From contig JAUSAB010000028.1 in NCBI GenBank assembly GCA_030653035.1, forward strand, positions 1 to 64,000: DNA of 64,000 nucleotides, given 5' to 3'. Source of the DNA: Desulfocapsaceae bacterium (GTDB lineage: Bacteria > Desulfobacterota > Desulfobulbia > Desulfobulbales > Desulfocapsaceae). The position numbers were made by a program, and so were the translations under genes. The notes under the pieces were generated by a model. It saw only the letters and a list, made by a program, of their open reading frames with translations. It had not been told where the DNA came from and searched no databases. This document shows, piece after piece, positions 1-64,000 of this stretch. Every line of letters starts with the position of its first letter. Positions within the stretch are counted from its first letter, which is position 1.

Positions 1-43
1 CAAAACAACCGTGCCTAACTGCCGTTTTCAGGATCAATACCCA

Positions 44-640
44 TCAACCATTGGCATGTTCAGTGAGATATTTGGCCACACCGGCAGCCGTCGGGGTCAT
101 GGCGTCATCGCCCTTTTTCCAGTTGGCCGGACAAACATCGCCATACTGCTCGGTGAACTGCAAGGCATCAAGGACCCGCAGGGCCTCATCCACGCTTCTG
201 CCCAGCGGCAGGTCATTGACCACCTGACTGCGAATCACACCCGCCTTATCAATAATAAACAGACCGCGCAGGGCAATGCCCATGGGCAGCAAGACCCCAT
301 AGTTCCGAGCAATACTCTTATCAAGATCAGCAACCAGAGGGAACTGGACATTGCCGATACCGCCGTCATTCACCGCCGTATTCTTCCAGGCCAGATGCGT
401 AAAATGAGAGTCAACCGAAACACCCACAACCTGACAGTTCCGTTCCATAAACTGGCCAAGGGCCCTGTTAAAGGCCAGGATTTCGGAAGGACAGACAAAG
501 GTGAAATCAAGGGGATAAAAAAACAGCACAACATACTGACCGCGCAGACCAGAAAGGGTGAACGCCTCATTGAAAGAGTTGTCCGGCATTACGGCAATGG
601 CTTTAAAATCTGGGGCTTCATTGGTTACAAGTGGATCCAT
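44..640 (-). CDS. typical 2-Cys peroxiredoxin (AhpC/TSA family)
   Basis: Thiol peroxidase that reduces H2O2 and organic hydroperoxides in the cytoplasm. The 198-residue protein has the usual length for the Prx1/AhpC group. The peroxidatic Cys50 lies in the FVCPSE motif and the resolving Cys170 in DVCPANW, so the two-cysteine cycle should be intact. The GGIG loop near residue 93 is the feature linked to overoxidation sensitivity. There is no signal peptide. The start is preceded by a purine-rich GGAATAGAAG site. It lies 88 bp downstream of the Fur/PerR-type gene on the same strand, which suggests a peroxide-stress unit in which the regulator controls this enzyme. The reductant, an AhpF- or thioredoxin-type partner, is not in the window. 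Confidence 0.95.
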   Translation of the reverse strand: MDPLVTNEAPDFKAIAVMPDNSFNEAFTLSGLRGQYVVLFFYPLDFTFVCPSEILAFNRALGQFMERNCQVVGVSVDSHFTHLAWKNTAVNDGGIGNVQFPLVADLDKSIARNYGVLLPMGIALRGLFIIDKAGVIRSQVVNDLPLGRSVDEALRVLDALQFTEQYGDVCPANWKKGDDAMTPTAAGVAKYLTEHANG

Positions 641-728
641 TTTCTTCTATTCCTTATTGAATTGTTTGATTTGTCATATTTTAAACAACATTGCAAAAGA
701 GGGTGCCAGCCAGTTATCTTGGCCCTGC

Positions 729-1376
729 TCAACCCTTTATGGCTGTCCGGCCGTCAGCGGTGATGCCGTACTTGCAACGCACCGGACTGTCAACAAAACC
801 TTGTTTCTTGAGATCGGCAATCTTGCCAGTGACCAGCTTGGCCTCAAGACCCGTGGCAGCCGCAATATCCTTGGCCACACAGGGTCCATGAAAATCAGCC
901 ATGGCCTGTAAAACCATTTTCTGCTCATCTGTCAGCATTTTTTTCGCACATCCGCATCCACAGCCCATCGTCGCATCTCCTTTTGGTACTTTGTTTTTTT
1001 TCTGACATCGGGGACACAGCCCAAAAAATTCTAACCTGCGTCCTTTTATAGTATACCCATCCACCACACCATGTGAAGGACAATCTTCTTTCATCCCTTC
1101 TAAAAATACATTCTCTACTCTGTGACATTGCACACAAGTGACGTGATCATGACCAACCACTTCACTATCAAAACGCCTCTGACGCCCACTCACCTCAAGC
1201 TTGGCGATCAACCCGGTCTCCGACAGAAGCTCGAGATTCCGGTAAACCGTAGCCAGACTGATTCGTGGCATTTTTTTCCTGACAACCCGGAACAGCTGAT
1301 CAGCGGTCAGATGCTGTCTGCTTTTCTGCAATTCCTGAAGAATTATTTCGCGCTGGCTTGTTCTACGTACTGACAT
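729..1376 (-). CDS. Fur/PerR-family regulator with extra C-terminal winged-helix-like domain
   Basis: Residues 1-133 are a complete Fur-family repressor. It has a winged helix with TVYRNLELL near 43-51, the GHDHVTCVQC metal/zinc region (Cys81, Cys84) and a second pair Cys121/Cys124 for the structural zinc. Family members usually stop near 140 residues. This one continues to 215 with a Cys cluster at 137-143 (MGCGCGC) and then about 70 residues resembling a small helix-turn-helix (LTDEQKMVLQAMADF onward). A tightly linked peroxiredoxin and the PerR-like sequence suggest peroxide or metal sensing; which signal is sensed cannot be settled by eye. The extension could be a fused neighbour gene or a second DNA- or metal-binding module. 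The start is preceded by AAGGAGG. Confidence 0.85.
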   Translation of the reverse strand: MSVRRTSQREIILQELQKSRQHLTADQLFRVVRKKMPRISLATVYRNLELLSETGLIAKLEVSGRQRRFDSEVVGHDHVTCVQCHRVENVFLEGMKEDCPSHGVVDGYTIKGRRLEFFGLCPRCQKKNKVPKGDATMGCGCGCAKKMLTDEQKMVLQAMADFHGPCVAKDIAAATGLEAKLVTGKIADLKKQGFVDSPVRCKYGITADGRTAIKG

Positions 1377-1460
1377 AATTCCTCCTTAATAGTAATTAAT
1401 ATCAAACCTAACTGATAACTATTACTAAATCAAGCGTTAATTTTTCATTGATAATTTTTC
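1377..1460 (-). promoter_or_regulatory. AT-rich promoter/operator region of the Fur/PerR-type gene
   Basis: The stretch immediately upstream of the regulator is very AT-rich, with overlapping TTAGTAATAG, TTGATATTAA and TTACTATTAA words that form imperfect dyads typical of Fur/PerR boxes. Autoregulation is the natural inference. No exact family consensus box was found. Confidence 0.4.
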
Positions 1461-1627
1461 ATCAGGAAAAAATAAATACACTGCCCTGAATGAGAGCCCA
1501 TAATCTGACCGGATTGAGAAAGAATACCACCAGCCGAAGGTGGTCCTCACGGGAAAACGAGCAGAGCTTTTAGGGGAGGATTCAAAGGGTTCCCGCAAGA
1601 GGGGGCGGGTAGAGAACGAGGGGATGG

Positions 1628-2929
1628 CTAAGCGTAGCGATACCTGAGATCCTGCCGGAGCATGGGCTCCAGGGTGGCATCAAGGAGGGTGCGCTGGCAG
1701 TCCACCCGGCCCATGTGGCCGTCGCGCTGGAAGGCCATGGCCCGGCAGCCGCCAAAGCAGAGGGGCAGGTAGACGCAATCGCGGCACCCAGGTTCATCCT
1801 GCCAGTGGTCGAGGCACCAGGTCTGCTGCCAGCCGTCGGCCATGCCCTGCCGGATGTCGCCGCAGGCGAACTCCGGGTGGCCGATGAGGGTGACGCACTT
1901 GTAGAGGGTGCCATCGTGGTCGACGGTGAAGGCGTCGTCGAGATCGACCATGCAGGGGCTGGGGGAGAGTTTGGGGAAGCTATGGCCCCGGCGCAGGATC
2001 TCCTCGCGCAGGGAAAGCGAAGCGGCATGCACCCAGGGCTCGTCGTTGGAGCAGCAGCAGCCGGTGAATTCGGGGTTGGCAAACTGATCGCTGATCTGCA
2101 TGACCGGATAGAACTGGACGCTGCAGAAATCAGCGGGGGTGAATCCCCGCTCGGCCAGGGCGTCGAGCAGGTCGGGAAAGACCGGGTAATTGTCGGCGGT
2201 GTAGTTGCCACTGAGGGTGATGACGCAGAGCCCCCGGCAATCCAGCAGATTACCGACGATCTGTTCCCAGCTTCCGCCCCCGTCCTTGAAGGGGCGGAAA
2301 CGGTTGTGATTGGCCGCGGTCCCGTCGATGGTGACCTTGACGCTGACCAGGCCGAGGGGAACCAGCTCCTCCACCAGTGCCCTGGTCAGCAGGGAACCGT
2401 TGGTGACCAAGGTAAACTCGAATTTTCCACCCAGGGCCTTGATGGCGGGCTGGAGCCGTTCGATCAGAGAGCGGATGCGCTGGGTATAGAGCAGCGGCTC
2501 GCCGCCGTAGAAGTCGAGGATCAACCGTTTCTTCTTTCCGGCCCGGAAGCGGGCCAGCAGAGAGGCCACCAGTTGGTCGGCAGTGGCGTCACTCATGGCG
2601 GCCGCCCCCTTGAGACTGCCCTCGTAGCAGTAGAGACAGGCGAAGTTGCAGGCCATGCCGAGAATCACCGAGACCCGCAGATTGGGGTTCAGGCGATTGA
2701 GCTCCCGGCGGTAGCCGCCCATCTCCTGCCGCTCGCGGGCCGGGTCGGCCACCACCATGGAGAGTCTGGCCAGGGAGGCGGTCAGCTCGGGGCTGGCGCT
2801 GTTGTCCTGCAGGGTAGCCAGGGCCTCGGCGCTGACAATGGCCAGGGAGCAGGTCCGGGTGGAGAAGAGCAGCCGTCTGTCCGGCTGGCCGGGCAGGGGA
2901 AAAGTTTTGAGATAATGGGAGAGGGGCAT
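1628..2929 (-). CDS. radical SAM/SPASM peptide maturase, geopeptide type
   Basis: A 433-residue radical SAM enzyme. The cluster-binding motif is Cys94-x3-Cys98-x2-Cys101 (CNFACLYCYE), followed by the glycine-rich DFYGGEP segment. The C-terminal third has a SPASM-like set of cysteines (GCRDCVYLPLCFGGC and neighbours) that would hold auxiliary Fe-S clusters. Such enzymes usually modify ribosomally made peptides, and a 43-residue Cys-containing precursor lies 56 bp upstream on the same strand. The overall sequence and the partner fit my memory of the geopeptide radical SAM maturase family first noted in Geobacter. The modification itself is unknown; a thioether or C-C link is inference. The ribosome site at this start is weak, which fits translation from a processed polycistronic message. 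Confidence 0.85.
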   Translation of the reverse strand: MPLSHYLKTFPLPGQPDRRLLFSTRTCSLAIVSAEALATLQDNSASPELTASLARLSMVVADPARERQEMGGYRRELNRLNPNLRVSVILGMACNFACLYCYEGSLKGAAAMSDATADQLVASLLARFRAGKKKRLILDFYGGEPLLYTQRIRSLIERLQPAIKALGGKFEFTLVTNGSLLTRALVEELVPLGLVSVKVTIDGTAANHNRFRPFKDGGGSWEQIVGNLLDCRGLCVITLSGNYTADNYPVFPDLLDALAERGFTPADFCSVQFYPVMQISDQFANPEFTGCCCSNDEPWVHAASLSLREEILRRGHSFPKLSPSPCMVDLDDAFTVDHDGTLYKCVTLIGHPEFACGDIRQGMADGWQQTWCLDHWQDEPGCRDCVYLPLCFGGCRAMAFQRDGHMGRVDCQRTLLDATLEPMLRQDLRYRYA

Positions 2930-2951
2930 GACAGGGTTCAGGGAAGGGCCA

Positions 2952-2971
2952 TGGGGGGCAATGTCCCCCCA
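2952..2971 (-). other. G/C hairpin between precursor and maturase genes
   Basis: Perfect 7-bp inverted repeat TGGGGGG / CCCCCCA with a 6-nt loop, sitting in the gap between the precursor stop and the maturase start. No U-tract follows on the transcribed strand, so it looks more like an RNA-stabilising or attenuating stem-loop than a full terminator. Confidence 0.6.
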
Positions 2972-2985
2972 GAGATAAATAGTGT

Positions 2986-3117
2986 TTAGCTGCGGGCCGG
3001 GTCACCGGACGAGGCCGCGCTTGGTTTGCCGATGCAGCACGCCGCCGTGGCCGCCACCTCTTCAAGGTTCTTGCCGCAATCCAGAACGATCACCATCTCC
3101 GTTTTTTCCACATCCAT
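2986..3117 (-). CDS. geopeptide-like RiPP precursor (43 aa)
   Basis: This small gene was found by reading the gap on the minus strand. It starts with ATG 6 nt after a strong AGGAGG site and encodes 43 residues, beginning MDVEKTEMVIVLDCGKNLEE and ending in a Ser/Ala/Gly-rich tail. Cysteines are at 14, 27 and 28. The leader-like N-terminal half is acidic and hydrophobic; the C-terminal half (AACCIGKPSAASSG) is the likely core. It lies between a TonB receptor and a radical SAM/SPASM enzyme, the expected place for a precursor peptide, and it resembles the geopeptide family as I remember it. No leader-cleavage motif is obvious and no dedicated protease or exporter is adjacent. Confidence 0.85.
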   Translation of the reverse strand: MDVEKTEMVIVLDCGKNLEEVAATAACCIGKPSAASSGDPARS

Positions 3118-3197
3118 ACTATACCTCCTGGGGTTGGGGTTGATCCAAGGACCTTCATGGCCCTCGGAAAAAGGCTGCTCATTCTTTGGCTCCTGGT

Positions 3198-5159
3198 TCA
3201 GAAACTCACCCGCATCCCGGCCAGCAGCCAGCGGCCGGGCATGGGATAGTATGCTGCATCAGCTGTGGCGTTGCCATTCAAGAGGTTGTACGCCTTAGCG
3301 TACAGCTCGCAACTTAGCCACTCAGAGCTATAGACGGTGCGGCCCAGGCTGATATTCCAGATCATATCCGCCGCCTGCCCCGCCACAGTCGGGGGAATCT
3401 TGTCCTGGTCCCACCAGATGTAGTGGCCGGCCAGCTCCCCTTTCCAGCCGATCGTATCACGGTAGCGGAAGATCAGGTTGGCGGCAGTGGAAGAAGATGA
3501 GTCCGCCAGGTCGTCCTCCGGGGTCACCAGGGTCCAGGTGGTGTTGGCGGCCAGGCTCAGGTCATGCCAGGGGGTGGTCTCCAGCCCCGCCTCGATCCCC
3601 TTGCGTTCACTGTTCCCACCGTTGGCCCAGGTTCCGGTATTCGGGTCAACAATCCAGCTATCGGTGACGTGGTGGAGGAAGGCGTCGACCTTGACGGACA
3701 TAAAGGCAAGGGTGCGGTTCTCCACCCCCACCTGGACCGAGGAGACCTCTTCCGCCTTGAGCTCCGGGTTGGGATTGTCCCAGATGCCGCCGCCGGCAAT
3801 ATAGGAGAGGATGGGGTTTTGGAAGCCGCGCGCGGCCGTGGCCCGCAGCAGGGTGTCGGGCCGGACCAGGTAGGTCGCGCCCAGGGAGGGGCTGACCAAG
3901 GAGCCGCTGATGCTGTGCTGGTCGTAGCGGATGCCGGGCGTCAGGGTGAGCTTATCCAGGCTCAGGGTGTCGTTGACAAAGAGGCCCCACACCTCCTCAG
4001 AACCTGGCCGGGACTCGTCCTGGGGTGGGGCCCCCCAATTGGCCTGGGTCCAGGGACCGTAGTCGGTAACGGTATCCATCTTGCTGCGGTTGATCTCACC
4101 GCCGAGAGTCACCTGCTGCCAGGAGTCGTGCCAGGTAAGCAGACCATTGGCCCCCTGGCTGCGCTCATGCCAGTTGGCCATATACAGCAGGGCGCCGGGA
4201 TCACCCTCCGGGCTGGAGGCGAGGATGTCGCGGTTGGCGAGGAAGTTACGCTCATAGTCGCGAACACCAAGATTGAGATGGAGCGCTTCGGTGAACACGG
4301 TATCGTAGTTGGCCGTCACAAAGTGGCTGCGGTCGCGTAGATCCTCGCTGAAAGAGGGGGCACTGTAGTCGAAATCGCCGGTCTTGTAATGGGGATCGAC
4401 CGCCATGCCGGTAAAGGTGAGCAGCCCCTGATGCGGCAGGTCGACGGTGAACTTGCCATAGGCCCGACCCGCGTCGTAGTAGCGGTTATTCAGCAGGCCA
4501 TCGGACTCCTGCTGACCGGCATAGAGGAAGTAGCCGACCCGGTCGACCTTGCCGGCCACATCCGCCTCGTAGGCCCCCACCCCGCGCTCACCGATCTCGC
4601 CGGCCACCGAACCGGTGGGCCTGGCGCCGGGAGTGGGAGACTTGGTGATGATGTTGATCACCCCGCCCTGGGAGGAGCCCCAGACCGCGGAGCCAGGGCC
4701 CTTGATGATCTCGATCCGCTGGATGATGCGCAGGGGGATGTGGGAGAGATCGGCTGCCCCGGACATGGCCGAGTTGAGCCGGACGCCGTCAATCAGCACC
4801 AGCACATGCTCCTCCCTGCTGCCCTGTATAAAGACCCAGGAACTGCCGTTGAAATCGGCCGGGGATCTTCTCACCGAAAACCCGGCCACCCGGTCCAGCA
4901 CCTCGTTGAGGCTCTGGGCGTGAATGGCCGCGATCTCCTCGTCGCTGATGACGGTGACGTTCTCGGCCACCTGGGTAATCGGCTTGGCGGCGCGGGTGGC
5001 CACCGTCACCATCTGGGAGTCGTCGAAGTACATGGCCAATAATGGCTCAGGATCAGCCGCTTGGGCAACCTGGGTAACCGGGGCGCAGCACAACAGGGTG
5101 GCGGCCATGGGGGCCAGAGCACGAAAAAAACAGGGATGTTTGACGGATTCCATAATCAT
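3198..5159 (-). CDS. TonB-dependent outer-membrane receptor
   Basis: Outer-membrane gated channel of 653 residues. A signal peptide ends near the AQAADPEP segment. A TonB-box-like QMVTVATRA is followed by the plug domain (NVTVISDEEIAA, LNEVLDRVAGFSVRR, IEIIKGPGSAVWGSSQGGVINIITK) and then the beta-barrel, which ends in a terminal Phe (GMRVSF) as usual for porin-type barrels. The ATG at 5159 was chosen because AGAAGGA sits correctly upstream; a longer open frame begins further out. The ligand is unknown. It precedes the geopeptide precursor by 80 bp on the same strand, so it may take up or release the peptide or a metal complex, which is inference from context only. Confidence 0.92.
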   Translation of the reverse strand: MIMESVKHPCFFRALAPMAATLLCCAPVTQVAQAADPEPLLAMYFDDSQMVTVATRAAKPITQVAENVTVISDEEIAAIHAQSLNEVLDRVAGFSVRRSPADFNGSSWVFIQGSREEHVLVLIDGVRLNSAMSGAADLSHIPLRIIQRIEIIKGPGSAVWGSSQGGVINIITKSPTPGARPTGSVAGEIGERGVGAYEADVAGKVDRVGYFLYAGQQESDGLLNNRYYDAGRAYGKFTVDLPHQGLLTFTGMAVDPHYKTGDFDYSAPSFSEDLRDRSHFVTANYDTVFTEALHLNLGVRDYERNFLANRDILASSPEGDPGALLYMANWHERSQGANGLLTWHDSWQQVTLGGEINRSKMDTVTDYGPWTQANWGAPPQDESRPGSEEVWGLFVNDTLSLDKLTLTPGIRYDQHSISGSLVSPSLGATYLVRPDTLLRATAARGFQNPILSYIAGGGIWDNPNPELKAEEVSSVQVGVENRTLAFMSVKVDAFLHHVTDSWIVDPNTGTWANGGNSERKGIEAGLETTPWHDLSLAANTTWTLVTPEDDLADSSSSTAANLIFRYRDTIGWKGELAGHYIWWDQDKIPPTVAGQAADMIWNISLGRTVYSSEWLSCELYAKAYNLLNGNATADAAYYPMPGRWLLAGMRVSF

Positions 5160-5612
5160 TGACGTTCCTTCTGGTATGGGTGGATAAAAAGTCAACACTG
5201 CTCACGATAAATGGGCAGCGGATTCACCTTGCAAAACAAGACACTTTCCTATTAGATGAAGGAAGTATGATCAAAAAACGGCAATTGAGCCTGTTGCAAA
5301 GGTATAAGTAGTGGTCGACAGGCTCGCCACGAACGGGAAAAGGTTAATACATCCATTTATCCTAAAACGGCAGTTGGGACTAGTGCTTTTGCAATAACTT
5401 CTTGCAGGGCCAGCTTTTTTCCCTCACCCCGGCCCTCTCCCAAAAGGAGAGGGCCGGCTTTCTCCCTTCTCCCTGAGGGAGAAGGGCTGGGGATGAGGGG
5501 GAGCGGTATTTACATTATGAAGTAACTGCCGTTTTTAGGTTTATGATGCTGTTCACCCTGAGCTTGTCGAAGGGTATTACCGAAGTTTTGCAACAGACTC
5601 AATGACCTCATA
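5160..5612. repeat. gene-free patchwork of dispersed intergenic repeats
   Basis: No gene is visible here. A CCCTCACCCC...GGGGATGAGGG palindrome (about 5422-5503) contains two inner hairpins (GGCCCTCTCC/GGAGAGGGCC and CTCCCTTCTCCCT/AGGGAGAAGG). A GGTCGACAGGCTCGCCACGA word lies near 5314 and a TTCACCCTGAGCTTGTCGAA word near 5551, both familiar from dispersed repeats in many genomes. Outer arms TTGCAACAGGCTCAATTG (reverse complement of about 5283-5300) and TTTGCAACAGACTCAATG (about 5586-5603) form an imperfect inverted repeat around the whole block, like a small non-autonomous element. The start also holds the promoter of the minus-strand receptor gene. Confidence 0.6.
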
Positions 5613-6590
5613 ATGCACATGTCGCGCCCTCTGATAAGACACGGGAAGACCACGCCCGCGCTCATGATTCTCTTCCTGCCGTTGCTGACCCTGCTGCTGA
5701 CGACAACGGCCTGGGGGGAGTGCATCCTGCTCCAGTCTTCGGCGCTCAAGCCCTATGAGGAGGCCCGGCAGGGCTTTGAACAGGCGTGGACGGCCAAGCA
5801 ACCACTTGCAGGGCCAAAAAGCATCACTATCGGCACCTTAACACACCTCCTGCTCTCGGAACAACCCGAGGAAAGCATGAATTCGCTAAAAAAACAACTG
5901 CAAAATGCGCGACTGGTGGTGGTGATCGGCGATCCGGCCCTGAATTTCGTCCGCGATCTCCAACAAACGCCCGTCCTCTATCTCCTGGCCCCCTCGGCCG
6001 AAAAGCTGCCCGCCAACTTTACCGGCATCGACATCCGCATCCTCCCGTCCCGGCAACTGGAGGCGATGAGCCGACTCATGCCCAAGGTTCACCGCATCGG
6101 CGCTCTCTACAATCCAGCCCAGAGCGGCCACTGGGTCCAGGAGGCGCTCACGAATCAGGTGAGTTCGATGGAGACCCTGCTGTTCAAGAAGGTTGCCACC
6201 CCTTCTCTTGTGCCCGAGGCCCTGAAAAACCTGGGCAACAACACTATTGACGCCTACTGGCTGCTGCCCGACGAGCTGGTTACCAACCCGCAGGCCATGG
6301 AACAACTGCGGGAGTTCTCCATTGCCAACCACATCCCGATTGTCAGCTTTTCGGACAAGTACCTCAAGGCCGGGGCAGCGGCGGCCATCACCTTCGACAT
6401 GACGGACATGGGAAAACAGGCAGCGGATATGGCGACACGGATCCTCGCCGGCGAGAAGCCAAGTGAGGTCCCGGTGGAAACGCCGCGTCGGCAGCGGGTG
6501 ATCGTCAACACCACTGTTTTTCGCCGAATGGGGGTAGAGATCAACGAGAAGGCGGTGGATGAAATCTACTCGGGGGAGACGCAACCATGA
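5613..6590 (+). CDS. periplasmic ABC-type substrate-binding-like protein
   Basis: A 325-residue exported protein: a basic N-terminus and hydrophobic segment (LFLPLLTLLLTTTAWG) precede the mature domain. The body resembles the ABC_sub_bind family of two-lobed binding proteins (VVVIGDPALNFV, LYNPAQSGHWV, IPIVSFSDKYLKAGAAAAITFDM). No permease or ATPase follows. Instead its stop overlaps the start of a membrane histidine kinase by 4 nt, so it probably acts as the ligand-sensing partner of that kinase, as such proteins do next to hybrid sensors (inference). The ligand is unknown. Two ATGs lie 6 nt apart at the start, with only a weak ribosome site. Confidence 0.8.
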   Translation: MHMSRPLIRHGKTTPALMILFLPLLTLLLTTTAWGECILLQSSALKPYEEARQGFEQAWTAKQPLAGPKSITIGTLTHLLLSEQPEESMNSLKKQLQNARLVVVIGDPALNFVRDLQQTPVLYLLAPSAEKLPANFTGIDIRILPSRQLEAMSRLMPKVHRIGALYNPAQSGHWVQEALTNQVSSMETLLFKKVATPSLVPEALKNLGNNTIDAYWLLPDELVTNPQAMEQLREFSIANHIPIVSFSDKYLKAGAAAAITFDMTDMGKQAADMATRILAGEKPSEVPVETPRRQRVIVNTTVFRRMGVEINEKAVDEIYSGETQP

Positions 6591-8269
6591 GCCTTTTCCC
6601 TCGACCCATTGTTCCTAGAATGGGCCTCAATCTCAAGATCCTGACAACCCTGTCCCTGATTCTGCTCGGCTTTGCCGTGACTGCCGGGATAGCCTTCAAT
6701 ATGATCCAGCGCCGGGAACTCAAGAGCTATCTTCTCCAGCAGGGGGACCTTATGGTCACCATGCTCTCCGGCTCCCTCCAGTCGGCATTGTTTTTTGAGG
6801 ATCGCACCGCCATTGACCAGGCGGTGAAAAATTTGCTCTCCCTCAACATCTATCACGATCACAAGGTGGTTACGGTCTACACGACCAAAAACGAGATATT
6901 CTTGCGCCAATTCCCCCACAAAACAGGTAGCCGCCCGAAATTTCCAGATATGGCCCCCCCCATGGCCACCGCCCTCAGCTCCTTCCATAACGATCCGGTG
7001 CAGAAAAAAGTCTGGGAAAACGACGAAATGATCATCTTCACAACACCCATCTCGGTAGTTACCAACCTCCGGAGCAACGAATCCCTTTTCTTCGACACCG
7101 AAAACAAGGGACAAGCCCGCACCGTGATTGGTTACGCCCAGTTAGCTATCGTCAAATGTCAATTCGAACAGGAAGTAAACAAGAGTGTGCTCCATACAAC
7201 ACTGCTGACCATCCTCTTCCTGCTCATCTCTCTGGCCGCCACCTTTATGCTGACCCGCGAGACGATGACACCGCTGCAACGACTGATCGAAACCATCAGG
7301 GCGCGGAACGGCCAGACAGAGCCGGGGCCGGACGAGGTCGGACTTTTAGGCGACACCTTTTCCCAACTGATCGTTGACCTCGAAAAGGCCTTCATGACCA
7401 TCCAGGACCTCAAAGACGGCCTGGAAAACACGGTAATGGAGCGCACCCACGAACTGAGTCAGGCCCTCAACGAACTCCAAGAGACCCACGTGCAACTGAT
7501 CCAATCGGAAAAAATGGTGGCCATCGGCCGACTGGTGGCAGGCGTGGCTCACGAGATCAACAATACCACCAATTTCGTCAGCGGGGCGCTGCCGCCGCTC
7601 CGCAGAAGGCTCAGCGAGCTGGAGGGGCTTCTCCTTGGACCGGATGGAGAACGACCGGACAAAGAACGGTGCGCGGCCATCTTCAAAAATATATCCATGC
7701 TCCTGGACAATGTCAGCGAGGGGGCACGGCGGACCAACAAGATCGTCGGCGACCTCAAAAACTTTTCGCGCCCGGTCGATGAGCTGCCTGGGCCGGTGGA
7801 CATCAACCAATGCCTGCGCACCACCAGCTCGCTGGCCTATCCGGAGTACAAACACCGTCTGGAATTACACATGGAACTGGCCGAAGAGCTGCCCACAGTT
7901 GAAGGTGTCGAGGGCCAGCTCAACCAGGTGTTTATGAATCTGCTCCTCAACGCAGTCCAGGCGCAACCCGAGCAGGGAACCATTCTGATCCGCACCTGGC
8001 AGGCTGCGGACGGGATCCACATCCTGTTCCATGACAACGGCCCCGGCATTCCCGCCGGAGTGATCAACCAGATCTTTGAACCCTTCTTCACCACCAAGGA
8101 GATAGGCAAGGGCACGGGGCTGGGACTTTCAATATCCTACGGCATCATCAAAAAACATCAGGGGACAATCCTGGTTCGGAGCGAACCGGGCCAGGGCGCC
8201 GCTTTTGAAATCACCTTGCCGCTCAAACGGCAGCAAGGGTCACCCATCATCGAAGAGAAGAGACAATGA
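6587..8269 (+). CDS. membrane sensor histidine kinase
   Basis: A 560-residue kinase. One membrane segment at about 16-38 and another at about 201-222 enclose a periplasmic domain of roughly 160 residues. A HAMP-like linker and coiled coil follow. The dimerisation/phosphoacceptor box has His322 in VAGVAHEINN. The ATPase has the N box (NQVFMNLLLNAVQA), G1 (DNGPGIP), F (FEPFFTTK) and G2 (GTGLGLSI). It is translationally coupled on both sides by ATGA overlaps, to the binding protein before and the response regulator after, so the three form one signalling unit. The signal is unknown but is probably delivered by the adjacent binding protein. Confidence 0.93.
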   Translation: MSLFPRPIVPRMGLNLKILTTLSLILLGFAVTAGIAFNMIQRRELKSYLLQQGDLMVTMLSGSLQSALFFEDRTAIDQAVKNLLSLNIYHDHKVVTVYTTKNEIFLRQFPHKTGSRPKFPDMAPPMATALSSFHNDPVQKKVWENDEMIIFTTPISVVTNLRSNESLFFDTENKGQARTVIGYAQLAIVKCQFEQEVNKSVLHTTLLTILFLLISLAATFMLTRETMTPLQRLIETIRARNGQTEPGPDEVGLLGDTFSQLIVDLEKAFMTIQDLKDGLENTVMERTHELSQALNELQETHVQLIQSEKMVAIGRLVAGVAHEINNTTNFVSGALPPLRRRLSELEGLLLGPDGERPDKERCAAIFKNISMLLDNVSEGARRTNKIVGDLKNFSRPVDELPGPVDINQCLRTTSSLAYPEYKHRLELHMELAEELPTVEGVEGQLNQVFMNLLLNAVQAQPEQGTILIRTWQAADGIHILFHDNGPGIPAGVINQIFEPFFTTKEIGKGTGLGLSISYGIIKKHQGTILVRSEPGQGAAFEITLPLKRQQGSPIIEEKRQ

Positions 8270-8997
8270 ACACAATCCTAAGCAAGGTACTGTACGTGGA
8301 CGACGAAGAGATCAACCTGATCAACTTCAGGGAGGCGCTCCGTGACGAGTTTGAGATCTTTACCGCCCTCTCCGGTGAAGCGGCGCTGACGATACTGGCA
8401 CAGGACGCGGACATCGCCCTGGTGGTCAGCGACCAGCGGATGCCGGGGATAAAAGGCGTCGACTTGCTGGCCAGGGCCCTGGAACTGGCGCCCAATGCCG
8501 AGCGCGTCATCATCACCGGCTACACCGATTCCCAGGATATCATCGCCGCCATCAATCAGGGGCATGTCTACCGCTACATTCTCAAACCCTGGACCGAGGA
8601 CGATTTACGAATCACGATTACCCATGCGGTGGAACGACACCATCTCAAAAAACATAATCAAGAGCTGATCGAAGAGCTGAACCGGAAAAATCTGGAGCTG
8701 GAGGACCGGGTCAGGGAACGCACCGCCGAACTGGCCACCACCAACCAGACCTTGATTGCCAAGGTGGACGAACTGGAGCAGGCTAAATACGAACTGAAGA
8801 CCCTGCAAGGACTTCTTTCCATCTGCAGCTACTGTAAAAGAATGCGGGATACCGATAAGACCTGGGTGACAATCGAGCATTACCTGCACCGCCATGCCGA
8901 CGTCCTGCTCACCCATGGCATCTGCCCCGAGTGCTATGCCAAGGTGATGAAGGAGCTGCCTGCCCAGATGGCCCACCTCATGAACGAGGAGCCATGA
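8266..8997 (+). CDS. response regulator with coiled coil and C-terminal four-Cys domain
   Basis: Residues 1-120 are a receiver domain with acidic Asp12/Asp13, phosphoacceptor Asp56 (VVSDQRMPG), the Thr of ITGYT and Lys107 of ILKPW. A long coiled coil follows (about 128-182). The C-terminal 60 residues carry Cys187-x2-Cys190 (CSYCKRMRD) and Cys220-x2-Cys223 (CPEC), a putative zinc-binding module seen at the ends of various bacterial signalling proteins. There is no DNA-binding, cyclase or phosphodiesterase domain, so output is probably by protein contact. It overlaps the kinase gene by 4 nt and should be its cognate partner. About 245 bp without a gene follow; I see nothing definite in them. 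Confidence 0.9.
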   Translation: MNTILSKVLYVDDEEINLINFREALRDEFEIFTALSGEAALTILAQDADIALVVSDQRMPGIKGVDLLARALELAPNAERVIITGYTDSQDIIAAINQGHVYRYILKPWTEDDLRITITHAVERHHLKKHNQELIEELNRKNLELEDRVRERTAELATTNQTLIAKVDELEQAKYELKTLQGLLSICSYCKRMRDTDKTWVTIEHYLHRHADVLLTHGICPECYAKVMKELPAQMAHLMNEEP

Positions 8998-9242
8998 TGC
9001 TGGTGAGGGTCCGTCACAAAATAACGCAACTTTCCTGCCGGAACATCTTGTTGCAAGTGTATTCCATAGAGTAGTATTGCAGGCGTCATTCCGACATGTC
9101 TTAAGACTCCGCTATTTTATAATATCCGGGAGCTTTCTCAAGGCCGGATCCAACCGGAATGATGAAGTATTGACTGCTTTTTCACCTAATCCATTTCCAA
9201 CAAAGCGTGCGCCAGCTCCGCCTGCATAAATCTTTTGCTTAT

Positions 9243-10127
9243 ATGAATCAAATAGTTGAAGTCATCAATCTCAAAAAAGTTTTTGGCGAGAATACAGCAG
9301 TAACAGATGCCTCATTTACCGTCAAAGAGGGCATTTGTTTTGGCCTGCTGGGACCAAATGGCGCCGGCAAGACCACTACCATGGAGATCATGGAAGATAT
9401 TATTGCTCCCACCAGCGGCAAGATCCTGTACCAGGGGCAGCCCCGAGGCGCGTCATTCCGCGAGGAGATTGGGATCCAGTTCCAGCATACCTCTCTGCTC
9501 AATTTTCTCAGCGTCGAAGAAACCCTGTTCTCATTCCACAAGCTGTATCAACAGCCTGAGGATCTTGATTACCTGATCCAGCTCTGTGATCTGAATCCCA
9601 TCTTGAAACAGCGAAACAACCAGCTCTCCGGCGGCCAGCTGCAACGACTGATGCTGGCCCTCGCCCTGATCAACCGGCCGCGCCTGGTCTTTCTCGATGA
9701 ACCTTCAACCGGTCTTGATCCGCAGTCCCGCCGGAATCTGTGGGACATTGTCCGCACCATCAAGGCGGAAGGAAAGACCATCATCATGACCACCCACTCC
9801 ATGGAAGAGGCGGAATACCTCTGCGACGAGGTGGCAATCATGGACATGGGCCGCATCATTGCCTGGGACACCCCGGCCCGCCTGATCCAGACCCATTGCC
9901 AGGGAAGTTCCATCCTCCTGCCGGAATCAGCCTTCAAAATGAGCCTCGACGACCTGCCCTTTACCTGGAAGCACCGCGACAAGACCATTGTCCTGAAGAC
10001 CGCCCAGGTTCAGGAAGGCCTCACCAAACTGCTCAGTCTTGACATTGATCTGACCGAGATGACCATCCATTCACCCAACCTGGAAGATGTTTTTTTATAT
10101 CTGACCGGCAAAGGGCTGCGGGATTGA
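9243..10127 (+). CDS. ABC transporter ATP-binding protein (ABC-2 exporter type)
   Basis: A 294-residue ATPase with Walker A GPNGAGKTTT (near residue 37), Q-loop region (IGIQFQHTSLL), signature LSGGQLQR, Walker B LVFLDEPSTGLD and the H-loop TTHSMEEAE. The C-terminal extension of about 70 residues is normal for DRR/CcmA-type exporters. The ATG at 9243 is chosen because homology starts there; a GTG 36 nt upstream is also open and neither has a clear ribosome site. The permease follows 46 bp downstream. The substrate is unknown: drug, lipid or polysaccharide export are all possible for this family. Confidence 0.93.
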   Translation: MNQIVEVINLKKVFGENTAVTDASFTVKEGICFGLLGPNGAGKTTTMEIMEDIIAPTSGKILYQGQPRGASFREEIGIQFQHTSLLNFLSVEETLFSFHKLYQQPEDLDYLIQLCDLNPILKQRNNQLSGGQLQRLMLALALINRPRLVFLDEPSTGLDPQSRRNLWDIVRTIKAEGKTIIMTTHSMEEAEYLCDEVAIMDMGRIIAWDTPARLIQTHCQGSSILLPESAFKMSLDDLPFTWKHRDKTIVLKTAQVQEGLTKLLSLDIDLTEMTIHSPNLEDVFLYLTGKGLRD

Positions 10128-10173
10128 AATACAGAAAGACAGGTACCTCAAACATTTACACGCTCCTATTATA

Positions 10174-11217
10174 ATGAACTTCAAACGCATGTGGGCCATG
10201 TTTACGGCCAGAAATCACGAATTCTTCCGCGACCGGGCCGCCTTTGGCTGGAACTTTCTCTTTCCCTTCCTGATTATTATCGGCTTCGGGCTCATCTTTG
10301 GGGGCAAGGAGCATCAACAGTTCAAGATTGGCGTCTGGTCTGCCACGGCCCAGGTTGACTTCTCGAAAAGCACGGTGCCCCTTTCATTTCAACAGGGGAA
10401 ATACCTCCAGTTCATCGCCTTCTCCAGTCAGGCAGAAGGCGAACAGAAACTTCAGCACCTCAAGATTGATCTGCTGCTCGACACCCAATCCCCGGAGCAC
10501 CGCTACTGGATCAATGATTCCTCTCCTCAGGGGTATGTCGCCGAACAGATCTTCCTCGCCTCTCTCCAGGACAAGAGTACGCGCCTGGCCGACAAACAGG
10601 TTATCAAAGGGGTGCAAATCCGCTACATCGATTGGCTTTTCCCCGGAATCCTCGGCATGAACATGATGTTTTCCGCCCTCTGGGGGGTCGGGTACGTGGT
10701 GGTGCAATATCGGAAAAACGGGACCCTTAAACGACTCAAGGCCACGCCCCTCACCCCCATGGAATACCTGAGCGCCCAGATGCTCTCCCGCATCTTTCTC
10801 ATCATGTTCACTATTATCGTGGTCTGGATCGGCTCCAACCTGATCTTCCACTTCCAGGTGCACGGCAGCTATGGCGTCCTGGCCCTGATCTTTTTCCTGG
10901 GTGGCCTCAGTCTCAGTTCCATGGGGTTGGTCCTGGCCGCCCGCGGCACCAGCGAAGAATTCACCAGCGGTATCCTCAATTTCATCTCCTGGCCGATGAT
11001 GTTTCTCTCCGGGGTCTGGTTTTCCCTCGAAGGCTCTCCCGCCTGGATTCAGGCCGTGGCCAAGATCTTCCCCCTGACCCACATGTTGACCGGGGCCCGC
11101 AAGATCATGAATGACGGGGCAACACTTGCCGATGTCCAAAGCGAATGCCTGATACTGATCGCCATCACCCTTATCTGCCTGACCATTGCCGCCAGAATCT
11201 TCTCCTGGAACGAATGA
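10174..11217 (+). CDS. ABC-2 type transporter permease
   Basis: A 347-residue membrane protein. One N-terminal transmembrane segment (FGWNFLFPFLIIIGFGLIF) is followed by an extracytoplasmic region of about 120 residues, then a five-helix ABC-2 membrane domain (about 155-340) with the family-typical segment KRLKATPLTPMEYLSAQ. This layout, half an exporter with a large external loop, matches YhfI/DrrB-like permeases. It pairs with the ATPase just upstream. Its TGA overlaps the ATG of tatD (ATGA), so the exporter is co-translated with a metal-dependent DNase/hydrolase family gene, although no functional link is known. Confidence 0.9.
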   Translation: MNFKRMWAMFTARNHEFFRDRAAFGWNFLFPFLIIIGFGLIFGGKEHQQFKIGVWSATAQVDFSKSTVPLSFQQGKYLQFIAFSSQAEGEQKLQHLKIDLLLDTQSPEHRYWINDSSPQGYVAEQIFLASLQDKSTRLADKQVIKGVQIRYIDWLFPGILGMNMMFSALWGVGYVVVQYRKNGTLKRLKATPLTPMEYLSAQMLSRIFLIMFTIIVVWIGSNLIFHFQVHGSYGVLALIFFLGGLSLSSMGLVLAARGTSEEFTSGILNFISWPMMFLSGVWFSLEGSPAWIQAVAKIFPLTHMLTGARKIMNDGATLADVQSECLILIAITLICLTIAARIFSWNE

Positions 11218-12011
11218 CAACCACCGCCACCACCAGATATCTTGACAGCCACTGTCACCTGCAGAAGCAACATCTGGGCCCGGTCATTGATGACATTCTG
11301 GAGAGGGCCAGGAGCACCGGGGTGGCCAGGATGTTCTGCAACGCCACCCGCGAAGAGGATTGGCAGGCGGTGGTCGATCTGGCAGCAAGAAAATACGAGC
11401 TCATCCCTTTCCTCGGCATCCATCCCTGGTTTGCGGAAACCGCGATGACCGGATGGGAGGAAAGACTCCAGGTCCTGTTAAAGCAGATTCCGGCAGGCAT
11501 CGGTGAGACCGGACTGGACAAATGTTGCCGGGCTGATTTTGGCAGGCAACAACAGATCTTCCTTCTTCAGTTGCAGATGGCCTCAGAGCTGCGGCGGCCG
11601 CTGGTTATTCATTGTGTAAGGGCCTGGGGCCGCCTGCTGGAGATACTGGAACACTTTGCAGGCCCGCTGCCGCGGGTGATGATCCATACCTTTGCCGGAT
11701 CGCACGAGACCCTGCAACGACTGCTCAAGCTTGGCTGCTTCATCTCCTTTTCAGGCAAACTGGTCACCAACAGCAGGGTCCACCCCTGCTGTCTGGCAAC
11801 CCCGCTTGCCAACCTGCTCCTGGAGACCGACAGCCCTGGACGGCCTCTTGCCAGAGATGCCATCAATGGCCCAGGAACAACAGACGAACCTGCTGCGATT
11901 GTCAAGCTGTATGAACTGGCCGCCACGATGCGGGAAATGGACCTCGACAAATTCTGTCAAGAAATATGGAAAAATGGAGCGATTTTCGCGAATACAATCC
12001 TTCCTCGGTGA
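11214..12011 (+). CDS. TatD family metal-dependent hydrolase
   Basis: A 265-residue TIM-barrel amidohydrolase. It has the N-terminal metal ligands SHCHL, the GIHPWF strand, GEIGLD-like GETGLD, the RRPLVIHCVRA histidine, the HTFAGS strand and the LLETDSPG aspartate, together covering the usual TatD metal sites. Family members are 3'-5' DNases or related phosphohydrolases in the cytoplasm. The start is the ATG embedded in the ATGA at the end of the permease gene; a longer frame exists upstream but overlaps the permease. The downstream tcdA gene begins inside it, overlapping by 38 nt in another frame, so translation of the four genes from 9243 on is likely coupled. Confidence 0.9.
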   Translation: MTTTATTRYLDSHCHLQKQHLGPVIDDILERARSTGVARMFCNATREEDWQAVVDLAARKYELIPFLGIHPWFAETAMTGWEERLQVLLKQIPAGIGETGLDKCCRADFGRQQQIFLLQLQMASELRRPLVIHCVRAWGRLLEILEHFAGPLPRVMIHTFAGSHETLQRLLKLGCFISFSGKLVTNSRVHPCCLATPLANLLLETDSPGRPLARDAINGPGTTDEPAAIVKLYELAATMREMDLDKFCQEIWKNGAIFANTILPR

Positions 12012-12720
12012 GGAGCGATTCCAGATATTGCAGCAAAGCTCCATCACCATCGTCGGCATCGGTGCGGTCGGCGGCCATGTCGCCGAAGGACTGGCCAGGG
12101 CCGGAATCGGCGGGCTGCGCCTGGTTGATTTTGATACCATCCAGCCATCAAACATCAACCGCCAGATCATGGCCCTCGAAACCACCCTCGGCCGCCCCAA
12201 GGTCGAAGTGGCCAAAGAGCGGATTGCGGCCATCAACCCCCGGTGCCGGGTTGAGGCCCTGCAACTGTTTGCGGGCGATGAGACCCTGGAGCAGATCCTG
12301 ACTCCGGCACCCGATATCCTGATCGACGCCATCGACTCCATGAATCCCAAAGTGCAACTGCTGACTGCGGCCCACACCAGCAGCATCCCCATCATCTCGT
12401 CGATGGGGGCGGCCCTGCGCAGCGACCCCACCCAGATCCGCGTTGCCGACCTGATGGACACCAAAAACTGCCCCCTGGCCAAACGCCTGCGCCAGCGACT
12501 CCGGCGCGCCGGGATCGAACGGGGCATCTCCTGCGTTTTCTCCACGGAAGCCGTCACCTACCATTATGATGAGCCGGAAGAAGCACTCAATAATGACACG
12601 CCCTTTGCCGACCGCGGACGACAACGCCGCAGCCTTGGTAGCCTGCCCACCCTGACCGGCATCTTCGGCCTTGTCATTGCCAACGCCGTCATCCTCCGCC
12701 TCACCGATCAGGATCGTTAA
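11974..12720 (+). CDS. tcdA: tRNA threonylcarbamoyladenosine dehydratase-like ThiF/E1 protein
   Basis: A 248-residue E1-like enzyme. The nucleotide-binding GIGAVGGHVAEGLARAGIG (about 28-46), the Asp of LVDFD, the NINRQ motif and the ERIAAINP helix match TcdA (CsdL), which forms the cyclic form of t6A37 in tRNA using ATP. The length is close to the family norm of about 250-270. The ATG was chosen because homology starts at the ERFSRIQSFLG segment; the open frame extends further upstream but only inside tatD. A generic MoeB/ThiF role is less likely because no sulfur-carrier gene is nearby. A C-terminal hydrophobic stretch (FGLVIANAVILRL) is typical of TcdA. Confidence 0.85.
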   Translation: MERFSRIQSFLGEERFQILQQSSITIVGIGAVGGHVAEGLARAGIGGLRLVDFDTIQPSNINRQIMALETTLGRPKVEVAKERIAAINPRCRVEALQLFAGDETLEQILTPAPDILIDAIDSMNPKVQLLTAAHTSSIPIISSMGAALRSDPTQIRVADLMDTKNCPLAKRLRQRLRRAGIERGISCVFSTEAVTYHYDEPEEALNNDTPFADRGRQRRSLGSLPTLTGIFGLVIANAVILRLTDQDR

Positions 12721-12787
12721 CACGATACACCTGCGTCCCCTCCCTCTATTTTTGTTGGCACTCAAATTCAAACATCACACACAAAAA

Positions 12788-12814
12788 GTATGACGTTATT
12801 AAAATTTGTAATAT
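12788..12814. promoter_or_regulatory. NikR-like operator 1
   Basis: The sequence GTATGAC-N13-GTAATAT is a dyad of 7-nt arms with a 13-nt spacer. Its architecture matches the NikR operators I recall from Deltaproteobacteria (GTGTTAC-N13/14-GTAACAC). It lies just upstream of the putative -35 box of the nickel transporter operon. Confidence 0.65.
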
Positions 12815-12819
12815 TTTTC

Positions 12820-12848
12820 TTGACACCCATGTTCAAATAACGTATTCA
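12820..12848 (+). promoter_or_regulatory. putative sigma-70 promoter of the nickel operon
   Basis: A perfect -35 TTGACA at 12820-12825 is followed after 17 nt by TATTCA at 12843-12848. Predicted transcription would start near 12855, inside operator 2, which suits repression by a nickel-bound regulator. Confidence 0.6.
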
Positions 12849-12852
12849 GCCG

Positions 12853-12879
12853 GTATGACGTTATTTGAATTTGTAATAC
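12853..12879. promoter_or_regulatory. NikR-like operator 2
   Basis: The sequence GTATGAC-N13-GTAATAC repeats operator 1, including most of the spacer. Its centre lies 65 bp from the centre of operator 1 and it overlaps the predicted transcription start of nikMN. The near-identical duplicate strengthens the case for a real regulator site. Confidence 0.7.
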
Positions 12880-12909
12880 TTACAGTGAAAAATCTTGGAG
12901 ACACATACG

Positions 12910-13962
12910 ATGCATATGGCAGACGCTCTTTTATCACCGGCGGTGGGAATAACAATGTGGGGTGTAACCGCAGGGACGATTGCCTATTGCTCGACAAAGG
13001 TCAAAAGAGATCTGGATGATCGTAAGATTCCGCTGATGGGGGTGCTGGGCGCCTTTATCTTTGCCGCCCAGATGATCAATTTCACCATTCCCGCCACTGG
13101 TTCCAGCGGCCATATCGGCGGGGGGCTTCTGCTGGCGATCCTGCTCGGACCCTATGCGGCCTTTCTGACGATAGCGTCGGTTCTGGTAATCCAGGCCCTG
13201 TTCTTTGCCGATGGCGGGATCCTGGCCCTTGGCTGCAATATCTTCAACCTGGGGATATTTCCAGCGTTTATCGCCTATCCCCTGATCTACAAGAGAATAA
13301 TCGGCCGCCAGCCGTCACCGACCAAGCTGTCAATCGCCTCGATTATCGGCGTTGTCGTCGCGCTCCAGCTCGGGGCCTTCTCCGTGGTTGTCGAAACAGT
13401 CGCCTCCGGCATCTCGGCTCTGCCGTTCACCACCTTTGTTGTCCTCATGCAGCCGATCCATCTTGCCATTGGGATTGTCGAGGGACTTGTCACCGCAACC
13501 GTGGTCTCTTTCGTCTATACGGCACGGCCGGAGATACTGCAAAGCGCCATGGGAACCAGACCTTTTGGCAACATCTCCGTGCGCAATATCGTCCTGGCCT
13601 TTCTGGCGCTGACCCTCTTGACCGGGGGCGTGCTTTCCTGGTATGCCTCGGAAAATCCAGATGGCCTGGAATGGTCGATTGCCAAAGTCACAGGCGCAGG
13701 CGAAGTGACCGGGACTGAACAACCGCTGCATCATGTCCTGGCTGCCATTCAGGGAAAAACCGCTTTTCTTGCCAATTATGCCTTTCCATCAAAACAGGGC
13801 GAGAAGGCGGTAACTGAAGGCGTCACGGCAGGCAAAGAAGGACAGGATACCAGTGGACGACTTGGCACCAGTGTCTCCGGAGGAGTCGGATCCCTGCTGA
13901 CCCTTACCATGGCCGTCCTCATCGGCTTCTTTCTAAGAAGAGAAACGGCGGGGAAAGGCTGA
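12910..13962 (+). CDS. nikMN: nickel ECF transporter substrate-specific component, NikM-NikN fusion
   Basis: A 350-residue membrane protein. The N-terminus MHMADALLSPAVG carries the conserved His2 that, with the N-terminal amine, binds the metal in CbiM/NikM proteins. A conserved internal His follows in GSSGHIGGGLL. About six membrane helices make up the NikM part. After about residue 225 come an extra transmembrane segment and the PDGLE motif (SENPDGLEWSIAK) typical of NikN, then a further helix near the C-terminus (LLTLTMAVLIGFFL). The ATG at 12910 has CTTGGAGA upstream. The fusion and the paired NikR-like operators point to Ni2+ rather than Co2+. It heads an operon with nikQ and nikO. Confidence 0.9.
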   Translation: MHMADALLSPAVGITMWGVTAGTIAYCSTKVKRDLDDRKIPLMGVLGAFIFAAQMINFTIPATGSSGHIGGGLLLAILLGPYAAFLTIASVLVIQALFFADGGILALGCNIFNLGIFPAFIAYPLIYKRIIGRQPSPTKLSIASIIGVVVALQLGAFSVVVETVASGISALPFTTFVVLMQPIHLAIGIVEGLVTATVVSFVYTARPEILQSAMGTRPFGNISVRNIVLAFLALTLLTGGVLSWYASENPDGLEWSIAKVTGAGEVTGTEQPLHHVLAAIQGKTAFLANYAFPSKQGEKAVTEGVTAGKEGQDTSGRLGTSVSGGVGSLLTLTMAVLIGFFLRRETAGKG

Positions 13963-14063
13963 AGGGACAATCGTCATAGCAAAGAGTTGGCGAGTTTCCG
14001 GCATCTCTCTGTTATCACAGAATCTGCTGACCGCAGGCTGTTCATGGAACACCAAAGACTGAA

Positions 14064-14858
14064 ATGAAATTTCCACATAGTTCTCCCCTCTCTCGCATTT
14101 ATACTCTGTCGGCTGCTATCGCCTGCTACAGCGTCCTTTCCGCTCCAGTTCCCGCTTTTGCGTCCCACCCGCTGATTACGGACGACGCGGGCACCATAGG
14201 CGCAGGCAAATATCAGCTGGAAGTAAACGGCGAGGTTGGACATGAAAAAGAAGAGGGGGTTACCACCCAAACAACGGAAGGAGCCGTAAGCCTCTCCTAT
14301 GGGCTGAGCGAATCCATGGATCTTGTGATCGGCCTTCCCTATCAGCATATCCGGGCCACAGATGACACAACCGTCATATCCGATCATGGCCTCGCCGACA
14401 CCTCCCTTGAAGTGAAGTGGCGGTTGTATGAGCATGATGACTTGAGCCTCGCCATTAAACCGGGACTCACCCTGCCCACCGGGGACGACGAAGCGGGACT
14501 CGGTGTAGGAAAGGCATCTTACAACCTCTTTTCCATTATCTCCAAAGACATGAAACCGTGGGCCTTCCATCTCAACCTCGGCTATCTCAAAAATGAAAAT
14601 ACCCTGGATGAAGAGGAGGACGTCTGGCATGCATCCATCGCTTCCACTTTTGCTGTAACCGACAGCCTCACGGCGGTTACCAACCTCGGCGTTGAAAGCA
14701 ACACCGACGAACTTGCCGGTACCGATCCCGCCTTTTTTCTAGCTGGCCTGATCTACACCCTGTCAGAAGGATTTGATCTTGATTGCGGCATCAAATACGG
14801 ACTGAATAGTGCCGAGACTGACTACACCGTGCTTGCGGGGATCACCTGGAGGCTTTAA
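14064..14858 (+). CDS. outer-membrane beta-barrel protein in the nickel operon
   Basis: A 264-residue secreted protein. The signal peptide ends at about VPAFASHPL. The mature part shows alternating hydrophobic strands and conserved turns (GAGKYQLEVNGE, LSYGLSESMDLVIGLPYQ, KPGLTLPTGDDEAGLG, LAGITWRL), like the Phenol_MetA_deg/transporter barrel family of small outer-membrane channels. It sits between nikMN and nikQ, 6 bp before nikQ, so it probably forms the outer-membrane route for nickel or a nickel chelate (inference). Two His and many Asp/Glu residues are present, but no clear metal motif was recognised. Confidence 0.7.
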   Translation: MKFPHSSPLSRIYTLSAAIACYSVLSAPVPAFASHPLITDDAGTIGAGKYQLEVNGEVGHEKEEGVTTQTTEGAVSLSYGLSESMDLVIGLPYQHIRATDDTTVISDHGLADTSLEVKWRLYEHDDLSLAIKPGLTLPTGDDEAGLGVGKASYNLFSIISKDMKPWAFHLNLGYLKNENTLDEEEDVWHASIASTFAVTDSLTAVTNLGVESNTDELAGTDPAFFLAGLIYTLSEGFDLDCGIKYGLNSAETDYTVLAGITWRL

Positions 14859-14864
14859 CCTAGA

Positions 14865-15677
14865 ATGCGCTCCATTGATGGTGCCGTACTTGATTTAAAA
14901 CGCCTGGACCTCCTGGCAACAGGCGATTCAATCATCCATCGCCTTGATGCGAGGGCCAAGGTTATCACCACCTTATTCTTTATTGTTATGGTGGTCTCTT
15001 ATAAACGCTATGCCTTGGCAGAGTTGACGCCTTTTCTGTTTTTTCCGGTCATCACCCTGGCCCTCAGTAACCTGCCGATCAGCTATATCCTCAAAAAAAT
15101 AGCAGCAATCCTGCCGCTTGCCCTTTTCGTGGGTTTGTTCAATCCCCTGTTTGATCGAGAAACCCAGGTGCTCCTTGGCCCTGTCGCCATCTCCGGCGGT
15201 TGGATTTCTCTTATTTCCATCATGGGCAGAAGCGCCCTGACAGTCGGCAGCGCCTTTATCCTGATCGCCACAACCGGATTCATTGCAGTCTGTCACGCCC
15301 TCAATCGCCTCGGTATGCCCAGGGTCTTTACAATCCAACTCCTTTTCCTCTACCGCTATATCTTTGTGCTCACCGAAGAAGCCACCCGCACCACCCGCGC
15401 CAGGGAACTCAGGGCCTGCGGCAAGAAAGGATTGGGCTTCAGCAGCTTCGGCCCCCTGATCGGTCATCTCCTGATCAGAACCTGGGCCCGGGCCGAGCGA
15501 ATCCATATGGCCATGGTGGTGCGGGGGTTTTCCGGCGAATTTCACTCCCGGCAGATCAACAGATTCGGCCACAAGGAGTATCTCTATGTCATCGGCTGGT
15601 CTCTGGTTTTTATCATTCTCCGCACCGAAGATATAACCAGAATAGTCGGTGCTGCTTTTACAGGGATATTTTCATGA
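14865..15677 (+). CDS. nikQ: ECF transporter transmembrane component (T protein)
   Basis: A 270-residue membrane protein of the CbiQ/NikQ family. It has the N-terminal RLDARAKVI segment, about five to six hydrophobic helices, and the two cytoplasmic coupling motifs (RTTRARELRACG near 180 and RAERIHMAMVVRGFSG near 210) that engage the ATPases. It links the NikMN binding unit to ATP hydrolysis. Its TGA overlaps the nikO ATG (ATGA). The start at 14865 immediately follows the barrel gene stop. Cobalt specificity cannot be excluded from this subunit alone; nickel is inferred from NikMN and the operators. Confidence 0.92.
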   Translation: MRSIDGAVLDLKRLDLLATGDSIIHRLDARAKVITTLFFIVMVVSYKRYALAELTPFLFFPVITLALSNLPISYILKKIAAILPLALFVGLFNPLFDRETQVLLGPVAISGGWISLISIMGRSALTVGSAFILIATTGFIAVCHALNRLGMPRVFTIQLLFLYRYIFVLTEEATRTTRARELRACGKKGLGFSSFGPLIGHLLIRTWARAERIHMAMVVRGFSGEFHSRQINRFGHKEYLYVIGWSLVFIILRTEDITRIVGAAFTGIFS

Positions 15678-16426
15678 GTCACCATATCGTCGAGGTGAAA
15701 AACCTCAAGCACGTCTATGCTGACGGCACCATTGCCCTGAAGGATCTGTCTTTTACCATTCATCACGGGGAATCAGTGGCGATTATCGGTGCCAACGGCG
15801 CAGGGAAATCAACACTCCTGCTGCACCTCAATGGCTATCTGGCCCCGACAGTCGGGGAGGTACGGATCGGCGGTTTCCCGCTGACCCCGGAGACCCTGCC
15901 GGAGATCAGACGAACCGTGGGGATGGTGTTCCAGGATCCCGATGACCAGCTCTTCATGCCCACGGTTTATGAAGATGTCGCCTTCGGTCCTTGCAACCTC
16001 GGACTCCCGGAAGAGGAGGTACGGCAACGGGTAGGTGAGGCCCTGGAAAAAGTAGGGGCCGGGCACCTCGCCCAAAAACCGCCTTATCATCTTTCCGGCG
16101 GCGAGAAGAAACGGGTGGCTATTGCCACGGTGCTGTCAATGTCACCGGATATCCTGGTCATGGATGAACCGACCAACGGTCTCGATCCCTTTTCGCGGCG
16201 GCAGTTGATCGGTTTACTCAAAGACTTTCACCATACCCGGATCTTCACCAGTCATGATCTGGATATGGTCATCGAGCTGTGCGAACGCACGATTGTTCTG
16301 CATCAGGGAGAGGTCAAGGCCGACGGTCCAACGGTTGCAATATTCAACAATGCACAACTGCTGGCGGAATGCCGGCTGGAAAAACCTCTGTCGATGCAGG
16401 GATGCCCGATCTGCGGGAGATCATGA
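15674..16426 (+). CDS. nikO: ECF transporter ATP-binding protein
   Basis: A 250-residue CbiO/NikO ATPase with Walker A GANGAGKST, Q-loop VFQDPDDQLF (the DPDDQ sequence is characteristic of ECF ATPases), signature LSGGEKKRVAIA, Walker B ILVMDEPTNGLDP and H-loop TSHDLD. It drives nickel uptake with NikQ and NikMN. It starts inside the ATGA overlap with nikQ and is the last gene of the operon, being followed by a strong hairpin. The last 15 residues hold two cysteines (GCPICGRS), a small zinc- or metal-binding-like tail. Confidence 0.93.
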   Translation: MSHHIVEVKNLKHVYADGTIALKDLSFTIHHGESVAIIGANGAGKSTLLLHLNGYLAPTVGEVRIGGFPLTPETLPEIRRTVGMVFQDPDDQLFMPTVYEDVAFGPCNLGLPEEEVRQRVGEALEKVGAGHLAQKPPYHLSGGEKKRVAIATVLSMSPDILVMDEPTNGLDPFSRRQLIGLLKDFHHTRIFTSHDLDMVIELCERTIVLHQGEVKADGPTVAIFNNAQLLAECRLEKPLSMQGCPICGRS

Positions 16427-16482
16427 AAGACGATATCTTCTTTGCCTCTGCCTGAACAGACACTACCGGCCAAGAAGTACCC

Positions 16483-16521
16483 ATGGTTCCTTTGGCGGCA
16501 CCTCTCCGCCAAAGGAACCAT
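16483..16521 (+). terminator. strong hairpin after nikO
   Basis: A perfect 16-bp stem (ATGGTTCCTTTGGCGG and its complement) with a 7-nt loop begins 56 bp after the nikO stop. Only a short T-run (TTTT) follows. It probably terminates or stabilises the nickel operon transcript. The next 240 bp (16522-16762) contain no gene I can support; they presumably hold the promoter of the NifM homologue. Confidence 0.7.
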
Positions 16522-16762
16522 TTTGCGGAGGGACGTTATGACCTTCGTTGTTTATGCCTACACCTTTGTGTTCTTAACACCCTCGCCAGATTTACCGATT
16601 CTTTTACAACTCTCAACCTTCCACCTTTATTCTCCATCCCTCCTCCAATTCCGTAATTTTATTGCCCCTCTGCATTTAAAATTTTATTTCCCGCCGATGA
16701 TGCGCTACAATTAAAGTGTACCCGGGGAATGATCCTCATATCCAATGGAAGAGGAGGTCACC

Positions 16763-17638
16763 ATGCAATTCATACTCTCCAAACAGATTGAACCAACTCT
16801 GGCCTTTCATCTTATGAAATTTGCTTTTCAGGCTTTTGAAAAAGAACTCATTGAGCTTACTCCAGAAGAATACGCAGAGGCATATCAACAAGCCTATCAT
16901 GAGATAACCCTGCATGAGCAGATCCTCCTGTCTGAGGCGGCCTGCGGGGTTGTGATTCCTGACAATCTGTTGCAAGCCACCTTTCACTCAATCCAGATAA
17001 GGCATGGAGGGGAGGAAGAATTTTTCCTTCACCTGCAGAAAAATAATCTGCGACCAGATGACTTCCGCACCGCCTTAAGCAATGACCTGAAAGTCGAGGT
17101 TATTTTAGTCAGAGTGGCCTATCATGCCAAGCCCGTCAGCCAGCAAGAGATTAGAGACTATTACGATAGCCACCAAGGATCTTTTTATTTTCCGGAACAA
17201 CGCCGTGCCCGTCACATCCTCATCAGCACCGAAAATCATTGCTCACATCTGCCCAAAGATGCACAGCTGTGCCGAGCAATGCACATTCACTCACGTCTGC
17301 AAAGCAATCCCCATAACTTTATTCGCGAGGCCCAGCTTCATTCTGACTGTACAACGGCCAACGACGGCGGCGATTTAGGCCGCATCTGCCATGGTGAGCT
17401 CTGCAGCACACTCGATCACGCCCTGCTTCAACTTGCCGCCGGAGAAATCAGTCCAATCGTCCAGACCACTAAAGGTTTTCATATCCTCTACTGTGAGGCG
17501 ATTCACCCCGGACAACGCTTAAACTTTGAAGAGGCCGCGCCTCAAATTTTCCAGCTCCTGACCCGAGAAGCAAGAATCGATACATGCAGGAGCTGGCTCA
17601 AATCCCTGTTCCATATTGGCACCCATAACCTCAAGTAG
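16763..17638 (+). CDS. nifM: NifM-like peptidyl-prolyl cis-trans isomerase
   Basis: A 291-residue parvulin-family protein. The N-terminal half (about 1-130) has the NifM-specific helical region: ELTPEEYAEA, SEAACGVVIPDNLL, FRTALSNDLKVEVIL. The PpiC domain follows (RRARHILIST, GGDLGRICHGEL, TTKGFHILYCEAI) and ends in a NifM-like tail (RSWLKSLF). NifM is the maturation isomerase for the nitrogenase Fe protein NifH. The ATG at 16763 has GAGGAGG just upstream; an in-frame ATG 18 nt earlier is less well placed. There is no signal peptide, unlike SurA/PrsA. No nif genes are in the window; the next gene, 12 bp downstream, is fapA-like. Confidence 0.82.
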   Translation: MQFILSKQIEPTLAFHLMKFAFQAFEKELIELTPEEYAEAYQQAYHEITLHEQILLSEAACGVVIPDNLLQATFHSIQIRHGGEEEFFLHLQKNNLRPDDFRTALSNDLKVEVILVRVAYHAKPVSQQEIRDYYDSHQGSFYFPEQRRARHILISTENHCSHLPKDAQLCRAMHIHSRLQSNPHNFIREAQLHSDCTTANDGGDLGRICHGELCSTLDHALLQLAAGEISPIVQTTKGFHILYCEAIHPGQRLNFEEAAPQIFQLLTREARIDTCRSWLKSLFHIGTHNLK

Positions 17639-17650
17639 AGAGTTCTCCCC

Positions 17651-19336
17651 ATGCTCAAACCCACTGCATCAGGGCCAGGCACCATCACCATCAGTTTCGC
17701 CACCAAAACGATCTTCCTTGAAAAAGAAGGCGCCGTGGAGTCAGTGGAGACCATTGAGCTGGTCAAGCCCGGGCAGCTCCTTGCCTTTTTGAACCCAGAC
17801 GATGACACAAAAAGCCCCACACCCGAACAGCAAAAGCCGCCAGCCAAACACGTCATCTTGAGCCCTGGCAACCATACCCAACTTTCCGCCAGAGGAGATT
17901 CCCTGCTGGCCACCGTTGCCGGCTATCCCCTTATCACAAAAACCACCAACGCCAATGAAGAGACACTGACCATCTCCATCACGCCGCTCGTCACCATCAG
18001 CCCTGATCAGATGGAGGCCAGCCTGACCCTTTATCCACCCCTGCCCAAAACAAGCCCGCTTACGGTTGAAGAACTGGTAGAGCTCCTCAAGCAAGCAGGA
18101 ATTCGTCATGGCCTGAACGAAGAGATCCTGCGCGACTACCTGGAGCAGAGTAGAACAGAGCAGCATATTATCAGAGACGCCCTGATTGCCTCGGGCTCTC
18201 TCCCTATAAACGGACTTGATGCCCAGCTCCGCTTTGAGGTAGAGATTAGCTCCATCCCCGGAAAGATCATGGGAAACGGCAAGATTGATTTCCATGAACG
18301 CAGGATGTTTATCGCTGTGCGCAAGGGGCAGCTCCTTGCCACCAAGGTCCCAGCCACCATCGGCACACCGGGCGTCACGGTCACCGGTCAACCCATCCCC
18401 CAAAAGGCGGGTGTAGACCTCACCGTCAACGTCGTCGATAATGCCAGCTACAACCAGGAAAACGGCGAGGTCCATGCCACCAAACCCGGCATCCTTTCCG
18501 TCGTCAAAAACACAATCAAGGTCTGTGCCAAATTGTCCATCCCAGGTGATATCAATTTCAGCACCGGCAACATTGAGGCCCATGACGCGGTGGATATCGG
18601 CGGATCGGTTCAACCCGGATTCAAGGTAAAGGCCCATGGCGACCTGAAGATTGGCGGGGGAGTCAGATCGGCGACCGTCATTTCACAAGGCAATATCCTG
18701 ATCCAGGAAGGGGTCAGCGGCAAACAGACCATCATCCAGGCAACTGGTGATGTTGACGTCCCTTTTGTCGAACAGGCCACCATTACAGCCGGGGGGACCA
18801 TCATTATCCGCAAGCAGGCCTATTACAGTCGAATCTTTGCCGGAAGCGACATTCATTGCCAGGAAGGCAGTAAGGTCATGGGCGGCATCCTCATGGCTGG
18901 CGGAAATCTCAGCGTCGGCCAGGTAGGATCAGACAATGCCTCTCCCGCCCTGATTGCGGCAGGCACTGACGGCAAACAGTATCTCCGGTATGAGGCCCTG
19001 CATCAGGAAATCATGGATAAGGAAGATGAGCTGGAGCGCTGCCTGCAACTGCATGGCCATGACAGCCGGTTACCCTTTCACCTGGCTATGACCGAGGAAC
19101 TGGAAGAAATGCACCAAGATCTCAACAAATTGAATCTGGCAACAGACAAGAACGCAGACACCCCCGAAGAGCTGGCCTACCAGCTCAGAAGCAGAACCAT
19201 CATTGTTCACGGCCAGGTCTTTGCGGGCACGATGCTTCGTATCGGCAATATAACCAAGCTGCTGGAAACCACCATGAGTAACTTGAAATTTACCCTCTCC
19301 CAAGACCTACAAGAGATAATCGAGCACTCTCTCTAA
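17651..19336 (+). CDS. FapA family (DUF342) protein
   Basis: A 561-residue cytoplasmic protein. The core (about 190-450) has the DUF342/FapA features: GNGKIDFHERRMF, ATIGTPGVTVTGQPIP and a glycine-rich right-handed beta-helix-like stretch of short repeats (GDLKIGGGVRSATVISQGNILIQEGV...). A C-terminal coiled coil (about 455-520) follows. FapA proteins bind membranes and control cell shape or flagellar assembly in some bacteria, but the biochemical role is poorly known. It is 12 bp downstream of nifM, so probably co-transcribed. The stop codon is the first element of a small dispersed hairpin. Confidence 0.85.
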   Translation: MLKPTASGPGTITISFATKTIFLEKEGAVESVETIELVKPGQLLAFLNPDDDTKSPTPEQQKPPAKHVILSPGNHTQLSARGDSLLATVAGYPLITKTTNANEETLTISITPLVTISPDQMEASLTLYPPLPKTSPLTVEELVELLKQAGIRHGLNEEILRDYLEQSRTEQHIIRDALIASGSLPINGLDAQLRFEVEISSIPGKIMGNGKIDFHERRMFIAVRKGQLLATKVPATIGTPGVTVTGQPIPQKAGVDLTVNVVDNASYNQENGEVHATKPGILSVVKNTIKVCAKLSIPGDINFSTGNIEAHDAVDIGGSVQPGFKVKAHGDLKIGGGVRSATVISQGNILIQEGVSGKQTIIQATGDVDVPFVEQATITAGGTIIIRKQAYYSRIFAGSDIHCQEGSKVMGGILMAGGNLSVGQVGSDNASPALIAAGTDGKQYLRYEALHQEIMDKEDELERCLQLHGHDSRLPFHLAMTEELEEMHQDLNKLNLATDKNADTPEELAYQLRSRTIIVHGQVFAGTMLRIGNITKLLETTMSNLKFTLSQDLQEIIEHSL

Positions 19337-19380
19337 GGCTGAAGGCTATCAGCTCGAACAGCCAGATATAACTTCAGCCT
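19336..19380. repeat. GGCTGAAG-type intergenic stem-loop 1
   Basis: AGGCTGAAG and its exact complement CTTCAGCCT are separated by 27 nt and begin at the last base of the fapA-like stop codon. Similar GGCTGAAG/CTTCAGCC arms recur near 32.75 kb and 33.63 kb, so this is a small dispersed repeat that may also act as a terminator. Confidence 0.6.
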
Positions 19381-19475
19381 ATAATCATTGCTGGAAATTT
19401 TTCTCCTGAATGATTAGCATCAACGAGGTCATTCTTCCTCTTGCACAATCATCATACCAATGGAGCACGTCATTC

Positions 19476-20129
19476 ATGTTCGTCAAACTCTGGATGCAAA
19501 AAGACATTATTACCGTTTCCCCCGCCCAGACCCTTGCTGAGGCAGAGGCACTGATGCAACAGCACCGGATCAGACGACTTCTGGTGACGCAGGGGCCAAC
19601 CCTGGTCGGCATCATCACCAAGGAAGATATCCGTAAAGGAATCCCCACCAGTTGCGATGAGAATACCAGACTGATTGCGGCCCAGAGCAAGGTAGAGGCC
19701 TACATGGCCCAAAATCCGATCACCGCTGATCCCATGGCCCCCCTTGAGGATATTGCTCTGACGATGCGCCGCAACAAGATTGGTGGGATCCCGGTTCTTG
19801 AGAACGATCTCCTGGTCGGCATTATCACCGAATCTGATATCTTTGGCGCCCTGACCGAGATCCTGGGTGCAGGAAGAAATGGAGCGCGGGTCGAACTGAA
19901 AATAGGTCACGACTCCAAAGACATCTTCCAGGTCGTCAAGCTGTGCAAACAATTCAATGTCTTGATTACCGCCATTTCCATCTACCACGACTTCAGTCCG
20001 GAACATCAGTTGCTCACCATCCGACTGGACGGTGAAGAGTTGAACGCCCTGATTGATGCCCTCTGGCAATCCGGCTGTCAGATCAACAGGATCATGCGGT
20101 TTGACGAAGAAGGAGCAGCTGAGAGCTGA
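19476..20129 (+). CDS. tandem CBS-domain protein with ACT-like tail
   Basis: A 217-residue protein with two CBS domains, at about 1-57 (MQKDIITVSPAQTLAEAEALM) and about 70-125 (MAQNPITADPMAPLEDIALTM with GIITESDIFGAL). A C-terminal region of about 75 residues (ARVELKIGHDSKDIFQVVKL, ISIYHDF) resembles an ACT fold, as in AcuB-type proteins. These proteins sense adenine nucleotides or amino acids; no ligand can be assigned. The ATG at 19476 has a GGAG 11 nt upstream; a longer frame begins at 19410. It converges on yedF with only 6 bp between the stops and no visible terminator. Confidence 0.85.
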   Translation: MFVKLWMQKDIITVSPAQTLAEAEALMQQHRIRRLLVTQGPTLVGIITKEDIRKGIPTSCDENTRLIAAQSKVEAYMAQNPITADPMAPLEDIALTMRRNKIGGIPVLENDLLVGIITESDIFGALTEILGAGRNGARVELKIGHDSKDIFQVVKLCKQFNVLITAISIYHDFSPEHQLLTIRLDGEELNALIDALWQSGCQINRIMRFDEEGAAES

Positions 20130-20135
20130 AAAGGA

Positions 20136-20765
20136 TCAGAAGGGACTGACGACCCTGTCGGCGTTGGCCATACTGTCCATAATCTCATACATATTGGTGG
20201 TCGTCCCTACTTGCAGATTCTTTGCAAGTTTGAAGAAATCAAGACAGGTGCCACAAGATAAAATCTTCACCCCTTTCTTCTCCAGGGCCTGCAGGGCCTC
20301 CAGGGCCTTGCCCGCAGTTGCCACCAGCTTGACCCCACCATTATAAAAAAGGATCCGGCTGGGTTGGGGGGAGACATCTTTTATCGTGGCGATATAGGTC
20401 TGCAACAAGGCCCAACCCAGCTCGTCGCTGCCCCGTCCCATACAGTCCGAGGCAATCACATAGACCAGATTACAACCAGTCGGTGCTCCGCCGGGAATTG
20501 CACACTGGTAATCAGCCTCATCAAAAGAAACAGACGGCCCGGCCCCTTCCCGGTTCTCCGCCAAAAAGCTCAGGCGAAAAGAGCCATCTGCAAGCGTTAC
20601 CGAGTCCACCCGGCAGTTTCGGCTTTGACCAAAACGCAGTACATTGTCCTTTGAGGCCTCATTATCCACGAGGATCTCAAACGGTCCCTCTCCCTGTTCC
20701 AACGCGGCCTTGGCCCTGAGCACCGGTTCAGGACAACTCAACCCTCTACAATCTATCAAATTCAT
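20136..20765 (-). CDS. yedF: selenium-metabolism sulfurtransferase-like protein YedF
   Basis: A 209-residue two-domain protein. Residues 1-75 are TusA-like, with Cys11 in LSCPEP. Residues about 95-205 are a DsrE-like domain (VYVIASDCMGRGSDELGWALLQ, ILSCGTCLDFF with Cys193 and Cys196). This arrangement is the YedF family associated with selenium-utilisation genes (selD and others) in many anaerobes. It is predicted to carry a sulfur or selenium persulfide in the cytoplasm. It is divergent from a LysR-type regulator gene, which in related bacteria is itself selenium-metabolism associated. selD is not in the window. Confidence 0.88.
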   Translation of the reverse strand: MNLIDCRGLSCPEPVLRAKAALEQGEGPFEILVDNEASKDNVLRFGQSRNCRVDSVTLADGSFRLSFLAENREGAGPSVSFDEADYQCAIPGGAPTGCNLVYVIASDCMGRGSDELGWALLQTYIATIKDVSPQPSRILFYNGGVKLVATAGKALEALQALEKKGVKILSCGTCLDFFKLAKNLQVGTTTNMYEIMDSMANADRVVSPF

Positions 20766-20912
20766 AATAACCTCAATCTGTTACAGGATAGGAATGGTAG
20801 CATTTTTTTAAAATAGCCCCTGCCATCCTATTGGTCAAATAGATAATTTCTATCCTTCAAGGTCTTTTGATGGTAAAAAGAGATAGTCTTCTGACTAAAA
20901 ATCATATTATTC

Positions 20913-21028
20913 CATTTCTAAATCAAGATGTACACGAGGAGAAAAGCGAGTCGCGACGAGGCAGTACAAGGAGTACGGTGAGGAGCGGCGCAGCGCATTC
21001 GACGAAGTGAACGCTTGATTTAGAAATG
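20913..21028. repeat. 116-bp element with perfect 15-bp terminal inverted repeats
   Basis: The arms CATTTCTAAATCAAG (20913-20927) and CTTGATTTAGAAATG (21014-21028) are exact complements. The interior carries GCGAGTCGCGACGA and GTACAAGGAGTACGGTGAGG, which recur with substitutions in the 59.73-kb copy. It occupies most of the divergent yedF-lysR promoter region, so it should affect or even provide their promoters. No open frame is present, so it is a non-autonomous repeat. Confidence 0.85.
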
Positions 21029-21076
21029 AAATTAAAGATCATCACCACCATCAAACCCAATACCCAAGGAAAAACG

Positions 21077-22021
21077 ATGGACCTCCATAAACTTGCCGCC
21101 TATTGCAAGGTCATTGAACTCAAAAGCTTCACCAGAGCTGCTACGGCCATGTCTCTTTCCCAGCCAACAATCAGTGAACATATCCGCGCCCTGGAACAGG
21201 AAACCGGACAGCGCCTGATAAACCGGCTGGGCCGCTCTTCCGCCATTCCTGGCTCAAAGGGCACTTTGGCGTCCCTGCCCGGCAGCCGTGAGATCAAAGC
21301 CTCTGAGGCCGGCAATATTCTCTATTCGTATGCCAGAAAAATGCTCCGCCTGCAACAGGAGGCATTGGAGGCTCTGGGACATTATTCGGGAAATCTGGCC
21401 GGACGAATGGCCATAGGCGCCGGTACCATTCCCGGGGCCTATATCCTGCCGGAAAAGATTGGCGCCTTCAAGAAAAGCCATCCTGATATCACCATTACCC
21501 TCCGCATCGCGGGCTCCAGGACTATTGCCAATGAAATCCTTACCGGTGAACTGGAGATGGGAATTCTTGGGGCCCAATGGCGGGAAAACGGCCTGATCTG
21601 GCAGGAGATCTTCAGCGATGAACTGATCCTGGCCGTGCATGCAGGCCATCCCTGGGCCAAACTGCGGGAAATTTCTCTGGAACAACTGAGGGCAGAACCG
21701 TTTATCATGCGGGATCATTCGTCAGGGACAAGACGTGCCCTCTCTCAGATCCTGGAACAGCATGGCCTGAATCCGGCCCACCTGAACGTGGTGGCGGAAA
21801 TGGGAACGACCGAGGCGATACGGCAATCGATAAAGGCCGCCATCGGGATCTCCATCCTCTCATCTCAGGCCGTCAGGGAGGATATCGCCCATGGCAGTCT
21901 GGTGGCAGTGGCCATTCAAGGAGTCAAGATGATCCGTCCTTTTTATATGGTCACCCGCAAGAACCAGGCCCTGTCTCCTCTCTGCACTGCCTTTATCGAG
22001 ACCATAGGCAAGGAAAAATGA
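21077..22021 (+). CDS. LysR-type regulator, likely selenium-metabolism associated
   Basis: A 314-residue LysR protein. The N-terminal winged helix (MDLHKLAAYCKVIELKSFTRAA, SLSQPTISEHIRALEQE) is followed by the linker helix and a CysB-like effector domain (GTIPGAYILPEKIGAF, ELEMGILGA, IGISILSSQAV). About 20 residues (SAIPGSKGTLASLPGSREI) are inserted after GQRLINRLGRS, where family members run directly into the EAGNILYSYARKML helix; this insertion coincides with a dispersed GC-rich repeat. The ATG at 21077 has AAGGA six nt upstream. Divergence from yedF suggests control of selenium genes (inference). Confidence 0.85.
   Translation: MDLHKLAAYCKVIELKSFTRAATAMSLSQPTISEHIRALEQETGQRLINRLGRSSAIPGSKGTLASLPGSREIKASEAGNILYSYARKMLRLQQEALEALGHYSGNLAGRMAIGAGTIPGAYILPEKIGAFKKSHPDITITLRIAGSRTIANEILTGELEMGILGAQWRENGLIWQEIFSDELILAVHAGHPWAKLREISLEQLRAEPFIMRDHSSGTRRALSQILEQHGLNPAHLNVVAEMGTTEAIRQSIKAAIGISILSSQAVREDIAHGSLVAVAIQGVKMIRPFYMVTRKNQALSPLCTAFIETIGKEK
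21241..21290. repeat. in-frame dispersed GC-rich repeat, copy 1 (in lysR)
   Basis: CGCCATTCCTGGCTC followed about 10 nt later by GGCGTCCCTGCCCGGC aligns with the copy at 49.95 kb. It adds roughly 20 codons between the DNA-binding domain and linker helix of the LysR protein without breaking the frame. It is the most diverged of the four copies. Confidence 0.6.
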
Positions 22022-22138
22022 GGTTCCTCGCTGTTTCGGGTAGATTACAGACAAATGTAATAGCGATTGTTAGTCGGATAAGCGCGTTCACTGATAATAC
22101 AATCGTATTTACCCACCCCAAACAGCGAAGAACCTTAT
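22022..22138. repeat. 117-bp imperfect inverted-repeat element after lysR (MITE-like)
   Basis: The outer arms GGTTCCTCGCTGTTTCGGGT (22022-22041) and ACCCCAAACAGCGAAGAACC-type sequence (about 22112-22135) are complements with few mismatches. Nested inner arms around AATAGCGATTG and CAATCGTATT add further pairing. The arms look like insertion-sequence ends, but there is no transposase and no clear target duplication. The element starts right after the lysR stop codon. Confidence 0.6.
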
Positions 22139-22146
22139 TCCAAAAA

Positions 22147-22205
22147 GCATTCAAGTTGACACCGAGCAGGCAAGCGAGCGGCGACGAAGGTGCCGGCTTG
22201 AATGC
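22147..22205. repeat. 59-bp short copy of the terminal-inverted-repeat family
   Basis: GCATTCAAG and CTTGAATGC form exact 9-bp ends. The interior GCAAGCGAGCGGCGACGAAG matches the conserved core of the 20.91-kb and 59.73-kb elements, but the GTAC half is absent. Together with the upstream copy it brackets lysR. Confidence 0.6.
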
Positions 22206-22214
22206 AAATTAGAA

Positions 22215-22781
22215 TTACTTCACTATTACCTCCAAATCCTTTACCCCTGCGGTAAAATTCTGTCCTTGGTATGGCCGAAGTGACCGGTAATTATAAACAG
22301 GAATTACGGTGATCGTGTTGAAGCCGGATCGAACATCAAGCTCACGTTCACAAATCACATCATCAACAGGGAGCGCAATGGTCAGTTGATGTTTTCCCGG
22401 AGCGAGGGCAATTCGCTTGTTGAACTGATATTTCCAACCAGTGCCGCTTTCAGGTATATTGGAATCTATTGGTGATTTGTCTTCCAGGACCGGCTCGGCC
22501 TCAAGAGATATTGTCTGTCCATCAATATTCAATTGAACACGATAAGAAGGCTTACTATGCTTAAAATAAATCCCGGCAAAGCGTGACGCGTTCCTTTTTA
22601 CGGAAAAATTAATATCCGCAACGGCCTTTCCAGACTCGACTTCCGCACTTGACGTCTCGGAATAGACATCATTTCTGATTGAAAGAGAAGATGTTGCAAT
22701 CAATTCCCTGTTGTTTGCGCACCCACTGATGAGAAGACCTGCCAGCAAGGCAGCCCCGACGATCATTGATTTCTTTTTCAT
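22215..22781 (-). CDS. uncharacterised lipoprotein
   Basis: A 188-residue protein with a clear lipoprotein signal: basic MKKK, a hydrophobic stretch and the lipobox LISGC with Cys21. The mature part is beta-rich, with segments such as YRVQLNIDGQTISLEAEPV, LAPGKHQLTIALPVDDVICE and FNTITVIPVYNYR, suggesting an immunoglobulin-like or PEGA-like fold. No family could be named. It probably sits on the inner leaflet of the outer membrane. It follows the metal-efflux operon on the same strand but 116 bp beyond its last gene, so linkage is uncertain. GC content is slightly lower than in its neighbours. Confidence 0.75.
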   Translation of the reverse strand: MKKKSMIVGAALLAGLLISGCANNRELIATSSLSIRNDVYSETSSAEVESGKAVADINFSVKRNASRFAGIYFKHSKPSYRVQLNIDGQTISLEAEPVLEDKSPIDSNIPESGTGWKYQFNKRIALAPGKHQLTIALPVDDVICERELDVRSGFNTITVIPVYNYRSLRPYQGQNFTAGVKDLEVIVK

Positions 22782-22897
22782 TTGTATGCCAAATTAACTA
22801 TTTGTACTTATTTATTTTTTAATTAATCATATCGACGCTTCAGCCTGAATTGAGCGTTGATATGATCAATTGCCGATGGATTTCTTTTGAACTGGTA

Positions 22898-23239
22898 CTA
22901 GACAGCTGCTTCACCCCGCTCATTGGTTCGTATCCGCACCGCCTCCACGACCTCCAGGATGTATATTTTGCCTTCGCCCCGTTCACCAGTCCAGGCTTGC
23001 TCACGAATTGCCTCTACCACTTCCCCGAGGATAGTGTCGGAGACCATCAGTTCAATGCGGATAAACTTGCAGAACCAGGTTATCTCTCCGTCCCGCTCAT
23101 CCCGGCAAAAAGCCCCTTTCCCCTGTCCGAAGCCTTTAATATCCAAGACACTCATGCCGGACAATCCTTTTATCTCCCTTAAAACTTCCGTGACTCTTTC
23201 CAGAACAGCCGGCCTTATGTATGCGATTATCTGTTTCAT
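22898..23239 (-). CDS. PII-like signalling protein of the metal efflux operon
   Basis: A 113-residue protein of the GlnB/PII superfamily (MKQIIAYIRPAVLERVTEVLREI, GMSVLDIKGFGQGKG, IRIELMVSDTILGEVVEAI, GEGKIYILEVVEAVRIRTNERGEAAV). The T-loop region is altered (AFCRDERDGEITWFCKF), contains two cysteines and lacks the uridylylated Tyr51 of GlnB. Its start overlaps the czcA stop by 4 nt, so it is translationally coupled to the pump. PII-like proteins recur at the end of heavy-metal RND operons and may bind metal or nucleotide to modulate the pump, but that role is inference. Confidence 0.85.
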   Translation of the reverse strand: MKQIIAYIRPAVLERVTEVLREIKGLSGMSVLDIKGFGQGKGAFCRDERDGEITWFCKFIRIELMVSDTILGEVVEAIREQAWTGERGEGKIYILEVVEAVRIRTNERGEAAV

Positions 23240-26200
23240 AGGGCAACCTCCTTTTGATTCAATTTAATTTCTGCTCTTCGTTCCCACCAACGGTAAAGGG
23301 TCGGCAGGACAACCAAGGTTAACAAAGTAGAGGTAACCAATCCTCCGATAATTACTGTTGCGCGAGAACGCTGCATTTCAGCGCCGACACCTTGTGACAG
23401 GGCCATGGGAATAAAACCCAGCATGGCCACCATGGCAGTCATGAGAACAGGACGAAGACGCACAACGGCTCCTTTGAGAATCGCTTCATCCAGATTAAGA
23501 CCCTCGTCCCGCAGTTTGTTAAAGTAGGAGACCATCACAATCCCGTTTAATACGGCCACCCCGAACAGGGCGACAAATCCGATTGCCGCAGTAACCGATA
23601 AGGGCATGCCGCGCAGGAAAAGGGCAACAATCCCGCCGATCAGGGCAAAGGGAACATTGAGCATGATAAGAAACGACTGGCCGACTGAGCCGAAGGTAAA
23701 AAAGAGCAGAATGAAGATAAGCGCCAGACAGATCGGTACGATGATGGCAAACCTGGCCATGGCCCGCTGCTGGTTCTCGAACTGCCCCCCCCAGGTGAGA
23801 TAATAACCGGGAGGAAGTTTGACCTTTGCTTCCACAGCCTTCTGGGCGTCGGCGACAAAGCTTCCCATATCACGGTCCGAGACATTGCATTCAACAACGA
23901 TACGGCGCGAACCGTTATCTCGGGAGATTTGGGCCGGTCCTTCTTCCGTCAGAATACGGGCCAATTGCCTGAGGGGAATCCGGGCACCACCGGGTGCCGA
24001 GATCAGTAGCTCACCGAATTTATCCGGGCTGTTTGTCAGTCCTTCCGGGAAGCGTACGGATACCATAAACCGGCGCTGTCCTTCAAAGAGTTCGGAAACA
24101 GCCTTCCCGCCGGCAGCAAGTTCAAGTACATCCTGGATATCATCGACGTTGATGCCATAGCGGGCAATGGCCTCCCTGTTTATCTGCACCTGCAGGTAGG
24201 CAAGGCCCGAGACCTTCTCTACTTGGACGTCCGCTGCCCCGCGTATTTTCTTGATCGCTTCGGCAATATCATTGGCCTTGGCTTTGAGGATATCCATATC
24301 CTCCCCGAAGAGTTTAACGGCCACCTGCGACTTCACTCCCGATACCAATTCATCCACCCGCAGGGCAATAGGCTGGCTAAAAGAGAAAGACATGCCGGGA
24401 ACGTTTTCCAGCCGTTCCCGCATCTTGTCAACCAGTCCTTCCTTAGTGGAAGCAGTCTTCCATTCGGAGCGAGGCTTGAGGCTGACGAAGATATCGGAAA
24501 CGTCGATACCCATAGGATCGGAGGCAATTTCCGCTCGGCCCGCGCGGGCCACAACCTTTTCCACTTCGGGAAAAGAAAGAAGTGTTTTCTCAACTGCCTC
24601 CGAGGTGCGTGCCGTGTCGGTCACCGACACCGACGGCAGACGGAACGACTGAACCGCCAAACTCCCCTCATCAAGGGAGGGGATGAATTCACTTCCCAGG
24701 AAAGGCACAAGCAGAATGGAGCCGGCAAGAACGCAACCGGTGACAAGCAAGGTTTTCTTCGGGTTGCCAAGACTCCATCGCAGAATCGGCAGATAGGTGT
24801 TACGAATCATCACCAGCAGTCGGGGGGCCTTTTCCACTATTTTCCCTCTGAGCAGAAATGAGCAGAGGGCCGGCACCATGGTCATGGTCAGGATAAGAGA
24901 CCCAAGAAGCGCAAAGCCTACTGTAAAGGCCATGGGTGAAAACATCTTTCCTTCAATATCGGCCAACGTGACGATAGGGAGGTGTACGATGATGATGATT
25001 AAGACCCCGAAAAAAATCGGGCGGGCGACCTCTTTCGCAGAAAGAAAAATCGTGTGAAGCACCCCTTCTTCCTTTTTCCGTTCAGCCAGGTGGCGCACGG
25101 TGTTTTCCACCATAACCACACTCCCATCCACGATCATGCCGAAATCGATAGCTCCCAGGGTCATCAGGTTGGCGGAAAGTCCCAGCCAATACATGCCGAG
25201 GAAGGAAAAGAGCATTGACAGCGGGATGACAAGGGCGACAATGACAGCCCCCCTTAAATTCCCGAGAAAATAGAGCAGGACGGCGATAACCAGCATTCCG
25301 CCTTCCAGCAGGTTGCTGCGTACCGTGGCAATCGTCTTGTTCACCAGTTCGGTCCGGTCGTAGTAGGGAACAAGCTTCACCCCCTCCGGAAGAGACTTCT
25401 GGATCGTTTTCACCTTATCTTTGACCCCGGCGATAACGTCTTTGCTGGAGGCGCCTTTAAGCATCATGACGATCCCGGCCACAGCCTCCCCTTTACCGTC
25501 ATAGGTGGTCACCCCTTGGCGGGGTTCGTTGCCGATGACAACTTCGGCCACATCATTGAGATGGACGGGAGTGCCGCCACGGCTGGCAACCACGATCTCC
25601 TTCAGGTCGTCAATCCCCTTGGCAAGGCCCAGACCGCGCACGATGTACTGCTCTTCCCGGTGTTCGATGAATCCGGCTCCAACATTGGAATTGTTCTTTT
25701 CAACGGACTCCATCACGCTTTGAATGGTCAGATCCAGACTCTTCAACTTACCCGGGTCGATCAGGACCTGATACTGTTTGACCTGACCGCCGAATGAATT
25801 GACATCCGTCACACCCGGCACCGTTCGAAGAAGCGGCCTTACTGCCCAGTCCTGGAGAGAACGGAGTTCACGAATATCGTAGTTATCGCTTTCCAAAAGA
25901 TACTGGTAGATTTCGCCAAGGCCCGTCGTGACCGGACCCATCTGCGGTTCGACCCCTTTAGGCAGCCGTTCTTTCGTCTGCTGAAGACGCTCGAAAACCT
26001 GTTGACGGGCGAAGTAAATGTCCACTCCGTCCTCAAAAACCACGGTGATGACCGACAGGCCGATTTTGGATATGGAGCGGACCTCCTTGAGTTTCGGGAT
26101 CCCTCCCAACGAGGTCTCTATGGGAAAGGTTACCAGCTTTTCCATTTCGGTAGGCGCCATTCCCCCTGCCTGGGTCAGGATCTGTACCTGGATATTGGTC

Positions 26201-26328
26201 ACATCCGGAAACGCGTCCACCGGAAGTTTCTTCATCGCCCAGATTCCTGCTCCAATGAGGATGACAATGGCTATCAGAACCAGGATGCGTTGCTTCAATG
26301 AAAACTGTAGAATTTTATCGAGCATCAA
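23236..26328 (-). CDS. czcA: heavy-metal RND efflux pump, inner-membrane subunit
   Basis: A 1030-residue HME-RND transporter of normal length with twelve membrane helices and two large periplasmic loops. In the fourth membrane helix, GAIDFGMIVDGSVVMVEN carries Asp395, Asp401 and Glu408, the proton-relay set of CzcA-type divalent-cation pumps; CusA-type copper/silver pumps lack this aspartate pair. This favours Zn2+, Cd2+, Co2+ or Ni2+ as substrate. It exports metal ions through CzcB and CzcC. The start directly abuts the czcB stop and the end overlaps the PII-like gene by 4 nt, giving a compact operon. Confidence 0.95.
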   Translation of the reverse strand: MMLDKILQFSLKQRILVLIAIVILIGAGIWAMKKLPVDAFPDVTNIQVQILTQAGGMAPTEMEKLVTFPIETSLGGIPKLKEVRSISKIGLSVITVVFEDGVDIYFARQQVFERLQQTKERLPKGVEPQMGPVTTGLGEIYQYLLESDNYDIRELRSLQDWAVRPLLRTVPGVTDVNSFGGQVKQYQVLIDPGKLKSLDLTIQSVMESVEKNNSNVGAGFIEHREEQYIVRGLGLAKGIDDLKEIVVASRGGTPVHLNDVAEVVIGNEPRQGVTTYDGKGEAVAGIVMMLKGASSKDVIAGVKDKVKTIQKSLPEGVKLVPYYDRTELVNKTIATVRSNLLEGGMLVIAVLLYFLGNLRGAVIVALVIPLSMLFSFLGMYWLGLSANLMTLGAIDFGMIVDGSVVMVENTVRHLAERKKEEGVLHTIFLSAKEVARPIFFGVLIIIIVHLPIVTLADIEGKMFSPMAFTVGFALLGSLILTMTMVPALCSFLLRGKIVEKAPRLLVMIRNTYLPILRWSLGNPKKTLLVTGCVLAGSILLVPFLGSEFIPSLDEGSLAVQSFRLPSVSVTDTARTSEAVEKTLLSFPEVEKVVARAGRAEIASDPMGIDVSDIFVSLKPRSEWKTASTKEGLVDKMRERLENVPGMSFSFSQPIALRVDELVSGVKSQVAVKLFGEDMDILKAKANDIAEAIKKIRGAADVQVEKVSGLAYLQVQINREAIARYGINVDDIQDVLELAAGGKAVSELFEGQRRFMVSVRFPEGLTNSPDKFGELLISAPGGARIPLRQLARILTEEGPAQISRDNGSRRIVVECNVSDRDMGSFVADAQKAVEAKVKLPPGYYLTWGGQFENQQRAMARFAIIVPICLALIFILLFFTFGSVGQSFLIMLNVPFALIGGIVALFLRGMPLSVTAAIGFVALFGVAVLNGIVMVSYFNKLRDEGLNLDEAILKGAVVRLRPVLMTAMVAMLGFIPMALSQGVGAEMQRSRATVIIGGLVTSTLLTLVVLPTLYRWWERRAEIKLNQKEVAL

Positions 26329-27516
26329 TTATTCCTCCCCCAGTTCAGCCTTCTTCATCTCTGATTTGAGAAGGAAACTTCCTTTAACCGCATAGCTCTG
26401 ATCCTCGGCCAAACCATCGATCACCTCTATCATTCCTCCCGAGATCTCGCCAAGCCGTACCTCACGGGAGGTGAATTCTTCTTCATTCTCGGTAACGAAA
26501 ATGACCTTTTTCCCTTCCAGTTCCTGAATAGCCTCTTCCTGGATAGCCAGTACCGGTGATGCCGTGGCGGGGAGTGCCAGCTCAACAGTGGCAAACATCT
26601 CCGGTTTAAGGGCCCGGTCCAGGTTTTTCACATCCACCCTGGCCCTGACGGTGCGGGTTGCCTCATCCACCAGGTCGGCAATGTAGGTAATCTTCCCCTC
26701 GAAGGATCTGTCCGGGAATGCACCCACCTTCACGGTGGAGTCCTGTCCCTTCATGACCTTTGCCAGGTCCTTTTCGTTAATATCCGTCAACACCCAGACC
26801 GACGAAAGATCAGCGACAGTGTAGATGCTTTTTGAAGGATCGGAGAATTCCCCGACGATGGCGTGCTTCTCGGTAATGATACCGTCTATGGGGGAACGGA
26901 CCGGCAAAAGCGGTTTAATGTGATTTTCTCCTTTCAGGTCGGCGATTGATATTCCCAAGAGAGACAAGCGTTCTTCGTCCGTGTGCAACTCGGTCTCAGC
27001 GGTCCTGAAGTCGGTCTCTGCCTGCATGATGTCCTTACGGGCGGCAATCTTCTTCTCCACCAGGTTTTTAATCCGCTCCATGTTGGATCTTGCCAGCGCA
27101 AGCTTCGTATTGGACTGATGGTAGCGGTTAAGGGCTTCTCCCAGCTCGACACTGTCCAGGGTTGCCAGAACCTGTCCGGCAGACACCTGGTCACCGAGGG
27201 AAACCGAAACAGCGACAATTTTCCCGGGTATTCTGGGTGATACATGGGCAATCCTGTCAGCGTTGGCCTCTACCTTACCGGTGGCGCGGATTACACCTCC
27301 CAGCCGTTCCTTTTTCGCCCGGGCAACGATCACGCCGTTCTGCCTCTGGACCTCAACCGTCATCTTGACACCACCTTGGCCCTTATCACCCTTTTGTTCC
27401 TGCATCTTTTCAGTTTGTTCTCCACCGCCGCTTTTGAGGTGAGTGAAGCGATAGAGGAAGCCGCCCCCCAGAGCAACAGCCAGAATAAGTCCAATAATGA
27501 TTCCTTTTATGTTCAC
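26329..27516 (-). CDS. czcB: RND efflux periplasmic adaptor
   Basis: A 395-residue membrane-fusion protein. The N-terminal membrane anchor (GIIIGLILAVALGGGFLYRF) is followed by the lipoyl/barrel-sandwich halves (GKVEANADRIAHVSPRIPGKIVAVSVSLGDQVSAGQ and PVRSPIDGIITEKHAIVGEF), an alpha-helical hairpin between them, and a beta-barrel domain (LSSVWVLTDINEKDLAKV). It bridges CzcA and the outer-membrane channel. The gene shares its first base with the end of czcC and abuts czcA. A His-rich metal-binding N-terminus, as in some CzcB proteins, is absent. Confidence 0.93.
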   Translation of the reverse strand: MNIKGIIIGLILAVALGGGFLYRFTHLKSGGGEQTEKMQEQKGDKGQGGVKMTVEVQRQNGVIVARAKKERLGGVIRATGKVEANADRIAHVSPRIPGKIVAVSVSLGDQVSAGQVLATLDSVELGEALNRYHQSNTKLALARSNMERIKNLVEKKIAARKDIMQAETDFRTAETELHTDEERLSLLGISIADLKGENHIKPLLPVRSPIDGIITEKHAIVGEFSDPSKSIYTVADLSSVWVLTDINEKDLAKVMKGQDSTVKVGAFPDRSFEGKITYIADLVDEATRTVRARVDVKNLDRALKPEMFATVELALPATASPVLAIQEEAIQELEGKKVIFVTENEEEFTSREVRLGEISGGMIEVIDGLAEDQSYAVKGSFLLKSEMKKAELGEE

Positions 27517-28820
27517 TACACACCTCCGGTAATATCTGTTGCTACAGATGTTTCAAGTTTCGATAAGGCCGTCTGTCGGTCATAAAGAGCGGTCAGATAT
27601 CCGTCATTCACCTCAAAGTATTTTTTCTGTTCTTCGATGACGGTTAATATGCCGACCTCACCAAGTCGATAGGCCTCTTGAGTCAATTTCAAATTTTCTT
27701 TGAGCTGAGGAAGAATATCAGTCCGGTACATTGCCAAAGTACTCTCAGCGTTCACGAAACCGGCATAAGCCGTTTCGACCTCCCGTTCAATCGCTTTTGT
27801 GGCAGCCGACAAACGAGTTTCTGCGCTGTTCCTTTTGCTCTGCGCTTCCAGAACTCCCGCTTGATTATGGTCAAACAAGGGGATAGGCATTGAAAGCTTT
27901 AACCCTATGATATTAGACGAATCATTCGTTCCATCCACGACACTGGATGTTATGTCATGTTTTACCGATAAACCGGCCGTGAGGTTAGGAATCCCCTCGG
28001 TCCGGGCAAGGATAATCTCCGCGACCCCTTTGCTTTTTTCGGCCTCAAGGGTCTTGATATCCGGACGACTTTCCTGTGCCAGTCGTTGCAGGTGGGCAAG
28101 GTCCTTGGTCAAGGACCTTGCGGATTCAAGATTTCCCGTTAGCACTGGATCTTCGTCGAGAGGAAGCCCCATTAAGTGCAAGAGCTTTGTTCGCTTCTGC
28201 CTCAGATCCTTTTCGATGGCCAATTTCTTGCCGGCACTTCTTGCCAGTTCCACTTTGGCCAGATTCATTTCCAGTTCCGGGATTTCTCCCGCCTCCAATC
28301 GTTCCCTCGTCACTTGAAAGAGAGTACGGTTGAGCGAGATGAAGTCTTCCGAGAGGGCCAACCGCTTTTCGGCCACAATGAGTTCATAAAAGGCAGATTT
28401 AGTCTCACCAGCCAGCAATCTTTCCTTCTCCGCCAATTGCCAGAAGTACATTTCCAGCTCACCTTCGGCAATGGCGAGCCGTTTTCCCCGCTTTCCGGCC
28501 AGAAGAAATTCCTGAGACACTTCGAGAGACAAGCTCCTCTCAGAACTGTTGCCTGTCATCGTCCCTGTTCCCCCATCAAATTCAAGGGTAGGGTTAGGCA
28601 GGAGACCGGCCTTCATCTTACCCGCATCACGAATGCCTTTTTCTTCTCGAAACGATTTGAGATCACCATTATTTTGCAACGAATATTCGATTATCTGCGG
28701 CAGTGACAGTGTCTGTACCTCTGCACGGACTGGAGCGGACATAAGAATACACAGGATCCCCGGCACAAGGAGCCATACTCCCTTTGTAAAAATAGTTGTT
28801 CCCAAAGGAATAACCTCCAT
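27516..28820 (-). CDS. czcC: TolC-family outer-membrane efflux protein
   Basis: A 434-residue outer-membrane factor. The signal peptide ends after APVRAEV. Two repeats of long helices (RLAIAEGELEMYFWQLAEKERLL and the corresponding second repeat TRLSAATKAIEREVETAYAG) alternate with short beta segments, as in CzcC/TolC proteins. It forms the outer channel for the CzcAB pump. It is the first gene of the compact czcCBA-PII set. 120 bp upstream lies the Cys-rich secreted protein on the same strand, with no terminator visible between them. Confidence 0.92.
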   Translation of the reverse strand: MEVIPLGTTIFTKGVWLLVPGILCILMSAPVRAEVQTLSLPQIIEYSLQNNGDLKSFREEKGIRDAGKMKAGLLPNPTLEFDGGTGTMTGNSSERSLSLEVSQEFLLAGKRGKRLAIAEGELEMYFWQLAEKERLLAGETKSAFYELIVAEKRLALSEDFISLNRTLFQVTRERLEAGEIPELEMNLAKVELARSAGKKLAIEKDLRQKRTKLLHLMGLPLDEDPVLTGNLESARSLTKDLAHLQRLAQESRPDIKTLEAEKSKGVAEIILARTEGIPNLTAGLSVKHDITSSVVDGTNDSSNIIGLKLSMPIPLFDHNQAGVLEAQSKRNSAETRLSAATKAIEREVETAYAGFVNAESTLAMYRTDILPQLKENLKLTQEAYRLGEVGILTVIEEQKKYFEVNDGYLTALYDRQTALSKLETSVATDITGGV

Positions 28821-28940
28821 TTTTTAAAAAATTGTCACAACTTATTGAAATAACAGTTTATATTCAGATGAGAGTCACGACGGAAATAAAGAGAGACCTT
28901 TCCCTCAGCGAGAGAAAGGTAATTCGCTTATCGTGGCAGA

Positions 28941-29306
28941 TCAGGCGAGGTTTTGCGGGGGAATAAACTTAGAGAGATAGACTTCGGGAAAACTCTTGAA
29001 TGGGTCAGGTATGGTCAAATCGGAAATGCTGGGATTATAACTCAGCTGGAACTGCTGGAAGGACAGAGGCGCATGACAGGCGCAATTGATACATGTGTTA
29101 CAGCCATCATAATCTTTGCATTGTTCAAAAGGGGGACAAGGCTGCTGAAGAGATGCGGAAATCTCCAAAAGTACTTCTTGATCGCTGACATCCGTCACGT
29201 GACTCTGCATGGAACAAGCACCTCCATACACGCCGTTAACAGCAACAGTCTGTATCACCGCGAGAAGAACCAATAAAAAAATCTTTAAGTGAATTGATTT
29301 TCGCAT
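28941..29306 (-). CDS. small secreted Cys-rich protein upstream of czcCBA
   Basis: A 121-residue exported protein; MRKSIHLKIFLLVLLAVIQ is a signal peptide. The mature part has one Cys near the start (GGACSMQSH) and a dense cluster CPPFEQCKDYDGCNTCINCACHAP of seven residues with thiol side chains, before a hydrophobic tail. Such small Cys/His proteins often lead heavy-metal resistance operons, and a role in periplasmic metal binding or sensing is inferred. No specific family was recognised. The start is taken at 29306; an in-frame ATG 15 nt further upstream is possible. About 240 bp upstream (29322-29564) contain no gene. Confidence 0.75.
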   Translation of the reverse strand: MRKSIHLKIFLLVLLAVIQTVAVNGVYGGACSMQSHVTDVSDQEVLLEISASLQQPCPPFEQCKDYDGCNTCINCACHAPLSFQQFQLSYNPSISDLTIPDPFKSFPEVYLSKFIPPQNLA

Positions 29307-29564
29307 AGATGAAATAATCAAAGTTTCCTCAACAACTCATCCTCAGCTTGGTAGATTCCAAGATTTCCAGACCCAATAATCCCAATTTTAACATCAGTGA
29401 CGGGCAGTGATCTAAAAATTATATCGGATAAGAATCACATTATCACTGTTCCAATATTATAAGAATGATAACCAGTCGTGCCTCAATGTCAAACCATATA
29501 AAGCTACAAAAAATCTGCCTACAGGTAGGGGCGATATTGAATAAAAAAAGAACAAGAAACCTCT

Positions 29565-31400
29565 TTACTCAGGCAAGACCCGTACCGCCCCTTTATCGGC
29601 CGAGGCTGCAAACAGGGCATAGGCCCTCAGTGCCGGCGACACCTTCCGGTTGCGGTCGGTTGGATGAAAAGCCTGACTGCCCTTCTGCTCTTCCTGCTGT
29701 CGTCTCGCCGCCAGTTCCTGTTCAGACACCAGGACATTGATGCTTCGCCCCGGAATATCAATATCAATAGTATCTCCATCCATAACCAGACCAATGGCCC
29801 CGCCAGCCGCCGCCTCGGGTGAGACATGGCCGATCGACAGCCCTGAGGTGCCGCCGGAGAATCGGCCATCGGTGACCAGGGCACATTCCTTGCCCAGATG
29901 AACGGATTTGAGGTAAGAGGTGGGATACAACATCTCCTGCATCCCCGGCCCCCCTTTTGGTCCCTCATAGCGAATAATCACCACATCACCGGCCTTGATC
30001 GTCCCACCAAGAATAGCCTCACAGGCCGCCTCCTGCGAGGAGAAGACCCTGGCGGTTCCGGTAAAATGAAAGATAGAAGGATCAACCCCGGCCGTCTTGA
30101 CGATACAGCCCTTGGCGGCAATGTTGCCATAGAGGACGGCCAGGCCCCCATCCTTGCTGTAACAGTGGGCCACATCGCGGATACAGCCCTTGTCCCGGTC
30201 AAGATCGGGCTCCGTGTACATAGTAGCCTGGGAACCCATCACCAGATTACGACCGGCCGAGGCCGGAGCGCTCAAATAGAGTTTCCTTGCCACCTCACTG
30301 GCGCCGCTGCCGGCGATATCCCAGATCTGCAACGCCTCCGCAAGGGTTGCACCATCTGCCCGGCACACCGAGGTGTCAACCAGTCCGGCCCGTGCCAGCT
30401 CACCCAGAATCCCCATGATCCCGCCAGCCCGGTTCACATCCTCCATATGATAATGCGATGAAGGGGCCACCTTGCACAGATTGGGCACCTTGCGCGACAG
30501 GGCGTCGATATCCGCCATGCTGAAATCGACCTCAGCGGCATGGGCAATGGCCAGTAGATGAAGCACGGTATTGGTGGATCCGCCCATGGCGATATCAAGG
30601 GTCATGGAATTCAAGAAAGCGGCGCGGCCGGCAATGGAGCGGGGCAACACCGAGGCATCTTCCCGGTCATACCAGGCGTGGGCCATCTCCACAATGCGTT
30701 CGGCGGCACGGACAAAGAGCCCGGTCCGGCTGCCATGGGTGGCCACTACCGTACCGTTGCCCGGCAAGGCCAGCCCCAGTGCCTCATTGAGGCAATTCAT
30801 GGAGTTAGCCGTAAACATCCCGGAACACGAGCCACAGGTAGGACAGGCGCAGCGCTCAACCGCATCCACCTCCGCATCCGAGATCGCCTGATCTGCGGCC
30901 ATGACCATGGCATCCACCAGATCATAGCGCTTATCCCCATCCACACCCGCCTCCATCGGCCCACCGGAGACAAAAATGGTAGGAATATTGAGGCGCATCG
31001 CTGCCATCAGCATCCCAGGGGTGATCTTGTCACAGTTGCTGATGCAGATCATGGCATCGACGGTATGGGCGTTGCACATATACTCGACACTATCGGCAAT
31101 CAGCTCCCGGGAAGGCAGGGAATAGAGCATACCGGCATGGCCCATGGCGATCCCGTCATCAATGGCAATGGTATTGAATTCGGCCGCGAAACAACCGAGT
31201 CCGGCTATCTGTTTTTTAATTTGCTGACCGATTTCATGGAGATGCACATGGCCGGGGACAAACTGGGTAAAAGAATTGACGATAGCAACGACGGGGTGGC
31301 CAAACTGCTCTTCTGTCATGCCGTTGGCCCGCCAGAGACTGCGGGCCCCGGCCATCCGGCGACCTTGTGTGGTTGTCGCGCTACGTAAAGGAATTGCCAT
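29565..31400 (-). CDS. ilvD: dihydroxy-acid dehydratase
   Basis: A 611-residue enzyme of branched-chain amino-acid synthesis. It dehydrates 2,3-dihydroxy-isovalerate and 2,3-dihydroxy-3-methylvalerate to the 2-oxo acids in the cytoplasm. The Fe-S cluster cysteines are visible in [14 protein letters not shown] and [19 protein letters not shown], and the C-terminal [23 protein letters not shown] motif is intact. The length matches the long E. coli-type enzyme with an Fe-S cluster. The ATG is preceded by CAGGTGA. It stands alone; no other ilv or leu genes are adjacent. Confidence 0.97.
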
Positions 31401-31569
31401 CTTGTTTCACCTGAGAGAAAAGAATCAATAAAAAGAGTCATTGCAAAATAACCGGAAAAGCAGGAGTTATTTTACAAGGACTCCAAAAAACATTTGAATT
31501 TCTTGTTACTTTTATGCCAATATACTATGAAAATAAAGACGAATGCACCTTTTTTTCTGGAGAAAACCC

Positions 31570-32739
31570 ATGAAACAGTCAGAGATCGATTACTGGATCA
31601 CCGCCATGCTCACGTCATACGAGAATGTCTCAGACCTGAACATGACGGTTGGTAAGCCATTGCAGGTGGAGGCCGCCGGCGTGCTCATGCCGGTGCAGGT
31701 ACGGCCGCCGGTTCACCAGCTCACCCCTTTTCAAACCGAGGTCTTCGCCCTGAACCTGATTGGCAACGATAAGCGACTGCTCTCCGACCTGCTGCACACC
31801 GGTTCTTGTGATCTTTCTTACGCCCTTGGCGACAAGGCCCGCTTCCGGGTCAATATCTTCTCTCAGAAAGGCCTCTACTCCATTGTCCTGCGGAAACTTG
31901 AGACCAACATCCCGACCATCGAAAGCATGAAATTCCCTGCGGTCTTCCACAAAATTGCCAGCGAACGCAACGGTCTGGTCATCTTTACCGGGGCCACGGG
32001 CAGCGGTAAGACCACCTCGCTTGCCGCCCTGTTGCACAAGATCAACCAGGAACGTCAGGTGCAGGTAATCACCCTGGAAGACCCCATTGAATATGTCCAC
32101 CCGCACGCCAAGGCCACCTTCAATCAGCGGGAGCTGGGCAAAGACTTTGACACCTTTGCCTCAGGCATACGCGCGGCCCTGCGCCAGGCCCCAAAGGTCA
32201 TCCTGGTGGGTGAGATGCGCGACCGGGAAACCCTGGAAACCGCCATTGCCGCCGCCGAGACCGGACATCTTGTCTTCTCGACCCTGCACACCATCGACGC
32301 CGGCCAGGCCATCAACCGTATCCTCGGTTTTTATGAGCAGGAAGAACAGCCACAGGTCCGGAACCGCTTGATTGACACCTTGCGCTGGGTTGTCGGGCAA
32401 CGGCTGATGCCAAAGATAACCGGAGGACGGGTGGCCGCCATCGAGATCCTCTGTACCAGTCTGCGGATCAAGGATCTGATTCTCAATGGCGAGCGAGAGG
32501 AAAGAACATTTTACAAGGTTCTTGACGCCGGATCCGCTGTCGGCATGCGCACCTTTGATCAGCATATCGTGGAGCTCTATGACCAGGGAGTTATCTCCGA
32601 GAAAACCGCCATGTCCTACTGCACCCAACGCACCGAAGTCGCAAGAAAACTCGACACCCTCAAGGCCTCACGTGGCGAGGCTACCTCCACCCTCTCCGGG
32701 CTTGCCATGGAAGAGGAGGAACAAGATCGGCGCTGGTAA
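31570..32739 (+). CDS. PilT/PilU-type retraction ATPase
   Basis: A 389-residue secretion-superfamily ATPase. It has an N-terminal PAS-like domain, Walker A GATGSGKTTSLAALL near residue 140, the Asp box ITLEDPIEYVHPH, Walker B ILVGEMRDRETLETAI and the His box TGHLVFSTLHTIDA. These identify PilT/PilU, which power type IV pilus retraction at the inner membrane. The acidic tail and AIEILCTSLRIKDLI segment favour PilU, but the two cannot be separated safely by eye. The ATG at 31570 has CTGGAGA upstream. No other pil genes are nearby; the next gene encodes a zinc-ribbon/receiver-like protein. Confidence 0.9.
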   Translation: MKQSEIDYWITAMLTSYENVSDLNMTVGKPLQVEAAGVLMPVQVRPPVHQLTPFQTEVFALNLIGNDKRLLSDLLHTGSCDLSYALGDKARFRVNIFSQKGLYSIVLRKLETNIPTIESMKFPAVFHKIASERNGLVIFTGATGSGKTTSLAALLHKINQERQVQVITLEDPIEYVHPHAKATFNQRELGKDFDTFASGIRAALRQAPKVILVGEMRDRETLETAIAAAETGHLVFSTLHTIDAGQAINRILGFYEQEEQPQVRNRLIDTLRWVVGQRLMPKITGGRVAAIEILCTSLRIKDLILNGEREERTFYKVLDAGSAVGMRTFDQHIVELYDQGVISEKTAMSYCTQRTEVARKLDTLKASRGEATSTLSGLAMEEEEQDRRW

Positions 32740-32747
32740 TATGGCTT

Positions 32748-32812
32748 GGCTGAAGGCTGAAAGATATCAATGATCACCCTTTCTTTGTGTCTAAAAACCT
32801 TCAACCTGCAGT
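32748..32812. repeat. GGCTGAAG-type intergenic stem-loop 2
   Basis: GGCTGAAGGCTGAAAG pairs imperfectly with ACCTTCAACCTGCAGTC about 40 nt later. It follows the pilus ATPase stop by a few nt and resembles the elements at 19.34 kb and 33.63 kb. Confidence 0.4.
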
Positions 32813-32864
32813 CTATCTACCTGAACAGTTACGCCTCAACAACCTAAGAAGTGAGACCACAACC

Positions 32865-33578
32865 ATGATAGCACACTGCCCCCATTGCCAGAAAAAACTC
32901 CAGCTCAGCCCCAATGTTGAAAGCGGTCTCAGGATGCTCAGCCCGGGCAAATCCCTTCGGATTACTTGTCCTAAATGCGGGGAGGCAATCCTGCTTGATG
33001 CCAGTGTGATGGAGGCCCCGCAAGCGGCAGCTAAAACTACAGATGCACCACCAAAACCACGTCCCACTAATCAACAGGTTACGCCACCACCACCACCTGA
33101 TCTCTCCGGCCTGAACAATAATGTTTATGAAGGCAAAACAATCATCGAAGACATCCCCAAGGTCCTCATCCTGATGCCGGACTCTCCCAACTGCCGCCTG
33201 ATAACAGAGGCCCTGGAGACCCTGGGTTACCAAGCCTCTTTTGTCCAGTCTGCGGAAGACGCCATGGAAAAGATGCAGTTTATCAACTACGCCAGTGTTG
33301 TTCTTCACTCTCACTATGAAGATTCTCCCTTAGAAAAAGGGATCTTTCATCAGTTCATGCGCGACATGAGCATGAGCAAACGCCGGTATATCTTTTACAT
33401 CCTCATAGGCCCTGAGTTTCACACCCTGTATGGCCTGGAGGCCCTTGCCTGTTCCGCAAATCTTGTGGTTAGTGAAAAGGATCTCCCGCAACTGGCCATT
33501 ATTCTGCGCACGGCCATTCCGCAATACGAAGGAATGTTCGGGGCAATCATGCAGGAAATGAGTGTCTTGGGACGATAG
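32865..33578 (+). CDS. zinc-ribbon protein with degenerate receiver-like domain
   Basis: A 237-residue protein. The N-terminus has a zinc ribbon (CPHCQKKLQLSP and CPKCGEAI, residues about 5-45) of the MJ0042 type. A Pro-rich linker (about 60-90) leads to a receiver-like alpha/beta domain (about 105-230: PKVLILMPDSPNCRLITEALETLGYQASFV, YASVVLHSHYEDSP). The phosphoacceptor Asp position appears to be His or Ser, so it is probably not phosphorylated. The ATG at 32865 starts the zinc ribbon; the open frame extends upstream without homology. It may work with the adjacent pilus ATPase, but this is only proximity. Confidence 0.7.
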   Translation: MIAHCPHCQKKLQLSPNVESGLRMLSPGKSLRITCPKCGEAILLDASVMEAPQAAAKTTDAPPKPRPTNQQVTPPPPPDLSGLNNNVYEGKTIIEDIPKVLILMPDSPNCRLITEALETLGYQASFVQSAEDAMEKMQFINYASVVLHSHYEDSPLEKGIFHQFMRDMSMSKRRYIFYILIGPEFHTLYGLEALACSANLVVSEKDLPQLAIILRTAIPQYEGMFGAIMQEMSVLGR

Positions 33579-33628
33579 CCACAACATCGCAGGGATGGGA
33601 TCAAGCAGCCCTGACTGCTCAGGGAGAT

Positions 33629-33683
33629 AGGCTGGAGGCTGAAGATTTTTTAAGCAAATACTTCAGTCTTCAGCCCTCAACCT
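33629..33683. repeat. GGCTGAAG-type intergenic stem-loop 3
   Basis: AGGCTGGAGGCTGAAG (33629-33644) pairs with CTTCAGTCTTCAGCCCTCAACCT-like sequence (33661-33683) around a T-rich loop. It lies between the zinc-ribbon gene and the aldolase-dehydrogenase gene and may terminate the former. Confidence 0.5.
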
Positions 33684-33711
33684 ACACACCTCAATAATTA
33701 CAAAGTAAAAA

Positions 33712-35820
33712 ATGAACAACCGTTACCATGGCAGCGATGCCCAGAACTTTATCTCCGCCCATCCCCATTGTCCGCCTGAACTGGCCTTACGGGTATACAC
33801 CTCACGACTGATCGGCCAGGAGGCATCTCTGGTTCTGCATGGCGGCGGTAACACCTCGGCCAAGGCCCGGATGACAACCCTGCTGGGTGACCAGACAGAC
33901 GTGCTGTTCATCAAGGGCAGCGGTTGGGATCTGGCAACCATTGAACCGCAGGGCTTTCCGGCACTCGATCTGGGTTACCTGCGCCGCCTGCGCGCGCTGA
34001 AATCACTCACCGATGAAGAGATGGTCAACCAGTTCAAGACCCATATGCTGGACAGCACCGCCCCCAGCCCATCGATTGAGACCCTGGTGCACGCCTTTCT
34101 TCCCCACCGCTATATCGACCATACCCATGCCGATGCCATCGTCACCCTGACCAACATGGCGGACCCGGAAACACGCCTGCTGAAAATCCTTGGCAACAGG
34201 GTTGCCATTCTTTCCTGGATCATGCCGGGTTTCCCGCTGGCGCTGGCGATTGCCGAGTGCTACGAAAATCGCCCTGATATCGAGGCCATTGTCCTGCGCA
34301 ACCATGGGATCTTCACCTTCGCTGATGACGCCGAAACCGCTTACAATCGCATGATTGACTACGTCACTCTGGCAGAAAAGTATCTTGACGCCAGGCAACA
34401 GGCCAGCAAACCGCAGCCAGAAACGATCACGGATTTTAGGCCCGACCCAGCCATGATCCTGCCCCTGCTGCGGGGCGCCCTGACCATTGATCCGGCAACC
34501 CCAGGTGCCACGCCGCCTTTTCTGCTGCAGGTTCGCGACAATGAGGCTATCCAGCACAGCCTGAACAGAGACGATGCCCAGACGATTTTTACCACCGGCG
34601 TTCTCACCCCGGACCATGTGATCCGCACTAAAAATTATCCGCTCTGGCTCGACTTGGCAGGTCTCGATGAAGAACAGACGGCCCAGGCCATCTCTGCCGC
34701 CATGGCTGAGTATGAACAGCAATATGCCCATTACTTTCACACCCAGATCACAGCCAAAAAGGTAACGCGAACCTGTCTTGACCTGAAACCCCGGGTGATC
34801 CTGATTCCGGGATTGGGTATTGTCACCGCCGGGATCACGGAGAAAGCGGCCTCCATAGCCGCCGATATTGCCGAACATACCCTGCTGGCCAAGACGCGCG
34901 GCGCGGCCATTGCCCCCTATCAGGAACTGGCGGAAGAACATATCTTTGACATGGAGTACTGGAGTCTGGAACAGGCCAAATTGAAAAAGGGAAACCCCTT
35001 ACCGCTGTCGGGGCGCAGCGCTTTGGTGACCGGCGGCGGCGGGGCCATTGCCTGCGGCATTGGCCGCAAGCTTCTGGCAGCAGGGGCCAGGGTCTTTCTC
35101 TCCGACATTGACAGCGGACGCCTGCAACGGGTCTGTGGCCTGCTGGCCCAGGAATTTGGCCCGGATCGCATCAGCGGCATCACTATGGATGTGACCGACA
35201 GCACCTCGGTACGGCAGGGCCTGCAGGAGATCATCCTTGGCTGCGGCGGCCTCGATATCCTGGTGCCCAATGCCGGCCTCGCCCATGTCGCCACCCTGGC
35301 CGACCTTGACGAAGCCGCATTCAGAAAAGTGCTTGATGTCAATCTGCTCGGGGTCTTTCAGGTGATGAAGGCCGCCATTCCCATCTTCAAACGGCAGGCA
35401 CGGACCGGACACATTCCCGCCCAGATCATCATCAACAGTTCCAAAAATGTCTTTGCCCCCGGCGCCGCCTTTGGCGCCTATTCAGCCTCCAAGGCCGGAG
35501 CCCACCAGTTGGGCAAGATCGCGGCCCTGGAACTGGCCGAAATCGGCGCCCGGGTCAACATGATCAACGCCGACGGGATCTTCGATGATCACGGCATCTC
35601 GTCGGGGCTCTGGGACGTAGTGGGACCTGACCGAATGCGCTCCCGCAATCTCGACCCTCAGGGGCTGAAAGAGTACTACCGTAACCGCAACCTCCTCAAG
35701 ACCGAGGTCCTGGCCGACCATGTTGGCAATGCCGTTGTCTTTTTCTCCTCAGGACTCACCCCCACAACCGGCGCCACCCTGCCCGTCGACGGCGGCGTGG
35801 CCGGCGCCTTCCCCCGCTGA
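33712..35820 (+). CDS. bifunctional class II aldolase / short-chain dehydrogenase
   Basis: A 702-residue fusion. The N-terminal 430 residues form a class II aldolase/adducin domain with the metal-site histidines in DHTHADAIV and NHGIFTF and the substrate loop LHGGGNTSAKA. The C-terminal 260 residues form a short-chain dehydrogenase with the NAD(P) site VTGGGGAIACGIGRKL, NAG (VPNAGLAH), and catalytic Ser/Tyr-x3-Lys (INSSKN, YSASKAG). Such fusions resemble rhamnulose-1-phosphate aldolase/lactaldehyde dehydrogenase proteins, splitting a sugar phosphate and oxidising or reducing the aldehyde. The sugar is not certain. The last 72 bp overlap the opposite-strand gene. Confidence 0.9.
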   Translation: MNNRYHGSDAQNFISAHPHCPPELALRVYTSRLIGQEASLVLHGGGNTSAKARMTTLLGDQTDVLFIKGSGWDLATIEPQGFPALDLGYLRRLRALKSLTDEEMVNQFKTHMLDSTAPSPSIETLVHAFLPHRYIDHTHADAIVTLTNMADPETRLLKILGNRVAILSWIMPGFPLALAIAECYENRPDIEAIVLRNHGIFTFADDAETAYNRMIDYVTLAEKYLDARQQASKPQPETITDFRPDPAMILPLLRGALTIDPATPGATPPFLLQVRDNEAIQHSLNRDDAQTIFTTGVLTPDHVIRTKNYPLWLDLAGLDEEQTAQAISAAMAEYEQQYAHYFHTQITAKKVTRTCLDLKPRVILIPGLGIVTAGITEKAASIAADIAEHTLLAKTRGAAIAPYQELAEEHIFDMEYWSLEQAKLKKGNPLPLSGRSALVTGGGGAIACGIGRKLLAAGARVFLSDIDSGRLQRVCGLLAQEFGPDRISGITMDVTDSTSVRQGLQEIILGCGGLDILVPNAGLAHVATLADLDEAAFRKVLDVNLLGVFQVMKAAIPIFKRQARTGHIPAQIIINSSKNVFAPGAAFGAYSASKAGAHQLGKIAALELAEIGARVNMINADGIFDDHGISSGLWDVVGPDRMRSRNLDPQGLKEYYRNRNLLKTEVLADHVGNAVVFFSSGLTPTTGATLPVDGGVAGAFPR

Positions 35821-36261
35821 CATCGTGCCTTCCGGCAGGGCAGGGACAAATCGCCGGATGGTCTGTTCGACATAGACTTCCGGCAGCTTCGCATCCCTCA
35901 CCCCGTAATTGATCCGGGTGATATACGCCGCATCCGGACTACCTTCACTGGTGACCGGATCAATATAGACCAGACAATCCACCTCCCGGTCTGCCAGCTG
36001 CACCTTGCAATCACACTTCTGATACAGGCCGGACGCCACCTCCTCATAGGCATCCAGATTTTGCTCATCCGTAGCGCTCAAGGTATAAACCACCCCATGC
36101 ACCAGCTCGTTGTCAGCGGCCACGACAGTGGCATAGCCATGGGTATTGATGATCCAGCGGTATCCGGGCAATATGCCCTGGCCGATTTTGCTATGCCCCG
36201 GACACCGGCTGTTCATCTGGGCCAGCCACAAATTGGAACCATAGGCAAAATATAATCTCAC
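35749..36261 (-). CDS. gamma-glutamylcyclotransferase-like protein
   Basis: A 170-residue AIG2/GGCT-fold protein. It has the nucleotide-independent substrate loop YFAYGSNL near the N-terminus and the catalytic Glu in LDAYEEVASGLY. Members release 5-oxoproline from gamma-glutamyl peptides, though many bacterial ones are uncharacterised. The GTG start overlaps the methyltransferase stop (GTGA), so the two are translationally coupled; a longer frame exists upstream. The C-terminal 24 residues (Gly/Ala/Glu-rich, TMSAGEGAGHAAVDGQGG) are encoded antisense to the end of the aldolase-dehydrogenase gene and may be a run-on tail. Confidence 0.82.
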   Translation of the reverse strand: MRLYFAYGSNLWLAQMNSRCPGHSKIGQGILPGYRWIINTHGYATVVAADNELVHGVVYTLSATDEQNLDAYEEVASGLYQKCDCKVQLADREVDCLVYIDPVTSEGSPDAAYITRINYGVRDAKLPEVYVEQTIRRFVPALPEGTMSAGEGAGHAAVDGQGGAGCGGES

Positions 36262-37088
36262 AACTGACAGGCCTCCCAACCCAGCATCGCCTTTTTTCGA
36301 CTGCTGCCCCAGCGATAGTGGTGGATCTCCCCTGATTTGCGGATCACCCGGTGACAGGGAATCAAATAGCCCACCGGATTAGCGGCAACGGCACTGGCTA
36401 CGGCCCGGCAGGCCGTGGGATGACCCATATGGGCGGCCAATCCCTGATAACTGATCAGGGCGCCTCTGGGCACAGCAAGCAGCGCCTGCCAGGCCCTGAA
36501 CTGAAAGTCTGTTCCTTGGAGCAGTAAGAGAAAGGGATCAAGGGAATTAACCCCGGTGAACGTAAATATTCGCTCCACCATCCGCCTGCCATCCTGCCCC
36601 TCATCGGCAATGATCGTTGCCTGCGGCCACTTACAACGCAGCTCTTCCAGATGCGTCTGCCATTGTCCCAGATCAACAAAGGAAAGGTGGCAGATCTCCC
36701 TGCCGGTCATGGCCAGAAGGCAGTCACCAAAAGGGCAGGGATACAGACCATGACTGATGGTCAATCCCAGCCCCTTTCCCTGTCCGGATGGCAGGAACCG
36801 CAACCGGCACGTCCCCTCAAGATGACTGCTAGCCCCGGACACTTGTTGCGGCCGGGAACCCGCAAGCAGGTTTTCGGCCTCCGTCAACCGCTTTCGGGTC
36901 TGGCTCAAGGTCAGGGATTGCAGGAACCTGCCAGGATCCACACCAGCCCAGCGTTGAAACAGGGCAGCCAGATCCTCTCTGCTCACCCCCACCCTGGCTG
37001 CCATCTCCTCCACATCTGAGGATTCCCGCCTCTTCTCATCCAGAGCAGCTATAACCTTTTCAATACCCTGATAATCCGCTGTCTTCAT
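36258..37088 (-). CDS. Ada-like methylated-DNA-cysteine methyltransferase
   Basis: A 276-residue protein. The N-terminus (about 15-70) is an AraC-type helix-turn-helix (MAARVGVSREDLAALFQRWAG, SLTLSQTRKRL). The middle is the ribonuclease-like MGMT domain, and the C-terminus carries the catalytic PCHRV motif (YLIPCHRVIRKSGEIHHYRWG) with the upstream RAVASAVAANP helix. It transfers alkyl groups from O6-alkylguanine to its own Cys. Compared with E. coli Ada it lacks the N-terminal phosphotriester-accepting Cys/zinc domain, so it keeps only AraC and Ogt parts. It is coupled to the gamma-glutamylcyclotransferase gene. Confidence 0.9.
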   Translation of the reverse strand: MKTADYQGIEKVIAALDEKRRESSDVEEMAARVGVSREDLAALFQRWAGVDPGRFLQSLTLSQTRKRLTEAENLLAGSRPQQVSGASSHLEGTCRLRFLPSGQGKGLGLTISHGLYPCPFGDCLLAMTGREICHLSFVDLGQWQTHLEELRCKWPQATIIADEGQDGRRMVERIFTFTGVNSLDPFLLLLQGTDFQFRAWQALLAVPRGALISYQGLAAHMGHPTACRAVASAVAANPVGYLIPCHRVIRKSGEIHHYRWGSSRKKAMLGWEACQL

Positions 37089-37311
37089 ACTCTGCTCACC
37101 ACTCCCATATACAAACAGAACCGGGATGACACTGTCATCTCCATTACGCCGCGAACCTCTTCTTAATCAAAGAGGCCTGCACCAACCGATATCACACCCA
37201 GACTTTATAGAAATTTCCTATTTTACACATTGGCATATTTTTATTAATGAATCGCATTCTATTGTATCGTTTTTATCAGACTCGAAATAAATTACCCACG
37301 GAGAAGGATTC

Positions 37312-37734
37312 ATGAAACAAAAATTTGCGGTTCTGGCTATTCTGGTGATCGGGCTATTCAATATGGCAGCCATGTTTGAAAATTTTAACTACGTCAAGGC
37401 AGAAGAGTTCAAACAATGGCTTGATTCCGGCAAGAATATGGTCCTGGTTGATATCCAGGTCAAGGATGAATTCTCGCTTCACCATTTTAAAGATTCCATT
37501 GAGACCAATGCCTTTCCAGTAGAGACAGAAGAACAACGGCAGATGATCGACCCGGCAGTGGCCGCAGCTAAAAAGGCCGGCACGGATGTAGTGGTGGTCT
37601 GTCCACGGGGTGGCGGGGGCGCGAAAAGATGCTACAGCTATCTTAAAGAGAAGGGTATTCCGGAGACAAAGCTGTTTATTCTTGAAGGCGGCGTCGATAA
37701 ATGGCCCCACAAAGAGATACTGGTGGGCCGGTAA
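37312..37734 (+). CDS. exported rhodanese-like protein
   Basis: A 140-residue single-domain rhodanese. A hydrophobic N-terminus (AVLAILVIGLFNMAAMF) acts as signal or anchor. The active-site loop has Cys97 in VVVVCPRGGGGAKR, an unusually glycine-rich version of the CxxGxR loop. The upstream Asp/Arg strand is VLVDIQVKDEF and the tail has GGVDKW. Likely a periplasmic sulfurtransferase or a persulfide or selenide carrier. GGAGAAGGA lies before the ATG. The 18-bp gap to the Fe-S protein gene downstream suggests one transcript. The 223 bp upstream are AT-rich and probably hold a promoter. Confidence 0.88.
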   Translation: MKQKFAVLAILVIGLFNMAAMFENFNYVKAEEFKQWLDSGKNMVLVDIQVKDEFSLHHFKDSIETNAFPVETEEQRQMIDPAVAAAKKAGTDVVVVCPRGGGGAKRCYSYLKEKGIPETKLFILEGGVDKWPHKEILVGR

Positions 37735-37752
37735 CAACGATTTTTCCTTTCA

Positions 37753-38961
37753 ATGAAGAAACCTGTAACCAGCGACACGGGGCCGTCCCTGACCGTCGGT
37801 CGCTCCTGCGCCGTCCTTGGCGCTCGCGACACTAGGCCATCCCTGGCCGTCGCGATCCACCATCAGGCACAGGCCTTGCACCAGGGATGTACCCGCTGCC
37901 GGGCCTGTGTCAGCCAGTGCGCCTTTCTCCAGAAAAATGGCACACCGGGGGAGATTGCCGCCTCCCTGCTGGCTGGTGATTCGGCAGTCGATCCCTTTGA
38001 ATGCAGCCTATGCCATCTATGCACCGCCCTCTGTCCGGCCCAAATTGCGCCAAGGGATTTTTTCCTGGAGATGCGCCGTCAGGTCGCGGCCCACAACCAA
38101 CTCCCAACCAGACGTTACACCCCCATTCTCAAATACGAAAAGCGCGGCAGTTCCCGGCTCTTTTCCTGGTACGGTCTGCCGACAAACTGCAACACCGTCT
38201 TTTTCCCAGGCTGCACCCTGCCCGGAACCAGACCCGAGACCACCTGGTCAATCTATCAACAGCTTAAAAAGAACATCCCACATCTTGGCATGGTTCTGGA
38301 TTGCTGTCACAAACCCTCCCATGACCTTGGGCGACAGGACTCCTTCCTGATCTGGTTCACAGATATGCGAGACTGGTTGATCAGGCATGGCGTCCGCCAT
38401 ATTATTGTCGCCTGCCCCAACTGTTACAAGATTTTTCATGAATACGGTCAAGGACTAAACGTCCGGACGGCCTGGGAGATCTTTGCTGAGATAAAATTTG
38501 CCCCCACCCATCCTGTCATCGCCCATGGCCAGATTACCATCCACGACCCATGCCCCTTACGTGATCACCAGGACGCGCAGCAGGCCGTGCGGACGATCCT
38601 GCACCGCCTCGGACTGAAGGTGCGGGAGATGCGTCATTCCAAAAAGCACACCATCTGCTGCGGAGAAGGAGGCTCTGTAGGTCTTATCAACCCTGATCTG
38701 GCCGAGAAATGGGGAGAGAAGCGCAAAATGGAGGCCGGCAATGATCTGGTAATTACCTACTGTGCCGGATGCGCCGGCTTTCTGGCCAAGACCGGGATAA
38801 AAGTCGTCCATCTGGGAGATCTACTGGTCAACCCGGAAAAAGCTCTGGCCGGGAAGGCATCAGTGGCCAGAGCGCCCAGGACCTATCTCAACCGGATCAC
38901 CCTGAAAAGAAGACTGCAAAAGGCCATTCACCCAGGCCAGCAGAACGACGAACGGGAATAA
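37753..38961 (+). CDS. (Fe-S)-binding protein, heterodisulfide-reductase D-like
   Basis: A 402-residue protein. Two ferredoxin-type motifs lie near residues 35-95 (CTRCRACVSQCAF and CSLCHLCTALCP). Two CCG-type cysteine domains follow (VFFPGCTLPG with DCCHKPSHDLG; CPNCYKIFHEYG, HDPCPLRD, TICCGEGG, TYCAGCAGF). This resembles HdrD/GlpC-like electron-transfer subunits. The first 30 residues (GPSLTVGRSCAVLGARDTRP and onward) are encoded largely by a dispersed GC-rich repeat, so the native start may have been changed by insertion. There is no signal peptide. It follows the exported rhodanese by 18 bp; a redox or sulfur link is plausible. Confidence 0.85.
   Translation: MKKPVTSDTGPSLTVGRSCAVLGARDTRPSLAVAIHHQAQALHQGCTRCRACVSQCAFLQKNGTPGEIAASLLAGDSAVDPFECSLCHLCTALCPAQIAPRDFFLEMRRQVAAHNQLPTRRYTPILKYEKRGSSRLFSWYGLPTNCNTVFFPGCTLPGTRPETTWSIYQQLKKNIPHLGMVLDCCHKPSHDLGRQDSFLIWFTDMRDWLIRHGVRHIIVACPNCYKIFHEYGQGLNVRTAWEIFAEIKFAPTHPVIAHGQITIHDPCPLRDHQDAQQAVRTILHRLGLKVREMRHSKKHTICCGEGGSVGLINPDLAEKWGEKRKMEAGNDLVITYCAGCAGFLAKTGIKVVHLGDLLVNPEKALAGKASVARAPRTYLNRITLKRRLQKAIHPGQQNDERE
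37798..37848. repeat. in-frame dispersed GC-rich repeat, copy 2 (in Fe-S protein gene)
   Basis: This 51-bp unit starts GGTCGCTCCTGCGCC and ends CATCCCTGGCC. It matches the copy at 47.88 kb with only four substitutions and no gaps. It codes for part of the N-terminal extension of the Fe-S protein. Each unit contains two GCCRTCCYTGGC-type quasi-palindromes. A partial third quasi-palindrome (GGCCGTCCCTGACCGTC) lies just upstream. Confidence 0.85.
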
Positions 38962-39347
38962 TGTATTGATACTGGTACAAAGGTTCCGGTAAGAAAAAGA
39001 AAGTCATGATGTCTTGAAGACATCGGCCGGTCACACCGGCCCCTGAGCAACAGAAGGAGAGCCCCCAGAGGCTCCGATCTCTGTCCCCACACCCCGGGAC
39101 TGCAACCGGAATAGAGAGTGCAGCTCTGAATCCGGCTCCGACAGCCGGAACCTCAACACACGAAATTCCGACCATAGCCATCACCCTCCGCCTTAATTAA
39201 GCCGCTGTTCTTTAGGACATTGTTATTCCCAAAGCCATCATGTATGCTCCAGTAATCAAATGGTAGAAATGCTATACAGATTTCGCATAGCATTTCTATT
39301 TATAAATTCTGCCTATCACACTGTTATCTCTTAAAAAGGAGTGCCCC
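38962..39347. other. intergenic region with a 12-bp palindromic hairpin
   Basis: No gene is supported. The first half is GC-rich, with a small hairpin near 39023 (GGCCGGTCACACCGGCC). The second half turns AT-rich and marks the edge of the accessory island. A perfect hairpin TAGAAATGCTAT-N11-ATAGCATTTCTA lies at 39264-39298 and may act as a terminator or cassette-boundary structure. A GGAG ribosome site precedes the next ATG. Confidence 0.55.
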
Positions 39348-39680
39348 ATGAAAGAGTTTTCATATATTGCTCAAACCCCAATGCCAGAACAATGTGTAGT
39401 TGAATTTAAAAGCAATGGATCTCAAGGCGGTGATGGCGAACATGGAGGATATGCAACATTAGAATTTAAAGAAAATGGTGCAGAAACTGGAATTCAATTA
39501 GATATTCGCCTTACAACTGGACAGGAATATAAACTGAATGATGTTGAACTAATAAGTTTAACAGTAAAAGGTGATTGGGAGTTAGAAGGGCTTGCAACAG
39601 CATTAATGGATATTGGAAGAAAACTATTACAACGTGATGACATATTAGAAGATTATCTAAAGTGGCAAAAAACAGAATAA
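39348..39680 (+). CDS. unknown small AT-rich ORF
   Basis: A 110-residue protein I do not recognise. It has no signal peptide, no membrane segment and no cysteines beyond one at residue 16. The N-terminal half is Gly/Glu-rich and probably beta-structured (GGYATLEFKENGAETGIQLDIRL), the C-terminal part helical (LATALMDIGRKLLQRDDILEDYLKWQK). A good AAAGGAG ribosome site precedes the ATG. Base composition is far more AT-rich than the flanking chromosome, which indicates recent transfer. It is the first gene of the accessory island. Confidence 0.65.
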   Translation: MKEFSYIAQTPMPEQCVVEFKSNGSQGGDGEHGGYATLEFKENGAETGIQLDIRLTTGQEYKLNDVELISLTVKGDWELEGLATALMDIGRKLLQRDDILEDYLKWQKTE

Positions 39681-39735
39681 CAATGCTTAGATAACGAATA
39701 ATTTCAGCTGAAAACGATGTCCTAAATTGAATAAA

Positions 39736-40359
39736 ATGGATATATACACACTAATCAGTAAAATATTCGAATCCCTTTCTTGGCCGGTTGCCACAATTAT
39801 TTTAGCTTTGGTTTTAAGAGGGCCCATTGCCAAACTGTTAACAACCTACAGGGCTCTAAGGTTTAAATATAAAGACTTTGAAATTAATTTAGAAAGATCT
39901 ATTGAAAACGTATCAAAACAAACAAATGAGATCGCATCAGTTGAAAAAATAGTGCTTGAGGCTCCAAAATATTCAAGGCAGATGGAGCTAGCAAAGTTAT
40001 CACCCCGAGGGGCAATTCTGGAAAGTTGGCTTGAATTAGAAGAACTTATTTATGACATTGGGGTTGAGGTAAAAATTGCCCCAACTCGACCGGGGGGTAT
40101 TTACGGAAAAATTGTAAAAAAGCCCCTGCACGAAGTTATTGACGAACTACAGAATATGAATATTCTTGATTCTCGTTTGCTTGCTCTCATGAAAGAGCTT
40201 CAAACATCTCGAAACCAGGCCGTTCATGCAACCGACTTTGATTTTAACATACTTACTGTAGAAAGATTCATTAAATCAACGCAGGATTTAATGTCCTTAA
40301 TCAAACAATCTGCTAACCAACGCATTCAACGGACGCGGCAAGAAGCGCCGCGCCCCTGA
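39736..40359 (+). CDS. unknown membrane-anchored protein ending in an attC-like site
   Basis: A 207-residue AT-rich protein. One N-terminal membrane helix (WPVATIILALVLRGPI) is followed by a coiled-coil-like and helical body (NVSKQTNEIASVEKIV, ALMKELQTSRNQAVHA); the latter recalls DUF4145/HEPN-like helical domains, but this is weak. The last 16 residues (ANQRIQRTRQEAPRP) are read through the attC-like hairpin at 40311-40374, a typical habit of integron-cassette ORFs. Start at the ATG 39736 or a TTG 9 nt earlier; no good ribosome site is visible. The function is unknown. Confidence 0.6.
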   Translation: MDIYTLISKIFESLSWPVATIILALVLRGPIAKLLTTYRALRFKYKDFEINLERSIENVSKQTNEIASVEKIVLEAPKYSRQMELAKLSPRGAILESWLELEELIYDIGVEVKIAPTRPGGIYGKIVKKPLHEVIDELQNMNILDSRLLALMKELQTSRNQAVHATDFDFNILTVERFIKSTQDLMSLIKQSANQRIQRTRQEAPRP

Positions 40360-40374
40360 TGCGGGTCGTTATGT
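40311..40374 (+). other. attC-like integron recombination site
   Basis: This 64-nt imperfect palindrome is bounded by TGCTAAC and GTTATGT, close to the RYYYAAC and GTTRRRY core sites. Within it TAAC pairs with GTTA, CGCA with TGCG, TCA with TGA (leaving an extrahelical T), and a GCGGC/GCCGC apex closes the stem. Size, pairing order and extrahelical base match attC sites. It separates two AT-rich genes, as in a cassette array. Confidence 0.65.
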
Positions 40375-40400
40375 ATCAATGCTATAAGGATGCTATTAAA

Positions 40401-40994
40401 ATGAAAGTGTCTGTAATACTTGCTCATCCGAGCAAAGAGAGTTTTAACTACGCCATAGCAACTACTACTGTTGAGGCACTGAATAAAAACGATCATGAAG
40501 TCTTTTTTCATGACTTATATAAAGAAAAATTTGACGCCATATTACAATCTGAAGAAATCCCGAAAGATGTCCTTTTGCCACCTGTAATTGAAAAGCATTG
40601 CACTGAAATCTCAGAGGCAGATGGTATTATTGTCATTCATCCAAATTGGTGGGGGCAGCCTCCAGCAATTTTAAAAGGTTGGATTGACAGAGTCATTCGT
40701 CCAAGTGTGGCATATGAATTTATTGAAGGCGACAAAGGCGAAGGAGTACCTAATGGTTTGTTGAAAGCTCAAGCAGCTCTTGTTTTCAACACCTCTAACA
40801 CCGAAACTGAACGAGAAAAGAGTATATTTGGCGATCCACTTGAAGCAATTTGGAAAAACTGCATATTTGATTTATGTGGAGTTCAGAACTTCTATCGTAA
40901 AATGTTCAACGTTATTATTACAAGTTCTGAAGAACAAAGAAAATATTGGTTGGATGAAGTCCATCAAGAAGTTATCAAGTATTTTCCGAAATAA
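40401..40994 (+). CDS. NAD(P)H oxidoreductase, flavodoxin-like fold (MdaB/NQO1 family)
   Basis: A 197-residue flavoprotein. It has the N-terminal FMN/FAD site VILAHPSKESFNYAI, the PNWWGQPPAILKGWIDRVI helix and a QAALVFNTSNT strand, as in NAD(P)H quinone reductases of the DT-diaphorase/KefF family. It would reduce quinones or nitro compounds in the cytoplasm. The ATG at 40401 has AAGGA 11 nt upstream. It lies immediately after the attC-like site and is AT-rich, so it is probably the gene of the next integron cassette. Downstream, in the opposite direction, lies a group II intron fragment. Confidence 0.85.
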   Translation: MKVSVILAHPSKESFNYAIATTTVEALNKNDHEVFFHDLYKEKFDAILQSEEIPKDVLLPPVIEKHCTEISEADGIIVIHPNWWGQPPAILKGWIDRVIRPSVAYEFIEGDKGEGVPNGLLKAQAALVFNTSNTETEREKSIFGDPLEAIWKNCIFDLCGVQNFYRKMFNVIITSSEEQRKYWLDEVHQEVIKYFPK

Positions 40995-41044
40995 TAAAGC
41001 GAACACATAATCGGGTAGCCCGGGGGCGGTCTCCCCCAGCCCCC

Positions 41045-41600
41045 AGGTGAGTAGCCCAAAGGAACCTCCCCTTCAGGCTCTCTCAAAACCGGACATGAAC
41101 GTCTCCGCTCATCCGGCTCCTACTGTCCAGCCAATGCATACAGCAATCTCCAATGAGCAAACAAAGCTGGCTGTTTCCGTGCAATACAATTCAACCACTG
41201 TGCTCCTCGTCTCTGGTGATTCCGCAGGCGTTTGTATTTCCTCGTCGCCCACATGACAAGGCGGCAATCGAGACATTTCAGGGTCGGGTACAGGGCAGAC
41301 TTGTAATAGCAACCATAGTAGTTGATCCAACCCTGGATGATCGGATTGAACATCCGAGCCAGATCCTCCAGCTGCTTGTCGCTCCGCAAAGGCCAGTTCC
41401 AGCCTCGCAAGGTTTTCCGGATGACCTTGGCAGCCTTGTTGCTAATCGCCGGCGTGAAGTTAATGAAGTATTTTCCCCAGCGGTTCTTTGATCGGCGGGG
41501 CTGAAAGGTGTATCCCAGAAAATCAAAACTGGTCTGGGAATACTCATCTGGTCGGTCGTCGTCCTTACAATAGACAATCTTTGTCGGTGCAGATGCTTGG
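41045..41600 (-). mobile_element. truncated group II intron (3' part)
   Basis: Reading the minus strand, the C-terminal part of an intron reverse transcriptase is followed by its stop, two nt later by a domain V-like hairpin (41083-41118, with GGAGCCGGATGAGCGGAGAC and a closing CCGGTTTTG), then domain VI-like sequence ending near CTACTCACC at about 41045. The stop codon placed directly before domain V is typical of bacterial class C introns. The 5' part, with domains I-III and the catalytic reverse-transcriptase core, is missing. The fragment lies opposite to the neighbouring cassette gene. Confidence 0.75.
41120..41590 (-). pseudogene. group II intron reverse transcriptase/maturase, C-terminal remnant
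   Basis: About 155 residues are readable from TKIVYCKDDDRPDEYSQTSF through FLGYTFQPRRSKNRWGK, the GWNWPLRSDKQLEDLARMFN segment, IIQGWINYYGCYYKSALYP and KYKRLRNHQRRGAQWL to FAHW near the end. These are the thumb/maturase and DNA-binding tail of a group II intron protein. The reverse-transcriptase palm with the YADD motif is absent, and no proper start codon exists; sequence upstream of about 41590 degenerates. It is therefore a non-functional fragment. Confidence 0.85.
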
Positions 41601-41672
41601 CATCGCCATGGATGAGGCGTATCGGCTCCATGATGAGAACACCCCGATCATTTGAGGTGGTGGTAGCCTATC

Positions 41673-41873
41673 GTGGTCAATCTGGATATAATGCTGGCAC
41701 GGCGCAAGGTCAAATCAAAGGATCTGGCCGAGGGGATTGGTATTACCGAAGCAAATTTGTCTCTGCTGAAAAGCGGGAAGGTGAAGGGGGTACGGTTTGC
41801 CACCCTGGAGGCGATCTGTCGTTATCTCGACTGCCAACCGGCTGACCTCCTGGGATACAAACCGGGTGTCTAA
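41673..41873 (+). CDS. small Cro/CI-type helix-turn-helix regulator
   Basis: A 66-residue DNA-binding protein with a single HTH_3 domain. The helix-turn-helix is KSKDLAEGIGITEANLSLLKSG, and the GVRFATLEAICRYLDCQPADLLGY tail is typical of the YozG-like group, which often accompanies DUF2975-type membrane proteins. It begins with GTG, preceded by GAGGTGGTGG; an in-frame stop nine nt upstream excludes a longer protein. It converges with the DUF2721 gene, the stops being 1 bp apart. It may belong to the mobile region at its left. Confidence 0.8.
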   Translation: MVNLDIMLARRKVKSKDLAEGIGITEANLSLLKSGKVKGVRFATLEAICRYLDCQPADLLGYKPGV

Positions 41874-41874
41874 G

Positions 41875-42315
41875 TTAACGCGAAACAACATGTATCCTAC
41901 CCGTAGCCAGAGAAATTTCACGCAAAAAGCTGAGTAAACCGGCAATTAAAGTGAGCATTGCCAAAACGAACAGCAATGCAATGGAACCCGGCAATTCTAC
42001 ATCCAGACTGGATCCAATGAACAGTGTGGCAATCACAATGCAGATGAGCAAAGCAGCAATCGTGCACAGACTGATTGCCCAGTGAATCAGCCGGGCTCGG
42101 CGCGATAAAATCTTCATCTCAATTGCATGCACAGCATTCTTGCTTGTTGCCATGTTAGAGTTGATATTTTCCAGTACGCGGAAACGATCGACCACTCGAC
42201 CCAGACGGTTTGTGAGCACACCTAAAATGGCAGCAATGCCGGTAAGAAGGAAGACTGGGGCAACTGCCAATTGAATAACATGAGCAACAGTGGTGATAGT
42301 AGCTGCTTGCGGCAT
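41875..42315 (-). CDS. DUF2721 family membrane protein
   Basis: A 146-residue inner-membrane protein. The family-typical N-terminus (VAHVIQLAVAPVFLLTGIAAILGVLTNRLGRVVDR) is a first membrane helix plus an amphipathic stretch. Two further helices lie at about 75-100 (LIHWAISLCTIAALLICIVIATLF) and about 110-130. The function of DUF2721 is unknown. The ATG at 42315 has AGAGGTTA upstream; a longer frame starting at 42408 is possible but lacks a ribosome site and family similarity. It lies downstream of the HtrA gene, pointing away from it at the regulator side. Confidence 0.8.
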   Translation of the reverse strand: MPQAATITTVAHVIQLAVAPVFLLTGIAAILGVLTNRLGRVVDRFRVLENINSNMATSKNAVHAIEMKILSRRARLIHWAISLCTIAALLICIVIATLFIGSSLDVELPGSIALLFVLAMLTLIAGLLSFLREISLATGRIHVVSR

Positions 42316-42442
42316 AATAACCTCTATTAACGTGTATAAAAACGCAGATAAAAGCGGCAGGGGTAAGCGATCGATGAGAGAAAAAACATCATCCATGGCC
42401 ACTTCCATAAAGAGATGTGGCCATGGATGATCCGGGATTATC

Positions 42443-43912
42443 CTACTTCACCCCCAGCACCACATACTGACTGCGGTTGCCGCTACGGATCAGCAGGAGG
42501 ATATTGTCCGTGTTGCCGCTTTGCTGTACTGCCTGTTGCAATTCCTTGAGACTATGCACCGGCTGCCGGTTGACCTCTTCGATCAGGCTGCCTGCCTGAA
42601 TATGGGCCAGGGCCGCCGGACTGCCTGGGGCAACCCCGGCAATGAGCACCCCTTGTCCCTGGGCATAGCCAAACTGACGGGCCAGTTCAGCATTCAGATC
42701 CTGAAGCGACAGACCAATTTTCTGAAAAAGCTGTGGTTGCTGTGGGGTTCCCAACTGGGTCATCATATCCCCAAGCTGCTCCTCGACCTGGACGGTCAGC
42801 TTCTGCTCTTTTTCATTGCGCACCAAGGTAAGATCAACCTTGGTGCCGGCAGGGGTCATAGCCACCCGATTGCGCAGATCCGCCACATCGGTCACCGGTT
42901 TTCCATCGTAAAGGGTAATCACATCGCCCTGTTTGATCCCAGCCTTGGCGGCCGGCGAATCCTTGCTGACCTCGGTCACTAACGCCCCGGATTTCTGGGT
43001 CATTTTGAAGGAACGGGCCAGCTCGCCATTCATATCCTGGATCGCCACCCCGAGCCAGCTCCGAGTGACCTTACCCTTGGCCAGCAACTGACTTTTCACT
43101 GTCTTGGCCATGTTGACCGGGATGGCAAACCCTATACCCATATAACCGCCGCTACGGGAAAAGATAGCCGTATTGATCCCGATGACCTGCCCATGAATAT
43201 TAAGCAGCGGCCCCCCTGAATTGCCGGGATTGATGGCCGCGTCGGTCTGGATGAAATTTTCATACTCATTGATGCCCATGCGGTTGCGGCCTTTGGCACT
43301 CACCACACCCACCGTTACTGTACGATCAAGACCAAAGGGGCTGCCGATGGCAATGACCCATTCCCCAACCTCCAGTTGATCGGAATCACCCAGAGGAAGA
43401 TAAGGGAATTTCCGCCCATCACTGATCTTGATCAGGGCGACATCGGACTGCGGGTCAGTACCGATGACCTTTCCCTCCAGCTCCTGATCACCTTCCAGGC
43501 GCACGGTGATCTTGTCGGCATTCTCAATGACATGATTGTTGGTCAGGATATAGCCGTCTTCACTGATGAGAAACCCTGAACCTGCCGCCTGGGTCTTATA
43601 CTGTTCAGGGGCTTGCGGCTGGGACGGGTGTTTAAAGGAAGGGCCAAAAAAGTGTCTGAAGACAGGATCATCAAAGGGATTAACATGATTCTCCGAATTC
43701 ATCTCCGCTTTTTTCTCAACCCGCACATGCACCACCGCCGGCCCTGCTTTTTTGACCACAGAAGAAAAGGCCTTGGCCGATTTATCAAGCAGCTGGATGT
43801 TTTCATCTTCAACGGCCCTGCCGGGCGTCGGAAGCCAGGAAAGGCCCAGCAGAAAGACCAGGAAGAGGGAAAAAATCAAGGGTGAAATTCGTTGTCGCAT
43901 TCCTCTGTTCAT
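42443..43912 (-). CDS. degP: Do-like serine endoprotease (HtrA/DegP family)
   Basis: A 489-residue periplasmic protease/chaperone. A signal peptide ends near PTPGRAVED. The catalytic triad is His127 (LTNNHVIEN), Asp157 (QSDVALIKI) and Ser232 (NPGNSGGPL). Two PDZ domains follow, at about 285-375 and about 395-480, the full DegP/DegQ layout. It degrades or refolds misfolded envelope proteins. AAGGAGG lies 11 nt before the ATG. It is 27 bp downstream of batE on the same strand, so the Bat operon may extend into this envelope-stress protease. Confidence 0.96.
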   Translation of the reverse strand: MNRGMRQRISPLIFSLFLVFLLGLSWLPTPGRAVEDENIQLLDKSAKAFSSVVKKAGPAVVHVRVEKKAEMNSENHVNPFDDPVFRHFFGPSFKHPSQPQAPEQYKTQAAGSGFLISEDGYILTNNHVIENADKITVRLEGDQELEGKVIGTDPQSDVALIKISDGRKFPYLPLGDSDQLEVGEWVIAIGSPFGLDRTVTVGVVSAKGRNRMGINEYENFIQTDAAINPGNSGGPLLNIHGQVIGINTAIFSRSGGYMGIGFAIPVNMAKTVKSQLLAKGKVTRSWLGVAIQDMNGELARSFKMTQKSGALVTEVSKDSPAAKAGIKQGDVITLYDGKPVTDVADLRNRVAMTPAGTKVDLTLVRNEKEQKLTVQVEEQLGDMMTQLGTPQQPQLFQKIGLSLQDLNAELARQFGYAQGQGVLIAGVAPGSPAALAHIQAGSLIEEVNRQPVHSLKELQQAVQQSGNTDNILLLIRSGNRSQYVVLGVK

Positions 43913-43939
43913 GATGTTGTGTCCTCCTTGTACAAATGG

Positions 43940-44758
43940 TTAAAGATTCTTGTTACCTGCTCTTAAATCAGCCATTGTTATGGCAATGGGTGCAAACGAT
44001 GTGTTTGAAATCCAGCCGCTTTGACTGTCATTGTCACCGCTGTGTCCGCTTTCATCTTTGATCAAGGTATAATCGCCATGACGTTTAATAACCCGGACCA
44101 GAAGGCCTTCCTCGATAACACCCGTGCTTGCCGCCTCGGCAAAAGGAGAGATCAGCAAGGGCGTCTTGGGGGTGAGAATAACCGCTTGCTGCCAGCTATG
44201 GTACTGAATCGCAATCCCTGTAACACTAAGACCAAGCAACAGCAGACAGGTGCCGGTAAGGGAATACGAAAGGCCGGTTGAAAAGGGAATACGCCAGGTC
44301 ACAAACTGGATCAGGGACAGCGCGGCCAGCAGAATCGCCGCCAGCACAGCCCACTGATTGAGGCCCAGCAGGGCGCCTGCCTTATGAAAAAACGGAATCT
44401 CCCCTTGAGAAAGCCCTTTTTCCTGACGCAATATCTCCAGATTGTGGCGGATATCGCCATCACCTGGAGCCAGACGCAGAGCCCGTTCGTACCCCAAAAC
44501 TGCCTTACCGGTCTGCCCGTTTCGGGCATAGCTGTTTGCCAGATTATAGCACAAGGATGCCGAAAACCCCGCATGGGAAATCAAGGATTCGTAGATCTGG
44601 GTGGCCTTGCTCCAGTCACCGGCCTCATAGGCCTTGCCGGCCGCAAGAAAATCCTGACTGCTCTGCTCTTGCGCCAGGCACGATTCAAACAGGCCGCAGG
44701 AAATCACCAAAAGCACCAACACTATGGCTGATATTTTCAGTTTCAAAACACCTTTCAT
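43940..44758 (-). CDS. batE: BatE-like TPR and SH3-domain protein
   Basis: A 272-residue exported membrane protein. A signal peptide or lipobox-like segment (LVISCGLFESCLA) is followed by TPR repeats (about 35-110: GKAYEAGDWSKATQIYESLI, ALGYERALRLAPGDG), two membrane helices (about 135-185) and a C-terminal SH3-like domain (GLLVRVIKRHGDYTLIKDESG). This order is that of BatE in the Bacteroides aerotolerance operon. It overlaps batD by 4 nt (ATGA). Its exact role in the envelope complex is unknown. Confidence 0.85.
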   Translation of the reverse strand: MKGVLKLKISAIVLVLLVISCGLFESCLAQEQSSQDFLAAGKAYEAGDWSKATQIYESLISHAGFSASLCYNLANSYARNGQTGKAVLGYERALRLAPGDGDIRHNLEILRQEKGLSQGEIPFFHKAGALLGLNQWAVLAAILLAALSLIQFVTWRIPFSTGLSYSLTGTCLLLLGLSVTGIAIQYHSWQQAVILTPKTPLLISPFAEAASTGVIEEGLLVRVIKRHGDYTLIKDESGHSGDNDSQSGWISNTSFAPIAITMADLRAGNKNL

Positions 44759-46668
44759 TGCAGCTTCCTCAGTGCATATTCCAGTTTTCCGGCATATTCG
44801 GCCATCTCCTGACTGCTGAGAAGATGACCGGCATAGGCATCACTTTCAGCCGTGGCAAAGAGGGCAACCAGTTCCGAATCAGGCACCAGACGCTGATGCA
44901 GATCAGCGAGGGTAATTGCCCCTGGACCTGTCTGCCAGAGCAGCCCCAACTGTTCCTGAATAGCCCGACGGCAGATGGCAAGAAAGTCCCGGCTGTTGCC
45001 CTGTTCCTGAGCCATCCTGATTTCCTGCAACCTGAGATCAAGAAGACGGACCATCTCCTGCTGCCGGCAGAGGACAGGATTATTGGCCAATCGTCTGGCG
45101 CGGATCTTGAGCAGGATCACCGCGACAAGCAGCAGAAACAAAGTCAAGATGAGTATCTGAAAGCCGGTCCGAGTAATGAGCGGGATCACCCCCCGATGGA
45201 GGGAACCCATTTGTGAATGTAAGGGAGCCAAGGGGCTTGCTGCAGCAACAGGGGGCCCTGACTGACCGCCGTTGCTCTTCTGTGGCGTTGCTTTCTCGGC
45301 TCCCACGCCGTTTGCGGCGCTCACGTTGTCACTTTTCCCCGCCCCCTCGGCCTTACTCATGCGCAGAGGGATGGGATCGCTGTGCAAGGTTTGATATTTC
45401 CCGGCCTCCGGATCAAAAAAGCTGAAAGCAAGAGGCGGGATAGTGGTTTTGTCACCACTCCTGGCAATGATGGCCTGCTCAAAAACCTTGCTGCCTTGTC
45501 CCAGACTCACCCCTGGCGTAAATTTCACCGAGGGCGGATAGCTCTTCCACTCCTCGGCCTGACTCAACACCGGGGCCTCAACCCGATCAAAATTCCCGGC
45601 CCCGGCAACGGTCATGGTCAGGGTAATCGGATCGCCAGGCCCGACATCTGTCGGCTGGGCCTTTACCTGCAGCTCAAACTTGCCAATGGCCCCGCTAAAA
45701 CCAGCCGGCTTTCCCTCTGCCGGCATGGCCAGCACCTGAAGCGCCATCTCCTTGCTGACGATCTGGATCTTTTTTTCCTGCATCCGCTGCTGATTAAAAA
45801 AATCGGCAAAAGGATCATTGCCAAAAAACGGATCGCCTCCCATGGGGGCGGCCCGGCGACGTTGGTCGGGAAGAAGCAGAGTGGCCTCAATGGCAACACT
45901 GACGCTGAACTTTCCCTCTTTAATGCCGGACAAACTGCCAGGCCAAGTAAGAACAGAATAGGGAACATTGTCAACCATCTCTTCGGTCTGCACCGGTTCC
46001 TGTTTGGACTGGGAGAGGACAAATCCATCACCATTCAAACGGGGTTGGGTGTTGAGGGTAGCCCTCAGTCCCCTGCGGAAATAGGCCTTGATCTCGACGG
46101 GAAGGAACTCACCCGGATAACTTTCCTCTTTGACCGGACTGATCCGCAGAAAGGCCATCTGCTCCCTTTCCCCTGTGGACAGGGATGGTGAGGTGGGCGC
46201 TCCACCCTGCGAGTTGGGCAAAGACGGGACACCGGCCGCAGGAGACGTGACTTCAAAGGTGATAGGCTCGGTCTGGAGCTGTTTGCCGTCAATCGTTACG
46301 GCAATGGGAGGAATGGTAAAGGTTCCAGGCCGTGAGGCCTGAACCTGGAAAATGGTGGAAACGGAAGACGCAGAAGACGAAAGAGAGCCAAAGACAATCT
46401 GCTTCTGACGGCTCTGTCCTTGCTGCTGAAAGTCAAGCCCATCGACCGACGGCAGCTCGGAAATGGTTCCGTCTGCATCATAGATGGTGATGGTCAGGGT
46501 CGCTGCTTGATCAACGGAGAAGCGCCTGGCATCAAGCGATGCAGACACCGACAGGGCGCCATGGGAGGTAGTGACAAGACCCAGCATGGCCAGGGTAAAC
46601 AAAATGGCCGTAAATCGGATTCGGCCAATGATTTTTCCTTGTCGCATATATCTTACCAGTCTTTCCAT
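44755..46668 (-). CDS. batD: BatD-like protein with oxygen-tolerance domains
   Basis: A 637-residue envelope protein. The N-terminal membrane segment/signal is followed by several immunoglobulin-like beta domains (SVSASLDARRFSVDQAATLTITI, GTFTIPPIAVTIDGKQLQTEPI, QVKAQPTDVGPGDPITLTMTVAG), the BatD architecture. A C-terminal transmembrane helix near residue 515 (ILILTLFLLLVAVILL) precedes a helical cytoplasmic tail. It overlaps the batB-batC fusion by 16 nt and batE by 4 nt. It probably assembles with the von Willebrand-type Bat proteins and MoxR at the membrane. Confidence 0.9.
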   Translation of the reverse strand: MERLVRYMRQGKIIGRIRFTAILFTLAMLGLVTTSHGALSVSASLDARRFSVDQAATLTITIYDADGTISELPSVDGLDFQQQGQSRQKQIVFGSLSSSASSVSTIFQVQASRPGTFTIPPIAVTIDGKQLQTEPITFEVTSPAAGVPSLPNSQGGAPTSPSLSTGEREQMAFLRISPVKEESYPGEFLPVEIKAYFRRGLRATLNTQPRLNGDGFVLSQSKQEPVQTEEMVDNVPYSVLTWPGSLSGIKEGKFSVSVAIEATLLLPDQRRRAAPMGGDPFFGNDPFADFFNQQRMQEKKIQIVSKEMALQVLAMPAEGKPAGFSGAIGKFELQVKAQPTDVGPGDPITLTMTVAGAGNFDRVEAPVLSQAEEWKSYPPSVKFTPGVSLGQGSKVFEQAIIARSGDKTTIPPLAFSFFDPEAGKYQTLHSDPIPLRMSKAEGAGKSDNVSAANGVGAEKATPQKSNGGQSGPPVAAASPLAPLHSQMGSLHRGVIPLITRTGFQILILTLFLLLVAVILLKIRARRLANNPVLCRQQEMVRLLDLRLQEIRMAQEQGNSRDFLAICRRAIQEQLGLLWQTGPGAITLADLHQRLVPDSELVALFATAESDAYAGHLLSSQEMAEYAGKLEYALRKLQ

Positions 46669-48743
46669 TTTCCTTCTTTTCCAGTCTCTCCATTTTCTGT
46701 CTGAGGAACAAAATTCAGCCTGCCTTCCTCATCCTTGAGACGATGCAAGAGCTGCCGGGCCTCGTCGCTGGTCATCTTGCCGGACTGACGCCGCTCATTA
46801 TCCTGGCCCTGCGATGCTTCCTGATCCGCGGCAACATCCTTCTGCGGTGGTTTATCATTCCCCTCCTCAGCGGCTTGCGCAGCCTCTTTCGACTCCGGCT
46901 GCTGCTCTTTGCCGGCAGGCTTGTCTGCTGGTTGCTCCTTGGAATCACCGGTCTGTTCACCAGGATCTTTTTCCTGCTTGGCGGATTCATTCTGGGCGGC
47001 GGGATCCTTGCCTTGCTCCTGGCCCTGATCTTCCTGCTGTTCAGGCTGCCCCTGTTTGCCGTCCTGCCCCTGCTGATCACCCGGCTGGGATTTGTCCTTT
47101 TGTTGTTCCGACTGTTTTTCCTGCTTCTCTTGATCTTTTTTGTCCTGCTGCTGTTTGTCCTGCTGTTCCTGTTGCTGTTTTTTCAGCTCTTCCAGCCTTC
47201 TGGTCACCAATTCACGATTTTCCTTGCTGTCCTTGGCCTGAGGGTTCAACTTGAGGCTGCCCTCATAGGCATCAAGTGCCTGCTGCCAAACCTTTGCTGC
47301 CTGCTGCTGATCACTCTGCCGGACCTCTTCCCCCTTTTTAAACAGGGCATTCCCCAGATTATAATAAGTCTGTTCCTGCAGGCCAAGGTCTTCACTCTTG
47401 AGGGCCTGTTGAAACGAAGCGATAGCATCATCAAACAGATTATTTTTATAGTCCGCCGTCCCGGAATTATAATGCAACCTGGGATCATCGGGATTTTTTT
47501 TCAAGGCCTCGCTATAAAATTTCGAGGCAGCCAGAAAGTCCCCGTCAGCAAAGGCCTTTTCTCCTTTTGAGGCAGCGACCGGATCAACTCCTGCCAGAAA
47601 GATCAACCCGATCAGGGCCACAATCTTCCGGGTCATCCCCCTGCGCCCTGCAGTCTTGATAAACGGCAGGCGCAAAGAGCGTTCCGATTTACGGCCGCTG
47701 ATGATAAATTCCACCATAAGCAGCAGGATCGCTGCACCGAGTGGCCAACGAAAGCGCTCCAGGGGCTCGTTAACCTTTTTATCCGCCAGGTCTTTTTTGG
47801 GGATAAGGGAAAGTTTCTCCTTATAAATGCGCTCCAGCCCCTCGCCATTTGCACCCAACGGCACATAAATGCCGCCAGCGGTCGCTCCTGCGCCGTCCTT
47901 GGCGCCCGCGACACTGGGCCGTCCTTGGCCTGTGGCCTCGGCTATGGCGGTGAGAGCTTTTTCATCGAGCTTGGAGGTGATGAATTTACCGGTCTCATCC
48001 TTGACAAAATTACCCGGCCCGCCCGCCGGTAGAGGAATCAGTTCCCCTGCTGTGGTGCCGACACCTACTGTAAAGATGGTCATGCCTTTCTGGGCCGCCC
48101 TGGTTGCCGCGGCCAGGGCATCACCTTCCAGATTTTCCCCATCAGTAAGCAGGATCAGGATCTTGTGATTGGCATTCTCAGCCAGAGAAGATTCAGCCTC
48201 AACAATGGCCTTGGCCAGATCCGTCCCGCCCCTGGGGATGATGGCGGTGTTCATGGTGGCCAGTGTTTCTTCAAAGGCGCTGTAATCAATGGTCAACGGA
48301 CACATGAGAAAGGCCGATCCGGCAAAGGGCAACAGCCCCACCCGATCCCCTTCCAGTTGGCCGACAAAATCGATGATGGCAAGCTTGGCCCGCTCCAGCC
48401 GGTTGGGACGGATATCCTCGGTCAACATACTTTTGGAGGTATCAAGGGCAAAGAGGATATCAATGCCCTTGCGTTTGATCTCCACCTGTTTGAATCCATA
48501 TTGCGGCCGGGCCAGGGCCAGGAAACAGCAGAACAGGGCCAGCAGCCACACCCCCTTTTTCAGGAGCCGTCGCCGGGAAGAGATGTTGCGGGTCAGACGA
48601 CCCAGCAGTTGAGCGGCAGCAAAGCGCTCCATCTGAGCCTGTCGCTGCTGTTCCCACCAGCGCAGGAGAAAGATGATCCCGAGACAGAATGTCAGACCGG
48701 CCAGGATCCAGTAAGGTTGGGCAAAGTGTATCACTTGATTCAT
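46653..48743 (-). CDS. BatB-BatC fusion: VWA domain plus TPR and Gln-rich tail
   Basis: A 696-residue membrane protein. Two N-terminal helices flank ERFAAAQLL, then a VWA domain (about 80-290) has a MIDAS motif DTSKSM and the downstream TDGEN. A third helix lies near 350. From about 380 a second part starts with its own hydrophobic segment and TPRs (KGEKAFADGDFLAASKFYSEAL, LHYNSGTADYKNNLFDDAIASFQQAL). It ends in about 150 residues rich in Gln, Lys, Asp and Glu. In other genomes BatB and BatC are separate. An insertion of about 19 residues (TGQGRPSVAGAKDGAGATA) in the VWA region is repeat-derived. ATG 48743 is favoured; a TTG 75 nt upstream is possible. Confidence 0.88.
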   Translation of the reverse strand: MNQVIHFAQPYWILAGLTFCLGIIFLLRWWEQQRQAQMERFAAAQLLGRLTRNISSRRRLLKKGVWLLALFCCFLALARPQYGFKQVEIKRKGIDILFALDTSKSMLTEDIRPNRLERAKLAIIDFVGQLEGDRVGLLPFAGSAFLMCPLTIDYSAFEETLATMNTAIIPRGGTDLAKAIVEAESSLAENANHKILILLTDGENLEGDALAAATRAAQKGMTIFTVGVGTTAGELIPLPAGGPGNFVKDETGKFITSKLDEKALTAIAEATGQGRPSVAGAKDGAGATAGGIYVPLGANGEGLERIYKEKLSLIPKKDLADKKVNEPLERFRWPLGAAILLLMVEFIISGRKSERSLRLPFIKTAGRRGMTRKIVALIGLIFLAGVDPVAASKGEKAFADGDFLAASKFYSEALKKNPDDPRLHYNSGTADYKNNLFDDAIASFQQALKSEDLGLQEQTYYNLGNALFKKGEEVRQSDQQQAAKVWQQALDAYEGSLKLNPQAKDSKENRELVTRRLEELKKQQQEQQDKQQQDKKDQEKQEKQSEQQKDKSQPGDQQGQDGKQGQPEQQEDQGQEQGKDPAAQNESAKQEKDPGEQTGDSKEQPADKPAGKEQQPESKEAAQAAEEGNDKPPQKDVAADQEASQGQDNERRQSGKMTSDEARQLLHRLKDEEGRLNFVPQTENGETGKEGKWKDW
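47880..47930. repeat. in-frame dispersed GC-rich repeat, copy 3 (in batB-batC)
   Basis: This 51-bp unit starts GGTCGCTCCTGCGCC, as copy 2 does, and differs from it at four positions. The host gene is on the minus strand, so the repeat is read in the opposite orientation from copies 1 and 2. It splits the sequence EAT-GGIYVPLG of the VWA domain without a frameshift. Confidence 0.85.
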
Positions 48744-48783
48744 GCAAAGTTGAAGATTGAAAAAAACCTTGACGACCTTCTGT

Positions 48784-49773
48784 TCACGGCAACCGCCTTC
48801 GGCTGCCCAAGAGTTCAAACCCGAGAAAGATCAGGGCCGCACCCACAATCCAGGGGAAAAGTTCTTGATAATGCTCAAATTTTTTAATGGTCCTGGTTGT
48901 GGTCTCCATACTATTGATCTCACTATAGACCTTTTCAAGGGACTGGGTATCGGTTGCCCGAAAATATTGGGCTCCGGTCATGGTCGCCACCTTCCCCAGG
49001 GTCTCGTCATCAATATCTACCTTTGCCCGCATCAATCGTTTCCGGCCAAAGGGATCAACCACCGGCATGGGGGCCTCACCTTTGGTACCTGCACCAATGG
49101 TGTAAACCTTTATTCCCAATGTTGCCGCGGCCTCGGCCGCCACAAGGGGCGGCACGGCACCGGCGTTATTCATGCCGTCAGTAAGTAGGATGAGGATGCG
49201 CGATTTCGCCTTGGGGTCCTGCAGCCGGTTCACCCCGACACCAATGGCCGACCCGATGGCTGTCCCATCCTCCACCATACCGATAGAGAGTGAACCCAGC
49301 CGCTGCAGCAGCCAGTCATGATCAAGGGTCAGGGGGCTGACCATATAGGGCCTGCCACTGAAGGCCAAAAGGCCGATCCGGTCATTGGGCCGCTGTTCCA
49401 CAAATTGCCGGATCACGGATTTGACCACATCCAACCGATTAGCCGGTTTGCCCTGCAGGGTAAAATCGAGAGCCTCCATGGAGCCGGAGACATCAACGGC
49501 CAGCAGGATATCAATACCGCTGGCGAGGGTCTCGGTGGTGGTATTGCCTTGTTGCGGCCGGGCAAAGGCCAGGATCAGCAGGGCAAGAACCAGGAGTCTG
49601 AGAACAACCAGCAGACGGCCGGGCCGCGCCTTGCGGCCCTCGGCCAAAAAGGCAATAAGGGTTGTGGTAGAAAAAACGAGGGCCGGGGCCGATCCTTTTT
49701 TCCCCCTGAAAAATGCCAGAACAGGCAGCAGGGCCAACAGCCACAAGAGTTGCGGATAGAGAAAACGCATCAT
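48784..49773 (-). CDS. batA: BatA-like VWA-domain membrane protein
   Basis: A 329-residue inner-membrane protein. Two N-terminal helices (YPQLLWLLALLPVLAFF and LLVVLRLLVLALLILAF) are followed by a VWA domain with MIDAS DVSGSM near 92 and TDGMN near 205. A C-terminal helix (WIVGAALIFLGFELL) closes the protein. It is the first of the paired VWA proteins in Bat operons and probably binds its partner through a metal ion. It overlaps the upstream DUF4381 gene by 4 nt; 40 bp separate it from the ATG of batB-batC. Confidence 0.93.
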   Translation of the reverse strand: MMRFLYPQLLWLLALLPVLAFFRGKKGSAPALVFSTTTLIAFLAEGRKARPGRLLVVLRLLVLALLILAFARPQQGNTTTETLASGIDILLAVDVSGSMEALDFTLQGKPANRLDVVKSVIRQFVEQRPNDRIGLLAFSGRPYMVSPLTLDHDWLLQRLGSLSIGMVEDGTAIGSAIGVGVNRLQDPKAKSRILILLTDGMNNAGAVPPLVAAEAAATLGIKVYTIGAGTKGEAPMPVVDPFGRKRLMRAKVDIDDETLGKVATMTGAQYFRATDTQSLEKVYSEINSMETTTRTIKKFEHYQELFPWIVGAALIFLGFELLGSRRRLP

Positions 49774-50489
49774 CCTTTTCCTTTTTCATCCACAGACTCG
49801 CCGGTGGCCTCAATAAAGCCCCGCACGGCCTGTTCCATGGCCTCCATGTCCAGCTGGTCAGGAATGCAATGGGCAAACTTGGCCATATCGCACTGCTCCA
49901 GACACTCCCGCAGATGGTCGTGGTGCTCTGCCATGCTACTTACCGCTACCGCCATCCCTGGCTCTCGCGGAATTAGGCCGTCCCTGGCCGTCACGACCTG
50001 AGGATTACTAAGACCTGCGAAAAACTCCCGGGTGGTCTGGCGGGTAGAGGGAATCAGGAACCTGGCCTCAATATACCGGCGCAGGATCTCAGAGAGTTGC
50101 TCGGCATAGATCAGCGCCTGCCCCGGATTCATCATCGGTCGCAAACGGGCAAGTTCGATCAGGGCAATTTCATGGGGGTAAGGTAGTTTCCGGCCTTTCT
50201 TCCGTCGCTTCCAGAGGTACAGCAGCAACCCGACAAGCGCCACGACCGCAAGGCCGATCAGGAGCCAGACCAGCACCCCCAATGAATCGGGCAGCGCCAC
50301 CGGCCCGCGGATATCGTGGAACGTATCAGTTGCAGGCGCCATATTCTGGGCCATGGGGCTGGCTTGCCCCTGTTGCGGGTCGGGGACGAGCTTCAGGGGA
50401 GGATTGGCCGCCGCGCAGATGCCGGAACTGACAATGCGCCCCAAGCCAAGAACCAGCGCCGTCAACAGACTGAAAATTCGTCCTCTCAT
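49770..50489 (-). CDS. DUF4381-like membrane protein of the Bat operon
   Basis: A 239-residue protein. A signal peptide is followed by a Pro-rich segment, one membrane helix (LGVLVWLLIGLAVVALVGLLLYLW, about 90-113) and a cytoplasmic helical domain (ALIELARLRPMMNPGQALIYAEQLSEILRRYIEARF, LRECLEQCDMAKFA). This is the DUF4381 family that regularly follows DUF58 genes. About 22 residues (VVTARDGLIPREPGMAVAVS) inside the cytoplasmic domain, between FFAGLSN and MAEHH, are encoded by a dispersed repeat. It overlaps both neighbours by 4 nt. Confidence 0.85.
   Translation of the reverse strand: MRGRIFSLLTALVLGLGRIVSSGICAAANPPLKLVPDPQQGQASPMAQNMAPATDTFHDIRGPVALPDSLGVLVWLLIGLAVVALVGLLLYLWKRRKKGRKLPYPHEIALIELARLRPMMNPGQALIYAEQLSEILRRYIEARFLIPSTRQTTREFFAGLSNPQVVTARDGLIPREPGMAVAVSSMAEHHDHLRECLEQCDMAKFAHCIPDQLDMEAMEQAVRGFIEATGESVDEKGKG
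49946..49997. repeat. in-frame dispersed GC-rich repeat, copy 4 (in DUF4381 gene)
   Basis: CGCCATCCCTGGCTCTCGCG, a short spacer and GGCCGTCCCTGGCCGTC align over about 49 nt with copy 2, with about nine substitutions and no length change. It has the same orientation as copy 3 relative to the minus-strand genes. The reading frame is preserved. Confidence 0.8.
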
Positions 50490-51397
50490 CTCAGCCTCCT
50501 TTGCCGGGCCTTGAAAAAGTTGAGCAGGGGCGGGAGATAGGGCTGATCAGTGGACAGGTCAAGCAGATCGAGACCGGCAGAGCGGATGGCGCGATGCAGC
50601 CGTTTCTGCTGGCTGGCCGCAAGCTCGGCATAGCCACGGCGGATGGCAGGATCAGAGGTATTCACCTCCACCTGAGCGCCGCTCTCCGCGTCTTCAAGGG
50701 TCAGCCAGCCCACATCAGGGAGCTCGTGCTCGCGCGGGTCGGAGACGATCATCGAGATCAGGTCGTGACGCCGATTAGTGATCTGCAGCTTTGGCTGTAA
50801 CCGGCTCAAGGCCTCGTCAAAAACCCCAGGCAGACAGAAATCAGAGAGGAGAAAGGTGACACAGCGGCGTTTGGCCACCCGGTTGACAAAATCGAGGGGA
50901 AGAAGCAGATCCGTCTTTGTCCCTTTCGGCTGGAAAAACAGGATCTCGCGGATCACCCGCAGGATATGAGAACGGCCTTTTTGGGGCGGGATATACAACT
51001 CAACAAAGTCAGTGAACAGGATCAGCCCGACCTTGTCATTATTGCGCCGGGCGGAAAAGGCAAGGATAGACCCCAACTCCGCCATCATTTCCCGTTTGGA
51101 GCTGACGCCGGAACCAAAATCGCCGGAGCCGCTGACATCAATGATCAGCATGATGGTCAGCTCCCGCTCCTCCGTGAATTTCTTGATATGGGGGATACCG
51201 GTTCGGGCGGTCACGTTCCAGTCGATGGCCCGGATATCATCGCCAGGCACATACTCCCGCACCTCATCAAAATTCATCCCCCGTCCCTTGAAAACCGAGT
51301 GGTAATTCCCGGCCAGGGTGTCATTGACCAGGCGGCTGGTTCGTACTTCCACCTGTCTGACTTTTTTCAAAATTTCTTTGGTGATCTGGGCTTCCAT
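50486..51397 (-). CDS. DUF58 domain protein (VWA-like)
   Basis: A 303-residue cytoplasmic protein. The DUF58 core is visible in RTSRLVNDTLAGNYHSVFKGRGMNFDEVREYVPGDDIRAIDWNVTAR, and the MIDAS-like strand is MLIIDVSGSGDF. It is the constant partner of MoxR AAA+ ATPases, perhaps delivering substrate proteins. In this operon it lies downstream of moxR but is separated from it by a four-helix-bundle gene about 460 bp long. It overlaps the DUF4381 gene by 4 nt. Confidence 0.93.
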   Translation of the reverse strand: MEAQITKEILKKVRQVEVRTSRLVNDTLAGNYHSVFKGRGMNFDEVREYVPGDDIRAIDWNVTARTGIPHIKKFTEERELTIMLIIDVSGSGDFGSGVSSKREMMAELGSILAFSARRNNDKVGLILFTDFVELYIPPQKGRSHILRVIREILFFQPKGTKTDLLLPLDFVNRVAKRRCVTFLLSDFCLPGVFDEALSRLQPKLQITNRRHDLISMIVSDPREHELPDVGWLTLEDAESGAQVEVNTSDPAIRRGYAELAASQQKRLHRAIRSAGLDLLDLSTDQPYLPPLLNFFKARQRRLR

Positions 51398-51404
51398 AAG
51401 AAGA

Positions 51405-51433
51405 CAATTATGAATTATGAATTACGAATTGCC
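51405..51433. repeat. AATTATGAATTACGAATT-type repeat, left of the four-helix-bundle gene
   Basis: Tandem AATTATG/AATTACG units lie between the DUF58 start and the end of the inserted gene, overlapping its last codons. The same words appear in inverse orientation on the other side at 51822, so the gene is bracketed by inverted AT-rich repeats. Confidence 0.6.
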
Positions 51434-51790
51434 GACAACTGGCTGTTTGGTGCTTTTTTGGATAGCGGCGATGATTCGACAAAGCTCATCGGAATCGGCA
51501 TAGATACTGTCGAATTCCGTTTCCGTTAAATACCCGGTATCTTTCAGAAGTCGTAGCCAGTAGGAAGTTTCACGGGCCTCTTGGTAAGCGATACTGAGCT
51601 TTGAAACAAAGTCGGCGCGTGATTGTCCACCTATGGCCTCCTCAACATTAGCCCCAATACTCGTTCCACAACGCACCAACTGTTTTGCGAGAACAAACTC
51701 TCTCTTTTCCTTCAATAAATGCCGATATAACAAAACGATCCTCACAGCAAAGGCAGAACTCTTGGCTTGAATGATATTTTCAGTCTTCAT
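51422..51790 (-). CDS. four-helix bundle protein (S23 / IVP family)
   Basis: A 122-residue all-helical protein with the family signature SSAFAVRIVLLYRHLLKEKREFVLAKQLVRCGTSIGANVEEA and SRADFVSKLSIAYQEARETSYWLRLL. Members were first seen in intervening sequences of 23S rRNA genes and form pentameric bundles. Here it sits inside the moxR-DUF58 operon, not in an rRNA gene. Biochemical function is unknown. The start could be the ATG at 51790 or a TTG just upstream. Inverted AATTC repeats flank it, as often seen for this gene family at odd sites, which suggests insertion as a mobile cassette. Confidence 0.9.
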   Translation of the reverse strand: MKTENIIQAKSSAFAVRIVLLYRHLLKEKREFVLAKQLVRCGTSIGANVEEAIGGQSRADFVSKLSIAYQEARETSYWLRLLKDTGYLTETEFDSIYADSDELCRIIAAIQKSTKQPVVGNS

Positions 51791-51821
51791 CAACAGTTGC
51801 CATTATCTCCAGCTTTTACTC

Positions 51822-51854
51822 ATTCGTAATTCCTAATTCCTAATTCGTAATTCC
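51822..51854. repeat. AATTCCTAATTCGTAATTC-type repeat, right of the four-helix-bundle gene
   Basis: Three to four tandem units of AATTC(C/G)TA lie between the end of moxR and the four-helix-bundle start. They are the inverse counterpart of the repeat at 51405. Confidence 0.6.
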
Positions 51855-51858
51855 CAAA

Positions 51859-52923
51859 TCAGGGGACCGGAACCGTATCCAGTATCTTTCTGATAATCTC
51901 TTCGCTGGTAATCCCCTCGGCCTCGGCCTCATAACTGATCCGCAGGCGGTGCCGCATTACGTCCATTGCCGCTGACTTCACGTCATCAGGGGTCACATAG
52001 CCGCGACCTGCCAGAAAGGCCAGGGCCCGGGAGACGGCCTTCAGGTTGATGGTGGCCCGGGGTGAAACGCCGGTCTCGATATAGTTATGCAGGTCAAGCT
52101 GAAAGCTCTTCGGATCGCGGGTGGCAAAGACCAGGGAAACGATATAATCCTTAATCTTGTCATCCATATAGATGGTATCCACCACCTGCCGGGAGGCAAA
52201 GATATCCGCCGGGTGGGCGACCGGATTGACCTGGACCGCGGAATCCGTATGATTAACCGCATCGAGGATCATCCGCTCCTGACTCCTGTTGGGATAATCC
52301 ACCACTACCTTAAGCATGAACCGATCAATCTGGGCCTCGGGCAGAGGATAGGTGCCTTCCTGTTCAATAGGATTCTGAGTGGCCAGTACCAGAAAGAGTT
52401 CCGGCAGCCTGAAGGTGGTGTCGCCGATGGTCACCTGCCTCTCCTGCATGGCCTCAAGGAGGGCGGACTGCACCTTGGCCGGGGCCCGGTTGATCTCATC
52501 GGCCAGGATCAGGGAAGAGAAGATCGGCCCCTTCTTGATCTCAAAGGCAGTGTCTTTCGGGTTGTATATCTGGGTGCCGAGGATGTCGGCCGGCAGCATG
52601 TCCGGGGTAAACTGAATCCGCCGGAAGTCACTGTGCACGGCCATGGCCAGGGTCTTGACCGCCAGGGTCTTGGCCAGGCCAGGCAGGCCTTCCAGCAGGA
52701 TATGGCCGCCGGTGAGCAGCCCCACCAGCAGACGTTCGACCAGATGTTCCTGGCCGATGATCACCTTGGCCATCTCCTGGCGCAGGAGCCCCAGCCAGCC
52801 GGAGCTGTACCTGACCTGCTCATTGATGGCCTGGATGGAAATGAAGGTATCCTCGCTCTTTTGCAGACCCGGGGAAGATCCCGGCAGAGGAGGGATGATT
52901 GCAGAGTTCGTCTGAATGGTCAT
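51859..52923 (-). CDS. moxR: MoxR family AAA+ ATPase
   Basis: A 354-residue ATPase. Walker A is GLPGLAKTLAVKTLA, Walker B LILADEINRAPAKVQSALLEAMQE, sensor 1 LVLATQNPIEQEGTYPLPEAQ, and the C-terminal lid has GVSPRATINLKAVSRALAF. It is the chaperone-like ATPase that heads Bat operons and likely matures or inserts metal or cofactor into partner proteins. The ATG at 52923 is chosen because AGGATAGGAG lies 7 nt upstream; a longer open frame begins at 53001. It is the first gene of the minus-strand operon. Confidence 0.95.
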   Translation of the reverse strand: MTIQTNSAIIPPLPGSSPGLQKSEDTFISIQAINEQVRYSSGWLGLLRQEMAKVIIGQEHLVERLLVGLLTGGHILLEGLPGLAKTLAVKTLAMAVHSDFRRIQFTPDMLPADILGTQIYNPKDTAFEIKKGPIFSSLILADEINRAPAKVQSALLEAMQERQVTIGDTTFRLPELFLVLATQNPIEQEGTYPLPEAQIDRFMLKVVVDYPNRSQERMILDAVNHTDSAVQVNPVAHPADIFASRQVVDTIYMDDKIKDYIVSLVFATRDPKSFQLDLHNYIETGVSPRATINLKAVSRALAFLAGRGYVTPDDVKSAAMDVMRHRLRISYEAEAEGITSEEIIRKILDTVPVP

Positions 52924-53001
52924 GAAGACTCCTATCCTGGAAAAAGGGAAGCACAATAGCCAATCTTCTACGCTATCAAAATAAAGCTTGTTGTCAAGCA
53001 C

Positions 53002-53240
53002 GTAACGCGAGATTTCATATAATCATTCTGATCTCACCTGACAACGGTCGGTGTGCTGACAATAAGGGATAGAACTCTTTTTTCAGCTCTTTTTTATCTC
53101 CGCATTCACTTCCTCTCGGGAGGGGTATTCTTTTGACTTTGCTGGTAACACTGTGCTACGGTTCTAACCGTTGATAACGGCTGAAAATTCCAAGGTCGGA
53201 GGTAATCTAATGCACATTACACTGTTAGCCACAATAAAAA
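53002..53240. other. intergenic region between moxR and the protease gene
   Basis: It contains the outward promoter area of the Bat operon. Near the protease gene lies GTTAGCC (53224-53230), which equals the complement of the GGCTAA core at the far end of that gene's attC-like site. It could be the left cassette junction. No gene was found. Confidence 0.4.
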
Positions 53241-54002
53241 ATGACAGAATTCTATAACTTTGGAGACTATGTCTTTCCTATTTGCCGTCTTCATCTTAAT
53301 GAGTCGGGCAAATACAACATAAAGCACTTCCATGGGAGTGGGTTCTTTATTGGAGGTGATGGTTATTTCTTATCTGCAAAACACGTTATAAATAACGAAG
53401 ACGTTAAAGAAATAACATCAAATACAGCGTTTGGTCTTATCCTTCAAGATGTTCAAGATAACGGATTAAATAGGTTTACAAAGACAATAATATGCCTAGA
53501 GGAGCATCCTAAGTATGACGTTGTTATTGGCAAAGTTGACCATGCACCTGAAAAATTCTTCTCATCAAACAATCAAGACGCATACGGATGGGAGGATGTT
53601 CATTGTTTTGGTTACCCTGACGACTTAAATAAAAACCATGAACAAAAGTATGCATTTGGTTCTCAGTTTTTAAAAGGTTATATAATGAGACGAATTTCAA
53701 AAGAAGATATCCCTTTTTTAAACATTCCACCATCTTACGAATTAAACTTTCCAATACCAAAAGGCATTAGTGGCTCGCCAATTTTTCGCATCGGTAGCGT
53801 TAAATCTTTATTGGGTATTGCACTTGCATCTCATGATTCGGTGCTTTCTCGTTATGAATCAACAGAGGTGCTAGATGGCAATGAAAAATACTCAGAAAAA
53901 ACAGTGCAAGTAAAGCAGGTTGGTATCGCTGCACGAGCATTTGAAATAAGAGATTGGAAACCATCTATTTTAAATGGATTAGCATTAAAGGATATATATT
54001 AA
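53241..54002 (+). CDS. trypsin-like serine protease, AT-rich accessory gene
   Basis: A 253-residue chymotrypsin-fold protease. The triad is His48 (LSAKHVIN), Asp93 (KYDVVIGKV) and Ser177 (PKGISGSPIF). It has no signal peptide, so it should act in the cytoplasm, unlike the HtrA gene nearby, and it lacks PDZ domains. Its base composition is much more AT-rich than its neighbours, it starts 10 nt after a GTTAGCC word and is followed 6 nt after the stop by an attC-like hairpin, which together suggest an integron cassette. Such free-standing trypsin-like proteases occur in defence modules, but no partner gene is present, so a defence role is speculation. Confidence 0.8.
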   Translation: MTEFYNFGDYVFPICRLHLNESGKYNIKHFHGSGFFIGGDGYFLSAKHVINNEDVKEITSNTAFGLILQDVQDNGLNRFTKTIICLEEHPKYDVVIGKVDHAPEKFFSSNNQDAYGWEDVHCFGYPDDLNKNHEQKYAFGSQFLKGYIMRRISKEDIPFLNIPPSYELNFPIPKGISGSPIFRIGSVKSLLGIALASHDSVLSRYESTEVLDGNEKYSEKTVQVKQVGIAARAFEIRDWKPSILNGLALKDIY

Positions 54003-54007
54003 AAAAT

Positions 54008-54072
54008 GGCTAATAAGGCGCTCAACATTGACTGCGGGAACAGCCCCGCGTCAAGTTAGCTTTACGCTAACC
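54008..54072 (+). other. attC-like hairpin after the protease gene
   Basis: It begins GGCTAATAAGGCGCTCAAC, a very typical attC left part. TTGAC pairs with GTCAA and GCGGG with CCCGC, leaving one extrahelical T, as attC sites do. The right side (GTTAGCTTTACGCTAACC) appears degenerate or rearranged relative to a full attC, so the site may be inactive. Confidence 0.6.
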
Positions 54073-54157
54073 CGGCAATCAATACGGATGCTGCACGAAC
54101 AAGGGAAAGCGGACAAGCTGAAAACTCTTTTCAGGGATATGCTGCATACCTGACCTC

Positions 54158-55000
54158 TCACTTCACAATGCTTTCCGGGTCTGCCCCATGTCTGTTCAGG
54201 GAATAATTCCCGGCCTTTTCCGTAAAAGGCATGATCAGCATCCAGGGCAGATGTTTTTTGGCGGGGTCACGGAACTGGGCAAGTCCTATGGTCATTTCTT
54301 CATGGCCGGCCACAGGCTGGGCGCGGTAGGTCCCGAACAAACGGTCCCACCAGGGGAAATTAAAGCCGAAGTTACTGTTTGTTTCCCTGATGATGACGGA
54401 ATGGTGCACCCTGTGCATATCCGGCGTCACGACAAAGAAGCGAAGGTAGCGGTCCAGGGACAGGGGAAGCTTGAGATTGCCGTGGTTGAACATTGCTCCC
54501 CCGTTGAGGATTATTTCAAATAGAATTACCGTCAGAACGGAAGGACCGAGGGCAGCGATGGCAGTCATTTTGATCAGCATGCTGAGGACTATTTCGATGG
54601 GATGAAAGCGAAGCCCCGTGGTCACATCAATATCCAGGTCCGCGTGGTGCATCATGTGCACCCGCCAGATGAGCGGCACGGCATGGAACATGACATGCTG
54701 CAGATAGACAACGAGATCAAGGGCCAGAATGGCCAGCAAGACGGAAAGCCAGTCAGGCAGATGGGGGACATTGAGAAGCCCCCAACCCTTTTCCTGGGCT
54801 GCGGCGGCTACCTGGACGCCGATTATCGGGAAGAGCAGGCGCAGTGTAAAGGTATCAACGGCCACGACTCCTAAATTGCTCATCCAGCGCCCAGCCTTTG
54901 GTGTTGTCAGCGCCCGGCGCGGAGAGACCAGTTCGCCAAGGGCCACCAACACAAGAATACCGAAGAAAAATCCGAGTCGAATGGCTGCTTCATTTTCCAT
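54158..55000 (-). CDS. sterol desaturase / fatty acid hydroxylase family protein
   Basis: A 280-residue membrane protein. Helices at about 6-22, about 80-100 and others surround the di-iron histidine motifs: LQHVMFH, HMMHHAD and MHRVHHSV, the three clusters of the fatty-acid hydroxylase superfamily. It would hydroxylate or desaturate a lipid at the membrane using oxygen. Bacterial members act on sterols, hopanoids, carotenoids or alkylglycerol lipids; the substrate is unknown here, and no electron-transfer partner is adjacent. An oxygenase in a likely anaerobe is noteworthy but not rare in Desulfobulbales. Confidence 0.9.
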   Translation of the reverse strand: MENEAAIRLGFFFGILVLVALGELVSPRRALTTPKAGRWMSNLGVVAVDTFTLRLLFPIIGVQVAAAAQEKGWGLLNVPHLPDWLSVLLAILALDLVVYLQHVMFHAVPLIWRVHMMHHADLDIDVTTGLRFHPIEIVLSMLIKMTAIAALGPSVLTVILFEIILNGGAMFNHGNLKLPLSLDRYLRFFVVTPDMHRVHHSVIIRETNSNFGFNFPWWDRLFGTYRAQPVAGHEEMTIGLAQFRDPAKKHLPWMLIMPFTEKAGNYSLNRHGADPESIVK

Positions 55001-55221
55001 GGTCTCTCCCCTGCAATGTAAAGATGTTTTCAGAATTCATTATGTAGGCCGCTGACCGATTCTTCTCTGACCCCTTTTATCTCTAATCTCAACTGACAAC
55101 GTATTCTGTACTGATAACAATGGACAAATATATTTGCTTCATGTTTCGTTTTTAATAGATAATGATTACAGTATAGCTATTGAAATGGTATAATACTCTA
55201 TTCTGAAGACAACGATAATCT

Positions 55222-55851
55222 ATGGAAAAAGAACGCTATCTAAGAGAGTTGTATACAAGAAATCCGCCTGACTCCCTAGACAAGCTGAAAAATAAGGTGG
55301 TGGGCATTGCCGGCGCCGGGGGACTGGGATCAAATATCGCGATCAGCCTGCTTCGGGCCGGCGTCCAGCGATTCATTGTTGCTGACTATGACCGGGTGGA
55401 ACTGAGCAATCTCAATCGCCAATATTATTTCCTTGATCAAGTGGGGATGAGAAAAACCGCAGCCCTGCATCAGAATCTGCTGCGCATCAATCCCCATGTT
55501 CAGGCGATATTGCATGAAACCCGGATCACGGCTGACAATCTGACCGATCTCTTTGCAGAGGCGGATCTCCTGATTGAGGCCTTTGATGATCCCAAGATGA
55601 AGGCCATGGCCGCGAATCGCTGGCTGCAATCTTTTCCGGATCGCTTTATTATTACGGGTTCAGGAATTTCCGGGTATGGCATGAATAGCACCCTTGGCAC
55701 CACCGTCTGCGGCAGACTGATTATTTGCGGCGACCAGAAGACTCAATGCACCAAAGAGATTGGCCTGACCGCCCCGCGCATAGGGATTGTCGCCCAAATG
55801 CAGGCCAATGCCGCCCTGGGAATTCTCTTGGATGGCACAATAACCTGTTGA
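55222..55851 (+). CDS. thiF: small ThiF-family adenylyltransferase
   Basis: A 209-residue E1-like protein with the ATP site GIAGAGGLGSNIAISLLRAG, the Asp of IVADYDRVE and the NLNRQYYF motif, ending with a QANAALGILL helix. This short form, lacking the C-terminal rhodanese or extra domains, matches the ThiS adenylyltransferase ThiF of anaerobic bacteria. It would activate the C-terminus of ThiS for sulfur transfer in thiazole synthesis. No thiS, thiG or thiH is adjacent, so the pathway assignment rests on sequence alone. 43 bp separate it from the sulfatase gene. Confidence 0.8.
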   Translation: MEKERYLRELYTRNPPDSLDKLKNKVVGIAGAGGLGSNIAISLLRAGVQRFIVADYDRVELSNLNRQYYFLDQVGMRKTAALHQNLLRINPHVQAILHETRITADNLTDLFAEADLLIEAFDDPKMKAMAANRWLQSFPDRFIITGSGISGYGMNSTLGTTVCGRLIICGDQKTQCTKEIGLTAPRIGIVAQMQANAALGILLDGTITC

Positions 55852-55894
55852 TCACAGGGCACATCCCTGACAATCAAACCGATCCAACGTGATC

Positions 55895-57592
55895 ATGAAC
55901 AAACAAAATTTGTCTCCATTCACATTTTTCTGCAATCGCTACCTGGCCTTTTTTCTCTTTCTGCTGGGCTATTCCTTTGTGCTGTCGTTATGGGGAGGCC
56001 TGCCACCGCTCTGGTCAAGTCTGCGTCTGGAGGCCCCGTTGCTCCTGTACGGCTATTTTCTCTGCAACTATCTGCTGAAAAAATCACGCTGGCAACCCTG
56101 GCTGGCCGCCCTGCCACTGGTTCTCGCTTATACCATTGCCGACGTTTATCATATGGCATACGGCCGCTTTGGCCGGATAGTGGAAGTTGGTGAAATCCCT
56201 GAGCTCCTTGAGATTCTGCCTTTTCGTTATATCGCCCTTATTGGTCTTGTCGGCGCCATTTCTTTTCTGGTCCTGATTATCTCCCTGGACTGGAAACATT
56301 GGCGTCGAAGTCTGGTTGCATCCTTACCAGTGGTGGCGCTGATCCTTGTCGTTGAACTTGCCCCCAGCACCTTCCTGACCGCGTTTCAGTTCCTGGGCAA
56401 AAATGTCGTGGAGTGGTCAGATGCTCTCAGCGTAGAGAATAATGGCCGATTCACCATGGCGGCCTACTTTGAGGCTTTGCGGAAAAATTCCATCCAGAAG
56501 ACCCTGGCCTTCCGTCAAAAACATGAATTTATCGACCAGATGACCGCGCTCTCCCAACAGATCAAGGCCTCATCCCAGAATCGGAACGTGCATCTGGTCG
56601 TGCTCGAAAGCTTTCTTGATCCCAAACTCTTCTCCGGGCTGAAATTTTCTCAACCCCCGACCTCCCCGGCCTTCAGCAAATTGATCGGCAAGACAGACAC
56701 CTATTCCATCTCTCCTGTTTTTGGCGGCGGCACAGCCCAGGCCGAATTTGAGGTCCTCTGTGGAGTGCCCGCCTTCAGGGCCCTCTCTGGGGTTGAATTT
56801 ACTATGTTTACCGGGGTCAAGACATCCTGTCTGCCTTCCGTTCTGGGTGATGCCGGATATCATACTATGGCCTCCAACGCCTCCAGACCCAATTTTTTTA
56901 ATGCCATTCCAGCCTACAAGGGAACAGGTTTTCAAAATATCTTTTTCCCCAAAGAAAATGCCCCCGACATGGACACCTATCTCAGCGCCGGCGACGTCAA
57001 AAAAGAATGGTACATGTTTGACGGGAAGCTTTTCAACCAGAACCTTGCGTATGTCGGCAAATATCTCGAAGAGCATCCAGGGCAGCCGCTATTCAACTAT
57101 ATCATGAGCATTTACGGCCACACCCCCCATTATATGGATGAGGCCGTCCGCCCGCAAATCATCAAACTCCTGTCTGCCCAGAAGGACGAGCAGCTTGAAC
57201 ACGCCGTCAACCAGCACTACTACCGGACCGAGGCAATCGCCCAGTACGTCCAGGGCCTGCTGAAGATTGACCCGCACAGCATTATCATTCTGGTCAGCGA
57301 TCATGTCCCGCCCCTGTCCTTTGGCCCGGATACCTATAAAAAATTCCAATACATGAAAAACATTGAAAACAGCGTCTACTACAATCGCATCGTGATCATC
57401 GAAAACGGCAAAACCATGCAATATGACACCATTCACCATTATGAGGTGCCCAAGCTTATTGCCAATTATCTGACCAATGGCGCCTATTGCCGTACCAAGC
57501 AGTGCAGTTTCGTCAAAAAGACCATTGCCGACCAAAACCCCTCCAACAATCAGGATGACTACATGACGATCATGGCCCAAGCCACCATGTAA
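55895..57592 (+). CDS. LTA synthase family membrane sulfatase/phosphotransferase
   Basis: A 565-residue protein. Four or five N-terminal membrane helices (to about 165) are followed by an extracytoplasmic sulfatase-fold domain. Conserved elements are VHLVVLESFLDPKLF (first metal Glu), FGGGTAQAEFEVLCG (catalytic Thr position) and ILVSDHVPPL (Asp-His). These define the LtaS/OpgB-like phosphoglycerol or phosphoethanolamine transferase clan, which decorates envelope glycans. In a Gram-negative cell the likely product is modified periplasmic glucan or lipopolysaccharide (inference). An alternative GTG lies 6 nt upstream; no strong ribosome site is visible. Confidence 0.88.
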   Translation: MNKQNLSPFTFFCNRYLAFFLFLLGYSFVLSLWGGLPPLWSSLRLEAPLLLYGYFLCNYLLKKSRWQPWLAALPLVLAYTIADVYHMAYGRFGRIVEVGEIPELLEILPFRYIALIGLVGAISFLVLIISLDWKHWRRSLVASLPVVALILVVELAPSTFLTAFQFLGKNVVEWSDALSVENNGRFTMAAYFEALRKNSIQKTLAFRQKHEFIDQMTALSQQIKASSQNRNVHLVVLESFLDPKLFSGLKFSQPPTSPAFSKLIGKTDTYSISPVFGGGTAQAEFEVLCGVPAFRALSGVEFTMFTGVKTSCLPSVLGDAGYHTMASNASRPNFFNAIPAYKGTGFQNIFFPKENAPDMDTYLSAGDVKKEWYMFDGKLFNQNLAYVGKYLEEHPGQPLFNYIMSIYGHTPHYMDEAVRPQIIKLLSAQKDEQLEHAVNQHYYRTEAIAQYVQGLLKIDPHSIIILVSDHVPPLSFGPDTYKKFQYMKNIENSVYYNRIVIIENGKTMQYDTIHHYEVPKLIANYLTNGAYCRTKQCSFVKKTIADQNPSNNQDDYMTIMAQATM

Positions 57593-57641
57593 CGCAGGCC
57601 AGTCTTCATAAACAAATCTTACTATCAGGAGTAAATTACAA

Positions 57642-58199
57642 ATGGGCAAGCAGATGGTCATGTCGGTCATGTCCAAGGACAGACCGGGCATTGTCGCCGA
57701 TATCACCGGAGTTATATATCAATTACAGGGGGATCTGGCGGACCTGAACCAGTCCGTCCTCTGTGATTATTTCACCATGATCCTCATTGCCACCTTTGAC
57801 GACTCGGTGACCCCTGAAGATGTGGTGGCCGGATTTTCTCACATCCGGTCTGAAACCAAACTGGAAGTAGTGGTCAAAGAAATGGACACCCCCATGGAGG
57901 TCGCCAAGGCCAAAAGGGTAAAAGAAACCTATATCCTGACCGCCCAGGGGAAAAACAAAAGCGGCCTGGTGCACCGGATTGGTCTCTTCTGCTATCAACA
58001 TGGCATCAATATCCTCGATCTCGCCACCACCCTCAGTGGTGATCAATACACCATGATCCTGCAACTTGATCTCAGCCGGGTGACATCAGTGGACACCATC
58101 CGCACCAGCCTTACCCATTATGCCGAAGAAAGCGGCCTGACCGTCGTGCTCCAGCATGAAGATATCTTCAAAGCCACCAGCGAAATCAGTCTCTTTTAA
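57642..58199 (+). CDS. ACT-domain protein (two ACT domains)
   Basis: A 185-residue protein with two ACT domains: MVMSVMSKDRPGIVADITGVIYQLQGDLADLNQSV (about 5-85) and YILTAQGKNKSGLVHRIGLFCYQHGINILDLATTL (about 100-180). ACT domains bind amino acids as allosteric effectors. It ends 42 bp before the UPF0210 gene, and ACT-domain proteins (often annotated UPF0237) are commonly adjacent to UPF0210 genes in other bacteria, so the two probably act together. It resembles GcvR-type regulators in domain layout but has no other output domain. The ligand is unknown. AGGAGTAA precedes the ATG. Confidence 0.9.
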   Translation: MGKQMVMSVMSKDRPGIVADITGVIYQLQGDLADLNQSVLCDYFTMILIATFDDSVTPEDVVAGFSHIRSETKLEVVVKEMDTPMEVAKAKRVKETYILTAQGKNKSGLVHRIGLFCYQHGINILDLATTLSGDQYTMILQLDLSRVTSVDTIRTSLTHYAEESGLTVVLQHEDIFKATSEISLF

Positions 58200-58241
58200 T
58201 CCCGCCTCCCATCTTGTTACTATTTTCGGAGTAAGACCGCC

Positions 58242-59621
58242 ATGTTACGATCAGACCATATTCTTGCCACCGTTGAGATGATTCAGAAGGAAAATCTTGA
58301 TGTACGCGCCGTGACCATGGGCATCAATCTTCTCGACTGCCGGGGTGGTGATGTCCGCGAGACCTGTCGCCGGGTAGAGGAAAAGATAGGCACGGTGGCG
58401 GCACATTTTGTGACCACCTGTGATCAGGTGAGTCAGAAATATGGAATTCCGGTCGTGAATAAACGGATATCAGTCACCCCCATTGCCTTTGTCGGGGCCG
58501 GTTTTGACCGGCATGGGTTTGTCGAACTGGCCCTGGCCCTTGACCGTGCCGCTACCGCCGTCGGTGTCGATATCCTTGGCGGCTTCTCAGCCCAGGTCGA
58601 AAAAGGGATGACGGCTACCGATCGCGAATATATCGCCTCCATCCCTGAGGCCCTGGCCCGGACGGAAAAAATCTGCGCCTCCATCAATATTGCCAGCAGT
58701 CAGAAAGGGATCAACATGGACGCCCTGGCCCTGATCGGGCAGACAGTCAAGGACCTGGCTGAGATAACTAAAGAACAAAGTGGTTTTGGCGCCGCCAAGT
58801 TTGTCGTCTTCTGTAACCAGCCAGGGGACAACCCCTTTATGGCCGGCGCCATCCATGGCCTGGAAGAGGCGGATCTGGTACTCAACGTCGGCGTCAGCGG
58901 GCCAGGGGTCATTGCTCGGGCCCTGGAAAGACTGATTCACACCAAGGGAAGGGACAATCTGGGACTCGATGATATTGCCGAAGAGATCAAGCAGACTACC
59001 TTCCGGGTAACCCGCTGCGGTGAATTGATTGGGCGTCAGGTCTCAAAGGAAATGGGGATTGAATTCGGGGTTGTTGACCTGTCTTTGGCACCGACCCCGA
59101 CTGTTGGTGACAGTGTCGGTGAGATCCTGCAAATACTCGGAGTTGATGTTGTTGGTGCGCCTGGCTCCACCGCCATTCTGGCCATGCTCAATGATGCGGT
59201 CAAAAAAGGCGGCATCTTTGCCAGCAAGGCCGTGGGCGGGCTGAGCGGGGCCTTTATTCCGGTGATGGAGGACGCGGTGCTGGCAGAGGCCGTTGGCAGC
59301 GGGGCGCTGTGTCTGGAAAAGCTGGAGGCCATGACCTGTGTCTGCTCGGTCGGCCTTGACATGATTCCGGTTCCCGGCTCGGTCGATGCCGATACCATCT
59401 CGGCCATCATTGCCGATGAGATGGCCCTGGGGATGATCAATAACAAGACCACCGCCGTTCGCCTGATCCCGGTTCCCGGCAAAGAGGCTGGAGAACTGGT
59501 CAGCTTTGGCGGCCTCTTCGGAGCCAGCCCGATCATGCCCGTTCGCAATGTGGGCAAATCCCGCCGCTTCATCGCCTGGGGAGGCAGAATTCCCGCGCCA
59601 CTTCACAGCTTCAAAAACTGA
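58242..59621 (+). CDS. UPF0210 (DUF711, PFL-like) family protein
   Basis: A 459-residue protein of the conserved UPF0210 family (MLRSDHILATVEMIQKENLDVRAVTMGINLLDC, ALALDRAATAVGVDILGGFSAQVEKGM, LNVGVSGPGVIARAL, GVVDLSLAPTPTVGDSVGEIL). The fold is related to glycyl-radical PFL barrels, but the family has no glycyl-radical loop and no proven reaction. Full-length, no truncation. The 42-bp gap to the upstream ACT gene contains a purine-rich ribosome site. An amino-acid-responsive function is inferred from the ACT partner only. Confidence 0.93.
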   Translation: MLRSDHILATVEMIQKENLDVRAVTMGINLLDCRGGDVRETCRRVEEKIGTVAAHFVTTCDQVSQKYGIPVVNKRISVTPIAFVGAGFDRHGFVELALALDRAATAVGVDILGGFSAQVEKGMTATDREYIASIPEALARTEKICASINIASSQKGINMDALALIGQTVKDLAEITKEQSGFGAAKFVVFCNQPGDNPFMAGAIHGLEEADLVLNVGVSGPGVIARALERLIHTKGRDNLGLDDIAEEIKQTTFRVTRCGELIGRQVSKEMGIEFGVVDLSLAPTPTVGDSVGEILQILGVDVVGAPGSTAILAMLNDAVKKGGIFASKAVGGLSGAFIPVMEDAVLAEAVGSGALCLEKLEAMTCVCSVGLDMIPVPGSVDADTISAIIADEMALGMINNKTTAVRLIPVPGKEAGELVSFGGLFGASPIMPVRNVGKSRRFIAWGGRIPAPLHSFKN

Positions 59622-59730
59622 TACAACCCTGCCAAAAAATATATTGTTATCAACTTGACATTGCATATTTTTTGTGCTGCGATTTGATAACAATATAAAA
59701 ATCTCTCCCTAGCCTGCTGGCGTTCTATTC

Positions 59731-59845
59731 CATTTCTCACTCAAGATGGAAGCACGGAGACAAACGAGCGGCAACGAAGCTGTATAAAGAGTACAGTGAG
59801 GAATCGGCCATGCTGTCGTCGAAGCTGACGTTTTATTGAGAAAGG
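59731..59845. repeat. 115-bp element of the terminal-inverted-repeat family, copy 3
   Basis: CATTTCTCACTCAAG at the left and a decayed TTTTATTGAGAAAGG at the right form the ends. The interior ACAAACGAGCGGCAACGAAG and GAGTACAGTGAGGAAT match the 20.91-kb copy position by position. It lies upstream of the first beta-helix gene. Around it, 59622-59893 holds no gene. Confidence 0.75.
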
Positions 59846-59893
59846 ATATTACTTCGCAAGATCCAAATCACTCTCATCACCGGAGGAAAGACC

Positions 59894-60853
59894 ATGCAAA
59901 AAATGATCAGTTGCAAAAGGATGTTGCTGTTGGCTGGACTTTTATGTTTCTGGCTGTCATCAGCCGCCCAGGCGGAAGACAGGGTGGTGGTCATCCCGAT
60001 GGGAAGCGCCAAACCCCTGCAAAACGTCGTCACGGTGGCTAAAGGCAATGGCAAGTTTACCAATCCGGTGGCAGCAGTCAATTCAATCACCGACGCCAGC
60101 GCGACCAACCCCTACCTCGTCCTTATTGCCCCAGGGACGTATACACTGACAACCACCCTGGTGATGAAACCATACGTGGATATCTCCGGCAGCGGTGAAA
60201 ATATCACTAAGCTTACCGGTGCAATAAGCAGTAGCGCAAGCCTAGACGAAACCTCAGCAATCGTCAAGGGCGCCAATCATACCACCTTGTCCAATCTCAG
60301 TATCAACAACACTGGCGGCCATACGTATTCCATCGGCATCTATACTACCGGACTTGACTTCTCAGCCCAAATGCAACAGGTGCTCGCAACCGCGACAGGG
60401 GGAACAGTGAATTTTGGTATATACAACAGCTCCTCCTCACCGATAATGACCGGGGTGAATGTCATCGCAGAGGGAACAGGTGATGGCAATGTTGGTGTAC
60501 AAAATTACAACCACTCATCACCAATAATGACTGAGGTAAATATAGTTGTATCAGGAGGGGCAGACGTTAACCATGGTGTCGAGAATAACAACAACTCCTC
60601 TCCGACAATGACCGGAGTGAATACGATCGTTTCGGGAGGAACGACTAACTATGGTGTATTGAACTTCATGTCTTCCTCCCCAACAATTCGACGCAGTTCG
60701 ATCGCAGGTGCCACGGACGGTCTTAGCAATATATCAAGCTCCACTGCAACGATCAGTCAGTCCACCATCTTCAATGGTGTCTCCGGCACAGGATTCACAT
60801 GTGTGGCCTGCGATAACGGCGTGGGTGCTGCGTTGGGTGCTGCCTGCCTGTAA
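59894..60853 (+). CDS. secreted right-handed beta-helix repeat protein A
   Basis: A 319-residue exported protein. The signal peptide (MLLLAGLLCFWLSSAAQAE) is followed by a pectate-lyase-like N-terminal region (NPYLVLIAPGTYTLTTTLVMKPYVDISGSGENITKL) and then degenerate rungs of about 25-30 residues of the pattern SSPIMTxVNxxxxGG...YGVxN. It ends with a conserved Cys-containing tail (CVACDNGVGAALGAACL). Catalytic residues of polysaccharide lyases are not evident, so it may be a structural or adhesive surface protein. GGAGGAAAG precedes the ATG. A close paralogue follows. Confidence 0.82.
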   Translation: MQKMISCKRMLLLAGLLCFWLSSAAQAEDRVVVIPMGSAKPLQNVVTVAKGNGKFTNPVAAVNSITDASATNPYLVLIAPGTYTLTTTLVMKPYVDISGSGENITKLTGAISSSASLDETSAIVKGANHTTLSNLSINNTGGHTYSIGIYTTGLDFSAQMQQVLATATGGTVNFGIYNSSSSPIMTGVNVIAEGTGDGNVGVQNYNHSSPIMTEVNIVVSGGADVNHGVENNNNSSPTMTGVNTIVSGGTTNYGVLNFMSSSPTIRRSSIAGATDGLSNISSSTATISQSTIFNGVSGTGFTCVACDNGVGAALGAACL

Positions 60854-60944
60854 AATTTCGACAAACAGAAATTGAAAAACCCTTCAATCTCTTGGGCAAT
60901 GCGCCCTTTTACAAAAACATATTCTCGACACCGGAGGAAAGACC

Positions 60945-61912
60945 ATGCAAAAAACGATCAGTTGCAAAACGATGCTGCTGTTGGCTGGACTTTTATATTT
61001 CTGGCTGTCATCAACCGCCCAGGCGGCAGACAGGGTGGTGGTCATCCCAATGGCAAGCGCCAAACCCCTGAAAAACATCGTCACGGTGGCTAAGGGCAAC
61101 GGCAATTTTACCAATCCCGTGGCGGCGATGAATTCGATCACCGACGCCAGCGCAACCAACCCCTACCTCATCCTTATTGCCCCAGGGACGTACACACTGA
61201 CAACCACCCTGGTGATGAAGCCATACGTGGATATCTCCGGCAGCGGTGAATACATCACCAAACTGGCCGGCGCAATCAGCAGCACAGATACCACAACCTC
61301 GGCGATCGTCAAAGGGGCCAATCATGCGACCTTGTCCAATCTCTGTATCAGCAATACCGGCGGCAATTCGTGTTCCATCGGCATCTACACCACAGGACTT
61401 GACTTCTCAGCCCGACTGCAACAGGTGCTCGTAACTGTATCGGGTGGATCGGGTTTTACTTTTGGTATATGCAACACCGTCCACTCCTCTCCGATAATGA
61501 CCGATGTGAATGTAATCGTTCAAGGGGGAATAGATAGTTTCAGCTTTGGCGTACTCAACCAAGACTACTCCTCACCGATAATGACCAGGGTAAATACAGT
61601 CGCGCAAGGAGGACATTGGAACTATGGTGTCAACAACAGCGACCACTCCTCACCGATAATGACCGATGTAAATACTGCCGCACCAGGAGGAGGGACTACC
61701 TATAAGAACTATGGTGTATACAACGTCACCTCTTCCTCTCCACAGATTCGACGCAGTACGCTTGCAGGTCATGATAATGGCCTTGTACATTTTATAGCGC
61801 TACCGCAACGATCAGTCAGTCCACAATCCTCAATGGTGTCTCCGGCGGAGGATACTCATGTGTGGCCTGCGATAACGGCGTGGGTGCTGCGTTGAATGCA
61901 ACCTGCCTGTAA
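60945..61912 (+). pseudogene. beta-helix repeat protein B with C-terminal frameshift
   Basis: A tandem paralogue of the upstream gene: the first 140 codons are nearly identical, including signal peptide, APGTYTLTTTLVMKPYVDIS and the upstream GGAGGAAAG site. The rungs differ in number and sequence (SSPIMTDVNVIVQGG, SSPIMTRVNTVAQGG, SSPIMTDVNTAAPGGG). A missing base between about 61781 and 61810, where copy A has 27 nt and this copy 26, shifts the frame; the reading frame then stops at 61895. The conserved Cys tail survives in the other frame up to 61912. Possible explanations are gene decay, phase variation or sequencing error. Confidence 0.78.
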
Positions 61913-62075
61913 CAGCGTAAAATTCAAAAGGAATGGGGCGTCATCGCAAAATATAGACTTATACTGAAAAGTTATCCCAAGAATACTTGTTGAACAGCCC
62001 GTAAAATTGTATAGTTGCTGACCGTAAATTGTATTCAGAAATAACCGTAATATCGGAATGGTTTGATCGACAGAA

Positions 62076-62126
62076 GGAGCCGTCACGAAGTAATCAGGAA
62101 TACAATGATTATTTCGTGACGGCTCC
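62076..62126 (+). terminator. 21-bp hairpin between the beta-helix genes and rfbA
   Basis: GGAGCCGTCACGAAGTAATC and a complementary arm with a single G-T pair form a 21-bp stem around a 9-nt loop, followed by TTATTTTGT. It is well placed to stop transcription before rfbA. The 160 bp before it (61913-62075) show nothing recognisable. Confidence 0.7.
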
Positions 62127-62166
62127 TTATTTTGTAACCATTCCCCTAACCAGATAACAGGACACC

Positions 62167-63048
62167 ATGCGCAAAGGTATCATACTGGCCGGCGGTTCCG
62201 GCACCAGGTTACATCCGCTTACCCATTCCGTGAGCAAGCAGCTCATGCCGATCTATGACAAGCCGATGATCTATTACCCCCTCTCTACCCTGATGCTGAC
62301 CGGGATCCGGGAGATACTCATTATTACCACCCCGGCTGACAAACCTCTGTTCCAGAACCTGCTGGGAGATGGCAGCCAATGGGGCCTGGAGTTGAGTTAC
62401 GCGGTGCAGCCAAGCCCGGATGGTCTGGCTCAGGCCTTTCTGATCGGGGAAGATTTTATTGGTGACAGTCCGGTCACCCTGATTCTGGGCGATAATATCT
62501 TTCACGCTGAGGGGCTGTCGCACAAACTGCAACTCGTCAGTCAGCAGGAGCATGGGGCCACGGTCTTTGGTTATTATGTGCAACGGCCTGAACGCTACGG
62601 CGTTGTCGTCTTTGACAAGGCGGGCAAGGTCATTGACTTGGAAGAAAAACCGGCGCAGCCCAAATCATTCTATGCCGTCACCGGCCTTTATTTTTATGAC
62701 AATCAGGTGGTAGAGATTGCCAAGACCATCCGTCCATCGGAACGGGGCGAACTGGAGATCACCGATGTCAACCGGGAATATCTCAAACGTGGCGCCTTAC
62801 AGGTCGAGATCCTCAGCCGGGGCACGGCTTGGCTCGATACCGGCACCCACGCCTCACTTCTTGATGCCGCCAATTTTGTCCGGGTCATTGAGGATCGGCA
62901 GGGGCTGAAGATCGCCTGCCCCGAAGAGATCGCCTTTCGCATGGGATACATCAACCTCAAAGAGCTGGAGGCGCTGGCCGCCCCCCTATCCAAAAACGGC
63001 TATGGCGCCTACCTGCACTCCATCTGCCACATGGAGGGTCAGCCATGA
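62167..63048 (+). CDS. rfbA: glucose-1-phosphate thymidylyltransferase
   Basis: A 293-residue nucleotidyltransferase. It has the nucleotide loop [35 protein letters not shown], the metal-binding ILGDNIF and the YGVVVFD and EKPAQPKS segments typical of RfbA/RmlA. It makes dTDP-glucose from dTTP and glucose-1-phosphate, the first step of dTDP-L-rhamnose synthesis for surface polysaccharide. The ATG follows CAGGACACC. It overlaps rfbC by 4 nt (ATGA). Confidence 0.97.
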
Positions 63049-63608
63049 AGGTGACCCAGACCCCTCTGGCCGGACTGCTGATAATTGAGCCCAAGGTCTT
63101 TGGTGACGAACGGGGATTTTTCCTGGAGACCTGGTCACGCAAGCGGTATCAGGAAGTCGGGATCAATGTGGATTTTGTCCAGGACAACCTTTCTTTTTCC
63201 CGGCGCGGAGTCCTGCGCGGCCTGCACTTCCAGAACCCCCAACCCCAGGGGAAACTGGTCTATGTGCTCCAGGGTGAGGTCTTTGATGTGGCGGTCGACA
63301 TCCGCAAAGGCTCGCCCACCTTTGGCCGCTGGCACGGAATTGTCCTCTCGAGTGAGAACAAACGCCAGTTCTGGGTGCCGCCCGGTTTTGCCCATGGTTT
63401 CTGCGTGACCAGCGAGAGCGCCCTTTTTACCTATAAATGTACGGAGCTCTATGCCCCGGCTCATGAAAGATCGATCCTTTGGAATGACCCAAATCTTGCC
63501 ATTGACTGGCCGGTGACGGAACCACAGGTCTCAGACAAAGACCGTCTGGCCCCGCTGCTGGCAGATTTTGACCCATCCCATCTTTATGATTTTCATGGCA
63601 AAAAATGA
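63045..63608 (+). CDS. rfbC: dTDP-4-dehydrorhamnose 3,5-epimerase
   Basis: A 187-residue cupin-fold epimerase ([41 protein letters not shown] with the catalytic His, [19 protein letters not shown]). It converts dTDP-4-keto-6-deoxyglucose to dTDP-4-keto-rhamnose. It is translationally coupled to rfbA upstream and rfbD downstream by ATGA overlaps. Notably rfbB (the 4,6-dehydratase) does not lie between them and must be elsewhere or further downstream. Confidence 0.97.
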
Positions 63609-64000
63609 AGGATAAAGCTCAAATCCTGCTGACCGGGGTGGGTGGCCAGGTTGGGTATGAACTGAACCGTCTCGCTGCAGAACGGGGCTGCGCCGTGATT
63701 GGTCTGACCCATCAGCAGCTCGATATCGGAGACGCCCAAGCGGTGGAGCGGATCGTGACCCAATTACAGCCCGCTCTTGTCATTAATGCTGCGGCCTACA
63801 CCGCAGTGGATAAGGCCGAGCAGGACATTGAGGCCGCCATGCGGGCCAACCGACAAGGTCCGGCCAATCTCGCTGCCATCTGCCAAACGCACCACATCCC
63901 CCTGATCCATCTCTCCACCGATTATGTCTTTGATGGCAATAAAGACGGGGCCTACCATGAAGACGATCCGGTTGCCCCCACCGGCGTGTATGGCCAGAGC
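63605..64000 (+). CDS. rfbD: dTDP-4-dehydrorhamnose reductase (partial, runs off the window)
   Basis: The first 132 codons of RfbD are present: the NAD(P) site LLTGVGGQVGYEL, INAAAYTAVDKAE and the STDYVFDG motif. It reduces dTDP-4-keto-rhamnose to dTDP-L-rhamnose. The ATG overlaps the rfbC stop. The 3' end lies outside the window. Confidence 0.96.
   Translation, partial: MKDKAQILLTGVGGQVGYELNRLAAERGCAVIGLTHQQLDIGDAQAVERIVTQLQPALVINAAAYTAVDKAEQDIEAAMRANRQGPANLAAICQTHHIPLIHLSTDYVFDGNKDGAYHEDDPVAPTGVYGQS

Follow-up and report, generated by a model that had tools for sequence, protein, structure and literature searches.

Maturase and Cys-Cys precursor genes of the geopeptide type linked to a TonB-dependent receptor and a periplasmic sensor cassette in a Desulfocapsaceae bacterium

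Among the closest described systems is the geopeptide pair of NCBIfam, consisting of the maturase model TIGR04280 ('geopeptide radical SAM maturase') and the peptide model TIGR04229 ('geopeptide'). These models name the enzyme and the peptide only, and TIGR04280 is of the type 'hypoth_equivalog', i.e., a predicted function. Sensing by a binding protein together with a kinase is represented by LuxP-LuxQ, and the structure 5xsj is titled as the XylFII-LytSN complex. In both pairs, as in the present locus, a periplasmic-type binding protein is encoded beside a sensor kinase, whereas here both a RiPP pair and a TonB receptor are linked to them as well.

RiPP clusters with TonB proteins have been described before. 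The Itf cluster of Bacteroides comprises the peptide ItfA, the radical SAM enzyme ItfD, and the TonB-dependent transporter ItfF, along with a YcaO protein, a C39-peptidase ABC exporter, and a Trp-Ile crosslink (PMC11002830). Like the present locus, it pairs a RiPP and its radical SAM enzyme with a TonB-dependent transporter, but it differs in phylum, in the YcaO protein, in the exporter, and in the crosslink, and the cited passage mentions no Cys pair and no binding protein or kinase. For graspetides of Bacteroidetes, TonB-related proteins are predicted to export the product (PMC8939145), a direction opposite to that proposed below. SCIFF ranthipeptides, with a proposed role in clostridial quorum sensing (cited in PMC8326336), are likewise radical-SAM-modified Cys peptides tentatively linked to signaling; they occur in Gram-positive cells with no outer membrane, whereas the present system would be routed via a TonB receptor and a binding protein. 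The name CteB is used for a thioether maturase (PMC10352776). A search confined to open-licence papers turned up no description of the whole set.

The window, i.e., the whole stretch of DNA analyzed, comprised 64,000 nucleotides of contig JAUSAB010000028.1 of a Desulfocapsaceae bacterium related to sulfate reducers. The following features were assigned:

1628–2929, minus strand: radical SAM/SPASM peptide maturase, 433 aa (TIGR04280 score)
2690–2929, minus strand: RRE-like, putatively leader-binding N-terminal region of the maturase (predicted structure)
2986–3117, minus strand: precursor peptide, 43 aa, with Cys 14, 27, and 28 (ORF, purifying selection, and equivalents in relatives)
3034–3039, minus strand: Cys-Cys pair, residues 27–28, presumed core (invariance)
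3073–3087, minus strand: leader motif VLDCG, residues 11–15, family pattern [VI]L-x-x-G (conservation of L12 and G15)
3124–3129, minus strand: AGGAGG ribosome-binding site of the precursor, just upstream of the ATG (sequence reading)
3198–5159, minus strand: TonB-dependent receptor, member of a peptide-linked subfamily (Pfam plug and barrel, subfamily search, adjacency)
5160–5612, no strand: intergenic region separating the divergent receptor gene and sensor cassette (relatives aligned)
5613–6590, plus strand: periplasmic binding protein PF04392 (ABC_sub_bind), between receptor and kinase (Pfam)
6587–8269, plus strand: sensor histidine kinase with HATPase_c and sCache_4 (Pfam)
8266–8997, plus strand: response regulator, receiver with Cys-rich C-terminus (Pfam)
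9207–11217: ABC-2 type transporter pair
from 12895 on: cobalt/nickel-type transporter

The original prediction had described a small gene with a strong AGGAGG site between a TonB receptor and a radical SAM/SPASM gene, 56 bp from the maturase, on one strand and with no exporter adjacent. This arrangement was confirmed, with all three genes on the minus strand, the gap at 2930–2985, and no exporter among the immediate neighbors. The full unit extends beyond 1628–5159, since the divergent sensor cassette on the plus strand (5613–8997), missed in that prediction, belongs with it.

The suggested likeness to the geopeptide family was upheld for the enzyme and for the conserved small ORF, and failed for the peptide model. 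The maturase reached 488.9 bits against TIGR04280 (cut-off 400), with the short Cys peptide directly upstream, whereas the window peptide did not match TIGR04229 at E ≤ 1 and was not among the matches when its own genome was searched to E ≤ 10. The same model matched 14 of 37 family precursors at E ≤ 1, and its 30-bit cut-off was reached in none of ten genomes searched (top score 28.0 bits). Among the matches listed, with up to four candidates scored per genome, 36 maturases above the cut-off were found in 31 of 395 genomes. Duplicates were counted once (L019 = G357, L009 = G376, L014 = G223:C114, L017 = G200:C89), and locus L016, the end of a maturase alone, was excluded from every neighbor count.

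The CxxxCxxC motif (residues 94–101) and seven more cysteines of the SPASM region were invariant in 23 aligned maturases. The structure model (pLDDT 85) gave its best fold match with the thioether maturase structures 5why and 5wgg, which we take to be CteB, at TM 0.64–0.67 and an rmsd of about 9 Å over the full alignment; these were also the closest solved structures by sequence, at 18–20% identity. CteB is alike in being a SPASM enzyme whose substrate is a Cys peptide, but the window precursor has one CC pair instead of six cysteines; a thioether joining Cys sulfur to a carbon in a second residue, the mark of ranthipeptides and sactipeptides, would here be a prediction from the fold match. 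Residues 7–71 form a strand-strand-strand-helix-helix-helix arrangement, presumably the RRE topology.

A comparable precursor ORF, mostly of the form [VI]L-x-x-G ... CC, was observed at 34 of the 36 maturases, the remaining two lying on truncated contigs. The count includes precursors with weak ribosome-binding sites (L024, L025, L035, and the second copy of L054) and one on the opposite strand (L069). As background, the pattern gave three unrelated matches in 20 loci (about 265 kb) and none in another set of 12 loci. Six close relatives showed purifying selection: across codons 1–33, and from proportions left uncorrected, pN/pS was 0.17–0.37 in 14 of the 15 pairs, the last pair being identical there, and 81, 75, and 198 changes fell at codon positions 1, 2, and 3, respectively. 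The 43-codon ORF is more than a chance reading frame. A search for homologous loci without the small ORF, or for an enzyme falling in a non-peptide family, yielded neither among the loci above the cut-off; in loci L088 and L089, no clear precursor was seen.

All three cysteines named in the original prediction are present in the window peptide, but their expected co-conservation was found for the CC pair alone, these being the only cysteines invariant in 37 aligned precursors. The importance of all three was rejected, since Cys14 is local and replaced by Gln, Glu, Pro, Asn, and others in relatives. L12 and G15 of the leader were at least 90% conserved in the same alignment, and one more precursor, which lies next to a receptor with no maturase, has C-I-C in place of CC. 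Precursor profile A7 produced 19 matches at E ≤ 3.5e-4 in 18 genomes, every one beside a maturase; the profile is circular, and it failed to catch two precursors recognized by eye (G027 and the second copy of G098).

Conserved adjacency of the TonB receptor, which the original prediction had named as supporting evidence, was observed within 5 kb of 33 of the 36 maturases, the other three lying at contig ends. Receptor-subfamily profile A2 gave 40 matches of at least 521 bits in 395 genomes (up to three candidates scored in each), 37 of them beside a maturase, a maturase piece, or a CC peptide. Other matches listed reached at most 290 bits, except for two of 457 and 335 bits, both in genomes with maturase relatives. 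Because A2 was built from peptide loci, this closeness is partly circular, and the informative part of the search is the score gap together with the few orphan receptors. In one of the three outlying cases (L115), a precursor adjoins the receptor while a maturase is absent, and its leader almost matches the leader of a different precursor of that genome; the retention of a precursor by a maturase-less receptor indicates that the receptor goes with the peptide. In L113 and L114, receptor-sensor cassettes of the right subfamily, no recognizable precursor was found in the stretches scanned. We infer that the peptide product is handled by the receptor, for which the circumstantial evidence is now stronger. 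An in-frame stop was noted in the receptor next to a maturase at G301:C49.

The binding protein was detected at 150 bits or more in 31 of the 33 receptor-bearing loci, the other two lying at contig ends; L060 carried a 67-bit fragment, and in L013 and L015 no binding protein was found in about 3.2 kb past the receptor. In 24 of the 31, the binding protein had a kinase no more than 900 bp away. The seven exceptions were L056, where a second binding protein adjoins a kinase, L057 and L059, which have no recognized kinase, L065, and, at contig edges, L061, L063, and L064. A looser count (at least 200 bits and at most 9 kb from the maturase) gave 27 of 33, probably including unrelated kinases in L061, L065, and L066. 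In the window, the binding-protein and kinase genes overlap, and sCache_4, the periplasmic sensor of the kinase, scored 27.1 bits (cut-off 22.1), CHASE8 remaining under its cut-off. By these domains, a binding protein and a kinase with a periplasmic sensor are encoded as neighbors, as in LuxPQ. The response regulator matched no Pfam domain beyond the receiver, a known output domain being absent.

Peptide, maturase, receptor, and binding protein remain linked through at least three gene orders. Maturase distances correlated with those of the receptor (r = 0.81) and of the binding protein (r = 0.75) over 38 loci, each with 0 of 2000 permutations and with the species tree uncorrected; mirror-tree correlations may arise from shared descent. 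This test leaves out redundant (L072, L075, L014, L120), partial (L018, L064), and fused-frame (L011) loci, as well as those missing one of the three proteins or under the coverage limits. Beyond the named components, no protein cluster occurred in more than six of the 58 loci clustered from greedy ORF calls. A sister branch (L082, L084–L087) has a maturase, a peptide, and SBP_bac_5 (Pfam-confirmed in four of five), with a kinase in four of five and a receptor in four of five. This branch thus shows a similar arrangement, but its binding protein is unrelated and of the oligopeptide type. SBP_bac_5 proteins typically bind oligopeptides, and in some cases nickel or haem.

The joint occurrence of these genes in many related bacteria suggests that a peptide made by the cell is also taken up and sensed by it. 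The best explanation is that the receptor recognizes the matured peptide, or a complex of it, and that this ligand is detected in the periplasm, either as a self-made signal or as a sensed metallophore; a signal is preferred to a carrier of nutrients alone. We see somewhat better than an even chance that the peptide is made and modified by the cell and has an outer-membrane receptor and a periplasmic sensor of its own. From gene content and conservation, we infer how the peptide would be crosslinked, cleaved, and exported, which ligand the receptor would carry and in which direction, and what the signaling output would be, as follows. The maturase would bind the [VI]LxxG leader with its N-terminal domain and modify the core around Cys27-Cys28, with a thioether as the most likely link. 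After trimming, the peptide would leave the cell via an unlinked exporter, and the dedicated TonB receptor would bring it back into the periplasm, either alone or with cargo bound to it. There, the PF04392 protein would capture it and report to the histidine kinase and response regulator, feeding no permease.

A broader reading is offered tentatively, with the balance somewhat against it: a Gram-negative radical-SAM peptide pheromone relay, read via TonB receptor, binding protein, and two-component system, in which the pairing of peptide and receptor would diversify by duplication (several full cassettes per genome, one maturase-less receptor-peptide pair) and the binding-protein slot would have been filled independently by two unrelated families. 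A maturase family of predicted function is now tied to a specific receptor and sensor, and an orphan RiPP can be tested as a question of ligand, receptor, and kinase. Were the peptide the ligand, a modified-peptide signal or a sensed metallophore would cross the outer membrane by TonB.

It is possible, although rather unlikely, that the Cys-Cys peptide acts as a metallophore, binding a metal or corrinoid outside the cell for retrieval of the complex by the receptor, with the sensor merely tuning supply. TonB receptors are mostly carriers of metal complexes, and the best matches of the window receptor among solved structures (profile search) were BtuB and CirA, the receptor for colicin I. The adjacent cysteines of the pair are conserved, the window contains the cobalt/nickel-type transporter, and in L083 a maturase under the cut-off lies in an uptake-like setting beside an MFS transporter, a FecCD permease, Peripla_BP_2, and CobU, with CobS/CobT-like genes by clustering with L013. 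However, L083 has no receptor matching the subfamily profile, and the window receptor, of a separate maturase-tied subfamily, scored far under the cut-off of the B12 receptor model TIGR01779 (140.6 versus 599.7 bits) and below that of the siderophore receptor model TIGR01783 (116.9 versus 223.5 bits). Both neighbors of the binding protein were receptor, kinase, regulator, or maturase genes in 21 of 33 loci, so no permease adjoins it there; in the other 12, a neighbor was unlabelled, missing, or at an edge. Permeases of the BPD_transp_2 type are encoded in this genome on contigs other than that of the window. Fur-box control by iron was rejected, since the best matches in 5160–5612 were no better than shuffles, and riboswitch control was rejected, with none in the window at the Rfam gathering threshold.

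An improbable alternative is that the cassette handles an unrelated nutrient and the peptide stays inside the cell, e.g., as a redox cofactor or regulator, co-regulated with uptake. PF04392 had a single match in this genome (5613–6590), and relatives of this binding protein at E ≤ 1e-10 occurred in 173 of 395 genomes among the matches listed (up to five candidates scored per genome), so the family is not rare. Restriction of the binding-protein/kinase/TonB-receptor cassette to peptide loci was rejected: five of 20 loci carried it without a maturase (L100, L107, L108, L110, L111), and the cassette is a more general module to which the peptide could be an add-on. The relative 3lft was solved with L-Trp, which means that the sensed ligand may be something other than a peptide; against the tryptophan-type model NF041285, the binding protein scored 74.6 bits (cut-off 390). 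The lack of a linked exporter would also fit. On the other side stand the receptor subfamily, almost limited to peptide loci (37 of 40), the peptide retained by the maturase-less receptor, and the rarity of any other shared protein cluster. A bacteriocin-like toxin entering kin or rivals via the TonB receptor, as some RiPPs do (microcin J25 reportedly enters through FhuA), is very improbable, as no conserved protein cluster of the 58 loci fits an immunity gene or exporter and the producer retains receptor and sensor system beside the peptide.

Counting against the preferred reading of a self-made peptide sensed in the periplasm, neither a conserved exporter nor a leader peptidase turned up among those flanking ORFs that were checked against Pfam. 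The cassettes lacking a maturase, the cassettes of L113 and L114, and the regulator with no known output domain weigh on the same side. The ABC-2 pair (9207–11217) was rejected as a dedicated exporter, being absent from L072 and L075, the two close relatives with enough flank for this check; the flanks of L003–L010 stop short. A group II intron gave one match elsewhere in the window. A CTAATAGnAAA-like block in 5160–5612 was common to four of seven aligned relatives. Sigma-54 control was rejected, since window positions 1–9500 contained no site before the receptor, precursor, or maturase; the one site there, at 708 on the minus strand, lies ahead of a peroxiredoxin. In the sister-branch loci L086 and L087, two similar sigma-54 sites were observed upstream of a small, uncharacterized gene.

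The genes of the locus occupy the following positions in the window:

1628-2929, minus strand: radical SAM/SPASM enzyme of 433 aa (the maturase)
2986-3117, minus strand: precursor ORF of 43 aa
3124-3129, minus strand: AGGAGG site of the 43-aa ORF
3198-5159, minus strand: TonB-dependent receptor
5613-6590, plus strand: PF04392 periplasmic binding protein
6587-8269, plus strand: histidine kinase
8266-8997, plus strand: response regulator

These coordinates agree with the original prediction, which had placed a small ORF with an AGGAGG site between receptor and maturase on one strand. It lies 56 bp from the maturase and 80 bp from the receptor. The sensor cassette (binding protein, kinase and response regulator) is divergent from the receptor, and its genes overlap by 4 bp at each junction. 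In the window's genome (3.4 Mb), the receptor plug domain was matched four times and PF04392 once. A CTAATAGnAAA-like block in the receptor-sensor intergenic region (5160-5612), common to the window and related loci L003, L006, L010 and L019, is possibly a promoter or operator.

The predicted membership of the maturase in the geopeptide family was supported by a score of 488.9 bits against TIGR04280 ("geopeptide radical SAM maturase", cut-off 400), the next-best NCBIfam model reaching 151.5 bits. The nearest named loci by maturase belong to Desulfobulbaceae and other metagenome bins. The AlphaFold2 model, built on 15 sequences (pLDDT 85), starts with three strands followed by three helices, a topology like that of RiPP-recognition domains. 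The best solved fold match was the thioether maturase 5why/5wgg, known as CteB (TM 0.64-0.67, rmsd about 9 Å), and the same entry was also best in a sequence-profile search among solved structures. The geopeptide assignment did not extend to the window peptide, which fails TIGR04229; this model was matched at E ≤ 1 by 14 of 37 family precursors. Because of this failure, the whole locus is classed as a variant and not as a standard geopeptide system.

The 43-aa ORF is, as judged by comparison of relatives, a real gene, because pN/pS was 0.17-0.37 in 14 differing pairs among six close relatives (uncorrected proportions, 33 codons; window, L003, L004, L005, L006 and L010), changes at the three codon positions numbered 81, 75 and 198, the third position dominating, and the alignment is conserved. 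Among 37 aligned precursors, the Cys-Cys pair was invariant, and the Leu and Gly of a [VI]L-x-x-G motif were near-invariant. Cys14 sits within this motif in the window's clade (LDCG); other relatives carry Gln, Glu, Pro or Asn in its place, and it is therefore not a family feature, so that of the three cysteines only the pair is co-conserved. The C-termini also differ by clade (CCxGKPS..., CCKTGPxxLR and CC...P-hydrophobic-R).

Of 395 genomes searched in the phylum, 31 yielded maturases over the cut-off, 36 in total, and all 36 neighbourhoods were fetched. The small ORF proved conserved, being present at 34 of them. The two peptide-less maturases (G200:C251 and G223:C16, genome and contig) lie on contigs that are truncated. 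Each of these genomes has a further contig that terminates with a receptor and a CC peptide (a precursor with the Cys-Cys pair) without a maturase. The expected receptor adjacency likewise held, with a receptor at ≤5 kb in 33/36 and the three exceptions at contig ends. A binding protein (≥150 bits) was found at 31 of the 33 receptor-bearing loci, both exceptions again at contig ends, with a kinase ≤900 bp away in 24 of the 31. Twelve further loci from named contigs, with four duplicates and the fragment L016 removed, showed receptor and peptide in 12/12 and a binding protein in 9/12; the exceptions are L012, which is cut off, and L013 and L015, which have none within the ~3.2 kb available.

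At least three gene arrangements were observed: the window's own layout, receptor-peptide-maturase with the sensor cassette divergent; peptide-maturase facing away from receptor-binding protein-kinase (L050-L055 and L058, as well as L057 and L059, in which no kinase was recognised); and all genes in one direction (L073, L074, L079 and L080). Since linkage survives these rearrangements, shared ancestry alone would explain it poorly. Several genomes (G098, G132, G153 and G021) carry a pair of complete cassettes, neither of which shares its receptor or binding protein with the other.

When a profile built on 18 receptors of peptide loci was run on the 395 genomes, scoring at most three candidates in each, 40 matches reached 521 bits or more: 33 adjoin an over-cut-off maturase, two a contig-cut maturase and two a CC peptide where the contig ends; three have no maturase. 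Among the matches listed, all other scores were ≤290 bits except 457 and 335, from two genomes with maturase relatives. Receptors at peptide loci are, by these scores, a distinct subfamily. One of the three maturase-less receptors, in the receptor-sensor cassette L115, has beside it a 33-aa precursor (MREEHDDLLVLEEG..., with C-I-C) at 11444-11545 (+), in divergent orientation to the receptor gene, whose start codon is 88 bp away. The first 14 residues of this precursor match those of a precursor elsewhere in the same genome at 13 positions, which suggests that it may be matured in trans. No precursor was found in the stretches scanned around the other two (L113 and L114). In the window's own genome, another TonB receptor (L091:4067-8906, contig C71) follows a YfiR-like protein and a CHASE8-like sensor protein, named by sequence look only; this layout is a receptor-sensor parallel without a peptide.

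In the mechanism favoured here, the peptide would be made and modified in the cytoplasm and exported by an unlinked system; the TonB receptor would bind it and pass it into the periplasm, where the binding protein would capture it and the kinase report the capture. The peptide could itself be the signal, or it could be a carrier and the cell would sense its return. The first is favoured by the lack of a permease at loci that could be judged and of a Fur site. The binding protein has an identified receptor, kinase, regulator or maturase on either side in 21/33 loci, so that a permease has no room there; in the remaining 12, at least one neighbour carries no label, is missing or falls at the edge of the contig. 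The carrier reading is favoured by the usual role of TonB receptors. The nearest solved relatives of the binding protein (model pLDDT 78) include 3lft, solved with L-Trp. The window kinase has an sCache_4 sensor slightly above the Pfam cut-off, the kinases of relatives showing HisKA, HAMP, PAS or receiver domains in varied combinations, and no output domain was found in the window response regulator. Among 20 loci picked by binding-protein score, five had binding protein, kinase and TonB receptor without the peptide, from which the peptide pair appears to be added to, or specialised from, a wider receptor-sensing module.

Eight maturases below the cut-off (L082-L089) were also fetched. Five of them, a sister branch, adjoin SBP_bac_5 (L082, L084, L085 and L087 by Pfam, L086 by clustering), a binding-protein family that typically binds oligopeptides and is unrelated to the PF04392 protein. 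In L082 and L085-L087, maturase and SBP_bac_5 are separated by a peptide of 24-26 aa (MK...[KR]KG...C-x-W), and a kinase is present (dCache by Pfam in L082, L085 and L087, by profile in L086); L085-L087 have a sigma-54-type response regulator. L084 has a CC peptide on a contig that ends early. Receptors occur in L084-L087; the same neighbourhood search gave none in L082, and neither receptor nor binding protein in the neighbourhoods of L088 and L089. At L083 (1759-8850), a maturase relative lies with an MFS transporter, a FecCD permease, Peripla_BP_2 and cobalamin genes, with no receptor match in the neighbourhood. This setting looks like uptake, which favours the carrier reading and counts against the favoured mechanism; a metallophore or corrinoid-linked peptide is possible there. 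Matching sigma-54-type promoter sites (L086 near 4699, minus; L087 near 14646, plus) precede a conserved small protein without known function, downstream of the sister-branch kinase.

In the available parts of the literature, TonB-related proteins of graspetides are predicted to export (PMC8939145), the Itf cluster of Bacteroides also has a TonB-dependent transporter (PMC11002830), and SCIFF peptides figure in quorum sensing (PMC8326336). The peptide-maturase-receptor-sensor set is not described in those parts, nor in the corresponding parts of PMC10352776 and PMC4289311.

Several other features were noted in the window. Two ABC-2 type transporter genes, one for an ATPase and one for a membrane protein (9207-11217, plus), follow the response regulator; they were not found in the two close relatives whose flanks are long enough. 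Cobalt/nickel-type transporter genes (12895-16426, plus) comprise CbiM/PDGLE by Pfam, and a CbiQ-like protein and ABC ATPase assigned by sequence look only. A peroxiredoxin gene adjoins that of a Fur/PerR-type regulator bearing a second winged-helix-like part (44-640 and 729-1376, both minus); in L004-L006, the maturase is followed by genes that fall in the same cluster and have equal length. A match to group II intron RF00029 lies at 41046-41121 (minus).
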